This document shows positions 1 through 53,974 of a stretch of 53,974 nucleotides of DNA, piece after piece. This DNA is from Anaerolineales bacterium (GTDB lineage: Bacteria > Chloroflexota > Anaerolineae > Anaerolineales > UBA4823), in assembly GCA_016932955.1 (NCBI GenBank), contig JAFGBV010000217.1, forward strand, positions 1 through 53,974, written 5' to 3'. How positions within the stretch are numbered: the stretch's first letter is position 1; the number at the start of each line of letters is the position of its first letter. A model generated the notes under the pieces. That model saw nothing but the letters and a program-made list of their open reading frames with translations. It ran no database searches and was not told the origin of the DNA. A program made the translations under genes and the position numbers.

Positions 1-65
1 CTTATTCTAAACCATTTATATCGAAGTATGTGATGAAATCCCCGCTAGAGGATGAATCTGAGGCT

Positions 66-100
66 AAAAACAAGAACCTGCAGGGCTTGCCTGCAAGTTC
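66..100 (-). terminator. Intrinsic terminator of tRNA-Ser
   Basis: Read on the minus strand, a hairpin at 100-74 (GAAC, one mismatch, then TGCAGG pairing with CCTGCA across a 5-nt loop) is followed by a T-rich run with five T at 70-66. It begins 10 nt after the CCA end of the tRNA, as expected for a rho-independent terminator. Confidence 0.75.
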
Positions 101-110
101 CGTTCAATCC

Positions 111-200
111 TGGCGGAGAGGGAGGGATTTGAACCCTCGTTCCCTTGCGGGAAACACGCTCTCCAGGCGTGCGCGCTAGGCCAGACTACGCGACCTCTCC
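111..200 (-). tRNA. tRNA-Ser (anticodon GGA)
   Basis: The minus strand folds into a class II tRNA. The acceptor stem is GGAGAGG/CCTCTCC (7 bp), followed by discriminator G and an encoded CCA. The anticodon stem is CACGC/GCGTG around the loop CTGGAGA, giving anticodon GGA, which reads UCC/UCU serine codons. A long variable arm (stem GTTTCCC/GGGAAC) and the T-loop GGTTCAAATCC are typical of tRNA-Ser. It is not tRNA-Sec, which would need anticodon UCA and a longer acceptor stem, even though selB lies in the same window. Confidence 0.97.
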
Positions 201-229
201 TCTATGCGGTTTTCTCCGCAGCGACCGGG

Positions 230-235
230 ATTATA
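230..235 (-). promoter_or_regulatory. Extended -10 promoter of tRNA-Ser
   Basis: On the minus strand TGGTATAAT is a perfect TATAAT with the extended TGn motif. It lies 29 nt upstream of the tRNA 5' end at 200, so the predicted start is near 223. No good -35 box is seen at the usual spacing. Confidence 0.65.
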
Positions 236-266
236 CCATAACTGTCTGACTTATCTGGTAGTGGAC

Positions 267-1595
267 TCAATCGGGGAACAATTGGGCGTAGGCTTCAGGT
301 GCGTAGCGCCTCACCATATCCGAGGATAGCCCATTTTCGCGGCAGATCTCGGCGAAGAAATCCACGCTGGGGCGTTTGCGCCGCGCCTGCGTCTCCACAT
401 CCAATTCCCACAGTCCAAAGCGTTGTGTCCAGCCGCGCTCCCACTCGAAGTTATCCACCAGCGACCAGTGGAAATACCCCTTCACCGGCCAGTTGAAATT
501 CACTGCCCGCCAGGTCTGGTGGATATGCTGGGCCAGGTAACGCGGGCGCAGGAGGTCTTTTGAGTCTTCGATACCGTTCTCTGTGACGATGATCGGCACC
601 CTGAATTGCAGCCCCCATTTAAGCGCTTCAAACATCCCTTCCGGCTCGTTCGCCATGTGCCCCGTTTCGCTGATCTCTACCCCCTGCCGGAAATGCCGGG
701 TGCTGAAAACCTCGCCAGGATGCAGCAGGTTGAAAGACACATATTCCCGGCTGTAGTAATTGATCCCAATATAATCCTGGGTTCCCTTGGCTTGCGGGAT
801 GCGCTTTCTGCCCAGCGGTGAGCGCAAGATCCCATCCTGTACCGCCCGAGCAAACAAATCGTTGAAATTACTGATCTGGAATTTGGCTGCCCAGCGGTCC
901 AGCGGCAGCCACGCACGCGCAGGCAAGACTGAGCGATAATGGATCGCTGCCCCCACCCTTGCCTCAGGCTGTAAAGCATGGATCGCATGGTACGCAGCGG
1001 CGTGCGCCTTCACCTGGTTTTCCATCACCTGAAAAGATAACCGCAGGCTCTTCTTTCCGGGCGGGAAAAGGCCGACCAGGTACCCCATCGTCGTATACAC
1101 ATTTGGCTCGTTAATCGTGCACCACAAAGCCACGTAATCCTTCAATGCCTCCACCACCCGGCGCACGTACTGCTCGAAATGTGCCACTACCGCCTCATTC
1201 TCCCACCCGCCTTGCTCGCTCAGCCACAGCGGGTCGCTGAAATGGTGCAAGGTGACCATCGGCATCATGCCCAATTCCACCAATCCGCGAATCATCTCGA
1301 TATAGCGGTCCAGCGCTTCCTCATCCCAGCGATCCGGGGCAGGTTGGATACGGCTCCACTCCACCGAGAGGCGGTGCGCATTCTGCCCGGTCTCAGCCGC
1401 CCGCTGGAAATCCTCGCGCCAGCGCCCATTCCACCAGTCACAGGCCAGCCCAGAGGTATGCCCATGCATGATTCGCCCCGGCTGCTGTTCCCAGGCATAC
1501 CAGTTGTTGTTCGTATTTTTGCCCTCCACCTGGTGTGAAGCCGTAGCAGTTCCCCATAAAAAACCACGCGGGAAATGGAATGTCGCTTGTGCCAT
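267..1595 (-). CDS. Glycoside hydrolase family 1 beta-glucosidase/beta-glycosidase
   Basis: This 442-residue GH1 retaining glycosidase probably hydrolyses beta-glucosides or beta-galactosides of short oligosaccharides in the cytoplasm; no signal peptide is seen. The N-terminal GH1 signature is FLWGTATASHQVEG. The acid/base Glu lies in TINEPN (about residue 163) and the nucleophile Glu in VTENG (about residue 339). A longer frame opens at 1640, but ATG at 1595 is preferred because AAGGAGA lies 5 nt upstream and GH1 homology begins immediately after it. Length is normal for the family (about 440-460). The gene stands alone, converging on nothing and followed by tRNA-Ser, and has its own extended -10 promoter. 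Substrate specificity cannot be read from the sequence. Confidence 0.95.
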   Translation of the reverse strand: MAQATFHFPRGFLWGTATASHQVEGKNTNNNWYAWEQQPGRIMHGHTSGLACDWWNGRWREDFQRAAETGQNAHRLSVEWSRIQPAPDRWDEEALDRYIEMIRGLVELGMMPMVTLHHFSDPLWLSEQGGWENEAVVAHFEQYVRRVVEALKDYVALWCTINEPNVYTTMGYLVGLFPPGKKSLRLSFQVMENQVKAHAAAYHAIHALQPEARVGAAIHYRSVLPARAWLPLDRWAAKFQISNFNDLFARAVQDGILRSPLGRKRIPQAKGTQDYIGINYYSREYVSFNLLHPGEVFSTRHFRQGVEISETGHMANEPEGMFEALKWGLQFRVPIIVTENGIEDSKDLLRPRYLAQHIHQTWRAVNFNWPVKGYFHWSLVDNFEWERGWTQRFGLWELDVETQARRKRPSVDFFAEICRENGLSSDMVRRYAPEAYAQLFPD

Positions 1596-1624
1596 ACAGT
1601 CTCCTTGATGCTCGATTTTCACAG

Positions 1625-1630
1625 AGTATA
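1625..1630 (-). promoter_or_regulatory. Extended -10 promoter of the GH1 gene
   Basis: On the minus strand TGGTATACT is an extended -10 box (TATACT at 1630-1625). The predicted start near 1618 leaves a leader of about 23 nt carrying the AAGGAGA ribosome-binding site. No convincing -35 element is present. Confidence 0.5.
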
Positions 1631-1677
1631 CCACTTCCAAATGTGATCCCTCTACTCCCCAGAGAAGTCTTATGGTA

Positions 1678-1686
1678 TGCTATAGA
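1678..1686 (+). promoter_or_regulatory. Extended -10 promoter of folK operon
   Basis: TGCTATAGA gives an extended -10 box (TATAGA at 1681-1686) divergent from the GH1 promoter. The predicted start near 1693 lies about 36 nt before the folK ATG. No -35 consensus is seen. Confidence 0.45.
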
Positions 1687-1728
1687 AGCCTGCGCCGGCT
1701 GCAAAGCCGCGCAAAAAGCCTCCCGCCA

Positions 1729-2241
1729 ATGGAACACACCATCTACCTCGCAATGGGAACCAATCTCGGCGACCGGGCAGCCAATTTACATGCGGCCATG
1801 GTTGCACTACCGCCCGCTGTCCAGGTAAATGCCTGTTCCTCCACCTACGAAACAGAACCCTGGGGAATCACCGATCAACCCGTCTTTTACAACCTGGCGA
1901 TCAAAGCCGCCACCGATCTATCTCCTGCCGCTTTGCTCGTTTACATCAAGAACATTGAGAAATCCCTCGGCCGCGTACCCTCCATGCGCTATGGTCCACG
2001 CCTCATCGATATCGATATCCTGTTCTATGATACCCTGATCCTCGATGCCACGCAAAACAACACCCCGCTACCGCTTATCCTCCCCCACCCCCGCCTGCAT
2101 GAGCGTGCCTTTGTGCTCGCTCCCCTGGCAGAAATCGCCCCCAGCCTTCGCCACCCTATCTTGGGGCAGACGGTCGCAGAAATGCTTGTACATATCAGTT
2201 TAGAAGGGATTAGGCAGCTCAACCATGAAAACACTGATTAG
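1729..2241 (+). CDS. folK: 2-amino-4-hydroxy-6-hydroxymethyldihydropteridine pyrophosphokinase (HPPK)
   Basis: HPPK transfers pyrophosphate from ATP to 6-hydroxymethyl-dihydropterin in folate synthesis. The 170-residue protein starts with the family's beta-strand and glycine turn (YLAMGTNLGDR), has the pterin-loop region YETEPWG, the FYN motif (VFYNLAI), and the signature GPRLIDIDILFYD carrying the two Mg/ATP-binding Asp residues. The frame is open upstream from 1672, but homology starts at ATG 1729. No Shine-Dalgarno sequence is visible there, so the start is slightly uncertain. Its last 17 bases overlap the next gene, which implies translational coupling. Other folate genes (folP, folB) are absent from the window. 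Confidence 0.95.
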   Translation: MEHTIYLAMGTNLGDRAANLHAAMVALPPAVQVNACSSTYETEPWGITDQPVFYNLAIKAATDLSPAALLVYIKNIEKSLGRVPSMRYGPRLIDIDILFYDTLILDATQNNTPLPLILPHPRLHERAFVLAPLAEIAPSLRHPILGQTVAEMLVHISLEGIRQLNHENTD

Positions 2242-3646
2242 AAACGGAACCCTCATCACCGCCTCAGAAACCTTCCAGGCAGATATCCTCATCGAAGATC
2301 AACAGATCAAAGCCATCGCATCCAGTTTCGCATCCCTAGAGCCAGGCATTGAAACCATCGATGCAGCCGGTAAGTACATTCTTCCGGGTGGCGTTGACCC
2401 CCACACCCACTTCAACCTGCCCATGTTTGGCACCGTCTCATCCGATGACCACTACACCGGTCACAAAGCCGCCGCTTTCGGTGGGACTACCACCGTGATC
2501 GATTTTGTCCCCCAGGAACACGACTCGCTGCAGGCCGATGTAGATGCCTGGCATGCCCGCGCCGATCACCTGGCAGCCATCGACTTCGGCTTCCACATGA
2601 ACCTCACCCGCTTTAATCCGCGGATCGCCCCCCAAATCCCCGGCTTATTAGGCATGGGCATCAGCACCATCAAAGTGTTCACTGCTTACAACCAGCGCCT
2701 GCGCCTCCAGGATGGCGAGATCTTCCAGGCCATGCGTATTGCCAGTGAGCACGGCCTGCTCACCATGCTGCATGCCGAAAATGGCGACGTAATTGATCTG
2801 CTGATCGCCGAAGCCCTGGCAGCAGGGCATACCACCCCCGAATGGCATGCCCTCACCCGCCCCGCCTGGGGCGCTGTCGAAGCAGCCCTGCGCGGCGCCG
2901 CCCTCGCAGCACAGGCCAATGCTCGCCTTTACATAGTCCACATGAACGCTGCCGGTGAAGCTGATATGCTTCAATACGCACGCCAGCATGGGCTGCAGAT
3001 CATGGGAGAGACCTGCCCCCAGTATCTCTTTTTCACTATTGACCACCTCCGGCGCCCCGATGGCGCAAAGTGGATTTGCTCCCCTCCCATGCGCCAGGCA
3101 GCCGACAACCAGCGCCTTTGGCAGGGATTGGCGGAGGGTACAATCCAGACCATCGGCACCGATCACTGCCCATTCTTCTTTAACGGCGCACAACCAATCC
3201 TATACGAAGGCAAGCAGGTTGCCATCCCTGGCAAAGAACTAGGCGAGCAAGATTTTACCAAAATCCCCAACGGCCTTCCCGGCGTAGGCGACCGCCTGCC
3301 TATCCTCTGGACCTATGGCGTGCGCGCTGGTCGCATTACCCCCAACCAGTTCGTTGCCCTCACCAGCAGCAACCCCGCCAGGATCTTTGGCCTTTATCCG
3401 CGCAAAGGCGCCCTCCTGCCCGGCGCTGACGCAGACCTGGTGATCTGGGATCCTGATCGCCATATCACATACGGAGTCCGCTACGCCCACCACCGTACAG
3501 ATTACAACCTGTATGAAGGTTGGGAGCTTATCGGTTTCCCTGAGAAGGTATTCTTGCGCGGAACGCTCATCGTTGATGGTGATCGCTGGCTTGGGAAAGC
3601 GGGCGGTGGCTGTTATTTACACCGCCAGCCTGGGCTCATGGTCTGA
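2225..3646 (+). CDS. hydA: Dihydropyrimidinase / D-hydantoinase (cyclic amidohydrolase)
   Basis: This 473-residue metal-dependent cyclic amidohydrolase opens dihydropyrimidine or 5-substituted hydantoin rings. Metal ligands are visible: the HTH pair at residues 60/62 (VDPHTHF), the carboxylated Lys150 in STIKVFTAY, His183 in MLHAENGD, the IVHMN histidine, and the Asp in GTDHCPF. The GTTTVIDF strand is typical of the hydantoinase/dihydropyrimidinase/DHOase superfamily, and length matches dihydropyrimidinase. It overlaps folK by 17 nt and is followed 14 nt later by the complex I-like trio. No beta-ureidopropionase or dihydropyrimidine dehydrogenase lies nearby, so the physiological substrate is open. 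Allantoinase is less likely because the sequence pattern is closer to HydA. Confidence 0.88.
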   Translation: MKTLIRNGTLITASETFQADILIEDQQIKAIASSFASLEPGIETIDAAGKYILPGGVDPHTHFNLPMFGTVSSDDHYTGHKAAAFGGTTTVIDFVPQEHDSLQADVDAWHARADHLAAIDFGFHMNLTRFNPRIAPQIPGLLGMGISTIKVFTAYNQRLRLQDGEIFQAMRIASEHGLLTMLHAENGDVIDLLIAEALAAGHTTPEWHALTRPAWGAVEAALRGAALAAQANARLYIVHMNAAGEADMLQYARQHGLQIMGETCPQYLFFTIDHLRRPDGAKWICSPPMRQAADNQRLWQGLAEGTIQTIGTDHCPFFFNGAQPILYEGKQVAIPGKELGEQDFTKIPNGLPGVGDRLPILWTYGVRAGRITPNQFVALTSSNPARIFGLYPRKGALLPGADADLVIWDPDRHITYGVRYAHHRTDYNLYEGWELIGFPEKVFLRGTLIVDGDRWLGKAGGGCYLHRQPGLMV

Positions 3647-3660
3647 AAGAACCTTGCAGT

Positions 3661-5340
3661 ATGCTCATCCTCCTCGCCATCCTGATCCTGCTCCTCGCCC
3701 CTGCGGCAATGGCGATCCTCCATCTGGTCAGACCGCGCAGTGGCTACCAGTGGCTGATCGCTATTGTCACCGTTGCAGCAACCTTTCCCCTGGTCATGAT
3801 TACCCGCTTCCGCCTCCCGCAGACCATTTCCCTCTTAGCCTGGCAGCCCGAAACCCTCCTCCCCTTATCTCCTACACTGCTGATTGATCAATTCTCATGG
3901 CCATTCATCCTGGTTTTGGTGACCAGTTCGCTCTCACTCCTGCTCACTTCAGTTGCTCGTCTGAGCCTGGAAACGCCGCAAGAGAATGATGACCAGAAAA
4001 CACCCGCTCAGCTCTCAACGCATTGGCGCTCCTGGGCAGCCAATCTGGTTTTATACGGCTTAGGCTTAGTCACAGTGACTGCAGGCAATCCGCTTGCCCT
4101 GCTGATGGGATGGACTGCATTGGACCTCGCAGAATTATTCACCCTTCTGAGCATGCTGAACCACCCAGCTTCTCGCCAGCGCGCCCTCGTTACCTTCTCA
4201 TCTCGTCTGGCAGGTATGGGCTTAATTCTCATTGCGGGCATTCTGGCCTGGTCGGAAGGCAGCAACCTGACCTTCGATGCCATTTCGCCCCGCGCCAGCC
4301 TCTTTCTCCTCCTGGCAGCAGGCCTACGTCTTGGCGTACTGCCCCCTGCAGGTCGTAATCTATACCTCCCATTCCAAAAAGAAATGCCCATACGCCGCGA
4401 CCTGGGCACAGCCCTGCGCACCATTTCATGGAGCGCCAGCCTGGCTTTGCTCGTCCGCACAGCAGCAGTGATCGAACAAATTTCCCTCACCCCCTACCTG
4501 CTAGCCTTGGCTTCTCTGGCGGCTCTCATCGGTGCCTGGGGATGGTTTAGGGCAAGTGACGAGCTCAATGGCAGGCCATACTGGATCCTGGGCACTGCTT
4601 CCCTGGCCTTTACCGCCGCATTGCGCGCCCAACCACAGGCTTGTCTTGCGTGGGGTGTTACCAGCCTGCTCTCTGGCGGGTTGCTTTTTTCTTTTTGGCC
4701 GCGCCACCGTATTCTTCTCCCCCTGGCCCTGCTTGGCTTGCTGGGGCTGACCGCCATTCCATTCTCCCCAGCATGGAACGGTGCAGGCATTTTCCAGGTT
4801 ACCACCAACCTTACCTCCAGCACTGGCTGGCTGGCGGCTATCCTGATCCTGCTCAGCTTGCTCATCTCCCAATCACTCCTGGTAGCCGGCTACCTGCGCC
4901 ACACCTTCCGACCTCTACTGCCATCTGCCGCAGACGTTGCACCGATTGAACGCTGGGTCTGGCTGATCTACCCACTCGGTTTGGCGCTCTTTGTGATCGC
5001 CAACCTGGGAATTGGTTGGGATAACTTGCCGCAGGATCTCTCTGCCCTGCCGCTCACCACATGGATCGCAGGACTGGCTGCTTCCAGCCTGGCGCTTTTC
5101 ATCTGGCAGGTTAGCCAGCGCCCCCGCCTGGTAACAGCGCTGGAATCATCTGTTTGGTGGGCTCGCCTGCTCGACCCCAACCGCACAGGTTTACCAGATT
5201 GGTTCTATCGTGTTCCGGCGGATATTTACCGCACCATCACGCGCTTGGTTAACTTAATGAGTAATACCCTTGAAGGAGAAGGCGGTATCCTTTGGACCTT
5301 CGTCTTATTAGCCCTGATTTTTACCTTCCTTCAGCGCTAA
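3661..5340 (+). CDS. NuoL/MrpA-like proton-conducting membrane subunit (divergent, orphan)
   Basis: This 559-residue protein has about 14 hydrophobic segments and the gross layout of complex I/Mrp antiporter-like subunits. It is shorter than typical NuoL (about 610) and ends in a single hydrophobic tail helix. The segment expected to carry the TM5 glutamate (GWE in relatives) reads GWT at residues 150-152. The TM7 region that normally reads K-x-A-x-x-P-L-H-x-W-L-P is degenerate (LRLGVLPPAGRNLYLP, 222-237), with Arg in place of Lys. It is first in a three-gene cotranscribed set with a NuoK-like and a NuoN-like protein. No Fe-S, quinone-site or hydrogenase subunits are nearby. It may be a modified ion-translocating module or a degenerate relative. 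Confidence 0.72.
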   Translation: MLILLAILILLLAPAAMAILHLVRPRSGYQWLIAIVTVAATFPLVMITRFRLPQTISLLAWQPETLLPLSPTLLIDQFSWPFILVLVTSSLSLLLTSVARLSLETPQENDDQKTPAQLSTHWRSWAANLVLYGLGLVTVTAGNPLALLMGWTALDLAELFTLLSMLNHPASRQRALVTFSSRLAGMGLILIAGILAWSEGSNLTFDAISPRASLFLLLAAGLRLGVLPPAGRNLYLPFQKEMPIRRDLGTALRTISWSASLALLVRTAAVIEQISLTPYLLALASLAALIGAWGWFRASDELNGRPYWILGTASLAFTAALRAQPQACLAWGVTSLLSGGLLFSFWPRHRILLPLALLGLLGLTAIPFSPAWNGAGIFQVTTNLTSSTGWLAAILILLSLLISQSLLVAGYLRHTFRPLLPSAADVAPIERWVWLIYPLGLALFVIANLGIGWDNLPQDLSALPLTTWIAGLAASSLALFIWQVSQRPRLVTALESSVWWARLLDPNRTGLPDWFYRVPADIYRTITRLVNLMSNTLEGEGGILWTFVLLALIFTFLQR

Positions 5341-5347
5341 GATCCCC

Positions 5348-5944
5348 ATGAATAATGTGCTCATCCTCACCCTCGCCGCATTACTGGTTACGATAACCTC
5401 CCTGATCTTGCTGGTCAGTCAGGACTGGCGCTGGGTCATAGCCACCCTGGCAATCCAATACCTGGGTGTGATGGTGCTGGTCTATTCCTTCTGGCCTCTG
5501 GAAATGGCCATTGCAAAAATGATCGCCGGGTGGATGGCAGGCGCCGTATTAGGCATGGCAGTCACCAGCACACCCAATTCCTGGCAGGAACAGGAGCGGC
5601 CATGGCCTTCAGGCCGCTTGTTCCGCTTACTCGCAGCCTCGTTGGTGATAATCACCTTCGCATCCTTCTACCGTCACGGGGAAAACTGGATCACCCCCAT
5701 CTCTCCTCCCGCTTTGTGGGGAGGATTGATCCTGATCGGCATGGGCCTGCTGCACCTCGGCCTCACCACCCAGCCCTTACGTGTGGTGATTGGTTTGCTG
5801 ACCGTGCTGTCCGGTTTTGAGATCCTGTATGCCGCCGTCGAGACCTCCTCCCTGGTTGCCGGTCTTCTTGCCGGTGTTCACCTTGGGTTAGCCCTAGTGG
5901 GTGCATATCTCATCATGGCCCCCGAGATGGAAGCGAACGCATGA
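5348..5944 (+). CDS. HyfE/NuoK-like membrane protein
   Basis: This 198-residue polytopic protein has about six hydrophobic segments. The C-terminal part (residues 132-188) resembles NuoK: a glycine-rich first helix, the loop TTQPLR, a second helix with Glu158 (GFEILYAAVE) where NuoK has its first conserved Glu, and a third helix where the second NuoK Glu (AAAEASIGLAL) is replaced by His178 (GVHLGLALVG). An extra N-terminal half of two or three helices is as in hydrogenase-4 subunit E (HyfE, about 216 aa). It starts 7 nt after the NuoL-like gene and overlaps the NuoN-like gene by an ATGA, so the three are surely cotranslated. Probable role: membrane-arm subunit of a complex I-like assembly. 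Confidence 0.65.
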   Translation: MNNVLILTLAALLVTITSLILLVSQDWRWVIATLAIQYLGVMVLVYSFWPLEMAIAKMIAGWMAGAVLGMAVTSTPNSWQEQERPWPSGRLFRLLAASLVIITFASFYRHGENWITPISPPALWGGLILIGMGLLHLGLTTQPLRVVIGLLTVLSGFEILYAAVETSSLVAGLLAGVHLGLALVGAYLIMAPEMEANA

Positions 5945-7395
5945 GCGCGCCGTTGATCTGGATTGTTCTCCCTGCCGCCTTGGGAGTCGTACTGTACTTC
6001 TTGCGCCGCTGGTACCGTGCCACGGTGATCGCTGGCACCATCCTGGGATTAATCCTCGCTGGGATGGCCTGGGCTTTGCCAATCGAGCAGCTTGTCAACC
6101 TCGGTGCCTGGTCTTTCAAGGTAAGCAGCACCCTCAACATCCTGGGACGCCGCCTCCTGCTCACCGACTCTGAACGACCATTGCTCATCGCCACATACTC
6201 CCTCACCGCCTTCTGGTTCGCTGCCGCACACCTCGCTCGCGCAGGCCGCGCCTTTGTGCCAGTGGGCATGGTCATTGTAGCCCTGCTGGTTGCCGCCTCT
6301 GCAGTACAACCATTCCTCTATGCCGCTCTCTTCATCGAGCTCGCCGTCCTTGCCAGTGTTCCATTATTCCTTATCCCCGGAAGTAGCGCCAGGGGTGGCA
6401 CGCAGCGCTTCATTACCCACCTCACCCTCGGCATGCCTTTCCTCCTGCTCGCCGGCTGGATGCTGGAAGGTGTGGAGGCCAGCCCCGGTGAGCTCACCCT
6501 CACCACCCGTGCCATGACCCTCCTCGCCTTTGGCTTTGCCCTTCTACTTGCCATTTTCCCCTTCCATTCCTGGATCCCCATGATCAGCCAGGAGGCGCAT
6601 CCATATGCTGCAGCGTATGTTTTTCTGATGCTGCCCTGGATGGTATCACTTTTTGGGTTGGGATTCTTGGAGCGCTACGCATGGTTGCGCAACACACCTG
6701 CCCTCTATGACCTGCTACAGGTGGCAGGCGCTATCATGGTTCTCACGGGTGGGCTCCTGGCAGCCTTCCAGACGCGCCTGGGTCGCATGCTCGCTTATGC
6801 GGTTATGGTCGAGATCGGATTTTCTTTGCTGGCCATCAGCCTCCCAGATGGCTTGCCCCTCTACTTCGCCATGCTCCTTCCGCGTAGCTTGGCGCTGGGT
6901 ATTTGGGCCCTGGCCTTATCCGCCATAATAAGGAAGAACATCGCCTTAGATTTCCAATCAGTGCAAGGGTTAGCCTACCAGATGCCATTTGCCGCAGGCA
7001 GCTTGGTCCTGGCAAACTTTACCATTGCCGGGTTACCCTTACTGGCAGGTTTTCCCCTGCGTTTAGCGCTGCTGAAGAATTTGGCTGGTCAGGTCGCCGG
7101 CCTGGAGAGCACAATCCCGCTTGCCATCCTGGCCTTATTAGGCAGTGTTGGCTTAATCGCCGGTGGGGTGCGCACCCTGTCTGTTCTGGTTATCCGCCCA
7201 GCGCCTTCTCCTGATGCAGATGCCCAAACCGCCCTCCAGCCCTCAGTAAGTTTGGATGAAAACAAAGGCCTGATCGTTTTCCTCCTTGTTGGCACAGCTA
7301 TCCTCATCCTTGCCGGCCTCTTCCCCCAATGGTTTTTCCCTCTAATGGCCAATATCGCCCAGGCTTTTGATTTCTCAACTCTCATCCTCCCATAA
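5941..7395 (+). CDS. NuoN/MrpD-like proton-conducting membrane subunit (divergent)
   Basis: This 484-residue protein has about 14 membrane segments of the antiporter-like family. The TM5 glutamate is kept (Glu133 in FIELAVLA) and the TM7 loop FPFHSWIP (206-213) matches the family's PFHxWLP. The lysine that usually precedes this motif is hydrophobic here, and the second and third channel lysines also appear replaced (a hydrophobic stretch around 225-245; FPLR where FxSKW is expected after AGLPLLAG). It overlaps the HyfE-like gene by ATGA and ends the trio. The pattern suggests relatedness to NuoN with an altered or lost proton path. Confidence 0.7.
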   Translation: MSAPLIWIVLPAALGVVLYFLRRWYRATVIAGTILGLILAGMAWALPIEQLVNLGAWSFKVSSTLNILGRRLLLTDSERPLLIATYSLTAFWFAAAHLARAGRAFVPVGMVIVALLVAASAVQPFLYAALFIELAVLASVPLFLIPGSSARGGTQRFITHLTLGMPFLLLAGWMLEGVEASPGELTLTTRAMTLLAFGFALLLAIFPFHSWIPMISQEAHPYAAAYVFLMLPWMVSLFGLGFLERYAWLRNTPALYDLLQVAGAIMVLTGGLLAAFQTRLGRMLAYAVMVEIGFSLLAISLPDGLPLYFAMLLPRSLALGIWALALSAIIRKNIALDFQSVQGLAYQMPFAAGSLVLANFTIAGLPLLAGFPLRLALLKNLAGQVAGLESTIPLAILALLGSVGLIAGGVRTLSVLVIRPAPSPDADAQTALQPSVSLDENKGLIVFLLVGTAILILAGLFPQWFFPLMANIAQAFDFSTLILP

Positions 7396-7434
7396 ATACC
7401 ATTTTCGGTGTAACAACCAACTAACTGAGGAAAC

Positions 7435-7464
7435 ATGGAAGAGCAATTCATGCAGAAAGAGTGA
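7435..7464 (+). CDS. Possible 9-codon leader ORF before the aldo/keto reductase
   Basis: ATG at 7435 follows a good ribosome-binding sequence (TGAGGAAAC) and opens a 9-residue frame, MEEQFMQKE, that ends at TGA 9 nt before the reductase ATG. The downstream gene's own ribosome-binding site (AAAGAG) lies inside this mini-frame. It could couple translation to the reductase, or be chance. Its size allows no product assignment. Confidence 0.3.
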   Translation: MEEQFMQKE

Positions 7465-7473
7465 TGAATAACT

Positions 7474-8472
7474 ATGGAATACAGATTATTCGGACGTACT
7501 GGCGTAAAAGTCTCCACCCTTTGCCTGGGAACCATGAACTTTGGCGGTGTCACCAATGAGAGCGATTCCGTGCGCATCATCCACGCCGCGCTGGATGCCG
7601 GAATCAACTTTGTGGATACTGCAAACATCTACAATGCTGGGCAAAGCGAGGTCGTTGTTGGTAAGGCTCTGCAGAACCGGCGCGAGCATGTGAATCTGGC
7701 GACCAAAGTGCATGGAAAGGTTGGAGAGGATGTCAATGCCGGCGGCAATTCGCGCCACCATATCCTCAAAGCCTGCGAGGATTCGCTCCGACGTTTGAAC
7801 ACCGACTACATTGACCTCTACCAGATTCACCGCCCTATGAGTGAGATTCCCGTGGATGAAACGCTGCGCGCACTGCATGATCTGGTCAGCGCCGGCAAAG
7901 TGCGTTACATTGGCTGCTCCACCCACCCCGCTTGGATGGTGATGGAGGCACTGGCTACTAGTGAGCACTATAATCTGGTGCGCTATGTCAGCGAACAGCC
8001 ACCTTATAATCTGCTCGATCGCCGGATCGAAAACGAGCTGGTTCCCCTAGCGCAGCGCTATCAACTGGCTCTCATCCCCTGGGCCCCCCTGGCACAGGGC
8101 GTGCTCGCAGGCCGCTATCCCAAAGCCAATGACTTTCCGCTCGATTCGCGCGCCGTACGCCAGCCCGGTAGCATTTACGCACAGCGCGTAACCCCTGCTG
8201 GTATTGCTGCAGGCCAGCGCTTTACCGTCCTAGCCAATGAGGTAGGGAAGACACCCGGTCAGTTAGCCCTGGTATGGTGTAAAGATCAACCGGGGATTAC
8301 CGCCCCGATTGTCGGCCCGCGTACACTCGACCAATTGAATGATCTTCTTCCAGTGTTGGAAATGAAGCTGAGCGAGGCGGAGCGCCAGGCGTGCGATGAA
8401 ATCAACCCTCCTGGCGGTGTGATTGCAAACTTTCACAATACTGCCCCTTGGATGAAAACACCAATTCGTTGA
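7474..8472 (+). CDS. Aldo/keto reductase
   Basis: This 332-residue NAD(P)H-dependent oxidoreductase has the (beta/alpha)8 aldo/keto reductase fold. The catalytic tetrad is complete: Asp48 and Tyr53 (NFVDTANIY), Lys78 (LATKVHG) and His119 (LYQIHRP). The N-terminal [14 protein letters not shown] is typical of the subgroup often annotated as potassium-channel beta-like or L-glyceraldehyde-3-phosphate reductase-like. It probably reduces small aldehydes or sugars in the cytoplasm. It lies 78 nt downstream of the complex I-like trio, behind a possible mini-ORF. Substrate unknown. Confidence 0.92.
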
Positions 8473-8586
8473 TAATCTTCCCAATCGCCCATGGTGCAGG
8501 CACAGCAACCCTTCCAGGCGATTATCTTTGAATCCAGATATGATCTACACCTAGTCGGGGAGATGGGTTTTACCCCATCACATCAT

Positions 8587-8594
8587 GCTATAAT
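8587..8594 (+). promoter_or_regulatory. Extended -10 promoter of the coiled-coil/selB unit
   Basis: TGCTATAAT combines the extended TGn and a perfect TATAAT (8589-8594). Transcription would start near 8601, giving a leader of about 77 nt that contains a short hairpin (CTGCCC/GGGCAG, 8617-8635) and then the AGGAG ribosome-binding site of the coiled-coil gene. The rest of the 205-nt gap from 8473 shows nothing else I can name. Confidence 0.6.
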
Positions 8595-8677
8595 CACATG
8601 CAAATCACCGGAGCTACTGCCCAATCCCCGGGCAGCGCTTCGCCTGGGCGTTGAAAGGCTACCCATAGGAGAACCAC

Positions 8678-9856
8678 ATGGATCTGGAACAATTAGGCAA
8701 ACGCATTCAGTGGATCGAGGATGACCGGCGTAAAGAAAAGGATGCAATTTCCCTCCTCGAAAGCCGCCTCTTAGCTCTAGAAGGCAATATTGCTGCCGCG
8801 TCCCAGCAAGTCAAGGATCTGGCTGGAGAAGTCACCCGTCTCTCTGCCGTGGTAACTCGCATGGATCAATATGACCAAAACCTTCTCCAGTTGCGCATCG
8901 AAACCAAACGCATGGTGGAGGAATTAGATAAAGACATTAAAGCTCGCAGCGACGAAGCCGAGAAAGTCCGCCGCGTCGAGTTCAAATCCTTAGAATCTAG
9001 CCTGGCAGATACCCACAAGGAATTAGAATCCCTCCCTCGCCTCGAAAAAGGCCTCCAGGCGCGCATCGAAGAAGAGAATCGCACACGCCGCACCGTGGAA
9101 GAACTGCGGGTCAAGATTCAGGAAGTACGCACCGAGGAAGAAGAATATACACGCACATTCCGCCTGCTTGAGGACGGTCGCCGCCAGGATGCCAAGCGCA
9201 TTGTTGATCTGCAAGGCGAAGTGAGCGCTCTGCGTAAGCTACTGGACAACCAGCGCGGGCAGACCGAAATCCATACCATCAACCTGAAAAAGCTCGATGC
9301 CCGCCTGAACGAATTAGTCGTCGTGGAGGCTGAGCGTCGGGATGCCATGGGTAAATTCCTGGATAAGCAAGCCCTCTCCCAGGTGGAACGAGATCGCATC
9401 TGGAAAGACTGGCAAACCCGCTTCACCACCATCGAACAACAGGCAGCGGATATCGAATCGCAGCTCCTCTCCCTGGACACCACCCATCGCGAAACCAAGC
9501 GCGCCCAATCCGCCCTCGAAGAGCTCAGCCAGCGTGTGGAGCGCCGCATCAGCGAGATCACCGAAATCCAGCGCCTCGCAGAAGATCGATTCCGCCAGGA
9601 ATGGGTCACTTTTAAAGCCGACGATCAAAAGCGCTGGACGAATTACACCCTCACGCAGGAAGAGCAGCGTGGCGAGATCACCCGCCAGTTTGAAAAGATG
9701 ATTGAGCAATCCACACACCTGGAAGATGATCTCCAGGAAGCCCGTGACCTGCTGGATCAAGCCAACGAATTGGCCGAAAAACGAATGCAATCCCTGCTGG
9801 CAGTTGTTCATGAATGGGTATCCTCCTACGAGCGCACGATTGGCCGCAGCCGCTAG
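8678..9856 (+). CDS. Long coiled-coil protein of unknown function
   Basis: This 392-residue, highly charged protein is almost entirely heptad-patterned coiled coil from residue 1 to about 375, rich in Glu, Arg, Lys, Gln and Leu. It has no signal peptide, membrane segment, Walker motif or recognisable catalytic domain. It resembles SMC-arm or myosin-like low-complexity matches, which carry no functional meaning. ATG follows AGGAG by a good spacing. It is 54 nt upstream of selB in the same direction, so the two may be cotranscribed, but a link to selenocysteine insertion is only positional. Possible roles are scaffold or cytoskeletal filament. Confidence 0.8.
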   Translation: MDLEQLGKRIQWIEDDRRKEKDAISLLESRLLALEGNIAAASQQVKDLAGEVTRLSAVVTRMDQYDQNLLQLRIETKRMVEELDKDIKARSDEAEKVRRVEFKSLESSLADTHKELESLPRLEKGLQARIEEENRTRRTVEELRVKIQEVRTEEEEYTRTFRLLEDGRRQDAKRIVDLQGEVSALRKLLDNQRGQTEIHTINLKKLDARLNELVVVEAERRDAMGKFLDKQALSQVERDRIWKDWQTRFTTIEQQAADIESQLLSLDTTHRETKRAQSALEELSQRVERRISEITEIQRLAEDRFRQEWVTFKADDQKRWTNYTLTQEEQRGEITRQFEKMIEQSTHLEDDLQEARDLLDQANELAEKRMQSLLAVVHEWVSSYERTIGRSR

Positions 9857-9910
9857 CAGATTCCGATCCTTCACTAGCATCCGAAATCACCTCACCCAGG
9901 AGCATACCCC

Positions 9911-11824
9911 ATGCGCGTGATTGGCACCGCCGGACACGTTGACCACGGCAAATCCACCCTGGTTCAAGCCCTCACTGGAATCCATCCCGATCGCCTGAAG
10001 GAAGAACGCGAGCGCGAGATGACCATCGATCTGGGCTTTGCCTGGCTCACCCTGCCGGGTGGTGAAGAGATCGGCATCGTCGATGTGCCTGGTCATCGCG
10101 ATTTCATCGAAAACATGCTTTCCGGTATTGGCGGTATCGACGCTGCTTTGTTCGTCATCGCCGCGGACGAAGGCATCATGCCCCAAACCCGCGAACACCT
10201 CGCCATCCTCGACCTTCTCCAGATCAAAGGCGGTGTTATCGCTCTCACTAAAGTAGATCTCATTGATGATCCAGACTGGCTTGATCTTGTCGAGGAAGAT
10301 GTACGCCAGGCAATGCAGAACACAGTCCTGGGCAATGCCGCCATTGTCCGCGTCTCTTCGCGCACGCGACAGGGCATCCCCCAATTGCTCCAATCACTCG
10401 AAGGTTGCCTTGCCGATCAGCCACACCGTCCCGATCTTGGTCGCCCGCGCTTGCCAGTCGATCGCGTCTTCACCATTGCTGGTTTTGGTACGGTGGTCAC
10501 CGGCACGCTCAGTGATGGGCAGTTGAAGCTTGGAGAGGAAGTGATCATCTTACCCGCCGGCCTGCGCGGGCGTGTGCGTGGCTTGCAGACCCATAAGCAT
10601 AAAGAAGAGCGCGCCTTGCCTGGGAGCCGCACCGCAGTCAATATCACTGGCATAGATGTCAACCAGGTACAACGTGGAGATGTGGTAACAATCCCAGGTG
10701 CATACCACCCCACCAGCCTACTCGATGTGCAGTTTCGCATCCTCCCAGATGCTCAGCAACCCCTCGAGCACAACACAGAAGTGAAATTCTTTATCGGCGC
10801 CGCTGAAGTGCTCGCCCGCACCCGCCTGCTAGGCGCAGAAACCCTCCCCCCCGGCGAGCATGGTTGGCTGCAGCTACAATTAAATGAGCCGGTTGTAGCA
10901 ATGCGCGGTGACCGTTACATCATACGCCGCCCCTCCCCCGGCGAGACCCTCGGCGGGGGGATTATCGTCGACCCTCAGCCCCGTAAGCGGCACAAACGTT
11001 TCTCTGCCGATGTGATCCAGCGCCTGGAAACCCTCAGCCAGGGTACCCCTGCCGAGGTACTGCTCCAGGCAATGCTGGCCCTTGGTGTTGCCCCCCTCCA
11101 GGATGTCATTAAACGGTCCAATCTGGATACATCAACCGCACAGCAAGCCATCTCTGAGCTCATGCAGAGCGGGATTATCCTGCCTCTCGAAGGAGGTCAA
11201 ACCCCCACCCTCCCATCCCCTCAGACTCTCATCAGCAGCAAAGGCTATTGGGAAGAGCTTGCCAGCCGTGCGGTCCAGGAGGTGCAGGATTATCACAAAG
11301 CCCATCCACTGCGCCAGGGAATGCCACGCGAGGAATTAAAAAGCCGCCTGCGGTTTACAGCGACACCTCAGGGATCACGCATCTTCAGCCTAAGCCTTAA
11401 TCGCCTCGTCACCGAAAAAGCCCTCGTCGATAAAGGTGTCATCCTCTCCCACCCAGATCACAGCATCCGTTTTAATCCCCAACAACAGCGCATCGTAGAC
11501 GAGCTTCTAAAACGCTTTGCCGCTGCTCCCTATGCCCCGCCACCCGTCAAAGAATGCCTCACTGCCCTGGGAGACGAGTTATACAACGCGCTCATCGAGA
11601 TGGGGGTATTGGTGCCCATCCCGCCAGACGTGGTATTTCGGCAGCAGGATTACGAGCACATGCTTCAGGAGATACGTAGCTTGATTCAGAAATACGGCTC
11701 GGTCACCGCAGCGCAGGTGCGCGACCATTTCAACACCAGCCGTCGCTATGTTCTGGCATTGCTTGAACATCTCGATGCCCAGGGAATCACCCTGCGCGAG
11801 GGCGATCTACGCCGCCTGAAATAA
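9911..11824 (+). CDS. selB: Selenocysteine-specific elongation factor SelB
   Basis: SelB is the GTPase that brings Sec-tRNA(Sec) to UGA codons next to a SECIS hairpin. The 637-residue protein has the full translational GTPase set: G1 GHVDHGKST at residues 8-16, the T of MTIDLGFAW, G3 DVPGH, and G4 TKVD. After it come two beta-barrel EF-Tu-like domains, a SelB-type third barrel (with GDRYIIRRPSPGETLGGG), and a long C-terminal region of winged-helix repeats (about 385-637) that binds SECIS RNA. The N-terminal 8-residue start and the absence of the EF-Tu ASxS pattern separate it from EF-Tu. AGGAG precedes the ATG. selA, selD and tRNA-Sec are not in the window, so they should lie elsewhere if the trait is functional. 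Confidence 0.95.
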   Translation: MRVIGTAGHVDHGKSTLVQALTGIHPDRLKEEREREMTIDLGFAWLTLPGGEEIGIVDVPGHRDFIENMLSGIGGIDAALFVIAADEGIMPQTREHLAILDLLQIKGGVIALTKVDLIDDPDWLDLVEEDVRQAMQNTVLGNAAIVRVSSRTRQGIPQLLQSLEGCLADQPHRPDLGRPRLPVDRVFTIAGFGTVVTGTLSDGQLKLGEEVIILPAGLRGRVRGLQTHKHKEERALPGSRTAVNITGIDVNQVQRGDVVTIPGAYHPTSLLDVQFRILPDAQQPLEHNTEVKFFIGAAEVLARTRLLGAETLPPGEHGWLQLQLNEPVVAMRGDRYIIRRPSPGETLGGGIIVDPQPRKRHKRFSADVIQRLETLSQGTPAEVLLQAMLALGVAPLQDVIKRSNLDTSTAQQAISELMQSGIILPLEGGQTPTLPSPQTLISSKGYWEELASRAVQEVQDYHKAHPLRQGMPREELKSRLRFTATPQGSRIFSLSLNRLVTEKALVDKGVILSHPDHSIRFNPQQQRIVDELLKRFAAAPYAPPPVKECLTALGDELYNALIEMGVLVPIPPDVVFRQQDYEHMLQEIRSLIQKYGSVTAAQVRDHFNTSRRYVLALLEHLDAQGITLREGDLRRLK

Positions 11825-11868
11825 TCCTCAGAAATCTGATTCTGCTCACCCCCCTAAGTACAGCAAGT

Positions 11869-12120
11869 TTACTCGCCATCTCCCTCTTCCAGGGCTAAAC
11901 GTTTATACAACCGCTCACGCACATCTGCAGGCACAGCCTCTGGCGTAGAAACCGTGTGGTAGAGATAAACCGTCTTGCGTAATGTATCCACCACGATCCG
12001 GCAGTTCTCACACTCCGCCAGGTGTTTTTCCAATTCCGCGCACAAGATACCGCCAAGCGTCCCATCCACATAGTCCGAAAGCGCTCCTAGTAAATCTCGG
12101 CAGTGTTCATGCTCACCCAT
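11869..12120 (-). CDS. Zinc-motif anti-sigma factor
   Basis: This 83-residue soluble protein carries the ZAS-type motif H-x3-C-x2-C (His33, Cys37, Cys40: HLAECENC) plus an upstream HxxC-like H6/C7. It has no membrane segment, so it fits cytoplasmic redox- or metal-responsive anti-sigma factors of the RsrA/ChrR-like class rather than transmembrane types. It overlaps the upstream ECF sigma gene by 8 nt, a standard sigma/anti-sigma arrangement ensuring balanced synthesis. It probably binds and silences that sigma factor. Confidence 0.87.
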   Translation of the reverse strand: MGEHEHCRDLLGALSDYVDGTLGGILCAELEKHLAECENCRIVVDTLRKTVYLYHTVSTPEAVPADVRERLYKRLALEEGDGE

Positions 12121-12775
12121 TTGCGCCTACCTTCTTAATCATCCCCTGTGCCACAACTCGATCACCATAATACCGCGAAAGCTCCTCCCGCAAGCGCATG
12201 CGGGCACGAGAAAGCCTCGTTTTAACAGCTGTCTCGCTCAAGCCCAAAACGTCCGCTGTCTCCAGCGTAGAAAGATCCTCAATATCGCGCAGCAAGAACA
12301 CCACCCGCAGGCTATGGGGTAGCTTGTCCACAGCCAAGTCCAGCATTGAACGCGCCTCGGCAGTCAGCAATTCATCTTCCGGCAAGCAGCACCAATCCAC
12401 AACTTGCAGCGGCTCCTGCTCGCTCTCTTCACCTTCGGTAGGCTCCTCAATCGATAGCACATCTGTCCGCCTGCGGCGCAGGAGCATCAACGCCTCATTC
12501 GTTGCAATCCGGAACAGCCAGGTGGATAACTTTGAGCGCCCATCAAAGCTCTTCAGGTGTTTGTATGCCTTCAAATAGGTCTCCTGCAGCACATCCTCTG
12601 CATCCTGGGGCTGGTCGAGCATCTTAAGCGCAAGCCGGTAGATATTGGCTGAATAGGTATCTACCAGGCGTGAGAACTCAGCCCGATCGCCAGCCTGCAA
12701 CGCTTCTAGCGAGAACCCTTCAGCCGCAACATAATCCTTTCTGGTATTCCAGCCTTCTATAATCATTAGATGCAT
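12113..12775 (-). CDS. ECF-type RNA polymerase sigma factor
   Basis: This 220-residue sigma-70 family ECF factor has region 2 (RLVDTYSANIYRLALKML through QDAEDVLQETYLKAYKHL and STWLFRIATNEALMLLRR, about 33-100), an acidic linker (about 105-130), and region 4 with a helix-turn-helix (STLETADVLGLSETAVKTRL, about 165-190). No region 3 is present, as expected. Two ATGs (12775 and 12766) compete; only weak GAGAG precedes the first. It overlaps its anti-sigma partner and is divergent from the GH36 gene across 76 nt. That gap contains a minus-strand AACCC-type element that could be an autoregulated ECF -35, but I cannot define the promoter. Confidence 0.93.
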   Translation of the reverse strand: MHLMIIEGWNTRKDYVAAEGFSLEALQAGDRAEFSRLVDTYSANIYRLALKMLDQPQDAEDVLQETYLKAYKHLKSFDGRSKLSTWLFRIATNEALMLLRRRRTDVLSIEEPTEGEESEQEPLQVVDWCCLPEDELLTAEARSMLDLAVDKLPHSLRVVFLLRDIEDLSTLETADVLGLSETAVKTRLSRARMRLREELSRYYGDRVVAQGMIKKVGANG

Positions 12776-12851
12776 TCTCTCATCATAAGTTACTCAATCC
12801 TACCCCAAAACCGGGTTGCTAATATTGCCAGGATACAGTAAAGTATAACCG

Positions 12852-15308
12852 ATGTCTCACTATCTCTCCAATCCCTATATTGCATTGTCCCTCCATCCCG
12901 AGAAATCCTGTTGGGATATCACACCTGCCTTCTCAGCGCGCCAGTCCCCAGCGCCATCGATCACCAATGCCCGGATTAGCCTCCGCTTTCATAAAGACCT
13001 CGCCCGCAGTGCCGCCCTGAACCAATGGCACACCTTTCAGGTTAGCGAAACACAAACGATCTCCTCACCCCACGGCCCATTGCAACAAATTGATCTTCAC
13101 ATCGGGCCAGATACGCACCTGCTATCTTACCGTATATCTTTTGCCCTCCCAGTCGATTTGCCCCTTCTGTTATGGCGCATCAAGATCAAAAACCAGGGAC
13201 CTTCCCCTGTTTTCCTCGACCAGATAGAGCTCCTTAACATCGGTTTTGTTCACCTGGACCCCACATCCTTGAATTCTACTCCTCGCGAAGCTTACAAACA
13301 TACTGGCAAGCGGGGCATGATCCGCTTCCCAGATTCGCACCCAGATAGACTGCACAAAGAGAAAGACATTGCCTTCTTCTCCAATGGCTGGCAGTCATGG
13401 AGTTATACCGGCGTATATTCAACACACGAAAAATACCGTATCACCCGCCTCCGTTCAATAGCAGGGCCGATGTGGTATAACGCCGGAACTCCCCAACCTC
13501 GTCGCGCAGGCACCTTCGCTAGTGATTTCTTTGGCATATTGGGCGACCGCACCACACGCAGCGCCGTGCTGCTTGGTTTCCTCTCTCAAAAAGAGCATTT
13601 CGGCTCACTGGAAGCCTATCTGGATCCTTTCGACCCCGCCCTAAGGTTGTGGGCCAATGGCGATGGTGTGCGCCTGGATCCTGGCGCACAGATTGCCAGC
13701 GATTGGGCTTGCCTCTCTTACTTGAACCTAGATGATACTGCCCCTATCACACCCTACCTGCAAGCTGTCGCCCGTGAGAATAATGTCACTGCTGATACCC
13801 TTTCCGACACCATTCCCGCCGGTTGGTGTTCTTGGTATCACTTCTTTCAGCAAGTCGGTGCCGAAGACATCACCCATAACCTGGAGGCTGCCCAGTCATT
13901 CGGCGAGAGTCTGCCATTATCTTTAATCCAGATCGATGACGGATTTCAATCTCAGGTGGGTGATTGGTTTAAGTTTTCCCCGCGTTTCCCCAACGGCGTA
14001 GCACCGTTGGCTGCCGAGATTCGCCAGGCTGGCTTCACCCCTGGCTTGTGGCTTGCCCCCTTCATCGTCCATCGCAAATCCCACCTTTACCGTACCCACC
14101 CCGAATGGCTGCTGCGTAACCGCCTGGGCAGACCAGTCAATGCAGGCTTCATCTGGGATACTTTCACCACCGCCCTCGATCTCACCCGCCCAGAAGCATT
14201 GGATTACGCTGCTCAGGCTGTCCAAACCGCTGCCCAGAGTTGGGGGTTTAAATTCTTAAAATTAGATTTCCTATATGCAGCCGCCCTCAAAGGGCGCTAT
14301 CACGATCTTACGCGCACGCGCGCACAGGTCATGCGCCTGGGGCTGGAAGCACTGCGCCAGGCTGCCGGGCCTGAAACCTTCTTGCTTGGGTGTGGCTGCC
14401 CCATTGGATCAGCCATCGGCTTGGTGCAGGCGATGCGCATTGGAGCAGATGTAGCCCCCAACTGGCACCCACAGTGGCATGGTATTACCTTCCCCTTCAA
14501 ATCTGAAACCGGCATGCCCTCCGTACGTTTCGCCATCCAAAACGCCCTCACCCGCCTGCCCATGAACGGGCAATGGTGGGTCAATGACCCCGACTGCCTG
14601 CTCTTGCGTCCAGAAACCAACCTCACCATCGACGAAGTATACTCCCTGGCAACTGTCATCGCCCTTAGTGGTGGCTCGCTGCTCCTCTCCGATCATCTGC
14701 CATCCCTTCCTAAGGAACGCCTAGAGATAGCGCAAGCCATGCTGCCTCTGATTGGTAAAGCTGCTCGTGCCCCTGATTGGTTCGACAGCCCAACGCCCAC
14801 TTACCTTCTCCTCCCCTTGGAGGGCGCTGCGGGTCACTGGTCCCTGTTGGCTGTCTTCAACTGGGATGACCGGCCGCGTGATCGGGCTCTGCCGCTGGAA
14901 CAACTTTTTCTCCCTGCTGCCTTCGGGTACATCGCCAGGGAATTCTGGAGCGGCTGTCTGGAATACATCCAGCATAGCCCATTCACCCTCAAAGATATTC
15001 CCCCTCATGGGGTACGGCTATTCGCCCTTCGCCAGTATAATCCCTCTACAGCCCAGTACCTGGGTAGCAGCCTTCACATTTCCCAGGGACTTGAAGTACA
15101 AGATTGGCTGCTGGATTCCAAGCAGTTACGCTTCAGCCTGACGCGCCCCGGGGCAACCCAGGGGCAGGTGATTTTGTCCCTGCCACACCCCCCAACCAGC
15201 GTGTTGCTCGATCACCTGCCCATTGACTGGCGCCCGGCAGGTATCAAAACTATATATCAGATTCCGTTGTCTTTCTCTCGATGCGCACAAATGGAAATCA
15301 CCTGGTGA
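12852..15308 (+). CDS. GH36-type alpha-galactosidase
   Basis: This 818-residue glycosidase of clan GH-D/GH36 probably releases alpha-galactose from raffinose-type sugars or galactosides. It has an N-terminal beta-sandwich (about 1-310), then a TIM barrel starting at AGWCSWYHFF. Motifs seen are LIQIDDGFQ, the putative nucleophile Asp near residue 472 (FLKLDFLYA) and the acid/base Asp near 533 (MRIGADVAP), followed by a C-terminal beta domain. Length is in the family range (about 700-830), no signal peptide is present, so it should be cytoplasmic. No Shine-Dalgarno sequence is obvious; TATAAC sits right before ATG, so the message may be leaderless. It is divergent from the ECF sigma gene. Other activities (alpha-N-acetylgalactosaminidase, raffinose synthase-like) occur in GH36 and are not excluded. 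Confidence 0.85.
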   Translation: MSHYLSNPYIALSLHPEKSCWDITPAFSARQSPAPSITNARISLRFHKDLARSAALNQWHTFQVSETQTISSPHGPLQQIDLHIGPDTHLLSYRISFALPVDLPLLLWRIKIKNQGPSPVFLDQIELLNIGFVHLDPTSLNSTPREAYKHTGKRGMIRFPDSHPDRLHKEKDIAFFSNGWQSWSYTGVYSTHEKYRITRLRSIAGPMWYNAGTPQPRRAGTFASDFFGILGDRTTRSAVLLGFLSQKEHFGSLEAYLDPFDPALRLWANGDGVRLDPGAQIASDWACLSYLNLDDTAPITPYLQAVARENNVTADTLSDTIPAGWCSWYHFFQQVGAEDITHNLEAAQSFGESLPLSLIQIDDGFQSQVGDWFKFSPRFPNGVAPLAAEIRQAGFTPGLWLAPFIVHRKSHLYRTHPEWLLRNRLGRPVNAGFIWDTFTTALDLTRPEALDYAAQAVQTAAQSWGFKFLKLDFLYAAALKGRYHDLTRTRAQVMRLGLEALRQAAGPETFLLGCGCPIGSAIGLVQAMRIGADVAPNWHPQWHGITFPFKSETGMPSVRFAIQNALTRLPMNGQWWVNDPDCLLLRPETNLTIDEVYSLATVIALSGGSLLLSDHLPSLPKERLEIAQAMLPLIGKAARAPDWFDSPTPTYLLLPLEGAAGHWSLLAVFNWDDRPRDRALPLEQLFLPAAFGYIAREFWSGCLEYIQHSPFTLKDIPPHGVRLFALRQYNPSTAQYLGSSLHISQGLEVQDWLLDSKQLRFSLTRPGATQGQVILSLPHPPTSVLLDHLPIDWRPAGIKTIYQIPLSFSRCAQMEITW

Positions 15309-15351
15309 ATGTTACCACTACCTGCAAGAACAAGAAAGTGAGAGGAATGCC

Positions 15352-16680
15352 ATGTACCGATCGCGTTTGCTAATACTCTGTTTTTTCTCTCTATTACTAG
15401 CAGGGCTTTCCTGCAACATGCCAGAAGCTGTCAGCGAGCCTCCGCCAACGCCGTTGCCACCCGCCATTATCCCCTCGCCCACTCCTCCAACCGATATCCC
15501 AACCAGCCCTCCAATAATGCCTACCGATACTGCCATTCCAAGCCCTACACAACCCCCGCCAACCGAAACAACCTCGCCCACCCTGGTAGTGGAAACCATC
15601 CCATCGCCCACTGTGGAACCCCCAAGCCCCTATCTCCCTAACGGCTTCCTGGTTGACACTCATGACGGCATCGGCCTCACCTTTTTCAATTTCCAGGGCA
15701 ATCCCATTGCTGAGCTGGATACACCAGGGGTTTTCTCCAATGAAATTCTATACGGCATTCACATCGCTGGTCCCATGAACGATGCGAATAACCTTCCACC
15801 TGTAGTGTACTTTACCTATGACAATGGCGGAGCCTTATTAATCAGCGAAAATGGCATCGTTGACTCTCTCTTAGGCGTACCCAATTTCCTTGGCTTGGTT
15901 GGCGCGCCTGCACAACCAATCCTGGCATTCAGTATTGTTGAATACCAAAATGATGGCTTGTTGAACCGCATGTTCATAGGAAAGCTCGACGAGCTGATCG
16001 ACGCCGCACCGGTGTTGGATTTCAACGACCCGGCATCCTGGGCTGTGCTTCCGTTGGCTGTCGTTACCGACAAGGGAGAACCCGTTGGAATATGGTATAC
16101 CACTCGAGCCTATGGCATCGGCGGTGATATCATTTTTGAGCCTCGACAGACCCTCAGCTACTTGAACCTGAGCAATGGTGCCAAACTCACTTACTTTGGA
16201 ACCACCATCAATCCCTGTAACCTCTCCCCTGATCTCACCCTGGTCGCTTACACCCCTGGTTTATCAGGGCCAATCACCATCGATTCACTAAACGACAGTA
16301 CAGACCCTGTCACCATCCCGCTGCTTTCAGACAGCGACCGCGGGGCGGGCGATGCTGTATTCTCACCTGATAACGCTTTCATCGCCTGGAAAGAAGGCAG
16401 TGGCTTCCTGATGGCTGACATGCCCGACTTTCACGCCACCATCCGCATCGCCCATATTGATGGTAACATCATTGCTGAAATTCCAGAATCTGCCATCTCC
16501 AGTGCTGCCGGGGATACGGTCTCATGGGTTATACCAGTCGGCTGGCTCGATAATGAAACCCTCATCCTTGAAGTACGCATCGGCAGTTGGGAAAACATAT
16601 CTCTGATGAAAGTAAACTTCGATGGCACTGGCCTGGCTTACCTGGCACCAGGCGCTTTCGCTGGATTCACCTACCCATAG
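15352..16680 (+). CDS. Predicted lipoprotein with Pro/Thr linker and propeller-like repeats
   Basis: This 442-residue secreted protein begins with a signal peptide (MYRSRLLILCFFSLLLAG) ending at a lipobox-like LSC (Cys at about 21). A roughly 70-residue Pro/Ser/Thr-rich linker follows, typical of surface lipoproteins in this phylum. The rest (about 95-442) is beta-rich with recurring segments such as SYLNLSNGAKLTYF, SPDLTLVAYTP and SPDNAFIAWKEG that resemble TolB/WD-like propeller blades. No catalytic motif is seen. The frame is open upstream from 15223, but ATG 15352, behind GAGAGGA, matches the signal peptide. It lies 43 nt after the GH36 gene and 9 nt before the acyl-CoA synthetase gene. 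Function unknown. Confidence 0.82.
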   Translation: MYRSRLLILCFFSLLLAGLSCNMPEAVSEPPPTPLPPAIIPSPTPPTDIPTSPPIMPTDTAIPSPTQPPPTETTSPTLVVETIPSPTVEPPSPYLPNGFLVDTHDGIGLTFFNFQGNPIAELDTPGVFSNEILYGIHIAGPMNDANNLPPVVYFTYDNGGALLISENGIVDSLLGVPNFLGLVGAPAQPILAFSIVEYQNDGLLNRMFIGKLDELIDAAPVLDFNDPASWAVLPLAVVTDKGEPVGIWYTTRAYGIGGDIIFEPRQTLSYLNLSNGAKLTYFGTTINPCNLSPDLTLVAYTPGLSGPITIDSLNDSTDPVTIPLLSDSDRGAGDAVFSPDNAFIAWKEGSGFLMADMPDFHATIRIAHIDGNIIAEIPESAISSAAGDTVSWVIPVGWLDNETLILEVRIGSWENISLMKVNFDGTGLAYLAPGAFAGFTYP

Positions 16681-16689
16681 AGACCACCC

Positions 16690-18780
16690 ATGCTCAAACC
16701 ATTCTTCTCACCCCAAGGCGTTGCTGTGATTGGCGCCTCCCAGGATCCCACCAAGCTGGGGTATGGATTAGCCCGCAACATCGTGCAAAGCAACTATCAT
16801 GGTGCGGTTCACTTTGTCAACCCGAAGGAGGGTCGGCTGTTGGGGCAGACCATCTATCCCAGCATCCTGCAAGTGCCTGACCCCGTTGACCTGGCTATCA
16901 TCCTGATCCCCGCGCCTGGCATCCCGCAGGCATTGCGCGAATGCGCCCAGCGCGGCATTACCGCAGCCATCATAGCATCTGGTGGTTTCCGCGAGACTGG
17001 CGAAGAAGGCGCACGCCGCGAGGCCGAGATCGTCCAGATTGCCCAACAGCACCAGATGCGTCTCCTCGGCCCAAACTGCATTGGCCTGTTGGATACTCAC
17101 CTTCCGATTGATGCTACCTTCCTTCCCCCGCCAGGACCTCTTCCTGGCGATGTGGCCTTCGTCTCCCATTCCGGGGCTATTTGCGCCGCCGTCATCGATT
17201 GGGCGCGAGGACAGGGCTTTGGTCTTTCGCGCCTGGTCAGCCTGGGCAACCAGGCCGACATAACCGAGACCGAGTTGCTCATGCCCATGGCTGCCGACCC
17301 CTACACAAAAGTCATCACCCTATACCTGGAAGGAATCAGCAACGGGCGGAAATTCATCGAGCAAGCCCAACAGGTTACCCCGCGCAAGCCAATCATCGCC
17401 CTCAAAGTGGGTCGTTACGCCGCCGGGCAGCGAGCAGCAGCCTCGCATACGGGCGCCCTGGCTGGACAAGAGAATGCTTTCAATGCCGCCTTCCGTCGGG
17501 CAGGTGTGATCCGGGCTGATACCAGCGAGGAGCTCTTCGATTGGGCACGCGCCTTGGCATGGTGCCCTCCCCCTAAAGGCCGTGCCATTGCTGTACTGAC
17601 CAACGCTGGTGGCCCCGGCGTAACCGCTGCCGACGCCCTGGAAGCTAACGGCATGCAACTGGCCGAATTGCAACCCACCACACGCACATCCCTGGCAAGT
17701 CATCTGCCCCATGCAGCCAGCCTGCATAATCCCATCGATATGCTTGCCTCCGCCACCCCAGAACAGTACGCCGCCTGCCTGGAAATTCTCCTCAACGATG
17801 AAGGCGTGGCTGGAGTCCTGGTCATCTTTCCTCCCCCTCCCATGTACACAGCTGGCGCCGTCGCCAAAGCGATTATTCCCATCATCCACAACGCCGAAAA
17901 ACCCGTCACGGTTGCCCTGATGGGAGAAAAGCTGATCCAAGAAGCCGTCGAACACTTCCGCGCTGCGCATGTCGTCGAGTATCGCTTCCCAGAGCGCGCC
18001 GCTTCTGCTCTTGCCATCTTGGCCCAGCGCGCTGAATTTCTCGCTCGCGCCAATGCCCAGGCCTTCCCTCCCATTTCCTGCAACAAAGAAACCGTTCAAT
18101 CGATCCTGCAAACAGTCCTTCCCGGATTCCTGGACGGCGAGAAGACCAACCGCATCCTGCAGGCCTATGGAATCCCAGTCACGGCTGAGCGACTGGCACA
18201 AAACGCCCAGCAGGCTGTGGAGTTTGCCCTGGAATACGGTGTTCCGGTTGCACTGAAAGTGTCGTCACCTGACGTGGTGCATAAATCTGATGTCGGAGGC
18301 GTGCTCCTCAACCTGGAGAACGCAGAAGCTGTTAAAAATGGCTACGATACTGTCCTGAGCAATATATTGAAGGCGCACCCAACAGCCAAGATCCGCGGAG
18401 TGACCGTGCAACCAATGCTTTCCACAGGCCAGGAGGTGATCTTAGGAGTTGTGCAAGATGCCCAATTTGGTCCGCTGGTAATGTTTGGTTCTGGTGGTGT
18501 AGAAGTGGAAGGGCTAAAGGACGTGAGTTTTGCACTGGCTCCCCTCACACCGCCCGAAGCCGAGTTCATGCTTTCCACCACTTGGGCAGGTAAGAAGCTC
18601 AATGGTTTTCGCGGCCAACCGCCTGCTGACCGCCAAGCACTGCTCGATGTAATGGTGCGCCTGGCGCAGTTAGCCAGTGATTTTCCCGACATCACTGAGG
18701 TGGAAATCAACCCCCTGCGTGTGCTCCCCGCTGGGCAAGGCGCCTTTGCCCTCGATGCACGCATGCGTTTTTCTGGCTAA
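16690..18780 (+). CDS. ADP-forming acetyl/acyl-CoA synthetase (fused alpha-beta)
   Basis: This 696-residue NDP-forming acyl-CoA synthetase converts acetyl-CoA (or other acyl-CoA), ADP and phosphate to acid, CoA and ATP, conserving energy in fermentation. Order: CoA-binding Rossmann domain (VAVIGASQDPTKLGYG, about 1-130), succinyl-CoA-ligase-like domain with LLGPNCIG and FVSHSGA, the phosphohistidine site ASHTGALAG (about residue 255), then an ATP-grasp domain from about 470 (FALEYGVPVALKVSSPDVVHKSDVGG) to the end. The single-chain alpha-beta fusion matches the roughly 700-aa form found in archaea and some Chloroflexota. It follows the lipoprotein gene by 9 nt. Substrate range (acetate, branched-chain, aryl acids) is not readable. 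Confidence 0.93.
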   Translation: MLKPFFSPQGVAVIGASQDPTKLGYGLARNIVQSNYHGAVHFVNPKEGRLLGQTIYPSILQVPDPVDLAIILIPAPGIPQALRECAQRGITAAIIASGGFRETGEEGARREAEIVQIAQQHQMRLLGPNCIGLLDTHLPIDATFLPPPGPLPGDVAFVSHSGAICAAVIDWARGQGFGLSRLVSLGNQADITETELLMPMAADPYTKVITLYLEGISNGRKFIEQAQQVTPRKPIIALKVGRYAAGQRAAASHTGALAGQENAFNAAFRRAGVIRADTSEELFDWARALAWCPPPKGRAIAVLTNAGGPGVTAADALEANGMQLAELQPTTRTSLASHLPHAASLHNPIDMLASATPEQYAACLEILLNDEGVAGVLVIFPPPPMYTAGAVAKAIIPIIHNAEKPVTVALMGEKLIQEAVEHFRAAHVVEYRFPERAASALAILAQRAEFLARANAQAFPPISCNKETVQSILQTVLPGFLDGEKTNRILQAYGIPVTAERLAQNAQQAVEFALEYGVPVALKVSSPDVVHKSDVGGVLLNLENAEAVKNGYDTVLSNILKAHPTAKIRGVTVQPMLSTGQEVILGVVQDAQFGPLVMFGSGGVEVEGLKDVSFALAPLTPPEAEFMLSTTWAGKKLNGFRGQPPADRQALLDVMVRLAQLASDFPDITEVEINPLRVLPAGQGAFALDARMRFSG

Positions 18781-18790
18781 TAACCCTGAC

Positions 18791-19963
18791 CTAGCGCAGC
18801 GTAAAAACGCCCTCTACCACGCAAATCAACTGTGCTAATCCCTGGCGCAATGGGCTGGTAAAGATATACTCATCCTTAGTATGTGCTTTGCCGCCCAAGG
18901 TCAAACCCAGACAGATAGCAGGTAATCCGCGACTCAATGGGATATTCGCATCCGTTGAGCCAATATTCATCCGCGCAGCCACTCTCTGCTCTTCCAAGCA
19001 TCGTGAAGCCAGTAAGGCTAATGGGTGGCTTTGCTCGATCATCCCTGCCGGGCGTTGCCCAATGACCGAAGCATCCACGCGCACAGGATCATCATCCAGG
19101 CGATTGGCCGAGGCAACAATTGCCTCTACCTGCTGGCACATCTCCAACAGCACCTTTGGATCTTCAGAACGCAAATCCAGTTCCAATTGCGCCTGGGCAG
19201 CAATGGTATTGATCGAAGTTCCCCCACTGATAACACCCACATTGAGCGATGACCGTGGCTGCACAGGTATTGGCACCCGGTTGAGCTGCACCACCATTTC
19301 TGCCAGTTCGTGGATTGCCGAAGGTTTACCAAAATCCACCCATGAATGTCCCCCTGCTGTGTTGATTGTGATCCGGTACCGCCTCACCCCCAGCCCGCGG
19401 TGATAAATCTGCCCCAGAGACATCCCCTCCACAACCACATATGCCAGGGGTGTCTCGCCAAACCGATCGACCACGGCTTTCATCCCTTTCAGATCACCCA
19501 ACCCTTCCTCGCCAACATTCGCAACCAGCCATATATCCCCTGGTAGGCGCTTCTCCTGCTGTTGCAAAGCCCACAGCAAGCCAAATAACCCCGCCACACC
19601 GAGGGAATTGTCGCCAATTCCCGGACCAGCAATGCGGTCTCCCACGCGCTTCACCGTCAGATCAGTATCGATTGGGAAAACCGTATCCAGATGAGCCGAG
19701 ACGATCACCGGTGCAGCCTCGCCCGTTCCCAGAATGCGCGCATATACATTTCCCACCTCATCCACAGAGGCATCCGCCAGCCCCTGCTCCGCAAATTGCT
19801 GTGCAATAAATGACCCCCGCGCCGCCTCCGCAAAGGTAGGCGCAGGGATCTGCTGAATACGAACTGCCATCTCCAGCACCCTGTCACATATACTCTTTAA
19901 TGGGACTTTCGGTGCCCTCCTGCCCGCACCCCGGCCATGGTATGTCCTAACCCGATCAGCCAT
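18791..19963 (-). CDS. M20 family metallopeptidase (peptidase T/ArgE-like)
   Basis: This 390-residue dizinc aminopeptidase/deacylase has the M20 ligands: HLDTVF (His and catalytic Asp), GPGIGDNSLG (bridging Asp), NVGEEGLG (general base and metal Glu), and the C-terminal His in GGKAHTKDE. The dimerisation domain lies about 195-300 (GVRRYRITINTAGGHSW). The longest start gives an extra basic N-terminus of about 30 residues. Its ATG overlaps the stop of the PfkB gene (TGATG), arguing for coupled translation. It probably acts on small peptides or N-acyl amino acids in the cytoplasm; specificity is unknown. Confidence 0.9.
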   Translation of the reverse strand: MADRVRTYHGRGAGRRAPKVPLKSICDRVLEMAVRIQQIPAPTFAEAARGSFIAQQFAEQGLADASVDEVGNVYARILGTGEAAPVIVSAHLDTVFPIDTDLTVKRVGDRIAGPGIGDNSLGVAGLFGLLWALQQQEKRLPGDIWLVANVGEEGLGDLKGMKAVVDRFGETPLAYVVVEGMSLGQIYHRGLGVRRYRITINTAGGHSWVDFGKPSAIHELAEMVVQLNRVPIPVQPRSSLNVGVISGGTSINTIAAQAQLELDLRSEDPKVLLEMCQQVEAIVASANRLDDDPVRVDASVIGQRPAGMIEQSHPLALLASRCLEEQRVAARMNIGSTDANIPLSRGLPAICLGLTLGGKAHTKDEYIFTSPLRQGLAQLICVVEGVFTLR

Positions 19964-20988
19964 CAGATCTTCCTCACTGCCTCCCGCAACGCCTCCAACC
20001 GTGCCTGCGCCAGTCCGGGCAATGCATCCAGCGCATAAAATGAGCCGCTTCCCTCCACTACCAGCGAAGCAGAAGCGCTGCCGTGCAACACTGCCTGCAA
20101 GGGATCATATGTGCGGCGGTATCCCGCCAAGAAACCTCCGCAGAAAGCATCCCCCGCGCCGCTCCGGTCTATCACGCGCGCGGGGTAAGCAGAGATTTCC
20201 CACCGCGCCCGTCCTTCCGCGTCATAAAGATACTGCCCGCGTTCTCCGCGCTTCACTACGACAAACCCACACCCGTACCCCCCAAGGGTCTCCATCATCT
20301 GCCAGATCTCCGTGCTTCTCCCCTGGAATAAAGCCCGCAACTCCCTTTCCGAAGTCAGAAAAGCAGTCAACCCCGTAAGCAAAGCTGGCATATCATCCCA
20401 GAAAGTAGGCGACATCGTGCCTGCAGACGCGTCCAATGTGATTGTGGTATACCCCGCCTGGCGCATCACGGCTGGAAAGAGTGTATGCGTGAGGTAATCC
20501 AACGGGCACAAGTGCGCCGCGTTCGCCATCAAGTAATCCTCTGGCAGGTCACCTTGCCGCAAAGACAGAGCAGATAATTGGGAACGGCTGTCCAGGCGGT
20601 TCCCTGGAGCGCGGTAACCTAACAGCGATTTTGGAAAAGTTAATCCAACGCGCGCATAATGCCCCATAGGATCTTCCGCTACGCGCGTATTGCGGTCTAT
20701 GTAGGTGTAAAAATTACGCAGATCCAGTGCTTCCGGTAGTCTCTTCACCCCGCACACATCCAGCCCGCGACGTGAGAATTGCTCCAGCCATTCCTCTGGA
20801 TAATCCACCCCCACCCGCGCCAAAATACCCGGCGACGGGTCCGGCTCCCATATCGCCAGACCCACTGCGGCATACAACGCATTACCCCCTGGTACATCCT
20901 CTAAGGTGCGCCCGTTTGGGAGAATCACATAATCCCGCGTGAGCCGCCCAGCAATCACAAAGCGCGGAGTGGTTTTCCCCTCACTCAT
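19963..20988 (-). CDS. PfkB family carbohydrate/nucleoside kinase
   Basis: This 341-residue ribokinase-like sugar kinase has the N-terminal PfkB pattern with PGGNALYAAVGLA (about 34-46) and the C-terminal signature DRSGAGDAFCGGFLAG carrying the anion hole and catalytic Asp. Its substrate could be ribose, fructose, 2-keto-3-deoxygluconate or a nucleoside; nothing in the sequence decides. Its stop is fused to the start of the M20 gene, and 3 nt separate it from the upstream LysM/M23 lipoprotein gene, so it probably lies at the end of the wall-hydrolase operon. Confidence 0.9.
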   Translation of the reverse strand: MSEGKTTPRFVIAGRLTRDYVILPNGRTLEDVPGGNALYAAVGLAIWEPDPSPGILARVGVDYPEEWLEQFSRRGLDVCGVKRLPEALDLRNFYTYIDRNTRVAEDPMGHYARVGLTFPKSLLGYRAPGNRLDSRSQLSALSLRQGDLPEDYLMANAAHLCPLDYLTHTLFPAVMRQAGYTTITLDASAGTMSPTFWDDMPALLTGLTAFLTSERELRALFQGRSTEIWQMMETLGGYGCGFVVVKRGERGQYLYDAEGRARWEISAYPARVIDRSGAGDAFCGGFLAGYRRTYDPLQAVLHGSASASLVVEGSGSFYALDALPGLAQARLEALREAVRKI

Positions 20989-20991
20989 CGG

Positions 20992-22497
20992 CTATCGGTC
21001 CGCTGTAATATGGCTTGCAGCATCCGAACAGGTACAGGCAGTAATAATTTGATTGCCGCGCCGTAGCGTTCCCTGATAAGCATCTGCTCCATTCTCTGCC
21101 ACCCACCCACCCAAGTTAAACGCCAGCGTCCCATCGGCTAGCATCCATTCCCCATTATACTTTCGCGCAATGTGGATATGTGTGCCGGTAGCCCGTCCGC
21201 CCTCGCAAGAAGGGTGACCAATCGGGTCGCCGGTTTGTAGCGCCGTCCCCACCGGCACGCGCCCCTCACTGGCAACATGAAAATAAAACACCACCCATCC
21301 GGTGCGCTCATCGCCATCTCCATCCAAGTCTAGCACCACTGTTGCTGTTTCCGAGCGCGCTACCACCCCCGCTGCCACCGCCGTCGCCCATTCTGTCGTC
21401 GGCGTGCAACCCCCGCTGGAGCTGCCTGGGGCAAAATCCAGCGCTGCAAAGGGTGCTCCCTGACCCCAGGCTGTGTGGGGGCCGCCCGTATATGCCCACA
21501 CCAGCTCCCCCGTAAACGGCAGCGCCATAGATGGCTGCTCTAGGCTGCCAGGAATGTGGGCAAAGGAGGTTTCGCCGCCATCCAACCATGGGTCGCCAAA
21601 TAATTTGCTATATACAGCCGCAAAACCCTGCGCACTGATTGCCAACCTGTATAGATCTCCTTCGTAAAGGTTCAGGAAATAGTTCTGCAATGCCACAGTC
21701 GCCGCATTTTGCCACGGGTCAGGCCTTTCGATGCGCCCATCTGTATGCTCATATGAGAGCAAGTCGCCAATACGCCACCCATAATAGCCATTATTGAGCA
21801 GGTTAGCCGCCCAATTTAGTTGAAGATACAACCCGGGGCGCCGCCAATCTGGGTTTCCCATCATATAGGTCTGTAAATTCTCATCTAACACAGGGTCTGA
21901 CAGCGCTCCTGCCTGGTACTCCAGCATAGCCAGCAGCAAGCGTGGGCTCACGCTGTAATTCAACGCAATGTAATCCACGATCTCTGCCCCGCTGCGATTA
22001 TCTCCAAAGGCATATTCCTTGTAACCATTTAACCAACCCGGCTGCTCGGATACATAAGCCGCCACATCAAAACCCACCTGTGCCGGGCCATTGACAAACA
22101 ACCCATCTGGAATGATCCGGTACTGGGTTCCCCAAAATGGGGTATAGTAAACGGGGATCTGCATCGGCATCCCCGGTGGCATTGTCGTTGCACTGGCAGG
22201 GATGAACGGGTTTGCAGCCAGGATCTCTTCCACAGTCGTATTGAAATGTGCTGCCAGCCCAGGCAGTGTATCCCCTGCCTGGGCTATATAATCCACCAGT
22301 TCACCAGGTGCATACACTGGGCGGGTTGGGTCCGGGGTAAGCACAACTGCCTCTGTTGGCGAGGCTTGTTCAGCCTCAAGAGTAACCGGTGAAGCATATA
22401 TATCTTGCCCCTGGCATCCAAATAAAAGGGTAGTTGCCAGGATCGTCACCGCTATCATCATTCGATACTGGCAAAACATCTGGCGATGATCAACCAC
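20992..22497 (-). CDS. LysM / lytic-transglycosylase-like / M23 peptidase lipoprotein (copy 3 in operon)
   Basis: This 501-residue exported lipoprotein (MMIAVTILATTLLFGC, lipobox LFGC) is predicted to cut peptidoglycan. Order: signal, Thr/Pro linker, LysM (DYIAQAGDTLPGLAAHFNTT, about 68-113), a helical domain with SPRLLLAMLEYQ (about 190) resembling lytic transglycosylases, with the LEYQ Glu as candidate catalyst, and a C-terminal M23/LytM-like domain with GGPHTAWGQ...LDFAPG, the YFHV His and the GTHIHIARKYNGEW His-x-His. GTG at 22497 is the likely start because GAGGAG lies 9 nt upstream, inside the preceding gene. It is 3 nt after copy 2 and 3 nt before pfkB. It is the most diverged of the three copies in LysM and tail. 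Confidence 0.85.
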   Translation of the reverse strand: MVDHRQMFCQYRMMIAVTILATTLLFGCQGQDIYASPVTLEAEQASPTEAVVLTPDPTRPVYAPGELVDYIAQAGDTLPGLAAHFNTTVEEILAANPFIPASATTMPPGMPMQIPVYYTPFWGTQYRIIPDGLFVNGPAQVGFDVAAYVSEQPGWLNGYKEYAFGDNRSGAEIVDYIALNYSVSPRLLLAMLEYQAGALSDPVLDENLQTYMMGNPDWRRPGLYLQLNWAANLLNNGYYGWRIGDLLSYEHTDGRIERPDPWQNAATVALQNYFLNLYEGDLYRLAISAQGFAAVYSKLFGDPWLDGGETSFAHIPGSLEQPSMALPFTGELVWAYTGGPHTAWGQGAPFAALDFAPGSSSGGCTPTTEWATAVAAGVVARSETATVVLDLDGDGDERTGWVVFYFHVASEGRVPVGTALQTGDPIGHPSCEGGRATGTHIHIARKYNGEWMLADGTLAFNLGGWVAENGADAYQGTLRRGNQIITACTCSDAASHITADR

Positions 22498-22500
22498 CGC

Positions 22501-24147
22501 TTACGGCTCCTCGCGCTCCCGCAAAATCAAAGACTCGCTTGCTCCATACACGCTGGCGTAGATCGTATCACTGCCGCGCGTCATCGTGCCCTCGTAAGGC
22601 TCGGCTCCAGCATGCGCTCGCCATCCGCTCAACACAAAAGGCAAAGGCCCATCCGCTGCAATCCACTCCCCGTTGTACTTGCGTGCAATGTGCACGTGTG
22701 TTCCGGTTGCATGCCCGCCTTCACAAGAAGGGTGCCCCAGGTAATCACTTGTCTCCACCCAATCACCCAACCGCACACGCGGGTTGGAAATATGCAAATA
22801 CAGCAGCACCCAACCCGTCTGCTCCAGGCCATCACCGTCCATATCCTGGACAATCAATCCCGGACCGGTGCGCACGATCAAGCCCGGCGCCATTGCCACC
22901 ACCCAGGCATCACTCTTCGCGCAACCCGATTCCGTAGAACCGGGGGCAAAATCAATCGCTGCCCGCGCCCCATCTTGCTCCCAGGCCCCATGTGGTCCAC
23001 CGGTGTAAGACCAGTATTGCCCGATCAAGAACGGTAGAATCAGTGTGGGTTGGGTAAGGTCCGGCGGATAAAGCGGCTCTACATCTCTCGCCCGCACCCA
23101 TGGGTTGCCAAACATTCGCTCATAAAGCGCTGGTATACCCTGCGTAGCCTCCACCGCAGCCACCCAGCCAGGCGTGTCATATATCTGCGCCAGGTAATAT
23201 TGCAATGCCACCGTCCCTGCGTTCAGATCTGGCGCCAGACGGGCTGTCACCCCGTCCGAGAATTGGATATCCGTCAGCAAGCCCTCCCTCCAGCCATAAT
23301 ACCCCACCGAGAGATGATTGACCACCCAGGCCAATTGCGTATATAGGTTATCGTAATCCAGGCCTACCTTGCCCAGTGGATACTTCTCCTGTTGCGAATT
23401 CTCCGGCTGTCCATACACCCAATGACTCTGGTACTCCAGCAAAGCAAGGAGTAAGCGCGGGCTGATCGAATTCTCGGTAGCCACCCGCTCAACGATCTTT
23501 GCCCCACTCGTCCACTGAGTGGAGTTCAGCCATTGGCGATATTCGCTCAGATAACCGCCCGCCTGATTGACAAAGGCCTCAACATTAAAATCAATTGCTG
23601 AAGGCGAGAAGATCACCTCGCTATCTGGCAGAATCTTCTGGGCTGAGGTCGTGTTAGCAAGGCGGTGCGGAATGATCAAAAGCACATCCGGCGAGAGCAA
23701 CGCCGTGGTCGGCAGCGGCTGGGGAGAAGTGATCTCAGAAGGGTCCACTCCAAAGCGCGTTGCCACCACCGGCAGCGTATCACCCGCCTGTGTGTAATAT
23801 AAGAGCGGCACCGAATCCGGCGGAGGCCCTCCCTCGCCCAGAGTTGGAAGCGTGGGAGTGGGTACAACCGATAGCAGAGCCACATCCCCTTCTTGAGGAA
23901 GCTCAGGCACAGGGGTAGCTTCACCAGACGAGTCTGGCACCGGTTGAGAGTTTGTATAACTGTTCGGAGCCATGAAATACGGCCCCCCCTGCCCGGTAAC
24001 ACCCACCGAACAGGCCAAACTGTTGGACACCAGCAGCGCCAGAATTAATGCCAATATCATGGGCGACCGCGACCGACGATCACCGCCAGTTCTAACGCCG
24101 GATCGAATTTTCAGGATAAAAACCTTCCCAGGCTTCAACCGTCTCAT
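22501..24147 (-). CDS. LysM / lytic-transglycosylase-like / M23 peptidase lipoprotein (copy 2 in operon)
   Basis: This paralogue of its two neighbours has up to 548 residues. The lipoprotein signal is around MILALILALLVSNSLAC, followed by a Pro-rich linker, LysM (YYTQAGDTLPVVATRFGVD), a transglycosylase-like domain with SPRLLLALLEYQSHW, and M23 with GGPHGAWEQ, AIDFAPG, LYLHIS and GTHVHIARKYNGEW. The start is unclear. ATG 24147 overlaps copy 1 by 56 nt; TTG 24138 has AGAGAGG at 9 nt; ATG 24060 sits just before the hydrophobic core but lacks a ribosome-binding site. Expected location is the outer face of the membrane. Probable role is wall remodelling or daughter-cell separation. Confidence 0.85.
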   Translation of the reverse strand: MRRLKPGKVFILKIRSGVRTGGDRRSRSPMILALILALLVSNSLACSVGVTGQGGPYFMAPNSYTNSQPVPDSSGEATPVPELPQEGDVALLSVVPTPTLPTLGEGGPPPDSVPLLYYTQAGDTLPVVATRFGVDPSEITSPQPLPTTALLSPDVLLIIPHRLANTTSAQKILPDSEVIFSPSAIDFNVEAFVNQAGGYLSEYRQWLNSTQWTSGAKIVERVATENSISPRLLLALLEYQSHWVYGQPENSQQEKYPLGKVGLDYDNLYTQLAWVVNHLSVGYYGWREGLLTDIQFSDGVTARLAPDLNAGTVALQYYLAQIYDTPGWVAAVEATQGIPALYERMFGNPWVRARDVEPLYPPDLTQPTLILPFLIGQYWSYTGGPHGAWEQDGARAAIDFAPGSTESGCAKSDAWVVAMAPGLIVRTGPGLIVQDMDGDGLEQTGWVLLYLHISNPRVRLGDWVETSDYLGHPSCEGGHATGTHVHIARKYNGEWIAADGPLPFVLSGWRAHAGAEPYEGTMTRGSDTIYASVYGASESLILREREEP

Positions 24148-25636
24148 CCTCTCTGATCAATAAACCATCATACTCAGTGCCCAACCCGCGCGTAATCCAT
24201 CCATCTAGCACAAAAGGCGTCTCCTGGTCAGCCGGGATCCACTCTCCATTATAACGCCGCGCCAGGTGCACATGCGTACCGGAGGATACCCCACCCTCGC
24301 AGGAAGGATGCCCGATGCGCTCCCCTGCCCGCACAAACTGTCCCACCTCCACCCGGCCGCGGCTCTCAATGTGCATGTAGAGCACGCTCCAGCCAGTCTG
24401 CTCCACGCCATCTCCATCCAAATCCTGCACCACTGCCCCCTGGCCCGTGCGCACGATCAAACCGTCTGCTACAGCAACCACCCAAGCCTCGCTCTGGACA
24501 CATCCCAGCGCCTCACCACCTGGCGCAAAATCGATCGCTGCCCAAGCCGAGCCATCTCCCCAGCCTCCATGCGGGCCGCCCGTGAATGCCCATTCCACCC
24601 CAGGTTCAAAAGGGAGCTGCATCGGTGGCTGGTAAAGCGTAGGCGGCAGCAATGGTTCTACCGCCAGGTCAAAAGGATAGCCAAACATGCTCGCATATGT
24701 GGCAAACAACCCTCCATCCGTCACTGCTGCTTCCCAGCCCTGGCGGGTGTATAACAACGAAAACATCTGCTGCACCCCTGCAGTGCCGGCATTGATGGTT
24801 GGATCAATAGGCACCACCGACCCATCCAGAAGGATCCACGCATTCACCCCCTCCACCCGCCACAGGTAATAACCGCGGTTCAGGTTGTTCGCAGCCCAGG
24901 CCAATTGCAGGTATAAACCCTCCCGCCAATCCTCATAGACTCCCATCGGGTATTTGAGCGTATTCTCATTTGGGTTTGCTGAGCTCACCCAGCCAGACTG
25001 ATATTCAAGAACAGCCAGCAGCAGGCGCGGATTGACCGAAAAGTCTGTAGCCACTCGCTGTAAAATCTGCGCCCCGTTCAACCTTTTGCCATCCACTTCT
25101 TCTTCATAATGGGCGAGATAACCGCCTATTTCTTGAACGAAAGCCGCTGTGTCAAAATCTACGCTCAGTGGCCCATAAACCAGCTCAGAATCAGGGATTA
25201 TTTTAAACGCTGGCCCGATCGTGTCCGGAGAAGGCGGCGGTATGCTCAGCACCTGCCCCACATCCAGCAGGTTCGGGTTGACCAGCTCGTTGGCCTCGAT
25301 CAGGGCATCCAGGCTGATGCCATAACGCTGCGCAATCTTCCCCAAGGTATCCCCAGCCTGGACTATGTACTCCTCAGGCTCGGTGCGCATGGACGGAAGA
25401 TCGTGCGGGGCGTCAGGTGTGGGGGTGTAGATCGGCGCGCCCGGATCGCGCACCACAGGAAGATACACAGTCGAATAGGTCGGCACAGCGGTTTCCGGAG
25501 GAATCAGCGTAGGATTAGAAGCGCTCCACGGCGCTACCGGCGAAGCACTAGGGCGCTGGCATGCCAGGATCGCCAGCACAAGCGCAAGCGCCACCCAAGC
25601 AAGGTGGAAATATGTCTGAACGGGCGTCTTCTGCAT
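24092..25636 (-). CDS. LysM / lytic-transglycosylase-like / M23 peptidase lipoprotein (copy 1 in operon)
   Basis: This first gene of the hydrolase operon encodes about 514 residues. The signal peptide ends at LAILAC (lipobox). A canonical LysM follows (EYIVQAGDTLGKIAQRYGIS), then a transglycosylase-like region with NPRLLLAVLEYQSGWV, and an M23 domain with GGPHGGWGD, AIDFAPGG, LYMHIES and SSGTHVHLARRYNGEW. The frame is open to a GTG at 25654, but that codon overlaps the predicted transcription start. ATG 25642 or 25636 is therefore likelier, and 25636 has GGAAG at 9 nt. Both wall-cutting activities in one chain is an inference from motifs. No peptidoglycan synthesis genes lie nearby. Confidence 0.86.
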   Translation of the reverse strand: MQKTPVQTYFHLAWVALALVLAILACQRPSASPVAPWSASNPTLIPPETAVPTYSTVYLPVVRDPGAPIYTPTPDAPHDLPSMRTEPEEYIVQAGDTLGKIAQRYGISLDALIEANELVNPNLLDVGQVLSIPPPSPDTIGPAFKIIPDSELVYGPLSVDFDTAAFVQEIGGYLAHYEEEVDGKRLNGAQILQRVATDFSVNPRLLLAVLEYQSGWVSSANPNENTLKYPMGVYEDWREGLYLQLAWAANNLNRGYYLWRVEGVNAWILLDGSVVPIDPTINAGTAGVQQMFSLLYTRQGWEAAVTDGGLFATYASMFGYPFDLAVEPLLPPTLYQPPMQLPFEPGVEWAFTGGPHGGWGDGSAWAAIDFAPGGEALGCVQSEAWVVAVADGLIVRTGQGAVVQDLDGDGVEQTGWSVLYMHIESRGRVEVGQFVRAGERIGHPSCEGGVSSGTHVHLARRYNGEWIPADQETPFVLDGWITRGLGTEYDGLLIREDETVEAWEGFYPENSIRR

Positions 25637-25658
25637 TTGCATTTGCTTCCACACGAGA

Positions 25659-25687
25659 ATTCTACACAGTTCGATTCTTCAAGTCAA
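25659..25687 (-). promoter_or_regulatory. Sigma-70 promoter of the LysM/M23 operon
   Basis: On the minus strand TTGACT (25687-25682) and TAGAAT (25664-25659) are separated by exactly 17 nt. It is one of the best full sigma-70 promoters in the window. Transcription should begin near 25652, leaving only 10-16 nt of leader before the ATG candidates. Confidence 0.75.
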
Positions 25688-25844
25688 CAGAGAAGGGCAC
25701 GAATTCAGATAAGAATACATTCATTTACACCTGAGCATGCAAGGTCTGTGCCAATCAGAGATCGCCGCCATATGCCACGTGGGTGAGTGAGACTGTATGC
25801 GCCATATCAACGATCTTGGTGGTTTTGAGTTCACACAATCATGG

Positions 25845-25850
25845 TAGACT
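25845..25850 (+). promoter_or_regulatory. Possible leaderless promoter of the nucleoside phosphorylase
   Basis: TAGACT ends 6 nt before the ATG at 25857 and no Shine-Dalgarno sequence precedes that ATG, the pattern expected for a leaderless message starting at or next to the A of ATG. A -35 is weak (TTTTGA about 16 nt upstream). Confidence 0.4.
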
Positions 25851-25856
25851 TACAGA

Positions 25857-26615
25857 ATGCCCTATCCCATCCTTGAATATGATCCAACCCCTGAAGCATT
25901 TATTGAACCATCCAAGGTGGTTCGCCCGCGCGACATGCCCGAGCATTGCGTGATCTGCTTCTTTGGCGATGTGATCAGCGATGTTGTGGAGCAATACAAC
26001 GGCAAGGTGCTGGTGGAGAATCGCTGGGAGGATGGGCCTCACCCAATCTATGAGATCACCTATCATGGGCAGCGGCTGGCGATCTATCATCCCGGCATTG
26101 GGGCGGCGCTTGCTGCCAGCCTGCTCGAAGAAACCATCGCCTTTGGCTGCCGTAAGTTCATTGCCTGCGGCGGTTGCGGCGTGTTGGCAAAAAATGTCGC
26201 TGCTGGAGGGCTGGTGGTCGTCTCCGCTGCTGTGCGCGACGAGGGCGTTTCTTACCATTACCTTCCTCCCAGCCAGGAGGTGATCGCCCACGAGAAAGGC
26301 GTTATCGCCCTGGCCAGCCTGCTGAATGCACACGGCATCCCGCACCAGGTAGGCAAAACCTGGACAACTGACGCGCCCTACCGCGAGACGCCGCTCAAGA
26401 TCGCCCGCCGCAGAGAGCAGGGCTGCCTGGTGGTGGAGATGGAAGCCGCCGGGATGATGTCGGTCGCCCAGATGCGCAATGTAATTTTCGGTCAGGTTGT
26501 TTACGGTGGTGACGACCTGAGCGGCGAGACCTGGGACTCGCGCAACTGGCAATCCCGCTCCGAGATCCGCCACAGCCTCTTCTGGCTCTGCGCCGATGCT
26601 TGCCTGACCCTATGA
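25857..26615 (+). CDS. Nucleoside phosphorylase (uridine phosphorylase-like)
   Basis: This 252-residue member of the nucleoside phosphorylase-I (PNP/UDP) family cleaves nucleosides with phosphate to base and ribose-1-phosphate. Family features seen are the GIGAALAASLLEE turn, the central CGGCGVL strand, the ribose-binding VVEMEAAGM motif (Glu-Met-Glu) near residue 198, and the YGGDDLSGETWD loop, where family members have an Asp contacting the base. It resembles uridine phosphorylase-like proteins more than MTA/SAH nucleosidases. It overlaps a small membrane protein gene by ATGA. With PNP and dCTP deaminase elsewhere in the window it would serve nucleoside salvage. Confidence 0.87.
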   Translation: MPYPILEYDPTPEAFIEPSKVVRPRDMPEHCVICFFGDVISDVVEQYNGKVLVENRWEDGPHPIYEITYHGQRLAIYHPGIGAALAASLLEETIAFGCRKFIACGGCGVLAKNVAAGGLVVVSAAVRDEGVSYHYLPPSQEVIAHEKGVIALASLLNAHGIPHQVGKTWTTDAPYRETPLKIARRREQGCLVVEMEAAGMMSVAQMRNVIFGQVVYGGDDLSGETWDSRNWQSRSEIRHSLFWLCADACLTL

Positions 26616-26965
26616 ATGCGCCTAGAACCCCAAGATCCAAACCAAGGAACTGGGGCATCCTCCTCGCCATCATACCATTGCTTTCCTGTCTCATTTTCGG
26701 GCTCTGCTGCGCGGGCAGCATCATCCTGGCAAACCAACAGCCTTTAATCAATTCATCGATATCCTTTGGCACACAGGTTTGTATCGGGATGACGACACCC
26801 CCACACACACAAGTGGGCATCTCCCTGTATTCTCCAATATCCAGCAGGTTACCCGCCCTCGCCATGTCGCCTTACGCCGTCTGCATCTCGCTACCTATGC
26901 CCAACATCCCCGGACTGCCAAGTTGGTGGTTTTGGTGGGGCGGAGAATGGATGTTTCCCCCCTGA
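26612..26965 (+). CDS. Small membrane-anchored protein of unknown function
   Basis: This 117-residue protein has one strong hydrophobic segment (WGILLAIIPLLSCLIFGLCC, about 14-33), a basic N-terminus and an extracytoplasmic tail rich in Ser, Pro and Trp ending WWFWWGGEW. The ATG at 26612 overlaps the TGA of the phosphorylase gene (ATGA), which is the main reason to accept it. Five cysteines are present, two inside the membrane segment. No family recognised. Another plus-strand frame is also open over the same DNA (26634-26977), so the coding assignment is tentative. Confidence 0.45.
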   Translation: MNAPRTPRSKPRNWGILLAIIPLLSCLIFGLCCAGSIILANQQPLINSSISFGTQVCIGMTTPPHTQVGISLYSPISSRLPALAMSPYAVCISLPMPNIPGLPSWWFWWGGEWMFPP

Positions 26966-26971
26966 GCGCAG

Positions 26972-26977
26972 TATAAT
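26972..26977 (+). promoter_or_regulatory. -10 box of the ftcD gene
   Basis: A perfect TATAAT lies 62 nt before the ftcD ATG, predicting a leader of about 55 nt that ends with TGAGG before the start. No -35 consensus is seen 16-18 nt upstream. Confidence 0.45.
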
Positions 26978-27039
26978 AACGCCACCCGCGGCTGGCCTGC
27001 ACAGACCGGCTGCCCACAATTTACAATCTGAGGTTCCCT

Positions 27040-28578
27040 ATGCCAAATCAAATCGTTGAATGCATCCCCAATTTCTCCGACGCGCGTCGCCCCCAGGTTA
27101 TCGAAGCAATCGCTCAAGCCATTACCTCCGTTGAGGGCGCCCAATTGCTCGACCGCCACTCCGATATGGATCATAACCGCACCGTGCTCACCTTCGCTGG
27201 CGCGCCCGCCGCCGTCGAAGAGGCAGCCTTTCGCGCCATCCAGAAAGCCGCTGAGCTGATCAACCTGGACGAGCACCAGGGCGAGCATCCCCGCATCGGT
27301 GCCACGGATGTGGTGCCTTTCGTGCCCATCTCCGGCATCACCATGGAAGATTGTGTTCAGATCGCTCGCCGTTTAGGCAAGCGCGTCGGCGAGCAGCTTG
27401 ACATTCCCGTCTACCTCTACGAGGAAGCTTCCAATCGTTCCGACCGCAAGAACCTGGAAGATATCCGCCGCGGGCAATACGAGGCTCTCAAAGCAGAGAT
27501 GGGCGTGAACCCCTACCGCGATCCTGATTTTGGCCCCCGTCGTATCGGCACCGCCGGCGCCACCGTCATCGGCGCGCGCCAGCCGCTCATTGCGTTCAAT
27601 GTCTACCTCACCACCGCCGATGTCAGCATTGCCGAAAAAGTCGCTCGTGCCGTGCGCCATTCGTCCGGCGGTTTGCGCTTCGTCAAAGCGCTCGGGCTGC
27701 TTGTTGAAGGTCAGGCTCAGGTTTCAATGAACCTCACCAACTATCGCAAAACACCCATTGCGCGCGTGGTGGAAATGATCCGTCGCGAGGCCCAGCGTTA
27801 TGGGGTTGAGATTCACCACTCCGAGCTGGTCGGCCTCATCCCCCAGGATGCCCTGGTGGATGCTGCCCAATGGTACATGCAGATGGATCAATTCGAGAAA
27901 GGACAGATCCTTGAAGGTCGCCTCTATACTGCTCTGCAAGGTGGCTCACAAAGCGAAGCCCCAGATTTCATTGCCCAGTTGGCCGCCGCCACGCCTACAC
28001 CCGGTGGCGGCTCTGCTGCTGCCCACACCGGCGCAGCCGGGGCTGCCCTGGTAGCCATGGTCTGCCGCCTCACCATTGGACGCAAGAAATACGCCGCCGT
28101 AGAAGCCCAAATGCGCTCTGTGCTTGATCAAGCCGAAGTATTACGCGCCAGCCTGGAGATCGCCGTGGAGGAAGACGCCGCTGCTTACGAGCAGGTGATA
28201 GTAGCCTTCAAATTACCCAAGGATACCCCCGAGGAACAGGCCCGTCGCGCAGCCGCCATCGAGCAGGCCACCCTTAATGCCGCTCGCGTGCCATTGCAAG
28301 TTGCCCACCAGGCTGTGCAGGTGATGGAGCTTGCAGAGCAGGCCGTCGCGGTTGGCAACATCAACGCCCTCTCCGACGGGGGTGCCGGGGCAGCCCTTGC
28401 CCGCGCTTGCCTGGCTGGCGCAGGGCTGAATGTACGCACGAACCTGAACACACTTGCAGATCAAGCGTCTGGTGTCTCCCTCCTGGAAGAACTGCGCCTG
28501 CTGGAAACCCGCGCCGCCGTGGTCGAAACCCGTATACGCCAGATACTCCAAGAACGTGGGGGATTGATGCTGGTGTGA
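27040..28578 (+). CDS. ftcD: Bifunctional glutamate formimidoyltransferase / formimidoyltetrahydrofolate cyclodeaminase
   Basis: This 512-residue fusion acts in histidine catabolism. It moves the formimino group of formiminoglutamate to tetrahydrofolate, then deaminates it to 5,10-methenyl-THF. The transferase part (about 1-300) starts with IVECIPNFSDAR, contains LLDRHSDMDHNRTVLTF and EHPRIGATDVVPFVP, and ends near ILEGRLY. The cyclodeaminase part (about 310-505) shows the helical FTCD_C signature ATPTPGGGSAAAHTGA and GGAGAALARA. The arrangement is the same as mammalian FTCD (541 aa). Other hut genes are not in the window. It links folate metabolism with amino acid fermentation. Confidence 0.95.
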   Translation: MPNQIVECIPNFSDARRPQVIEAIAQAITSVEGAQLLDRHSDMDHNRTVLTFAGAPAAVEEAAFRAIQKAAELINLDEHQGEHPRIGATDVVPFVPISGITMEDCVQIARRLGKRVGEQLDIPVYLYEEASNRSDRKNLEDIRRGQYEALKAEMGVNPYRDPDFGPRRIGTAGATVIGARQPLIAFNVYLTTADVSIAEKVARAVRHSSGGLRFVKALGLLVEGQAQVSMNLTNYRKTPIARVVEMIRREAQRYGVEIHHSELVGLIPQDALVDAAQWYMQMDQFEKGQILEGRLYTALQGGSQSEAPDFIAQLAAATPTPGGGSAAAHTGAAGAALVAMVCRLTIGRKKYAAVEAQMRSVLDQAEVLRASLEIAVEEDAAAYEQVIVAFKLPKDTPEEQARRAAAIEQATLNAARVPLQVAHQAVQVMELAEQAVAVGNINALSDGGAGAALARACLAGAGLNVRTNLNTLADQASGVSLLEELRLLETRAAVVETRIRQILQERGGLMLV

Positions 28579-28619
28579 GCATAAAACGAACACAAAACGC
28601 TCTCTGTCAGCCTTGTTCC

Positions 28620-30365
28620 ATGCCTGCCTCTATTCATCCTCGCCTGGTGATGATTGGGGTCATCCTTATCTTAATATTGTCGGGATGCGGAACGCCTGCC
28701 CCCACGCAGATCACCCCTTCGCCAGCAGTGCCTCAATCCACCACTCCGGCGCCTGCCACACCGCAACCGACAGAGATTTTTCCCACCTCCGCCGACACTG
28801 CCACATCTGAATCCACAGAGACACACCGCGTCAGTTCACTTTTCATTGCCTCCTACCTGCCTGATGATCTGCAGGCGCAAATCGCCATTCCCTCCGAATG
28901 GATTCGTACAACCAACGAGGTTACTGCCACATACAAGATAGTCGTTGGCAGCAACATAGGCCTTCCAATCGCACACTGGATCTATGCCTTGGTAGCCCCC
29001 TTCCCATCCATCACCGACAGCATCACATCGGATGATCTGCGCAATGCCTGGCTTGGGAATCACACGGGCGAATTCGCTACTCAACCCCTCCTCATGGATG
29101 AAACCACGCTCGCTCTCTTCACTGCATGGTGGGCTGGACCTGTGGATGGCGCCGTGGAAGTTTTCCCCGCAGACCAGTTGCTGGATGAAGCCTGGGCGCG
29201 CCACACCTGGGCGATTATCCCCTTCGAGGATATCCAGCCGCGCTGGAAGGTTCTCGCCATTGATCAGCAGTCTCCTCTGCTCAACGACTTTAATCCCCAA
29301 GCCTACCCCCTGGCTGCGCCTATCCTCCTTCTCGACGAAAATCGCCAGCCCCTCACCACCCCGCCCGAGGGCTGGGCGATCCCTGCCTCCAATCGCGACG
29401 ATCAGAAACTCACCACCGTCGCCCTCACCGGTGTGACCGCCCTGGTGCGCGGCACCGCCCTCTGGCTGGAGCGCTTCGGCGTTACCTACGCAGCCGAGGA
29501 GATCGGCCCCCTCCTGCAATCCGCCAATATCACCCACATCAGCAACGAGATCCCCTTCGCCGCTGATTGTCCCTTTCCCACCATCCCAACCCCCCTGCCG
29601 CCAGGAACTTATGGCATGCCGATCACCTTCTGCTCAGACACACGCTACCTCAGCCTGCTTGATGCCGTAGGCACCGATGTGGTAGAGCTGACCGGCGATC
29701 ACTTCGGCGACTGGGGTGCTGAAGCAATGGAATACACCATCTCTCTCTACCAGGAGCGCGGCTGGGCATTTTATGGCGGAGGCGTCAATGCCGATCTAGC
29801 GCGCCAGGCAGTGCTGCTGGAACACAACGGAAACCGCCTTGCCTTCATCGGATGCAATATCGGCAACGCCGTGAAAAACGAGGTGCCCGCCTATGCCTAC
29901 GCCACTGCGACCACCCCCGGTGCTGCCACTTGCGATTTCGACTGGCTCAGCCATGAGGTTCCTCGCTTGGTGGTGCAAGGCTACCAGATCATCTTCACCT
30001 TCCAGCACAAAGAGTATTACACCTACCAAACCGAGCCCGATCTGGCGCGTGACTTTGGGCGTGTGGCAGGCTTCGGCGCCACCATCGTCAGCGGCAGCCA
30101 GTCGCACCAGCCCCACGGCTTCGCCTTTGAAGGCAATAGCCTGATCCATTATGGCTTAGGTAATCTATTCTTCGATCAATTGAACTATTGCACCGATTTT
30201 GCCTGTAATTACGCCTTCATCGACCTGCACACTTTCTACAATGGTCGTTACCTTGGCGTGAACCTCTTCCCCATCCAATTCACCGACCTGGCCAAACCCA
30301 GGCTAATGACCCCCGAAGAAAAAGCTGCTTTCCTGAAGATCATCTTTCAGGCCAGCGGTTGGTAG
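28620..30365 (+). CDS. CapA-like lipoprotein with N-terminal binding-protein-like domain
   Basis: This exported lipoprotein of 581 residues ([13 protein letters not shown]; lipobox LSGC) has a Pro/Thr linker (about 25-65). A first globular part (about 70-290; [31 protein letters not shown]) looks like a periplasmic substrate-binding fold. The C-terminal CapA/PgsA-type domain (about 300-560) has [34 protein letters not shown] and [12 protein letters not shown]. CapA-type proteins belong to the calcineurin-like superfamily and are linked to poly-gamma-glutamate capsule. No other capB/capC genes are nearby, so the role may be unrelated. The frame stays open to 28407, overlapping ftcD, but the signal peptide places the start at 28620, or 28650. 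No Shine-Dalgarno sequence is seen. Confidence 0.8.
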
Positions 30366-30393
30366 CATATCACTTAATGATAGGAGTAAGCTT

Positions 30394-30978
30394 ATGGGAT
30401 TGAAAGCCGATCACTGGATCTGTAAAATGGCCCGCGAGCATGGTATGATCGAACCTTTTGCCGATAGCCAGGTGCGTGATGGTGTCATTTCATACGGTGT
30501 ATCCTCTTATGGGTACGATTTGCGCGTGGCAGACGAGTTCAAGATCTTCACGCCCCCCACGCCGCAACCAGGCAGCTATCTCGTTGAAAATCAGGCAGTC
30601 ATTGACCCTAAAAGCTTTGACCCGCACTTGATGATCGATTTCAAGGGACCAGTGTGTATCATCCCGCCCAACTCCTTTGTCGTCGGGCGTACGGTGGAAT
30701 ATTTCCGTATCCCGCGCGGGATTTTGACGATTTGCCTGGGCAAGTCCTCCTATGCCCGTTGCGGTGTGCTCGTCAACGTCACCCCCTTCGAGCCAGAGTG
30801 GGAGGGCTATGCCACATTGGCAATCTCCAATACCGCCCCCTCCCCGGCTAAAATCTACTCCAATGAGGGCATTGCCCAGGTGCTCTTCTTTGAGGGCGAC
30901 GAGATGTGTGAGACCTCCTATGCCGATAAAAAAGGCAAATATCAGAAACAGCAGGAGATTGTACTTTCGAAGTTGTAG
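30394..30978 (+). CDS. dcd: dCTP deaminase
   Basis: dCTP deaminase makes dUTP (or dUMP in bifunctional types) from dCTP for thymidylate synthesis. This 194-residue protein has the dUTPase-like trimer fold with the hallmark [21 protein letters not shown] (Ser and Arg contacting triphosphate, Glu catalytic), [12 protein letters not shown] near the N-terminus, and a C-terminal YADKKGKYQ lid. ATG follows GGAG by 8 nt. Length is normal (about 190). It is the last gene of the plus-strand block and faces the histidine phosphatase. Confidence 0.95.
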
Positions 30979-31050
30979 CCTCGCCTTACAGCGTTGTTGT
31001 GAGATGCCATCCTGTGGCAGCATGGCAGCCCTCAGGCAGGGCTCATACCT

Positions 31051-31764
31051 TCACGTGATCAGGTGGTCGGGCAAAAAATCCAGCCGGTTCTGGTACACCA
31101 GCGCCACCTCATCCGTAAAATCCAACCGTGTGATAGCCACATTGTTCATCATAAACCAATAGCCATCGATCGGCAAATTGTAGATCTGGGTCATAAAATG
31201 CTTAAAAAAACCCCCATGACCGATCATCCCCACGCGGTCCTCCGTGCCGCTATGCCGTCTCAGCAACTCATCCAGCACGCGCCGGGCGCGCAATGGGCGT
31301 TCTTCCCGTTTTTCATAGGCGCGGTTCCACCAGCCCTGCTCGCCCAACCAATCGGGTAAGACCAGACCAGGAAAGCGGGTTGCCAGTTCGGCGCGATTCG
31401 GACCTGGGTGCCCCACCGGCATACCGTTTTCATCGTCCAGGTAAATCCCTCCCCCCTCATGGATCTCCGTCCACGCAATCAGCGACAGGCCTAACACCTT
31501 TGATACAACCGCCCCCGTCTCGATCGAGCGTCGCATTAGGCTACAGTAAAGATGGGTCAATCCAAAGCCGCGCTGGTTTTGAGCGTCGCGGCCGTTCAGA
31601 GTGCGGTCGGGATTCGAGCGTGCCAGGAATCCCGCCAGTATTTTGCTCTGTTCCCAACCAGTCTCCGTAATGCCCGGGTCCATCGAGCGCCTCTCCGCTG
31701 AGCCTGTCAAATCATAAAGCGCATTATTTGCCGATTGTGCGTGTCGGATGTAGTAAAGCTGCAT
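31051..31764 (-). CDS. Histidine phosphatase superfamily protein
   Basis: This 237-residue phosphatase/mutase-like protein has the N-terminal phosphohistidine motif YYIRHAQS (RHG family with Ala), an Arg in YCSLMRRSIETG, Glu in TEIHEGGG, and the second histidine in MIGHGGFF. These residues make a complete branch-1 active site. The substrate cannot be inferred; relatives include phosphoglycerate mutases, cobalamin phosphatases and SixA-like enzymes. It follows the HET-C-like gene by 19 nt, so it is probably the last gene of the cyclase cluster. The 72-nt gap to dcd on the other strand holds only a weak hairpin (31027-31043). Confidence 0.9.
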   Translation of the reverse strand: MQLYYIRHAQSANNALYDLTGSAERRSMDPGITETGWEQSKILAGFLARSNPDRTLNGRDAQNQRGFGLTHLYCSLMRRSIETGAVVSKVLGLSLIAWTEIHEGGGIYLDDENGMPVGHPGPNRAELATRFPGLVLPDWLGEQGWWNRAYEKREERPLRARRVLDELLRRHSGTEDRVGMIGHGGFFKHFMTQIYNLPIDGYWFMMNNVAITRLDFTDEVALVYQNRLDFLPDHLIT

Positions 31765-31783
31765 CGTTTATCCTGAAAGGAGA

Positions 31784-32470
31784 TTAGCGAATATTGCCAC
31801 AGAAAATATCAAATGTCCTCGGGCTTAGCATCTGCCGCAGTAGTTGAGCCTCATAGATCGTGCGCTGCACTGCCGCCTGATACGCAAAATGAAACAGCGG
31901 ACCGCGATCGGGTCCGTCCAGGTTCATCCGCGCGTGCGAATCAGCCGGCAACAGGTGGTGCACCAGTGGCTTCAAGCGAGGAATGTATGCCAGGATTCCC
32001 CAAGGCAGGTAAGAACGCCCCGAGCGCAATTGTGAACTCTCGATCAGGGTAGGGTCAAGGGGATCAATCGCGACCGGGATGACCCCGGCTTCGTTACCCT
32101 GATGTTTTTGTTCAGCCGCAGCAAGCGCATCTGGGGCATGTTCCTGCACCCACAATGCAATATAATTGCTATGCGCATAAAAATCCTGAGCACTATGGCT
32201 CAGGCGACCAAACGCCTGCCAGGCCTTTTTGAGCTCTCCCGATCTAAGCAATGTTGAGCCGAGTCGGTCAAGGATGATCTCGCGTTGCGCATTAATGTAA
32301 GCCCGGCCTCTCTCAAAAGCATTATTATCGAAATGATACTCATCATGTCCCACCTGCCCCCAGGGCAGGTCCTGTGCGATATTGGCCTTTATGATCACCT
32401 GTATAGCGGATGAGCTGAATTCACCCTGCAGAGCTTGCAGGGTGATCTTGCGGTGGTAGGACGGATGCAT
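31784..32470 (-). CDS. HET-C / zinc phospholipase C-like protein
   Basis: This 228-residue protein contains the histidine-rich pattern of the HET-C and S1/P1/zinc-phospholipase C-like families: MHPSYHRK at the N-terminus, GHDEYHFDN (about 41-49), AFGRLSHSAQDFYAHSNY (about 86-103) and PADSHARMNLDGP. These His and Asp residues could bind up to three zinc ions. No signal peptide is seen, unlike secreted phospholipases, so the substrate may be intracellular. It is 3 nt downstream of the nucleotide cyclase, implying joint expression. Call rests on motif resemblance only. Confidence 0.65.
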   Translation of the reverse strand: MHPSYHRKITLQALQGEFSSSAIQVIIKANIAQDLPWGQVGHDEYHFDNNAFERGRAYINAQREIILDRLGSTLLRSGELKKAWQAFGRLSHSAQDFYAHSNYIALWVQEHAPDALAAAEQKHQGNEAGVIPVAIDPLDPTLIESSQLRSGRSYLPWGILAYIPRLKPLVHHLLPADSHARMNLDGPDRGPLFHFAYQAAVQRTIYEAQLLRQMLSPRTFDIFCGNIR

Positions 32471-32473
32471 TCC

Positions 32474-35281
32474 TTAGACCCCCTTCATCCCAAGTAATTC
32501 GTAGATTACTTCCTCATGCTCGCGGCCCTTCACCCGCACCGGCGGCAGTTGGTGTGCATTAACCTGTTCTGCCACCATGCGATACGCCTCCTCAGAAATC
32601 AAGATCTGCTCCGGCGCAGCCAACGCTTCCAGCCTTTGCGCCAAGTTCACTGTGTCCCCGATCGCCGTGTAATTGAACAGTTGGCTGGTGCCCACATTTC
32701 CCACCATTGCCTCCCCGCACGTAATCCCGATGCTGAACTGAAGCTGATGCTCCACAGGCAAGCTCTGGAAGTGTTCAGCGGTCACGCGGTTGATTGCCAG
32801 CGCCGCCCGCATAGCCTTTAGCGCGTAATCCTCCTGCTCGTCGGGCGCGTTCCACATCGCCATCACCGCGTCGCCCATGAATTTATCCAGCGTGCCTTCC
32901 TCCTCCAGGATAACATTCGCCGCCAAGGATAGATATGAATTCAGCACTGCAAACAATGTTTCTGGTACAGATTTTTCGCTAAGCGGAGTAAATCCGTGGA
33001 TATCGGCAAATAACACCGCAATCTGCTGTCGGGTGCCATCCAGCCGCAGGCTCCCTGGGTCTGAGAGCAAGCGATCGCGCACGCGGTGCGAAACCACCCG
33101 TCCAAAGGTCTGGCTGATGCGCTCGCGCTCGGACTCCAGAAAGCGCTGTTCCGTCAGATCATCGATCACAATCGTCGCCCCTTTGGTCTCCAGCCGGGCA
33201 TCTCGCAGCGGCGCGCAAGATAAGCGCAGGAATAATTCGCCTCGCTCGGGCACGCTGGGCGTGATCTCCTCATCAATCGTAATCTGTCCCTCGCAAATCG
33301 TCGCCTCAGCAATCGACTCCAGTTGGCTGGCTAGTGCCGGCATCACGCTTACCAATCGGTGACCAAGCACCTGCTCGGCAGAAGCCCCCAATATACGCTC
33401 TGCAGCCTGGTTGAACAATGTCACCTTCTGTTCCAGGTCAGTGGTGATCACCCCCGACGCAATAGAGGCAAAGATATCATCCATCAGATTCTTCATCTCC
33501 AGTGTCTCATTCAGTGTGCGTTGTAGGTTGGTGAAGAGACGCGCATTTTCCAACGCCAGTGTCGATTGCGCCGCAACCGCGCTGAGGAAATCCAGGTCAT
33601 TGCTAGAATAGGGAATCCCCGAAAGCCTCTCTCCCAGGCCAAAAAAGCCGATCAGGCGTTCCTCGTAGTGCAGCGGCACATACACCTGGCAGTCTAACGT
33701 GTCCAAGCTTTCTGTCTCAGCCACCAGGCTAGCTGGCAATGGCTGCCCCGGCGGCAACCAGATCGCTTTCTGTTCCCGGTTAATTAATTGGATTAGCGCA
33801 CTTTCAGGCGGCAGGCTCAGATCTGCCTCCGGGTGGTTGGTGAGCGGCAGATAGATGCCCCGATCATCATTGTAGAGATAGAGTGTAAAATGCCTCGGCT
33901 GCAAAGCCTGCACCATCTCGCGCTCCAAGATGCCCTGCGTCTCTCTTACATTTGGGCTGACCACGAGCTCGCGCGACAATTTCGAGATGATCTGGCGATA
34001 GTCAGCATTAGTGCGGTAAAAGAGACGGTCAATCGTGGCTTGCGCCAGTGTTCGAAGGGGCGTCAGAAGCAGCACCAACACTAACAGGTACAGCGCCACA
34101 ACCGCTGGATTATTAGGATTGATTGCCCTACCTAAAACATAGGAGACCACTGCCACGATCAGGTAAAAGAGCACCACCGCCGCGACAGAAGTCAACAGGT
34201 AGTTCATCGCCAGACCTAGCACCCGGTCTGCATCCAGCAGCCGGTAGCGCACGATCGCATACGCCACAGAGAGGAGAAAGATTAGTACCGGCGGAAAGTA
34301 GAATGCCGATTGAAAAGCTGGGATAGTGCCAAACGAGATCGGCACGAGATAAAACAGCAGCAATGGGCCAAATGCCAGCGCCGCGCCGAAAATGATAATC
34401 CGGCTCTGCTGGCGGATTACCGGCGACATGCTGGTAACAATGCGGTACACCAGCATACCCAAAAAGAGCAGGATTGCTAGTGCGATCAGCCCATACCCCC
34501 AGATCCACGGCTGGATATATCCCCACGGATTGCTAGGCCACAGGATTTCGCGCACCCCAATCACAGCCGCCGGTAGCACCACCAGCCACGGCAGGTAGCG
34601 CAAATAAGGATGTCTTTGTACGAAGGGCAAAGGGGTCGGGAACACCATCGCTAGTACCCCGATCGAAGCCGCCACAACCGTCAGGCTCAGCGACCACCCC
34701 AGCACAAAATAGTGTGTAGTGTTCACATCCAGATAAGCCCCGGTTGTGACACTCCCAGCCGCGGTAAAAATCAGGAAAGCGCGCGCCGCCGATTGGTCGC
34801 CACCCAAGCGGTAGACCCAAAAACCTGTCCCTAGCAGTGCAATCCCCACCAGGTATGGCACAATGAACTGCGTTAGCAGTTCGCCCAGCTCTACATGCCG
34901 TGAGTGGACCACCAGCTCATAGCTTCCCTGGGCAGCCTCGTTTTCTCCTCGCTGCTCAAATAACAGCACAACCTGGGCTGATTCACCTTTCAGCTCTGCC
35001 AGTGCCGCATTCAGTTCCTTAGCATTCCCGACCTGCCTCCCATTCACAGCCCTGAGTCGATCCGGCCATTCTGCTCCAGCCGCCCTAGCCGGCCAATCTG
35101 CCTCCCCAATCCGGCTGATCACCAGATTCGGTTCTACGAATACACCAATAAACGGCAGACTGTACCACTGGTAAGCCCACACCAGCGCCAGCGCCAGTTG
35201 CGCAGCAGCCAGCAGGGCAATCAGGAAAGGCAGGCTAATAACTTGTTTTACATCTCTGATCCCAGGTAAAGAGAATTTCAT
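32474..35281 (-). CDS. Membrane nucleotide cyclase with PDZ-like, GAF and PAS domains
   Basis: This 935-residue class III cyclase probably makes cAMP. Order: TM1 (about 17-37), PDZ-like domain (VISRIGEADWPA, DRLRAVNGRQV; about 50-115) on the outer side, a block of about eight to nine membrane helices (about 135-430), GAF (about 455-595), PAS (about 610-720), and the catalytic domain. Catalytic features are Asp760 (LFADIHGFT) and Asp804 (DKFMGDAVMAMW) for metals, Lys800 for adenine recognition, and IGDTVNLAQRLE with the transition-state Asn and Arg. All required residues are present, so one homodimeric active centre is expected. The start overlaps the ComEA-like gene by ATGA. The signal sensed is unknown. 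Confidence 0.92.
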   Translation of the reverse strand: MKFSLPGIRDVKQVISLPFLIALLAAAQLALALVWAYQWYSLPFIGVFVEPNLVISRIGEADWPARAAGAEWPDRLRAVNGRQVGNAKELNAALAELKGESAQVVLLFEQRGENEAAQGSYELVVHSRHVELGELLTQFIVPYLVGIALLGTGFWVYRLGGDQSAARAFLIFTAAGSVTTGAYLDVNTTHYFVLGWSLSLTVVAASIGVLAMVFPTPLPFVQRHPYLRYLPWLVVLPAAVIGVREILWPSNPWGYIQPWIWGYGLIALAILLFLGMLVYRIVTSMSPVIRQQSRIIIFGAALAFGPLLLFYLVPISFGTIPAFQSAFYFPPVLIFLLSVAYAIVRYRLLDADRVLGLAMNYLLTSVAAVVLFYLIVAVVSYVLGRAINPNNPAVVALYLLVLVLLLTPLRTLAQATIDRLFYRTNADYRQIISKLSRELVVSPNVRETQGILEREMVQALQPRHFTLYLYNDDRGIYLPLTNHPEADLSLPPESALIQLINREQKAIWLPPGQPLPASLVAETESLDTLDCQVYVPLHYEERLIGFFGLGERLSGIPYSSNDLDFLSAVAAQSTLALENARLFTNLQRTLNETLEMKNLMDDIFASIASGVITTDLEQKVTLFNQAAERILGASAEQVLGHRLVSVMPALASQLESIAEATICEGQITIDEEITPSVPERGELFLRLSCAPLRDARLETKGATIVIDDLTEQRFLESERERISQTFGRVVSHRVRDRLLSDPGSLRLDGTRQQIAVLFADIHGFTPLSEKSVPETLFAVLNSYLSLAANVILEEEGTLDKFMGDAVMAMWNAPDEQEDYALKAMRAALAINRVTAEHFQSLPVEHQLQFSIGITCGEAMVGNVGTSQLFNYTAIGDTVNLAQRLEALAAPEQILISEEAYRMVAEQVNAHQLPPVRVKGREHEEVIYELLGMKGV

Positions 35282-35868
35282 CGCAAATCACCAACAGTTA
35301 TCAAATCCTTGATCTTCTCATAGGTAGCTGGACCAATCCCTTCCACTTCCTGGATCTCCTCAATAGTCTGAAAGGGACCATTTGCCTGCCGGTGGGCAAT
35401 GATCGCCTGTGCAGTGATCGGGCCAATCTCCGGCAGGGCTTCCAATTCATCCTGCGACGCGCTGTTGATATTCACCAGCTCAGTAGCATCGCCCTCTATT
35501 CTGGAGATTTCCAACGCCCGGCTTGGCACAGAGGTTGACTGTGCGGTTGGAACTTCCAGCTTCTGCCCATCCTCCAGCACAGCCGCCAGGTTTATCGCTG
35601 AAGCCTCTGCGTCGCTAAGCAACCCACCTGCCGCATTGATAGCATCGGCTACGCGGCTGCCCTGTGGGAGACTCACCAATCCTGGCTCTGCCACGGCTCC
35701 TGAAACATGAACCAGGATTGGCAGCGCCGTGGGAGGCGGGAGAAGGGTAATCGCATCCCCCCGCGGTGGCTGGCTGGCCAGGAAAATGATCCCGCCTACC
35801 AACAATCCAATCACCACACCAAATGCGATGCCCCACAGATACTTGCCCGATGAACCCGCCGTACTCAC
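35278..35868 (-). CDS. comEA: ComEA-like helix-hairpin-helix DNA-binding membrane protein
   Basis: This 196-residue protein has one N-terminal TM helix (GIAFGVVIGLLVGGIIFLA), an SLBB-like domain (VHVSGAVAEPGLVSL...INAAGGLL, about 50-105), and a C-terminal double helix-hairpin-helix (VNINSASQDELEALPEIGPITAQAIIAHR and IQEVEGIGPATYEKIKDLI; about 130-195). ComEA binds incoming DNA at the membrane during natural transformation. GTG at 35868 is the start, with GGAGG close upstream. Its stop overlaps the cyclase start by 4 nt. comEC is not in the window. Short HhH proteins of this kind exist without competence roles, so the symbol is by architecture. Confidence 0.85.
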   Translation of the reverse strand: MSTAGSSGKYLWGIAFGVVIGLLVGGIIFLASQPPRGDAITLLPPPTALPILVHVSGAVAEPGLVSLPQGSRVADAINAAGGLLSDAEASAINLAAVLEDGQKLEVPTAQSTSVPSRALEISRIEGDATELVNINSASQDELEALPEIGPITAQAIIAHRQANGPFQTIEEIQEVEGIGPATYEKIKDLITVGDLR

Positions 35869-35892
35869 AGACCTCCACCCACAAGATAGAAT

Positions 35893-35929
35893 AAAAACCG
35901 GGGGTTCAGCAAGCAGCCTTGCTGCCCCC
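35893..35929 (-). terminator. Intrinsic terminator after the S1 gene
   Basis: On the minus strand GGGGG, one unpaired base, AGCAAG, a 4-nt loop, CTTGCT, three unpaired bases and CCCCC form a stable hairpin, followed after two G by TTTTT (35897-35893). It lies 52 nt after the S1 stop and separates that gene from comEA. Confidence 0.85.
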
Positions 35930-35981
35930 TCACCTCCCAGTTAGTCCGTGCCTGCGCCTGATACCAGTCAGAATGGCCTTT

Positions 35982-36956
35982 TCACGGTTCAGTTAGTCTC
36001 AGACTCAAACCCAGCCGCTGGCGCGTGCTGTCCACATTGAGCACCCGCGCTCGCACTACCTGTCCTTCTTCCAGGCCTTTCAACGAATCATTTTCACCGC
36101 TAGCAGATATCTGCGTCGCGTGAATCAAGCCGTCCAGGCCTTCTTCCAGCCGTGCAAAAGCACCAAAAGGCACCAGGCTCGTGATCGTCACCTCAATCAA
36201 CTGACCCGGCTGGTAACGTTGCTCCGCTGTATCCCAGGGGTTGGGATGCAGCCTCTTCAGGCTCAAGGCAATCCGCGAGCGTTCTTTATCTACTTGCAGC
36301 ACGTATGATTTCACCTGGTGACCAACATTAGCCACATCAGATGGATGGCGCACACGCCCCCAGGATAGCTCAGATACATGCACTAAACCCTCCACGCCTC
36401 CCAAGTCCACAAATATACCAAAATCAGTGATATTGGTCACTGCCCCGTAAACGATGTCACCTGGTTTGACATCGCAGAAAAGCTCATTTCGCCGGCCACA
36501 GGCAGCCAAAGCAGCACGCTCAGAATACACTACCCGCCCCCTCTCCTCATCACATTCAATCACTTTCACGCTGATCGAGCGATTCATATATGTTAGCATG
36601 ATCTGCTCACGCATCGCCTCATCCATCTGGCAACTGATATCAATCAGATGCGAGACTGGCACAAAACCATGCAATCCCCCCATCCCCACCAATAAACCGC
36701 CGCGGTTATAACCTGTAACGTCCAGAGAGATCGTTGTATCCTGATCAAAGAGCTGCTGAACCTGTTGCCAATCTATATTCACGTTTGAAACCATACTCCG
36801 GTATCCTGCCCCCACCTGTTCAACGCTCACATCCCGCTGCGGGGCACTATCAGGGACGCGATGGTTATATTTCTCCTCGTCCCTTAATAGCGCTGCCCAC
36901 CACCCCTCATCTAGTTTAGGTGGTGGTTCTTGCACTTTGCTAGACTTTATCACCAT
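35982..36956 (-). CDS. S1 RNA-binding domain protein (ribosomal protein S1-like)
   Basis: This 324-residue protein has a roughly 65-residue N-terminal extension followed by three S1/OB repeats: a diverged one (about 70-135; VTGYNRGGLLVGMGGLHGFVPVS), a canonical one (about 158-228; GDIVYGAVTNITDFGIFVDLGGVEGLVHVSELSW) and a third (about 243-318; LVPFGAFARLEEGLDGLIHATQIS). Architecture matches short S1 homologues, which assist translation initiation or mRNA binding. GGGGAGG precedes the ATG. It has its own promoter and terminator, so it is a monocistronic unit. Whether it is the main S1 or an accessory paralogue is unknown. Confidence 0.9.
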   Translation of the reverse strand: MVIKSSKVQEPPPKLDEGWWAALLRDEEKYNHRVPDSAPQRDVSVEQVGAGYRSMVSNVNIDWQQVQQLFDQDTTISLDVTGYNRGGLLVGMGGLHGFVPVSHLIDISCQMDEAMREQIMLTYMNRSISVKVIECDEERGRVVYSERAALAACGRRNELFCDVKPGDIVYGAVTNITDFGIFVDLGGVEGLVHVSELSWGRVRHPSDVANVGHQVKSYVLQVDKERSRIALSLKRLHPNPWDTAEQRYQPGQLIEVTITSLVPFGAFARLEEGLDGLIHATQISASGENDSLKGLEEGQVVRARVLNVDSTRQRLGLSLRLTEP

Positions 36957-37016
36957 TAAGCCATCCTCCCCAGATTCCCTAATAAATGATAATGCTGACT
37001 AACCCAATCATAATTA

Positions 37017-37045
37017 ATTGTACTGCGTTCTGCCATTCTGCACAA
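37017..37045 (-). promoter_or_regulatory. Sigma-70 promoter of the S1 gene
   Basis: On the minus strand TTGTGC (37045-37040) and TACAAT (37022-37017) are spaced by 17 nt. The predicted start near 37010 gives a leader of about 54 nt. The gap is visibly A/T-rich compared with the coding sequence. Confidence 0.6.
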
Positions 37046-37085
37046 CTTTTGGTCGCGTTTTGTAATGTTATCACTTCTCTTAATT

Positions 37086-39008
37086 CTATATTGAAGCCTG
37101 CTTCCCATTCCTGGCTTTTTGTTCCATTTCAACAATTGCATTCGCCACAACCTCAATCGCCACACGCTGCTTGCGGTAAAGGTCCGCTTCTGACATCGCC
37201 AGGCGCATAGCTATTTCGCGCACCTTACGACCTTCCATAAACTTCATCTCGAGGATGTTGTATAGAATCCACTCACCAGTGAAGCGTCGCTCACCTACCG
37301 GGCGGGTTTGCTCCACCGCCTGGTGCAAAATTGAGCGCAGCGCGTTGACAGGGTTATCATCGTTTTCATCCATTGCCTGTTGTACAATCCGTAAGCCCAT
37401 CAGAGGGCTGTCGGTCAATTTCGGCCCACCCCAATAATGGGTTAACGCATCCTTCACCCATCGGGAAACATCCCGAGACTCAAGAGGAAACTCTCCAGAT
37501 GCCAGTAGGCCCGTCCCATCGTAACGTGTTGCCGCCCTTAATTGTTGCAAGCGGTCAATTTGGGGCGTCAGCGCTGCCAGCGAGTTAAATATCCGCTGCT
37601 GGCTGTAACGATCTTCCAATGCCTGGGCTCCCCGCTGCGCCAGGCGCCGCAGGGCTTCACGATGTTCTACAGCAATCGGGTCATCTCCTTCTAAAACTTG
37701 AGTTTCCAGCCGCTCCACACCCAGCAACCCCAGCAGGCTGCCTTGCCCATCCTGGCCTCGCAGAGGTACCAGCCAGTAATCACCCCAGGTAAACAGGCTC
37801 TTGCCAAAACCGTTCTGGGTCGCTTCCTGAGCAAGCTGCGCGGGCATTTCTTCTGGCAAATTTGGCTCGTTCCCAACACTGACCAACATTTGAATGCTCT
37901 TATCCGCCGCCAGCGATACGATAAAGGCATGCGATGCTTGCATCCGGTCGCATACAGCGGCTATGATCGCCTCCAGAAATTGGCGCAGGTCGCTGGTGGT
38001 GAACAGGCGTTCCTCCAGCGTTAGCAGCAAGTTGAGATTCACCCGATCGCCGCCATGAAACAACCAGCGTTCCCAAACCGGCGCTGCAAGCGTGATCGCA
38101 AACTCAAGAACCAAGATGCTGCCCACCATAATGACTGGAACCACAGCCGTATACTCGAATCCGATCCACCCCCCTGCCCGGCGTACAAATGTGGTAATCG
38201 CCAGCACCGTGGAGGCCGTCACCGGACCGCGCATCAGCCATTTGAACAGCCGCCGTTTCACCATCCGGTCCGGCCAGGAGACGCCAAAAAAAGCCACTGA
38301 ATAAGCCATCACGATAATCAGCCCCGTAACCAACACGTTAGCCATCAGTGCTGTCAGCCAGAACAGCCAGGGAAATGCCACGGCAACCCTTGATCCATAC
38401 AACAGGAAGGGGAAAGAGCCCAACGCCGGTGCCAGCGACCCCGCCAGCAGGTAGCGCATCCGGCGCTGGCTACTGCTGGTCGCCGTGCGCCGATAGGCGC
38501 GCCAGAAATTGATCCATGCCCAGACTATCACCACTATAAAATAGATCGCAAACACCCAACTCAGCCAGGTGCGTTCCAGTTGCGGCGTGGGGATTGCTTC
38601 CAACACCAATGGCCCCACCAGTAGGTCAAACGGCAGGGTGATCAGGAATACTGTGCTGATCGCGTACATCAGACGGGTCGCCATTCTCCGCCGCCCTCGC
38701 GAAGGGCGTCCAGTGGTTGCTAACAGCGCATCCGAGAAGTGCAGATAAGCAGGCGGCAGGAAGACGATGCCAATCCATTCCAGCCGCAGCCACAATGCCA
38801 ACATCGAAGACGAGGCTGAGATACTGCTGATCGCATCACATACAAAAACGATCACTACGCACAGCAAAATGAGTGCAAACGAGCGCGCCACCCGGTCCCG
38901 TAGGTTAAAGGTTAGCGCATACAATAAAATAGAGAATGCTGTGATCGCAATCCCCGCTGTCAGCAATTGGTTTAGGAATTGCAAACTGCTCAGGATAACA
39001 TTATACAT
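37086..39008 (-). CDS. Membrane sensor with GAF domain and C-terminal helix-turn-helix
   Basis: This 640-residue protein has an N-terminal block of about eight or nine hydrophobic helices resembling the histidine kinase N-terminal 7TM sensor (about 10-325), a GAF-like domain (about 340-480; FIVSLAADKSIQMLVSVG, LGLLGVERLE), a linker region of about 90 residues (with WVKDALTHYWGGPKLTDSP), and a terminal segment (about 572-625) with a predicted helix-turn-helix (VREIAMRLAMSEADLYRKQR). No HisKA, HATPase, GGDEF, EAL or cyclase domain is present. It is probably a membrane-bound regulator acting directly on DNA, but that is inference. It has no close partner gene; GNAT and a small membrane protein lie upstream. 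Confidence 0.8.
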   Translation of the reverse strand: MYNVILSSLQFLNQLLTAGIAITAFSILLYALTFNLRDRVARSFALILLCVVIVFVCDAISSISASSSMLALWLRLEWIGIVFLPPAYLHFSDALLATTGRPSRGRRRMATRLMYAISTVFLITLPFDLLVGPLVLEAIPTPQLERTWLSWVFAIYFIVVIVWAWINFWRAYRRTATSSSQRRMRYLLAGSLAPALGSFPFLLYGSRVAVAFPWLFWLTALMANVLVTGLIIVMAYSVAFFGVSWPDRMVKRRLFKWLMRGPVTASTVLAITTFVRRAGGWIGFEYTAVVPVIMVGSILVLEFAITLAAPVWERWLFHGGDRVNLNLLLTLEERLFTTSDLRQFLEAIIAAVCDRMQASHAFIVSLAADKSIQMLVSVGNEPNLPEEMPAQLAQEATQNGFGKSLFTWGDYWLVPLRGQDGQGSLLGLLGVERLETQVLEGDDPIAVEHREALRRLAQRGAQALEDRYSQQRIFNSLAALTPQIDRLQQLRAATRYDGTGLLASGEFPLESRDVSRWVKDALTHYWGGPKLTDSPLMGLRIVQQAMDENDDNPVNALRSILHQAVEQTRPVGERRFTGEWILYNILEMKFMEGRKVREIAMRLAMSEADLYRKQRVAIEVVANAIVEMEQKARNGKQASI

Positions 39009-39048
39009 AACTCTTCAACACCACTATTCCGCGGGTGCGCCGCGCAGC

Positions 39049-39609
39049 CTACTGTCGCACCGAACGGGCAAAGAAAAGCGCAATATCGTGATTCGCATAA
39101 TAGCGATCATTATATCCGCAAAGCGCAAATCCCATCTTCATCGCCAGGCAAATGGCAGGGTAATTCTTCGGCTGCATTTCCAATACGATCCGGTAACTGG
39201 CTTTGTGGCGTGCCCATTCCTGCGCAGCTAAGATCAGTGCGCTGCCCATGCCCTGCCGCCGCATCCGGCGAGTGACAGCCAGGTCGGTCACCCAGGTTGT
39301 CAACGGGGCAATATTCGTCATCATACCCACATATCCCACCACCTGTTCCTGGTATATTGCAACCAGCAGGCCAGAACGCTTTTTCCAGTCATCTATCAAC
39401 GCTTCGGGGCGGCGCGGATAATCCACACGTACCGAGCGTGGCAATTGCAATTGGCGAAATATGACATCGATCTGCAAATCAGTCGGCTTGGACCCGCCTT
39501 CCTGGCGCACTTCCAATTGCCACACATGGTCGCTGACATAACTATGATCGATCGCAACCAGCACCGCAATATCAGCGGCTACAGCAGGACGAATTTGAAT
39601 TTCTGGCAT
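39049..39609 (-). CDS. GNAT family N-acetyltransferase
   Basis: This 186-residue acetyl-CoA-dependent acyltransferase has the motif A loop RRMRRQGMGSALI (R/Q-x-x-G-x-G/A), preceded by the strand WVTDLAVT and followed by the C-terminal YPAICLAMKMGFALCGYND typical of RimI-like enzymes. The reading frame opens at 39699 within the preceding gene, but ATG 39609 with GGAGAG is preferred. The substrate could be a protein N-terminus, an amine or an antibiotic. It is 31 nt after the small membrane protein gene. Confidence 0.88.
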   Translation of the reverse strand: MPEIQIRPAVAADIAVLVAIDHSYVSDHVWQLEVRQEGGSKPTDLQIDVIFRQLQLPRSVRVDYPRRPEALIDDWKKRSGLLVAIYQEQVVGYVGMMTNIAPLTTWVTDLAVTRRMRRQGMGSALILAAQEWARHKASYRIVLEMQPKNYPAICLAMKMGFALCGYNDRYYANHDIALFFARSVRQ

Positions 39610-39640
39610 ATGCTCTCCACTGCTTAGATTTCCCGTTTGA

Positions 39641-40333
39641 TCATGGCGCTGGGGCAACGTTAACTTGGATGATGCAAGGCGAAAGGATATTGCCCTCATT
39701 GTCGGTCACCACCAGGCGAAGCTGGTACGGCCCTGGCGCTAACCCGCTTGTATCCCAGGTGCCCAGGGTGCCACTTATCACCACCTGCTGGCCCACCTGC
39801 AGCGGCAGCCAGATCGTTTCGCCAGGGCGGGCAACTTCATAGGTGTAGAAGCCAAAATTGGCGATGTTTACGCTTCCCTCCAGCGTCACCACCCCGCTCA
39901 CCGTGCTGCCATCTTCGGGACTCGTCAGGATTAGCGTATCAGGCACGCAGCCCTGCCCAACCACAGGCACACTCGATCCCGTTGGCTCAGGCGTCGTATC
40001 TGCCCCAGGCGCGGGCGTAACGGGTTGCAGCGTGATTGTTGCCGTTGCTAGCAAGTCCAGGGTTGGTGAAGGGAGAGGCATTGCCCCTGGAACAGAAGGA
40101 ATTACAAAAGTCACCAACGTAAATTCAGCAATACCCGTCAGCAGTACCAATACCAGCATCGTAGCCGCCTGATTCAACCTTCCCTGGGCGTTCTCGCGTT
40201 CCATGCCAAAAATCGCCCCGCGCAGCTCCTCCCATGCCATGCCAAACTTGCGCAGGTGCCACAAACCCAGCAGGATCAATACTGCGTAGATCCAAAGTTC
40301 ATACTTCTGAAAAAATTGGAGTGCCTGTTCCAT
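39641..40333 (-). CDS. Membrane protein with extracellular Ig-like domain
   Basis: This 230-residue protein has two hydrophobic segments (about 11-28 and 57-82), a Pro/Thr-rich linker (about 85-125), and a C-terminal beta-sandwich (about 130-225; LILTSPEDGSTVSGVVTLEGSV, GPYQLRLVVTDNEGN) of the Ig-like or FN3-like kind found in cell-surface adhesins. The GPYQLRLVV motif is common in bacterial carbohydrate-contact modules. It likely exposes the sandwich on the cell surface. Function unknown. It is upstream of the GNAT gene and downstream of PNP. Confidence 0.75.
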   Translation of the reverse strand: MEQALQFFQKYELWIYAVLILLGLWHLRKFGMAWEELRGAIFGMERENAQGRLNQAATMLVLVLLTGIAEFTLVTFVIPSVPGAMPLPSPTLDLLATATITLQPVTPAPGADTTPEPTGSSVPVVGQGCVPDTLILTSPEDGSTVSGVVTLEGSVNIANFGFYTYEVARPGETIWLPLQVGQQVVISGTLGTWDTSGLAPGPYQLRLVVTDNEGNILSPCIIQVNVAPAP

Positions 40334-40399
40334 GCTGCGTCTGAAGTTCCTGTGTCTGATTATTCATCCCAGCACAACAGTGACGGTGATGATCTAAGA

Positions 40400-41236
40400 C
40401 TACAGACGACGCAGCACCCCCCTGATCAGCGCCGTCAGTTTGGGGACAATCTCCTTTCCCGCCGCCAACACCTCCTCATGCGTCGTCACTGTATCCCCAT
40501 CCAGGTTGGCCTTATTGCTAATGCCTGAAACACCCAACACCCGCGTCCCGCCATGCCGGGCAACAATCACCTCGGGCACCGTAGACATCCCGACCGCATC
40601 CGCACCAATCATACGCAAGAAGCGCAAATCAGCAGGCGTTTCGAAAGACGGACCTGCCAGGCTGACATAGATTCCTTCACGCAGAAGGATATGATCTGCC
40701 TCAGCCACTTTGTGCGCCAGCAAACCCAACGAACGGTCGTATGCCTGGCTCATATCCGGAAAACGCGGGCCTAACTCATCCAGGTTCGGGCCGTTCAAGG
40801 GATTCAAGCCTGCCATCCCGATCAGGTTGATATGATCCTTGATCAGCATCAAATCCCCGGCATTGAAGCCAGGGTTCACCGCCCCAGCAGCATTGGTCAC
40901 GATCAAGATCTCCACCCCCAGCCGCTGCATCACCCGCACCGGTAGCCCAACCTGCGCCATGCTGTAACCCTCATAGAAATGCACCCGCCCTTGCATCACG
41001 GCAACCACTTGCCCCTCCAGCCGCCCCAACACCAGGTGTCCTGTATGCCCCTCCACCGTCGAAACAGGCCACCCAGGCAGATCAGGATAAGGAATCACCA
41101 TTGCCTGTTCCACATTCGCTGCCAACGAACCCAACCCTGATCCTAAGATCAGACCAACATGGGGACGGTAATGGGTTTTTGCCCGGATTAGTTCAACAAT
41201 CTCATCGATTTGTGCCAGCGTAAAGTAGGCGCTCAT
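40400..41236 (-). CDS. punA: Purine-nucleoside phosphorylase (trimeric class)
   Basis: This 278-residue enzyme splits inosine or guanosine with phosphate in purine salvage. Family landmarks are GLILGSGLGSLA (phosphate loop), VEGHTGHLVLG, MQGRVHFYEGYSM, TNAAGAVNPGFNAGDLMLIKDHIN, and GPSFETPADLRFLRMIGADAVGMSTVPEV with the purine-binding Glu. ATG 41236 is preferred over an upstream TTG because GGGAGAGAG lies right before it. It has an extended -10 promoter at 41284. Together with uridine phosphorylase it suggests nucleoside scavenging. Confidence 0.95.
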   Translation of the reverse strand: MSAYFTLAQIDEIVELIRAKTHYRPHVGLILGSGLGSLAANVEQAMVIPYPDLPGWPVSTVEGHTGHLVLGRLEGQVVAVMQGRVHFYEGYSMAQVGLPVRVMQRLGVEILIVTNAAGAVNPGFNAGDLMLIKDHINLIGMAGLNPLNGPNLDELGPRFPDMSQAYDRSLGLLAHKVAEADHILLREGIYVSLAGPSFETPADLRFLRMIGADAVGMSTVPEVIVARHGGTRVLGVSGISNKANLDGDTVTTHEEVLAAGKEIVPKLTALIRGVLRRL

Positions 41237-41283
41237 GCTCTCTCCCAATCTCAGTCGATAATCAACCCCTCCCCTCCAAGGGT

Positions 41284-41292
41284 ATTATAACA
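41284..41292 (-). promoter_or_regulatory. Extended -10 promoter of the PNP gene
   Basis: On the minus strand TGTTATAAT is an extended -10 box (TATAAT at 41289-41284), 48 nt upstream of the PNP ATG and just after the end of the threonine aldolase gene. It should let PNP be expressed apart from the upstream genes. No -35 box is evident. Confidence 0.55.
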
Positions 41293-41312
41293 TGGGCAGC
41301 TTCAGTGGTCTT

Positions 41313-42353
41313 TTAACCTGCCAGCGCCGCCCCATAGGCTGAAACCACCCGTTCCAACGCAGCATCACCGATCCAATAGTGTAACACTAGCCGGAAGCGT
41401 CGCTTGCCCACCACGCCAACCCGTACCCCCTCCGTAGCCAAGCGCTCTGCCACATCAAAAGCCGTCCCCCGTATCTGCTCAGCCAGACTCGCAAAAATCA
41501 TATTCGTGTAGGGTGTGCCAGGGTCCAGCACCAGCCCAGGCAAATTAGCCAACTCCTCTGCCAACCGGCGTGCCCGGACATGATCCTCTGCCAGACGCTC
41601 AACCATCTTTTCCAGCGCCACAAGCCCTGCCGCTGCCAGGATGCCCGCCTGGCGCATTCCCCCACCCAATTGCTTGCGGATGCGATGCGCTCGTCGGATG
41701 AATTCCCGCGACCCGCACAACACCGAGCCAACCGGCGCACACAGCCCCTTGCTAAGGCAAAAAGTCACCGAATCCGCTGCTGCAGCCAGCGCACGCGCTT
41801 CCACACCCAGGGCGACTGCAGCGTTGAAAATGCGCGCCCCATCCAGGTGCAGCGCCAAGCCGCGTGCCTTCGCAAGCTCTCCCACCTTGTTGGTATATTC
41901 CTCACTTAAGGTCACACCCCCGCAACGGTTGTGCGTGTTTTCCAGCGCGATCAGGCGTGTCACCGGGTTGTGGGCGTCATCTGAGCGGATCGCCGCCTGG
42001 ATATCTTCCAGCGTCAACGTCCCGTCCGCCTGGTTGGGGATCTGGCAGGAGTGCACTCCTCCCAGTGCGGAGATCCCCCCCGCCTCATACAAAAATGTAT
42101 GCGCCTTGTTGCCCAGGATCACCTCATCCCCACGCCCGCAGTGAGCCAGGATCGCCGCCAGGTTGCCCATCGTCCCCGAAGGTACAAACAAGCCCGCCTC
42201 CTTGCCCATCAGCTCCGCCGAAACCTCCTGTAAGCGGTTCACCGTAGGATCTTCCCCATATACATCGTCCCCCACGGGTGCATTCGCCATCGCCTCGCGC
42301 ATGGCGGGTGTGGGATGGCTTACCGTGTCCGAGCGTAGATCGATCAATTCCAT
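41313..42353 (-). CDS. ltaE: Low-specificity L-threonine aldolase
   Basis: This 346-residue PLP enzyme of fold type I cleaves threonine or allo-threonine to glycine and acetaldehyde. It has the N-terminal [19 protein letters not shown], the [16 protein letters not shown] segment, [19 protein letters not shown] (Asp for pyridine N), and the PLP lysine in [12 protein letters not shown]. Length and motif order match LtaE. ATG 42353, with GGAGAGG at 6 nt, is chosen over an upstream ATG. It follows rluD by 23 nt and is probably in the same operon. Confidence 0.93.
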
Positions 42354-42376
42354 AATGCCCTCTCCAATAAACAAGA

Positions 42377-43315
42377 TCACTTGCGTAGCGTTTCGAGTAA
42401 CGCCGCCAATTCCTCCGGCAGCGGCGCTTCAAAAGTCCTTGCCTGGCGCTCATCCGGCAGGTGAATAGTCAGCCGGGCAGCATGAAGGAAATGCCTCTTG
42501 AGCGGGATGCTCGATTTTTTATGCCCATACACCATATCCCCCGCCACAGGGCAGCCAAGGAAAGCCATGTGCAGGCGAATCTGGTGCGTTCGCCCCGTCA
42601 GTGGATGCACCTCCAGCAGTGTGTGCAAGGGCGGCCTCACCCCGTGCGGGAAAGTCTCTAAAGTTGTGTACTCGCTGACCGCCGGGCGGCCTTTCGTTTC
42701 ACTGGTCACCGCCATCAACTTGCGGTTGGCGCTGCTGCGCCCAATCGCCACCTCAATCCGCCCGTTTGGTGTGGGTGGGTTTCCATCCACCAGCGTCAGG
42801 TACACCTTTTCCGTCTTGCGCAAGCGGAATTGCTCTTGTAAAAAATGGTGTGTGTGATCATTCTTGGCAAGTAGGATCAGTCCCGACGTGTCCTTATCCA
42901 GGCGGTGCACCACCCCTGGGCGCTTTTCTCCCCCAACGCCTGCCATCTCCGGCGCGTGCGCCAGCACAGCATGCACCAGCGTTCCCGTCGCATGCCCCGC
43001 TGCTGGGTGCACCACCATCCCTGCTGGCTTATCCACCACCAGCAGGTGCTCATTTTCAAATACAATTTGCAGTGGTATGTCCTCTGGGATCAATTGTGTA
43101 GGTGCAAGTGGCGGGATGCGCACCTCGATTGCATCTCCCTGCTCCAGCATCTTGCCGCTCTTTTTCGGAGTCACCCCATTCACAGTGACACAACCTTCAT
43201 CCACCAGGCTTTGTAAGCGCGAGCGCGAAAACTCCCCCAGGCACGCCACCAGGAATTTATCCAGGCGTTGCGGGGCATCCTCGTCAAAGTGCAGAACGAC
43301 TACCCGCTCGCTCAA
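42377..43315 (-). CDS. rluD: Ribosomal large subunit pseudouridine synthase (RluD-like)
   Basis: This roughly 312-residue protein has an S4 domain (about 15-70; [22 protein letters not shown]) followed by the RluA/RluD catalytic domain. The catalytic Asp is in [12 protein letters not shown], with PAGMVVHP before it and [15 protein letters not shown] (conserved Arg) after it. The enzyme isomerises uridines in 23S rRNA helix 69. There is no ATG in a sensible place. TTG 43315, with AGGAG inside the end of lspA, fits both homology and the 7-nt gap. Length is normal. The lspA-rluD order is a common bacterial pairing. Confidence 0.92.
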
Positions 43316-43322
43316 TGTTGGC

Positions 43323-43970
43323 TCATTTCTCCTCAGCCACCGGCTGAGTCTCGACCCTACCCTCCCCCATCGTTCCTGCACTCGTTTCTGTGTACTCCTC
43401 AAGAACGCCCAGCACTGCACCTTCACCTGCTTTTTGCGCAGCCAGGCGTTTCTGCTGGCGGCCCTGGTACCACAATCCTAGCAATAACACAACGACACTC
43501 ATGGAGATACAGGCATCTGCGACATTGAACACTGGAAAGTCACCCACCGAGATAAAATCTGTCACGTAACCCTGGCGCAGCCGTTCGATCAGGTTTCCAG
43601 TCGACTCCACACCAAAAGAGTGGTACAAACGGTCGATCAGGTTGCCAACCGCACCGCCCAGTTGCATCCCCATCGCCAGCCGTAGCGGCCAATCACGGCG
43701 CGGAATCTGCGGATAATAATAAATGATCGCCAGCGAAACCAGCGTCGAGAGCACCGTGAACACAATGCTGAAATCCTGTAACATGCCAAAGGCTGCCCCT
43801 GTGTTCTTCCAGTGGACAATGCGCGCATAGGGCGTCAGCCAATCCCATGGTGACCAGATCTCATTAAACGCCATGTTGGCGCGCACCAGGTGCTTTGTCA
43901 ACTGATCCAGTGTAATGATTCCACCAGCCAGGGCTAATAATCCAAGGTAATCTTTGCCGTATTTTTCCAA
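43323..43970 (-). CDS. lspA: Lipoprotein signal peptidase (signal peptidase II)
   Basis: LspA removes lipoprotein signal peptides after lipid attachment. This 215-residue membrane protein has four TM helices and both catalytic Asp motifs: LIDRLYH (GNLIDR) and VTDFI...FNVADACIS. Other family marks are DQLTKH and NTGAAFG. A Glu/Arg-rich C-terminal tail of about 45 residues extends past the usual length (about 165). The start is TTG 43970 with GAGGAG at 7 nt. It serves the many lipoproteins encoded in the window. Own promoter at 44000-44027. Confidence 0.95.
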   Translation of the reverse strand: MEKYGKDYLGLLALAGGIITLDQLTKHLVRANMAFNEIWSPWDWLTPYARIVHWKNTGAAFGMLQDFSIVFTVLSTLVSLAIIYYYPQIPRRDWPLRLAMGMQLGGAVGNLIDRLYHSFGVESTGNLIERLRQGYVTDFISVGDFPVFNVADACISMSVVVLLLGLWYQGRQQKRLAAQKAGEGAVLGVLEEYTETSAGTMGEGRVETQPVAEEK

Positions 43971-43999
43971 CCACTAACTCCTCAAATAAAGTGTGCCTG

Positions 44000-44027
44000 A
44001 TTTTACCGCACTATGCCGATTACTCAA
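44000..44027 (-). promoter_or_regulatory. Sigma-70 promoter of lspA-rluD-ltaE
   Basis: On the minus strand TTGAGT (44027-44022) and TAAAAT (44005-44000) are 16 nt apart. The start near 43993 gives a leader of about 23 nt. The -35 box lies inside the last codons of the ABC permease gene. Confidence 0.6.
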
Positions 44028-45240
44028 AACGAAAACGCCACAATGCCAGCCCACTGAAAAGCACGCCAAATCCTGCCAGTGCAACCGCTGGCTCCAAAAC
44101 CTCCACCAGCCCCCAGCCGCTAATCAGGATACCCTTGAATCCATCCATCATCCATGCTACGGGTGTCAGGTGACCGAGGAACTGCACAGTGGGGGAGGTG
44201 AATTCCAAGGGCATCCAGGCACCGCCTAACCCAGACAGGATAAACATCGGCACAAGAGACAACACGATTACATGCTCTTCCGTCCGTGCAATCGCGCCAA
44301 TCAATAATCCTAGACTGCCAGCAAAGAAAGAAGAAGCGAGGATCATCAATAAGGCAGCCAATGGCCGTTGGAAGTAATCCAAATCCAGAAAGATCTGCCC
44401 AAACACTGTCAGGAGCAAGAGTTGCAGGAAGATCATACCAATCATCGTCAGGAAATGGCCTGCCAGGATCTCCACCCGGCTGATCGCCGTCGTCAGTAGA
44501 CGCTGCAACGCGCGTGACTTGCGCTCCAGCACCAGCACCTCTGCAGCCCCGATCAACCCTGCTATCGAAAACTGCGCCATCATCCCCGGCGAAGAATGCG
44601 CGAACGGATTCTCCCCATAAGGGCTTGGCTCTTCCTCCTCCGCCACAACAGCCTGTTCCACCGCCACGGTAACGGGCGGGGAATGCCAGGCTGCCAGCGC
44701 CTCGCTCACTGCAGCATCGAAATATGCCTCCTGGGCAGCCGCATCCTCAAAAGCGCCCTGCTCCAGGTAAGCCTGCGTGCTGATCCTCGCCACCTGCAGC
44801 GCATTCACCAGTCGGTTCGCCGCAGTTTGCACCTCGTTCTGCGCTGTGATACCCGCATTCGCCGCCGGGTCAACAATGACTCCCAGGCTTAAGGGCATAT
44901 CGCCTGTCAGTGACTCGCTGTAACCCGCCGGGACAATGACCGCCGCCGCCACATCGCCATCCGTAACCAGCTCATCCAGGTTTGCATCCTGTTCTGCATC
45001 CTCCAGCCGGATTACCCGTGAGGCGTCCAGCGCCTGACGCAACGCAGGACTGAAGCGCCCCTGGTCTTCGTCCAGGAAAACCACCGGCAGGCGCGCGTCC
45101 GCTTCCCCGTTGCCACCCCCGCTAAATATGAACCCGAACAAGAGCGTAAAGCCCACCGGCATAACCACCAGGAAGAAAACAAACTTCCAATCACGCACCA
45201 TCTGGGAAAAATCTTTGAGGGTTAAATCAATGATACGCAT
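44020..45240 (-). CDS. ABC-2 type transporter permease
   Basis: This 406-residue exporter subunit has one N-terminal TM helix (FVFFLVVMPVGFTLLFGF), a large extracytoplasmic domain (about 45-215), and five C-terminal TM helices (about 215-400) with the ABC-2 pattern ILSGLGGAWMP and LTPVAWMMDGFKGI. The topology matches NatB/YhgE-like and DrrB-like permeases. ATG 45240 with GGAGG at 9 nt is chosen over an upstream start. It is 13 nt after the other permease. The exported compound is unknown (drug, sodium or lipid). Confidence 0.9.
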   Translation of the reverse strand: MRIIDLTLKDFSQMVRDWKFVFFLVVMPVGFTLLFGFIFSGGGNGEADARLPVVFLDEDQGRFSPALRQALDASRVIRLEDAEQDANLDELVTDGDVAAAVIVPAGYSESLTGDMPLSLGVIVDPAANAGITAQNEVQTAANRLVNALQVARISTQAYLEQGAFEDAAAQEAYFDAAVSEALAAWHSPPVTVAVEQAVVAEEEEPSPYGENPFAHSSPGMMAQFSIAGLIGAAEVLVLERKSRALQRLLTTAISRVEILAGHFLTMIGMIFLQLLLLTVFGQIFLDLDYFQRPLAALLMILASSFFAGSLGLLIGAIARTEEHVIVLSLVPMFILSGLGGAWMPLEFTSPTVQFLGHLTPVAWMMDGFKGILISGWGLVEVLEPAVALAGFGVLFSGLALWRFRFE

Positions 45241-45253
45241 AGCTCTTACCCTC

Positions 45254-46603
45254 CTAAGCAAACCGCTTTTGCATTCGCCAAACACCTACGGCGAAGAAGA
45301 CCGCACTCCACACCAGCACCACCGTTAGCGTCATCAGCACTTGCTGCAAGGGTTTCCCATCCATTGCCTGGGTGAAGGCGCGCATTGCCCACCCCTGCGG
45401 CACCAGCAGCGAGGCCGTATCCAGCGCCTTCGGCAGGTTTGGTGCCCCCCCAGCGAAAACCTTGATCAGCCCGATCATCCCCGTCGTTGTGAATACGCCG
45501 CCAAACACAACCCCCGCCTGGCGCGAGTTTTTCAATAACGAGATCACAAACAGCCCGCAGGTAGATGAGATGATCACCAATCCCACCGTTGCCAGAGCCA
45601 CGGAGAGCAAATCGCCCCATTGGACGGCAAACACCAGCCGCCCAAAGATCAGCAGCACCATCACCTGCACCAAGATCGTCAGGCCAACCGACAGGAATTT
45701 GCCCGTCAATACTGTCGAATGGGGCGTGGGAGTGGTGAACAAGCGCGGCAAGGTCCCTTTTTCATCCTCCGTGATGATCGACTGCGCCGTCGCACCGCCA
45801 GTGAAAAAGGCATAGAAAACCATCATCCCGCTCATCACCCCGCGGATGATCAATTCAAATGTATTAGCCTTTTCCTGGTTGCTCCCCTGCGGGTTGCGCA
45901 CTGCAACCAGTGGGGTGGCGCCCATCTCGGTGCTGGCTTGGCTGCCGCCCATCGCTTGCTGCAGAAACGTCATCGCAATCTGCTGGGCGCGCGCGCCGTC
46001 AACCGACTGACCGTTCTCCTGTAATTGGTCCACCACCACCTGCATCCCCACCTTCGTCCCGCTCAAATATTCGACCATCAAGCCGATCATCGCATGGACG
46101 ATCTGTGGTCCCAGCGTGAGCGTGGGATCCTGGTAAAGCGTGATGGCAGCCGTCTTACCCTCCTCGATCAAGGCTGCTGTAAAATTCTCCGGGATGATCA
46201 CCGCTACCCCCGCCCTGCCCTGGTCCACCGCCGCCCGTGCGCTTGCAGGGCCGGCTGCCACCTCCACCACCAGCAGCTCCGCAAAAGCCTCGCTTTGCAG
46301 CAAGTTCACCACCACCCCACCCATCGTCTCTGCACCTGCGACCTGCAATCCCGCCTCCCCCATCTGCGCTCCCATTTCACCCATCGCCTCAATATTGAAA
46401 TATGGGCTGCCCTGGTCGAGGTTGGCAACCTGCACCAGCGTCTGTGGCAGGTTGAACTCGTTGCCGTCCTCATTCCGCATTCCGCCAAATAGAAAATAAA
46501 ACAATCCGGTCATCAGGATCGGAATGCCAAACATAAACACCACGGAAAACATGCTGCGGAATGATTGGCTCAAATCCTTAAGAGCAATATCGAGAGCTTT
46601 CAT
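45254..46603 (-). CDS. ABC-2 type transporter permease
   Basis: This 449-residue partner of the neighbouring permease has the same layout: TM1 (SVVFMFGIPILMTGLFYFLF), a large outer domain (about 40-240), and a C-terminal group of TM helices with GVMSGMMVFYAFFTGGATAQSI and TSLLVPQGWAMRAF. The EKGTLPRLFTTP segment corresponds to the coupling helix seen in ABC-2 permeases. ATG 46603, preceded by GAGGGA, is preferred over TTG 46612. It lies 5 nt after the ATPase gene. The two permeases are diverged, so the exporter is probably a heterodimer. Confidence 0.9.
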   Translation of the reverse strand: MKALDIALKDLSQSFRSMFSVVFMFGIPILMTGLFYFLFGGMRNEDGNEFNLPQTLVQVANLDQGSPYFNIEAMGEMGAQMGEAGLQVAGAETMGGVVVNLLQSEAFAELLVVEVAAGPASARAAVDQGRAGVAVIIPENFTAALIEEGKTAAITLYQDPTLTLGPQIVHAMIGLMVEYLSGTKVGMQVVVDQLQENGQSVDGARAQQIAMTFLQQAMGGSQASTEMGATPLVAVRNPQGSNQEKANTFELIIRGVMSGMMVFYAFFTGGATAQSIITEDEKGTLPRLFTTPTPHSTVLTGKFLSVGLTILVQVMVLLIFGRLVFAVQWGDLLSVALATVGLVIISSTCGLFVISLLKNSRQAGVVFGGVFTTTGMIGLIKVFAGGAPNLPKALDTASLLVPQGWAMRAFTQAMDGKPLQQVLMTLTVVLVWSAVFFAVGVWRMQKRFA

Positions 46604-46608
46604 GATCT

Positions 46609-47553
46609 TCAATCCCTCAGCCCGCGTCCGGTCAGGTGCAGGAACACCGCTTCCAGGTTGGGCTCCTGAATCTCCACCGAAGTGATGCGCACCCCGGCAG
46701 TCGCCGCGCTCTCAAAGAGGCGCGGCAGAACCAAGTTGCTGTCATCCACCAGCAGGCTGATGCCCCCATCCTCCGTGCTCACCTTGTGCACACCTTCCAC
46801 ATCCTTCCATACCGCCATCATCGGCTCCGCCTCCAGGCTGGTCGTAAGCGTCAGGCGGTCCATCTCCCCAACAATCTTCACCAGCTCCTCGTGCGTCCCC
46901 ACTGCAATCAATTTACCATGATCCATGATCGCAATGTGATCCGAAAGTTCCTGCGCCTCTTCCATATAATGTGTGGTGTATAAAACTGTCGTTCCCTGGC
47001 GGTTCAGTTCAAGCACATTGTCCAGGATATTACGCCGTGATTGCGGATCGATGCCCACCGTGGGCTCATCCATGATGATCACTTGCGGTTTGTGCAGCAG
47101 TGCAATTCCAATGTTCAATCGCCGCTTCATTCCGCCCGAAAACTTGCCCACTGCCCCCTTGCGCCGCTCCTCCAGCCCGATCACCGCCATCACCTCATCC
47201 ACGCGCTTGCGCAACGGCTCGCCGCGCAGCCCGTACATCTTCCCCCAAAACATCAGGTTTTCCTGCGCTGAAAGGTCCTCATACAAGGCAATATCCTGTG
47301 GTACAACTCCAATTACCGCCTTTACCTCCAGTGCTTCTGTGCGGATCGAGTGCCCCAGCACCCGCACATCCCCCTGGTTGGGATGTAGCAGGCAAGAGAT
47401 GATCGAGATCGTCGTCGTCTTGCCCGCCCCATTAGGACCCAGCAAGCTGAAAATCTCGCCCTGCTGCACAGCAAAATCAATGCCCTGCACCGCCTGCGCT
47501 TCGCCAAAGCTTTTATGCAGGTTCTGCACCTCAATCGCAATGGGTTGATCCAT
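46609..47553 (-). CDS. ABC transporter ATP-binding protein (DrrA/NatA-type)
   Basis: This 314-residue ATPase of the ABC-2 exporter has Walker A GPNGAGKTTT, Q-loop VPQD, signature FSGGMKRRLN, Walker B VIIMDEPTVG and the H-loop TTHYMEE, all complete. The C-terminal roughly 80 residues (from about 230; LTLTTSLEAEP) form the extra domain common in DrrA/NatA-like ATPases. ATG 47553 follows AGGAGG at 7 nt. The two following genes encode permeases. Energises export across the membrane. Confidence 0.95.
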   Translation of the reverse strand: MDQPIAIEVQNLHKSFGEAQAVQGIDFAVQQGEIFSLLGPNGAGKTTTISIISCLLHPNQGDVRVLGHSIRTEALEVKAVIGVVPQDIALYEDLSAQENLMFWGKMYGLRGEPLRKRVDEVMAVIGLEERRKGAVGKFSGGMKRRLNIGIALLHKPQVIIMDEPTVGIDPQSRRNILDNVLELNRQGTTVLYTTHYMEEAQELSDHIAIMDHGKLIAVGTHEELVKIVGEMDRLTLTTSLEAEPMMAVWKDVEGVHKVSTEDGGISLLVDDSNLVLPRLFESAATAGVRITSVEIQEPNLEAVFLHLTGRGLRD

Positions 47554-47588
47554 AGTACCCTCCTTTGTTCGACCCCTCATAGGCAAGA

Positions 47589-47614
47589 GGCTGGACGGTG
47601 TCAGCCGTCCAGCC
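47589..47614 (-). terminator. Hairpin after the saccharopine dehydrogenase-like gene
   Basis: A perfect 10-bp inverted repeat (GGCTGGACGG/CCGTCCAGCC) with a 6-nt loop lies 31 nt past the stop of the saccharopine dehydrogenase-like gene and 35 nt before the ABC ATPase ATG. The run after it on the minus strand (TCTTGCC) is only modestly T-rich, so it may be a weak terminator or processing site. Confidence 0.5.
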
Positions 47615-47645
47615 CCCTGTTCTTACATAAGTGAATACGAAATCG

Positions 47646-48854
47646 TCAGCAAACCTTCTCAACAATATGAATATTGTGTCTCTTCAGGTTTTCAATCAGG
47701 AAATCGTACGCCGCCCCATAAATGCCATCCTCCGGCGCCACAATCCCCTTCTCCTTGATCATGCCCTTCCCAAGCAGCACCGCCCCTAGCGTCGCCGAAA
47801 AACCCGTCACCCGCGCCATCGAAGTGAATCCGTTCGGCTCGCCCTCATCCCACATGTGGTAGGTGATGCGCACATCCTTGCCATCCTTCTTCCCCTCCAC
47901 CGTGTTGTACATCACGCAGGTATCCAGGTCGCCTGCCTTCGGCTCCAGCCGTGGCGTCAGCACCTTCGAGAGCACCAGGCGCGGCACAAAGCAGTCCACC
48001 GGCTCGATCTCCAGCATACCGCACTCCTTCAGCGTCTGGATGCCCTGCCAGTGACCCGGCCAGCGTACCGTCTTCTCTGCAAAATAATCCACATTCGGAC
48101 GCGTGTACACAAAACTCGGCATCCCCGGCGTAATGAACGCCTCCAGCTCCTCATCCCTTCCCAGTTCAGCGAAGTGGAAAGTCTCGTACTCATCCATCGC
48201 CTGTACCACTGTCGGCTTTCCATTCTTGATGATCTGCACCTTAATCATGTACTCGCGCAGCACATGCGCAAAAGCCCAGGTGATCATGTATTTCAGTGGG
48301 TGGCGTGCGGCAGTTTCTTTCGATGGGATGCCCCCCACGCGAGCTACCGCCCGGCTCACACTGTCCAGCTTGCGCATCGCGTTTCCCACGGTGACATTGC
48401 TCAGCCCGGGCGCAAAACCCATCCCATCCAGGATCGTGATCCCCTTTTCCACTGCGCGTTCATGCAGCCAATCGCCGTAGTCCTCGTAACTCATCTCATG
48501 CCGGTGCAGCCCCTCATCCTCCTCCACATCCGGGCGGCGGTGATACTCCTCCAGCACATCCACGAAATTGATCCCCGCCTCGATCGCTGCCTCCATTGCT
48601 AGGTAGCTTGTGTGCCGAGTGGGCAGCGTGCTCACCGCTACGTCATATTGCTTCATCATTTCAGCGGTGTCTGAATCATTCTCGATATTCAGCGCGTGAG
48701 TCACTATCTTTTCACCCAACCAGTGCTTCACCGTCGAGAGCCCCACTTCGCTGGCATCTGCAATGCCCACCATCTCACAGCCGTAATTCGTTACCAGGTC
48801 CCAAGCCACGGCGCGACCAATCTTGCCGCAACCACCGATCACTAGTGCCTTCAT
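47646..48854 (-). CDS. Saccharopine dehydrogenase-like NAD(P)-dependent oxidoreductase
   Basis: This 402-residue protein has an N-terminal Rossmann fold (KALVIGGCGKIGRAVA, glycine motif at 7-12) and the general layout of saccharopine dehydrogenase/lysine-6-dehydrogenase-like enzymes (PTRHTSYLAMEAAIEAGINFVDV, DGMGFAPGLSN, GGIP). It could interconvert an amino acid with an oxo acid through a saccharopine-like adduct, or oxidise lysine. ATG 48854 with AGGAG is chosen, leaving 110 nt to the stop of leuD. That gap carries a three-copy repeat. Being last in a row with LeuC/D-like and IDH-like genes, it may belong to an amino-acid route. The exact substrate is unknown. Confidence 0.8.
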   Translation of the reverse strand: MKALVIGGCGKIGRAVAWDLVTNYGCEMVGIADASEVGLSTVKHWLGEKIVTHALNIENDSDTAEMMKQYDVAVSTLPTRHTSYLAMEAAIEAGINFVDVLEEYHRRPDVEEDEGLHRHEMSYEDYGDWLHERAVEKGITILDGMGFAPGLSNVTVGNAMRKLDSVSRAVARVGGIPSKETAARHPLKYMITWAFAHVLREYMIKVQIIKNGKPTVVQAMDEYETFHFAELGRDEELEAFITPGMPSFVYTRPNVDYFAEKTVRWPGHWQGIQTLKECGMLEIEPVDCFVPRLVLSKVLTPRLEPKAGDLDTCVMYNTVEGKKDGKDVRITYHMWDEGEPNGFTSMARVTGFSATLGAVLLGKGMIKEKGIVAPEDGIYGAAYDFLIENLKRHNIHIVEKVC

Positions 48855-48891
48855 ACAATTTTTCTCCTTGAATAGTTTTGTTGGTTTTGAA

Positions 48892-48955
48892 CAATACCCC
48901 ACATCGGGGTGTTGTGGGGTATTGCAGCTTAGCGATCCGCAATACCCCACCGATG
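48892..48955 (-). repeat. Three-copy inverted/direct repeat with alternative hairpins
   Basis: On the minus strand a 12-nt unit appears as GTGGGGTATTGC (48950-48939), its exact complement GCAATACCCCAC (48925-48914), and the direct unit again without the last base, GTGGGGTATTG (48902-48892). Copy 2 can pair with copy 1 (12 bp, 13-nt loop, further extended by CATCG/CGATG) or with copy 3 (11 bp, 11-nt loop), but not both. It lies 15 nt past the leuD stop and about 37 nt before the next start codon. It could be an attenuator-like RNA switch, a processing site, or three operator sites for a dimeric regulator. Confidence 0.85.
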
Positions 48956-48964
48956 ATTAAGAGT

Positions 48965-49459
48965 TCACTGCTTCCTCTCTAGCAACCGCTGGCGGGTGTA
49001 CGGGATCAATCCGCCCGCATCGATGATTGCCTGCCGCGACTGCGGCAACGCCTGGATGGCAAAAGACTTCCCGCTCGTCTGATTCACCACCCACTCCTTG
49101 CCCACTTCCAGTTCATCCCCCTCCTCCGCCTCGATCTCCGGGCAGATCACCGTACGCAACCCCAGGTTGATCGAGTTCTGCAGAAAGATGCGCGCAAAAT
49201 GCCGCGCCACCACCACCAGCTCCGGCCCCTTCAGGCACGAAGCCGCCTGCTCGCGCGAAGATCCACAGCCAAAATTCTTCCCCGCCACGATCACACTGCC
49301 CGGCGGGATATCCCCGTTCTTCAATGCCTTGTTGAACGCTCCGTGGTCTGCAAACGCATACTGCGGTGTCTCGCTCGGCAGCACCGTCGCCATGTACCGC
49401 CCGGGATAGATAATATCAGTCGAGATATCATCGCCAAGTTTCAATACCACTTTACCCAT
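48965..49459 (-). CDS. leuD: 3-isopropylmalate dehydratase small subunit / aconitase-family swivel domain (LeuD-like)
   Basis: This 164-residue swivel-domain subunit pairs with the LeuC-like protein to isomerise a hydroxy-dicarboxylate. It has the GDDISTDIIYPGRY opening, the active-site loop FGCGSSREQA, and LRTVICPEIEAEEGDELEV. The short archaeal-type length (about 165) is as in HacB/LeuD2. The substrate-specificity loop reads YMAT after PGR, matching neither the YLRT reported for homoaconitase nor YLVY for isopropylmalate isomerase, so specificity is open. A 1-nt gap separates it from leuC, with the ribosome-binding site inside leuC's end. Confidence 0.82.
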   Translation of the reverse strand: MGKVVLKLGDDISTDIIYPGRYMATVLPSETPQYAFADHGAFNKALKNGDIPPGSVIVAGKNFGCGSSREQAASCLKGPELVVVARHFARIFLQNSINLGLRTVICPEIEAEEGDELEVGKEWVVNQTSGKSFAIQALPQSRQAIIDAGGLIPYTRQRLLERKQ

Positions 49460-49460
49460 C

Positions 49461-50765
49461 TTAACCTCCTGTCCGTGGGTCGGTGATCACACCGGTAATC
49501 GCACTGGCAGCCGCCACAGCCGGAGAACATAAATACACTTCCGCTGTTGGATTGCCCATCCGTCCCTTGAAGTTGCGGTTGGTCGTCGCCAGCGCCACAT
49601 CACCATCTGCCAGCGCCCCCTGGTGCACCCCCAGGCACGGTCCGCAGCCCGAGTTCATCACCACCGCCCCGGCTGCCATCAGCGCGCTCAGGTAGCCCAG
49701 CTTCATCGCTTCCTGGTAAATACGCGCCGAGGCTGGGAACACCAACATGCGCACCCCGCGCGCTACCCGCTTGCCATCCAGGATCTTTGCCGCAATCTCA
49801 ATATCGTCCAGCCGCCCATTCGTGCACGAGCCAATCACGATCTGTTGGATCACCTTCCCTGCCACCTCCTGCACTGGCTTCACATTGTCCACCGTGTGGG
49901 GGCAAGCAATCTGCGGTTCCAACGCTGCCGCGTCGATCTCGATCACCCGCTCGTAAACCGCCCCCTCGTCAGGCCCAAAGATCGTCACCTCCTCCGGCAC
50001 ACCTGCTACCTCCTTGAGGTAGCGCAGCGTCTCTGCATCCGGCGGCACGATCCCCGAAGTGGCCCCCGCCTCTACTGACATGTTGCAGATCGTCAGGCGG
50101 CCTGAGGTATCCATGCTGCGGATCGTCTCGCCGTGGAACTCGATAACCTTATAGTTCGCCCCCTCCGCCGTCAGCTTGCCGATCAGATACAGGATCAGGT
50201 CCTTTGCAAACACGCTTGGCCTAAACTTGCCATTCACCACCACCTTGATCGTCCCCGGCACTTCCACGTTCAGCACGCTGCCCAGCGCCCACACCGAGGC
50301 CATTTCTGTTGCGCCAATCCCAAAGGCGAACGCCCCCAGCGCCCCATGACTCGTCGTGTGGCTGTCCGTGCCCACCACCACTGCCCCCGGGCGCACATAG
50401 CCGTTCTCTGGCAGGATCTGGTGACAGATGCCCCCCTCGTCACCGCGGATATCATGGAATTTCGCGATTCCCTGTTTGCCCACGAAATCGCGCACCTTCT
50501 TCTGGTTTGTCGCCGTCTTTGCGCTTTCTGCCGGTACGCGGTGATCGAAGATGATTGCAATCTTCGAGGGGTCCCACACCTTTGCTTCCAGCCCGGTACC
50601 CTTGTAGACTTCCAGGAACTGATTGAGCACCAGCGCGCCGTTCTCGTGCGACATCGCCAAATCTACCTTCGGCTCCACAACCTCCCCCGCCTGCACAGCC
50701 GTCTTTCCGCTGGCCCTGGCAAGGATCTTTTCAACCATCGTCATTGCATGCACATTTTCTCCCAT
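49461..50765 (-). CDS. leuC: 3-isopropylmalate dehydratase large subunit / aconitase-family hydratase (LeuC-like)
   Basis: This 434-residue Fe-S hydratase has the 4Fe-4S ligands Cys in VIGSCTNGR and the pair in NSGCGPCLG; GTDSHTTSHGALGAFAFG carries catalytic His and Ser. The TKxR-like region reads ATTNRNFKGRMG. Length fits the short two-subunit type (LeuC2/HacA/DmdA, about 420) rather than bacterial LeuC (about 466). It may act on isopropylmalate, homocitrate, citramalate or dimethylmalate. ATG 50765 follows AGGAGA. It sits between a CoA transferase gene and leuD, 12 nt downstream of the former. Confidence 0.86.
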   Translation of the reverse strand: MGENVHAMTMVEKILARASGKTAVQAGEVVEPKVDLAMSHENGALVLNQFLEVYKGTGLEAKVWDPSKIAIIFDHRVPAESAKTATNQKKVRDFVGKQGIAKFHDIRGDEGGICHQILPENGYVRPGAVVVGTDSHTTSHGALGAFAFGIGATEMASVWALGSVLNVEVPGTIKVVVNGKFRPSVFAKDLILYLIGKLTAEGANYKVIEFHGETIRSMDTSGRLTICNMSVEAGATSGIVPPDAETLRYLKEVAGVPEEVTIFGPDEGAVYERVIEIDAAALEPQIACPHTVDNVKPVQEVAGKVIQQIVIGSCTNGRLDDIEIAAKILDGKRVARGVRMLVFPASARIYQEAMKLGYLSALMAAGAVVMNSGCGPCLGVHQGALADGDVALATTNRNFKGRMGNPTAEVYLCSPAVAAASAITGVITDPRTGG

Positions 50766-50777
50766 AAAGTTCTCCTT

Positions 50778-51971
50778 CTAAATTGCCATCTTCTCTTTCA
50801 TTGTCTTGATCTCATCCGGCGTGTATCCCAGCTCCGTCAGGATCGCTTCTGTATGCTCCGAAAGCCGCGGCGAAGGCATGGTGATCTCCGCTGGTGTCTT
50901 CGAGAACTTCGCCGTCATGTTGAACACTTTCACCGGACCAATCCCCGGTTGCTCCACATCTGCGCTCACCTCGCGATATTGCGCCTGGGGCTGGGTCAGT
51001 GCCTCTTCCAGGCTCAGGATATCCCCTGAAGGGATGCCCTTCGCGTTCAGCACTTCTACCCAGTAATCGGTCGTGTTTTGCACCAGCTTCTCCTCCAGCA
51101 GCGGCGTCAGCAAGAAACGATTCCCCTTGCGCGTATCCCGTTCCTGGAAGCGTGGATCGGTCTTCAGCTCTGGCACGCCTAGCTCATCCGCTAGGCCTTC
51201 CCACTGCTGCTGCTGGTTAGCGGCAATATTGATATAGCCGTCCTTCGTGCGGAAGGTGCCCGAAGGCGCCGCGGTGAAATTATCGTTTCCCAGCAGCACC
51301 GGCTGCTGCCCGCCAATCAGCAGATTCGCCGCAACCCAGCCCATCAGCGGCATGATCGAATCCAGCAGCGCAATATCGATGAACTGTCCTTCGCCTGTGC
51401 GCTCGCGGTGGTACAGTGCCGCCATCACCGCAAAAGCCGCATTCAGCCCGCCTACTGTATCACAAACCGGGAAACCGCAGCGCAGCGGGTTCAGCCGTTC
51501 ATCCCCGTTAATCGCCATCACCCCAGAAAGCCCCTGGATGATCTGGTCATAGGCTGGCTTGAAGGCATCCGGTCCCGTCTGCCCGAATCCAGAGATGGCG
51601 CAGTAGATCAACCGCGGGTTGATCTTGCACAATTCTTCATAAGAAAAGCCCAAGCGCGCCATCACCCCCGGGCGGAAGTTCTCTACCAGCACATCGGCCG
51701 TCGCCGCCAGCCGGCGGAACACCTCCTTCGCCTCCGGGATTTTTAAATTCAGCGTCAGCGACTTCTTGTTCGAATTCTGCGCCAAAAAGCTCGTCCCCAG
51801 CAGCTCTTTATTGTACTTGGGCACATTGCCCAGTTTGCGCGCCAGGTCGCCCCCATCCGGGTTCTCGATCTTGATCACATCTGCCCCCAGCAGCGCCAGG
51901 TGCAGCGTGGCAAACGGCCCGGAAAGCACGTTGGTCATATCCAGCACGCGGATCCCTTCCAGCAGTCTCAT
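50778..51971 (-). CDS. CaiB/BaiF (family III) CoA transferase
   Basis: This 397-residue CoA transferase moves CoA between carboxylic acids by a family III mechanism. It starts with LLEGIRVLDMTNVLSGPFAT, has the CoA-binding LLGADVIKIENPDGGD, and the catalytic Asp in QFIDIALLDSIM (about residue 200). It also has NFRPGVMARLGFSYEEL and a C-terminal QAQYREVSADVEQP. It could activate a hydroxy-dicarboxylate such as citramalate for the lyase next to it. The stop of the lyase and the start here are 1 nt apart, with GGAAGGAG inside the lyase end, so expression is coupled. Relatives act on formyl-CoA, carnitine, bile acids, succinyl-CoA and others. Confidence 0.93.
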   Translation of the reverse strand: MRLLEGIRVLDMTNVLSGPFATLHLALLGADVIKIENPDGGDLARKLGNVPKYNKELLGTSFLAQNSNKKSLTLNLKIPEAKEVFRRLAATADVLVENFRPGVMARLGFSYEELCKINPRLIYCAISGFGQTGPDAFKPAYDQIIQGLSGVMAINGDERLNPLRCGFPVCDTVGGLNAAFAVMAALYHRERTGEGQFIDIALLDSIMPLMGWVAANLLIGGQQPVLLGNDNFTAAPSGTFRTKDGYINIAANQQQQWEGLADELGVPELKTDPRFQERDTRKGNRFLLTPLLEEKLVQNTTDYWVEVLNAKGIPSGDILSLEEALTQPQAQYREVSADVEQPGIGPVKVFNMTAKFSKTPAEITMPSPRLSEHTEAILTELGYTPDEIKTMKEKMAI

Positions 51972-51972
51972 A

Positions 51973-52890
51973 TCAGCTCCTTCCCTGGAAATTCACAATC
52001 GAGCCTGATTTTAAAATGAAGCCGGGCAGTTGGCGGTCAAAGAACGCGCCTACTTGCCGCGCCACATCCAGCAATGCCTCCAGGTCAATGTCCTGGCGGT
52101 AGCCCATGCGCTGCAGCGAATGCACCAGATCTTCCGTGCTCACATTCCCCGCCGGCACTTTAGTGAAGGGACAGCCGCCCAGCCCGCCAAACGCCGCCTC
52201 GAAGTAGCGCACCCCGCTGCGCAGGGCGGCATAGCAGTTAGCCAGCCCCAGCCCGTAGGTGTTGTGGAAGTGGCAGGCGAGCTCTACCTCCGGGTCCAAC
52301 GCGCGGATTGCCGCATAAAGTGCCTCCACCTGCAGCGGCTGCGCGTGCCCAGCCGTATCCGCCAGGCTGATATTGCGGATTCCCGCCTCCAGGTAAGTCT
52401 TCACGATCGAAAGTACCTTCTCCTGCGCCACCGCCCCCTCGAAGCCACAGCCAAATGCCGACTGCACCGAAGCCTGCACCGCCTTGCCCGCTGCCATTGC
52501 CTGTTGCGCCATCGCCACGATCCGCCCCTGCGCCTCGCTGGTGCTCATCCCCGTGTTCTTCTGGCTGTGCGTCTCGCTTGCTGAAACCCCCATGCAGAAC
52601 ATCTCCACTCCACATGCCATCCCCCGCTCCAGGCCGCGCTCGTTCAGCACCAGGCCCGAAAGGGTGACATGCGCCGGCTTGGTTGCCGTAAAATGCCGGA
52701 ACAGCGCGTCCGTGTCTGCCATCTGGGGCACCTTCTCCGGATGAACGAAAGAACCAAGCTGGATGATGTCGATCCCCGAAGCGAAGAGACCCTCGATCCA
52801 GGCCATCTTCTGTTCTAGCGGCACCACAGCCTTCTCCACCTGGAGCCCGTCGCGCGGTCCCACCTCATGAATATAGATTTTCTCCATCAC
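51973..52890 (-). CDS. Hydroxymethylglutaryl-CoA lyase-like enzyme
   Basis: This 305-residue TIM-barrel lyase of the HMGL/DRE-TIM family cleaves a 3-hydroxy-acyl-CoA to acetyl-CoA plus an oxo acid. It has EVGPRDGLQ (catalytic Arg and Asp), the metal His pair in ACHFHNTYG (relatives have HxHDT; here Asn follows), and the flexible loop GGLGGCPFTKVPAGN with the active-site Cys. It differs from LeuA/homocitrate synthases, which begin xLRDGxQ and lack the GGCP loop. The start is GTG 52890 or ATG 52887. It is flanked by an IDH-like gene and the CoA transferase gene. The substrate may be HMG-CoA, citramalyl-CoA or a longer analogue. Confidence 0.88.
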   Translation of the reverse strand: MMEKIYIHEVGPRDGLQVEKAVVPLEQKMAWIEGLFASGIDIIQLGSFVHPEKVPQMADTDALFRHFTATKPAHVTLSGLVLNERGLERGMACGVEMFCMGVSASETHSQKNTGMSTSEAQGRIVAMAQQAMAAGKAVQASVQSAFGCGFEGAVAQEKVLSIVKTYLEAGIRNISLADTAGHAQPLQVEALYAAIRALDPEVELACHFHNTYGLGLANCYAALRSGVRYFEAAFGGLGGCPFTKVPAGNVSTEDLVHSLQRMGYRQDIDLEALLDVARQVGAFFDRQLPGFILKSGSIVNFQGRS

Positions 52891-52896
52891 CAGCCT

Positions 52897-53974
52897 CTAC
52901 AGCTTCGCCGCGATGGCTTCGCCAACCTGCAGCGTAGTGCTCGACCCGCCCATGTCGTAGGTGCGTACCTCGCCTTCTTTGATCACCTCTGCCGTGGCTC
53001 GCTCGAGCGCTGTGGCTTTTTCCGTTTCGCCCAGCCAATCAAGCATCATCTTCGCCGAGAGGATCGCCGCGATCGGGTTCACCTTGTATTGCCCCGCATA
53101 TTTAGGCGCCGAGCCGTGCGAAGGTTCGAACACTGCCAGCTTCTGCCCGATATTGCCGGAGCAGCCAAAGCCCAGCCCGCCCACAAGTTGTGCCGCTAGG
53201 TCAGAGATGATATCCCCGAACATGTTTGTCGCCACCACCACATCATAAGACTTGGGATTCTTTACCAGCCACATGCACATCGCGTCGATGTTGGCATCAT
53301 CCACCTCGATCTCCGGGAACTCCTTCGCCACCTCTTTGGCAATCTCCAGGAACAAACCCTCCGTCGCGCGTACCACGTTGGCCTTGTGGATCACCGTGAC
53401 CTTGCGCCGCTTGTACTTGCGAGCATACTCGAAGGCCGCCCGGATAATACGCTCAGAGCCTTTGCGGGTGACGATTTTGTTCGAGATGGCGTACTGGTCA
53501 ACTGGTAGATCCTTGAAAGCGCCAAACGGCTTGGAAAGCTTGCCCAGCACCTCCGCCAGCTCCTGTGGGACTGGGTTGAACTCCACCCCCGAATATAAGT
53601 CCTCGGTATTTTCGCGGAAGACCACCAGGTCAATATCATCCTTGTAGTTCAGCGGGTTGCCGGGGTAAGCCTTGCACGGGCGCAGGCAGATGTAGAGGTC
53701 AAACATCTGGCGCATGCGCACGATCGGCGAGCGGTACACATATCCCTTACCCTGCAGCTCGGGCGCCAGCTCCGCCTCAGAGGCTTTCACCGGCTTGGAG
53801 GTGATGGCGCCGAACATTGCCGCATCCACGTTCTTGAGCAGCTCAACGGTGCGGGTGGGGAAGGCATCGCCCTCCTTGCACCAGAACTCCCAGCCGATGT
53901 CGCCGTGGATATACTCGGCATCCAGCTTCAGCTTATCGAGCACAATCCGCGTCGCATCCAGCACATCCACGCCA
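52897..53974 (-). CDS. Isocitrate/isopropylmalate dehydrogenase family protein (5' end cut by window)
   Basis: At least 358 residues; the start lies beyond the window, so the first 10-20 residues (including the usual GDGIG) are missing. This NAD(P)-dependent beta-decarboxylating dehydrogenase has SPIVRMRQMFDLYICLRP, FRENTEDLYSGVE, the catalytic Lys in VTVIHKANVVRATEGLF, and the metal Asp residues in TNMFGDIISDLAAQL, then EPSHGSAPKYAG. The substrate could be isocitrate, homoisocitrate, 3-isopropylmalate, 3-methylmalate or tartrate; the loop at RMRQMFDLY does not decide it for me. The stop is 6 nt before the lyase start, so it is upstream in the same operon. Confidence 0.85.
   Translation of the reverse strand, partial: GVDVLDATRIVLDKLKLDAEYIHGDIGWEFWCKEGDAFPTRTVELLKNVDAAMFGAITSKPVKASEAELAPELQGKGYVYRSPIVRMRQMFDLYICLRPCKAYPGNPLNYKDDIDLVVFRENTEDLYSGVEFNPVPQELAEVLGKLSKPFGAFKDLPVDQYAISNKIVTRKGSERIIRAAFEYARKYKRRKVTVIHKANVVRATEGLFLEIAKEVAKEFPEIEVDDANIDAMCMWLVKNPKSYDVVVATNMFGDIISDLAAQLVGGLGFGCSGNIGQKLAVFEPSHGSAPKYAGQYKVNPIAAILSAKMMLDWLGETEKATALERATAEVIKEGEVRTYDMGGSSTTLQVGEAIAAKL

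Follow-up and report, generated by a model that had tools for sequence, protein, structure and literature searches.

The question raised by this locus is which pathway would draw on a dehydrogenase of the isocitrate/isopropylmalate/homoisocitrate type (IDH-type), an HMG-CoA lyase-type (HMGL-type) lyase, a class III CoA transferase (CaiB-type), and a LeuCD-type isomerase encoded side by side. The window, i.e., the entire 53,974-nucleotide stretch of Anaerolineales DNA analyzed (contig JAFGBV010000217.1), carries these genes on its minus strand; L and G numbers below designate the loci and genomes compared. A first-pass annotation had described a tight operon of five genes separated by 1 to 12 nt, which is borne out by the open reading frame coordinates (gaps of 6, 1, 12, and 1 nt) and the Pfam domains. 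It had also reasoned that the enzymes could add CO2 to a 2-oxo acid, isomerize the product, activate it with CoA, and cleave it to acetyl-CoA and a shortened 2-oxo acid. No other chemical logic agrees as well with the five genes and with the catalytic residues conserved in their products. The operon probably represents the later steps of lysine catabolism by alpha-aminoadipate chemistry running backwards, the enzyme substrates, the CoA donor, and the direction all being predicted from gene order, family trees, and conserved residues.

Enzymes encoded by the operon

The dehydrogenase gene (positions 52897..53973) is cut at its 5' end by the window edge; the contig is likewise 53,974 bases long, so that the record does not show where the operon starts. 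Its product belongs to PF00180 (291 bits) and scores below cut-off on all IDH equivalog models, on the leuB model (TIGR00169, 200.5 versus 353.2 bits), and on the curated AksF and iso_homocit_dh models (NF040626, 335.7 versus 540; NF040619, 312.1 versus 500; NF040855, 181.7 versus 680). Neither of the two placements weighed in the first-pass annotation, isopropylmalate and homoisocitrate dehydrogenase, is reached by these model scores. The best solved match is the isocitrate dehydrogenase 6ltf (244 bits), and homoisocitrate dehydrogenase reaches 238 bits. Two related IDHs (64-65% identity) sit in lysine biosynthesis clusters with homocitrate synthase (474 and 477 bits, cut-off 413.55) and LysX (349 bits in L112, cut-off 275.6) and share the helix motif of the window enzyme, YRSPIVRMRQ, but for M/L at one position. 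In a midpoint-rooted tree built by a quick method, both fall into a neighboring clade, together with members of an Anaerolineae sister cassette in which SucCD-like and citryl-CoA lyase-like genes accompany a related IDH. Another 19 Anaerolineae genomes encode a dehydrogenase related to that of the window (at least 376 bits), and 16 of them were fetched: two contain LysX and homocitrate synthase, four the citryl-CoA lyase cassette, and ten neither of them in the stretch read. Two sequence features were rejected as guides. The coenzyme motif HGSAPKY is not a sign of direction, since KY follows HGSAP in 15 of 16 Anaerolineae sister dehydrogenases too (DI in L091), and an arginine in the substrate helix cannot serve as proof of a distal carboxylate, since the position aligned with Arg85 of Thermus homoisocitrate dehydrogenase, presumably its specificity residue, is Val in the window enzyme. 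We propose that the enzyme is a homoisocitrate dehydrogenase that carboxylates 2-oxoadipate reductively; this Val and the scores below the curated homoisocitrate dehydrogenase cut-offs count against the assignment.

The lyase (51973..52890, PF00682) exceeds the PRK05692 cut-off (284 versus 246 bits) and hence belongs to the HMG-CoA lyase-type subfamily; the HMG-CoA lyase 2cw6 is among its best solved relatives, and its score on the homocitrate synthase model TIGR02146 is 73.9, against a cut-off of 413.55. Residues R13, D14, H207, H209, C240, and N249 are conserved in 82-83 of 83 homologues, and we take the corresponding Arg-Asp, His-x-His, Cys, and Asn to be catalytic. The substrate cannot be read from the lyase sequence by itself, since a 60-65% identical lyase at L103 adjoins prpB, prpD, acyl-CoA dehydrogenase, and biotin carboxylase genes, in what looks like a branched-chain or propionate degradation locus. 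The proposed function is that of a homocitryl-CoA lyase. Its partner (50778..51971, PF02515, 405 bits) is a class III CoA transferase by its domain and its catalytic Asp: D171, conserved in 77 of 77 homologues, aligns with the Asp of the best solved relative, succinate--hydroxymethylglutarate CoA-transferase 9br6 (273 bits), and with that of formyl-CoA transferase 10uh, whose Asp169 is presumably the catalytic one. It is proposed to act as an acyl-CoA:homocitrate CoA transferase.

The isomerase consists of a large subunit of the LeuC/HacA type (49461..50765, PF00330) and a small subunit of the LeuD/HacB type (48965..49459, PF00694). A placement among LeuCD, HacAB, and DmdAB had been left open by the first-pass annotation; the hacA_fam cut-off (TIGR01343, 530 versus 385.7 bits) and the LeuD/DmdB cut-off (TIGR02087, 119.9 versus 108.95) are passed, whereas the leuC and leuD equivalogs are missed (TIGR02083, LEU2, 454.6 versus 610.65; TIGR02084, 117.2 versus 245.85). 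It was right not to see a plain leucine operon here, as the leuB, leuC, and leuD equivalogs are all below cut-off. Cys314, Cys374, and Cys377 of the large subunit, presumably the [4Fe-4S] ligands, are conserved in 61 of 61 sequences. The loop of the small subunit, for which we assume YLRT and YLVM as the substrate rule, is not a decisive guide: it reads GR[FY]MAT in 46 of 46 homologues with more than 50% identity, RFLNI in the less than 50% identical LeuD of L109 and L073, whose LeuCD and IDH come from another branch than those of the window, and KYTYT in the lysine biosynthesis sisters. According to the part of the source available (PMC3556520), dehydration of homocitrate is catalyzed by the M. 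jannaschii homoaconitase but not by those of fungi and Thermus, so that a single LeuCD pair may not suffice.

Gene order and lysine-linked neighbors

At least 12 phylum names, most of them for uncultured bacteria, are represented among the carriers of the module. Among 80 loci fetched through lyase homologues, the order IDH-HMGL-CaiB-LeuC-LeuD was found in 43, under 12 phylum names and with gaps below 1.6 kb, so that the arrangement is not due to chance. The remaining 37 comprise six loci with the last four genes but no dehydrogenase, two with the dehydrogenase placed last (L030 and L073), one with LeuCD about 7 kb away (L031), one interrupted by an additional 2.5 kb (L025), and another 27 with fewer cluster genes, many of these on short contigs. 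Lyase and transferase form a single open reading frame in four loci (L031, L046, L050, and L059). In 19 genomes, many of them Zixibacteria, little or no dehydrogenase lies beside the lyase; 11 of these encode a full-length homologue elsewhere (61-80% identity), six give weaker or partial matches, and two none at 1e-40. The family-level relatives of G003 contributed 1 of 38 genomes and no new neighborhoods.

A sixth gene, absent from the first-pass list, lies about 110 nt downstream of the LeuD-type gene (about 47646..48854, minus strand; the start is an inner ATG, and the open frame extends to 48950). It encodes an L-lysine 6-dehydrogenase-like protein with Sacchrp_dh_NADP and Sacchrp_dh_C domains (PF16653, 132 bits) that has no NCBIfam match at 1e-5 and whose best PDB match, 3abi (128 bits, the next being 37.5), is named L-lysine 6-dehydrogenase in the part of the source available (PMC10413350). 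This protein is proposed to be the entry enzyme, converting lysine to aminoadipate semialdehyde. PF16653 alone was rejected as evidence of lysine metabolism, the domain being present in 110 of 199 Anaerolineae. Homologues with 83-84% identity were detected only in G001 and G003 among 298 Anaerolineae, and these are the two genomes with a cluster-type lyase among the 199 Anaerolineae searched for it. A lysine 6-dehydrogenase-like gene also follows LeuD in L001, L002, and L006.

Other lysine-linked genes adjoin the cluster elsewhere. Piperideine-6-carboxylate dehydrogenase (P6CDH) is found beside it in L008 and L013 (769 and 763 bits, cut-off 730), L073, L099, and L109. In Elusimicrobiota, lysine-ketoglutarate reductase (LKR) and saccharopine dehydrogenase (SACDH) adjoin cluster genes in L072 (AASS match of the LKR copy, 4e-83), L097, L099, L104, L109, and G458 (L150). 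Single-strand runs read P6CDH-LKR-SACDH-HMGL-CaiB-LeuC-LeuD-IDH in L109 and IDH-HMGL-CaiB-LeuC-LeuD-LKR-SACDH-P6CDH in L099, and L073 carries P6CDH-HMGL-CaiB-LeuC-LeuD-IDH-aminotransferase. Of the Elusimicrobiota genomes, 7 of the 14 that encode the lyase also have LKR, versus 1 of the 233 that lack it (Fisher p 2.6e-9, uncorrected for kinship). The lysine reading is strengthened by the run in L099 and by the finding that none of the 96 cluster loci read contains a homocitrate synthase or LysX homologue. Direct linkage was seen in only two phyla, Chloroflexota and Elusimicrobiota, and in 17 of about 90 cluster genomes, many with short flanks, or 13 if genomes with an aminotransferase alone are left out. 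Fifty genomes (chosen from the 80, mostly for longer loci) were searched in full, and when strict criteria are applied, 29 of them have neither P6CDH, LKR, nor window-type lysine dehydrogenase, the last being searched only in Anaerolineae. A 2-aminoadipate aminotransferase was not identified for the window; the aminotransferase of L061 is GABA transaminase-like.

Proposed route and competing readings

Lysine would first be converted to 2-aminoadipate by enzymes that vary between lineages, namely, lysine 6-dehydrogenase, LKR with SACDH, or possibly an omega-aminotransferase, followed by P6CDH or possibly an aldehyde:ferredoxin oxidoreductase. Transamination would give 2-oxoadipate, which the IDH-type enzyme would carboxylate reductively to homoisocitrate; the LeuCD-type isomerase would then form homocitrate, with homoaconitate as the intermediate. 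CoA would be added by the class III transferase, probably from succinyl-CoA, and the lyase would cleave homocitryl-CoA into acetyl-CoA and 2-oxoglutarate, the transferase-lyase pair thus replacing homocitrate synthase. Acetyl-CoA would contain C1-C2 of lysine, and 2-oxoglutarate would contain C3-C6, its own C1 coming from the fixed CO2. With somewhat less confidence, we consider it rather likely that this constitutes a further oxygen-independent, carboxylating fate of 2-oxoadipate, i.e., reversed alpha-aminoadipate lysine catabolism via homocitryl-CoA lyase with CO2 entering C1 of 2-oxoglutarate. Should this be correct, lysine breakdown would be coupled to CO2 fixation, with neither an oxygenase nor a glutaryl-CoA step, and a biosynthetic route would have been reversed by exchanging its irreversible synthase for a transferase-lyase pair. 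It would also explain a cluster whose genes are likely to be labeled as an HMG-CoA lyase next to leucine biosynthesis genes. The isotope prediction is that 13CO2 would appear in C1 of 2-oxoglutarate and glutamate, and that C1-C2 of lysine would leave together as acetyl-CoA.

The same lysine-linked genes might instead operate anabolically, with acetyl-CoA and 2-oxoglutarate leading via homocitryl-CoA to 2-oxoadipate, 2-aminoadipate, and lysine in place of homocitrate synthase, which we regard as unlikely. In such a variant, the CoA of homocitryl-CoA would be recovered on succinate, giving homocitrate and then homoisocitrate. In principle, each step can run either way, biosynthetic clusters contain two of the dehydrogenase's relatives, and a lysA match at 1e-40 is absent from 18 of 50 cluster genomes. 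In G018, G021, and G023-G025 (Aminicenantes or Acidobacteria), LKR is accompanied by a saccharopine dehydrogenase with a high score, but there is neither a lysA match nor P6CDH over cut-off. The catabolic direction is favored because P6CDH, found beside the cluster in five loci, is an oxidative enzyme, and because lysA exceeds its cut-off in 25 of the 50 cluster genomes, including five of the six Anaerolineae of that set; it does so in G001, G002, G004, G006, and G008 and in the Elusimicrobiota genome G044, where LKR is adjacent to the cluster. The lack of homocitrate synthase and LysX homologues from the 96 cluster loci read argues likewise, as do an FTCD gene and an acyl-CoA ligase-like gene of the ADP-forming type in the window, both usual in amino acid fermenters.

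Even less likely is the C4 example given in the first-pass annotation, in which 2-oxobutyrate and CO2 would yield 3-methylmalate, citramalate, citramalyl-CoA, and finally pyruvate and acetyl-CoA, so that carbon from threonine, methionine, or propionate is oxidized. A partnership of R-citramalyl-CoA lyase with succinyl-CoA:(R)-citramalate CoA transferase is known, as far as the available part of the source goes (PMC8307300). In the Ignavibacteria loci L066 and L075, the cluster is preceded, on its own strand, by a methionine gamma-lyase-like gene and VorABC (2-oxoacid oxidoreductase), and distant members (32-36%) of the methionine gamma-lyase PLP family occur in L012 and L023. This close context is found in 2 of 81 first-set loci, however, against 10 of 81 with lysine-linked genes that represent several non-homologous routes. 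Lysine, 2-aminoadipate, and 2-oxoadipate are the compounds suggested by the neighboring genes in Chloroflexota and Elusimicrobiota, and the two dehydrogenase relatives in clusters with homocitrate synthase and LysX further disfavor the example.

An ATP-free reductive citrate branch, from 2-oxoglutarate and CO2 via isocitrate, citrate, and citryl-CoA to oxaloacetate and acetyl-CoA, would agree with the best solved match of the dehydrogenase, its KY motif, and the Anaerolineae sister cassette, but is very improbable given the lysine gene linkage and the low scores on the IDH equivalog models. Cleavage of isopropylmalyl-CoA, HMG-CoA, or methylcitryl-CoA is the least probable reading: the PrpB-like gene that separates CaiB from LeuC in L025, the surroundings of the L103 lyase, and the best PDB relative of the transferase speak for it, but the 19 kb read around that lyase contain no homologue of CaiB, LeuCD, or IDH, and the leuB, LEU2, and leud scores are below cut-off.

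Relation to known systems

The homocitrate, homoaconitate, homoisocitrate, and 2-oxoadipate chemistry and the isomerase and dehydrogenase families are common to the reversed lysine route proposed here and to alpha-aminoadipate lysine biosynthesis in fungi and Thermus. The operon differs in that a CoA transferase and an HMGL-type lyase take the place of homocitrate synthase and in its linkage to lysine-degrading enzymes, hence the proposed reverse running. Mammalian SUGCT and HMG-CoA lyase are relatives of the transferase and the lyase, respectively; in mammals, lysine is degraded to glutaryl-CoA and leucine to HMG-CoA. R-citramalyl-CoA lyase, which we take to be HMGL-type, and succinyl-CoA:(R)-citramalate CoA transferase, presumably CaiB-type, form another related pair. 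As described in the portion of the source at hand (PMC8307300), these enzymes likewise place CoA on a 3-hydroxy-3-carboxy acid that is then cleaved to acetyl-CoA and a 2-oxo acid, whereas here the proposed substrate is homocitrate, and the genes form a fixed operon with isomerase and dehydrogenase, near lysine genes.

Anaerobic lysine breakdown is, to our knowledge, poorly known in many uncultured, probably fermentative phyla. The fates of 2-oxoadipate in lysine catabolism named in the available part of PMC7286885 are HglS (DUF1338) and 2-oxoadipate dehydrogenase. The HglS route also reaches 2-oxoglutarate, but HglS requires O2 and decarboxylates, and 2-oxoadipate dehydrogenase gives glutaryl-CoA, whereas the operon would add CO2 without O2. 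Neither a description of this lysine route nor a mention of "homocitryl-CoA" was found in the literature searched, whose coverage excludes most subscription papers and all preprints. Citrate can be cleaved in two steps, by citryl-CoA synthetase and citryl-CoA lyase. Like the operon, this system activates a tricarboxylate and then cleaves it to acetyl-CoA and a 2-oxo acid, but its protein families are different, and it is such a cassette that accompanies a related dehydrogenase in Anaerolineae.

The five-gene module and its conservation

The first-pass annotation had described a tight one-strand operon, and this was confirmed by five minus-strand ORFs at 53973-48965 that are separated by gaps of 6, 1, 12 and 1 nt. 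The first ORF, whose 5' end is cut by the window edge, encodes a dehydrogenase of the isocitrate/isopropylmalate dehydrogenase (IDH) type, followed by an HMG-CoA-lyase-type lyase (HMGL), a class III CoA transferase (CaiB) and, in fourth and fifth position, LeuC- and LeuD-type aconitase subunits. The contig recorded for the window lyase is itself 53974 bases long, and the record therefore ends at this same edge. The view that this is not a plain leucine operon was borne out, as the proteins scored below the cut-offs of the leuB, LEU2 and leud models. About 110 nt past LeuD, at about 48854-47646, lies a sixth, lysine-dehydrogenase-like gene, the product of which has 3abi as its best solved relative (128 bits; runner-up 37.5). 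This structure is an L-lysine 6-dehydrogenase according to PMC10413350.

The module is real and widely conserved. In a genome scan with the window lyase, 43 of the best 80 of 132 loci had the intact order IDH-HMGL-CaiB-LeuC-LeuD with gaps below 1.6 kb. These carry 12 different phylum names over 38 loci, the other 5 being unnamed; names are as labelled in the records and MAG labels may in some cases be mistaken, as exemplified by the Chrysiogenales-titled L040, which groups with the Acidobacteria-titled L039 in the lyase tree. Six of the 80 loci lack the dehydrogenase but keep the four genes that normally follow it, two (L030 and L073) have the dehydrogenase in last position, LeuCD lies about 7 kb off in L031, L025 has a 2.5 kb insert, and 27 further loci, many of them short contigs, show fewer cluster genes. 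Identity to the window proteins is mostly 60-89%. Anaerolineales MAGs (Chloroflexota) are among the nearest homologues of the window lyase, which reach 83% identity, and among the 199 Anaerolineae searched only the genomes G001 and G003 have a lyase above 550 bits, with 14 others at 207-254 bits. Lyase and transferase form a single ORF of 701-772 amino acids in four loci (L031, L046, L050 and L059), which suggests that they pass the CoA ester to each other.

Among homologues of more than 50% identity, lyase residues R13, D14, H207, H209, C240 and N249 are kept in 82-83 of 83 sequences, including two paralogues without CaiB (L101 and L103). Transferase D171, which aligns with an Asp of succinate-hydroxymethylglutarate CoA-transferase and formyl-CoA transferase, is kept in 77 of 77, as are LeuC Cys314, Cys374 and Cys377 in 61 of 61. 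The dehydrogenase motif YRSPIVRMRQ is complete in 66 sequences except for one residue in one of them. We take these residues of the four enzymes to be catalytic.

Lysine genes beside and apart from the cluster

Some copies of the cluster adjoin candidate genes for the conversion of lysine to aminoadipate. The lysine-dehydrogenase-like gene follows LeuD in the window and in three Anaerolineales loci (L001, L002 and L006). Piperideine-6-carboxylate dehydrogenase (P6CDH) adjoins the cluster in two other Anaerolineae, L008 and L013 (769 and 763 bits; cut-off 730), in L013 accompanied by one ornithine-cyclodeaminase-type gene and a further two of the FAD oxidase/dehydrogenase type. In Elusimicrobiota, lysine-ketoglutarate reductase (LKR) and saccharopine dehydrogenase (SACDH) adjoin cluster genes in L072, L097, L099, L104, L109 and genome G458 (L150), and the LKR of L072 matches the LKR of AASS at 4e-83. 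Named from tblastn similarity (53-79%), the genes read P6CDH-LKR-SACDH-HMGL-CaiB-LeuC-LeuD-IDH on one strand of L109 and IDH-HMGL-CaiB-LeuC-LeuD-LKR-SACDH-P6CDH on one strand of L099, and the locus L073/L110 has the order P6CDH-HMGL-CaiB-LeuC-LeuD-IDH-aminotransferase. A GABA-transaminase-like aminotransferase lies past the cluster in L061, L062, L098 and L102. A 612-amino-acid protein of the aldehyde:ferredoxin oxidoreductase family, encoded near the cluster in L072, L097, L100, L102 and L105, could oxidize aminoadipate semialdehyde where P6CDH was not seen; in the four scanned, its sole matching model gave 225-235 bits against a cut-off of 868.

About 90 cluster genomes were considered, namely 80 first-scan loci (one genome each), the window and 9 further Elusimicrobiota. 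At least one lysine-to-aminoadipate candidate was present in the flanks of 17, or 13 without the aminotransferase-only cases, and none was seen in the other 73. In these flanks, direct lysine linkage was not found in phyla beyond Chloroflexota and Elusimicrobiota. In the lyase tree the lysine-linked clusters fall into three places, one in Anaerolineae, one in the main Elusimicrobiota and one formed by L109/L073.

Co-occurrence was also counted across genomes. Among 247 Elusimicrobiota genomes, 14 have the lyase (E <= 1e-90) and 8 have LKR (E <= 1e-50), and 7 of these 8 also have the lyase (Fisher p 2.6e-9, uncorrected for kinship). LKR adjoins cluster genes in six of the 7; in the seventh, G487, it is on a separate contig, and the cluster contig stops about 130 nt beyond the lyase gene. 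A lysine dehydrogenase of the window type (83-84% identity) is limited to G001 and G003 among 298 Anaerolineae, and six more have 52-57% homologues. When 50 cluster genomes were searched whole, P6CDH was above its cut-off in 12, with a shortened 708-bit match in G045, and LKR was found in 13, one of them partial. At least one of P6CDH, LKR or the window-type lysine dehydrogenase (G001 and G003) was present in 21; under strict criteria none was seen in 29, the dehydrogenase being searched within Anaerolineae. In G019, LKR, SACDH and P6CDH are grouped at a distance from the cluster (L114). The PF16653 domain, present in 44 of the 50, also occurs in 110 of 199 Anaerolineae and was therefore discarded as evidence.

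Other genes recur in these genomes. Among the 50 cluster genomes, many that have no true P6CDH encode an aldehyde dehydrogenase of a second class, which reaches about 370-400 bits against the P6CDH model (cut-off 730). Subunits A and B of a 3-oxoacid CoA-transferase, named by family search, lie near an Elusimicrobiota cluster (L109:14473-15937), and homologues (55-80%) lie near L061, L062, L072, L074, L097, L100, L102, L105 and L108. In Aminicenantes/Acidobacteria, a protein of about 300 amino acids is encoded downstream of LeuD (L035:13997-14905; family also in L029, L032, L038 and L039), and the L035 copy matched nothing in Pfam at 1e-5 or in NCBIfam at 1e-20.

Predicted route and its direction

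The module probably encodes the lower steps of a pathway for lysine catabolism, in which substrate and direction are predictions. Lysine would be converted to aminoadipate semialdehyde by lysine 6-dehydrogenase, by LKR/SACDH or possibly by an omega-aminotransferase, and then via 2-aminoadipate to 2-oxoadipate. The IDH-type enzyme would carboxylate 2-oxoadipate with CO2 and NAD(P)H to homoisocitrate; the window enzyme has KY after HGSAP, a signature shared with E. coli NADP-IDH. LeuCD would isomerize homoisocitrate to homocitrate, the CaiB-type transferase would form homocitryl-CoA, probably with succinyl-CoA as donor, and the lyase would release acetyl-CoA and 2-oxoglutarate. Lysine C1-C2 would thus end in acetyl-CoA, and CO2 would become C1 of 2-oxoglutarate. 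A 2-oxoacid:ferredoxin oxidoreductase encoded close to clusters L042, L044, L061, L062, L066, L067 and L075 could turn 2-oxoglutarate into succinyl-CoA.

Three points argue for the catabolic direction: the P6CDH step is oxidative, homocitrate synthase and LysX homologues are absent from 96 cluster loci, and lysA, which makes a second lysine synthesis unneeded, is above its cut-off in 25 of 50 cluster genomes (among them G001, G002, G004, G006, G008 and G044) and present at 1e-40 in 32, with no match in 18. The opposite, anabolic direction is possible in five genomes labelled Aminicenantes or Acidobacteria (G018, G021 and G023-G025), which have LKR and lack lysA. An alpha-aminoadipate biosynthesis operon was rejected for the window, homocitrate synthase being absent beside the operon in the loci read.

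The predicted catabolic route works like the reverse of the alpha-aminoadipate pathway, and its transferase-lyase logic matches that of the R-citramalate system described in PMC8307300. For 2-oxoadipate, PMC7286885 names two fates, one leading to glutaryl-CoA and the other being the HglS route, which depends on O2; if the prediction is true, the cluster represents another. No published description was found in the literature searched, which leaves out most subscription papers and all preprints.

Kinship of the dehydrogenase and other substrates

Dehydrogenases 55-71% identical to that of the window (376 bits or more) are present in 19 other Anaerolineae of 199, and contexts were read for 16. 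Two relatives (64-65%), L084/L112 and L088/L113, sit with LysX (349 bits in L112 against a cut-off of 275.6, with an 84% identical copy in L113) and with homocitrate synthase (474 and 477 bits, cut-off 413.55), so that these clusters are for alpha-aminoadipate lysine biosynthesis. Their motif, YRSPIVRLRQ, is one conservative residue off that of the window. In the L112 cluster (L112:7368-12296), LysX and homocitrate synthase share a run with LeuC and a dapB-family gene, apparently a blend of alpha-aminoadipate and diaminopimelate-type components. Four others (L086/L111, L087/L121, L090/L122 and L083/L116) belong to an Anaerolineae cassette, SucC-SucD-citryl-CoA-lyase-like-HD-LeuCD-LeuCD-IDH, that has a ligase and a citrate-synthase-fold lyase where the window cluster has transferase and HMGL; three of the four dehydrogenases have the motif YFSPIV. 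Two carriers of this sister cassette, G150 and G222, have a 54-55% homologue of the window lysine dehydrogenase at another place. Neither context was seen in the remaining 10 of the 16 within the stretch read. In a dehydrogenase tree (quick method, midpoint root), members from the two contexts share a clade next to the main cluster clade, and L109/L073 fall outside both. This placing, which the first-pass annotation had framed as isopropylmalate versus homoisocitrate dehydrogenase, is compatible with homoisocitrate but is no proof, and most of the weight of the substrate assignment lies on the lysine linkage. The best solved relative of the transferase is succinate-hydroxymethylglutarate CoA-transferase; hydroxymethylglutarate, a 3-hydroxy acid, resembles homocitrate around the CoA-accepting carboxyl.

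Several observations speak against lysine catabolism. Lysine genes are near a minority of cluster copies, in two phyla. The window dehydrogenase is below the cut-off of curated homoisocitrate dehydrogenase models, and its best solved match, by a small margin, is an isocitrate dehydrogenase. In LeuD, the window-type loop is unlike the loops found in L109/L073 and in the sister clusters. Dehydration of homocitrate is, according to PMC3556520, carried out by the M. jannaschii homoaconitase but not by those of fungi and Thermus. A PrpB-like gene lies within the Zixibacteria variant L025, a locus without dehydrogenase in which ROK-family and PrpB/PEP-mutase-like genes separate CaiB and LeuC (L025:3820-6125). 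In L103, a 60-65% identical lyase paralogue lies beside prpD, prpB, acyl-CoA dehydrogenase and biotin carboxylase, and near relatives of the window lyase may therefore do different chemistry; L103:5692-13120 also holds a second, distant HMGL-type gene.

A C4 substrate, the example chosen in the first-pass annotation (citramalyl-CoA to pyruvate and acetyl-CoA), or amino-acid fermentation in general could account for two Ignavibacteria, in which a methionine-gamma-lyase-like gene and VorABC lie upstream on the same strand (L066:3494-7585 and L075:4172-8503).

Elsewhere, the window encodes a SelB-type elongation factor (9911-11824), an acyl-CoA-ligase-like protein of the ADP-forming type that is below its own curated cut-offs (16690-18780), a formiminotransferase-cyclodeaminase (27040-28578) and a threonine-aldolase-type protein (41313-42380). 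The last three are consistent with an amino-acid-degrading host.
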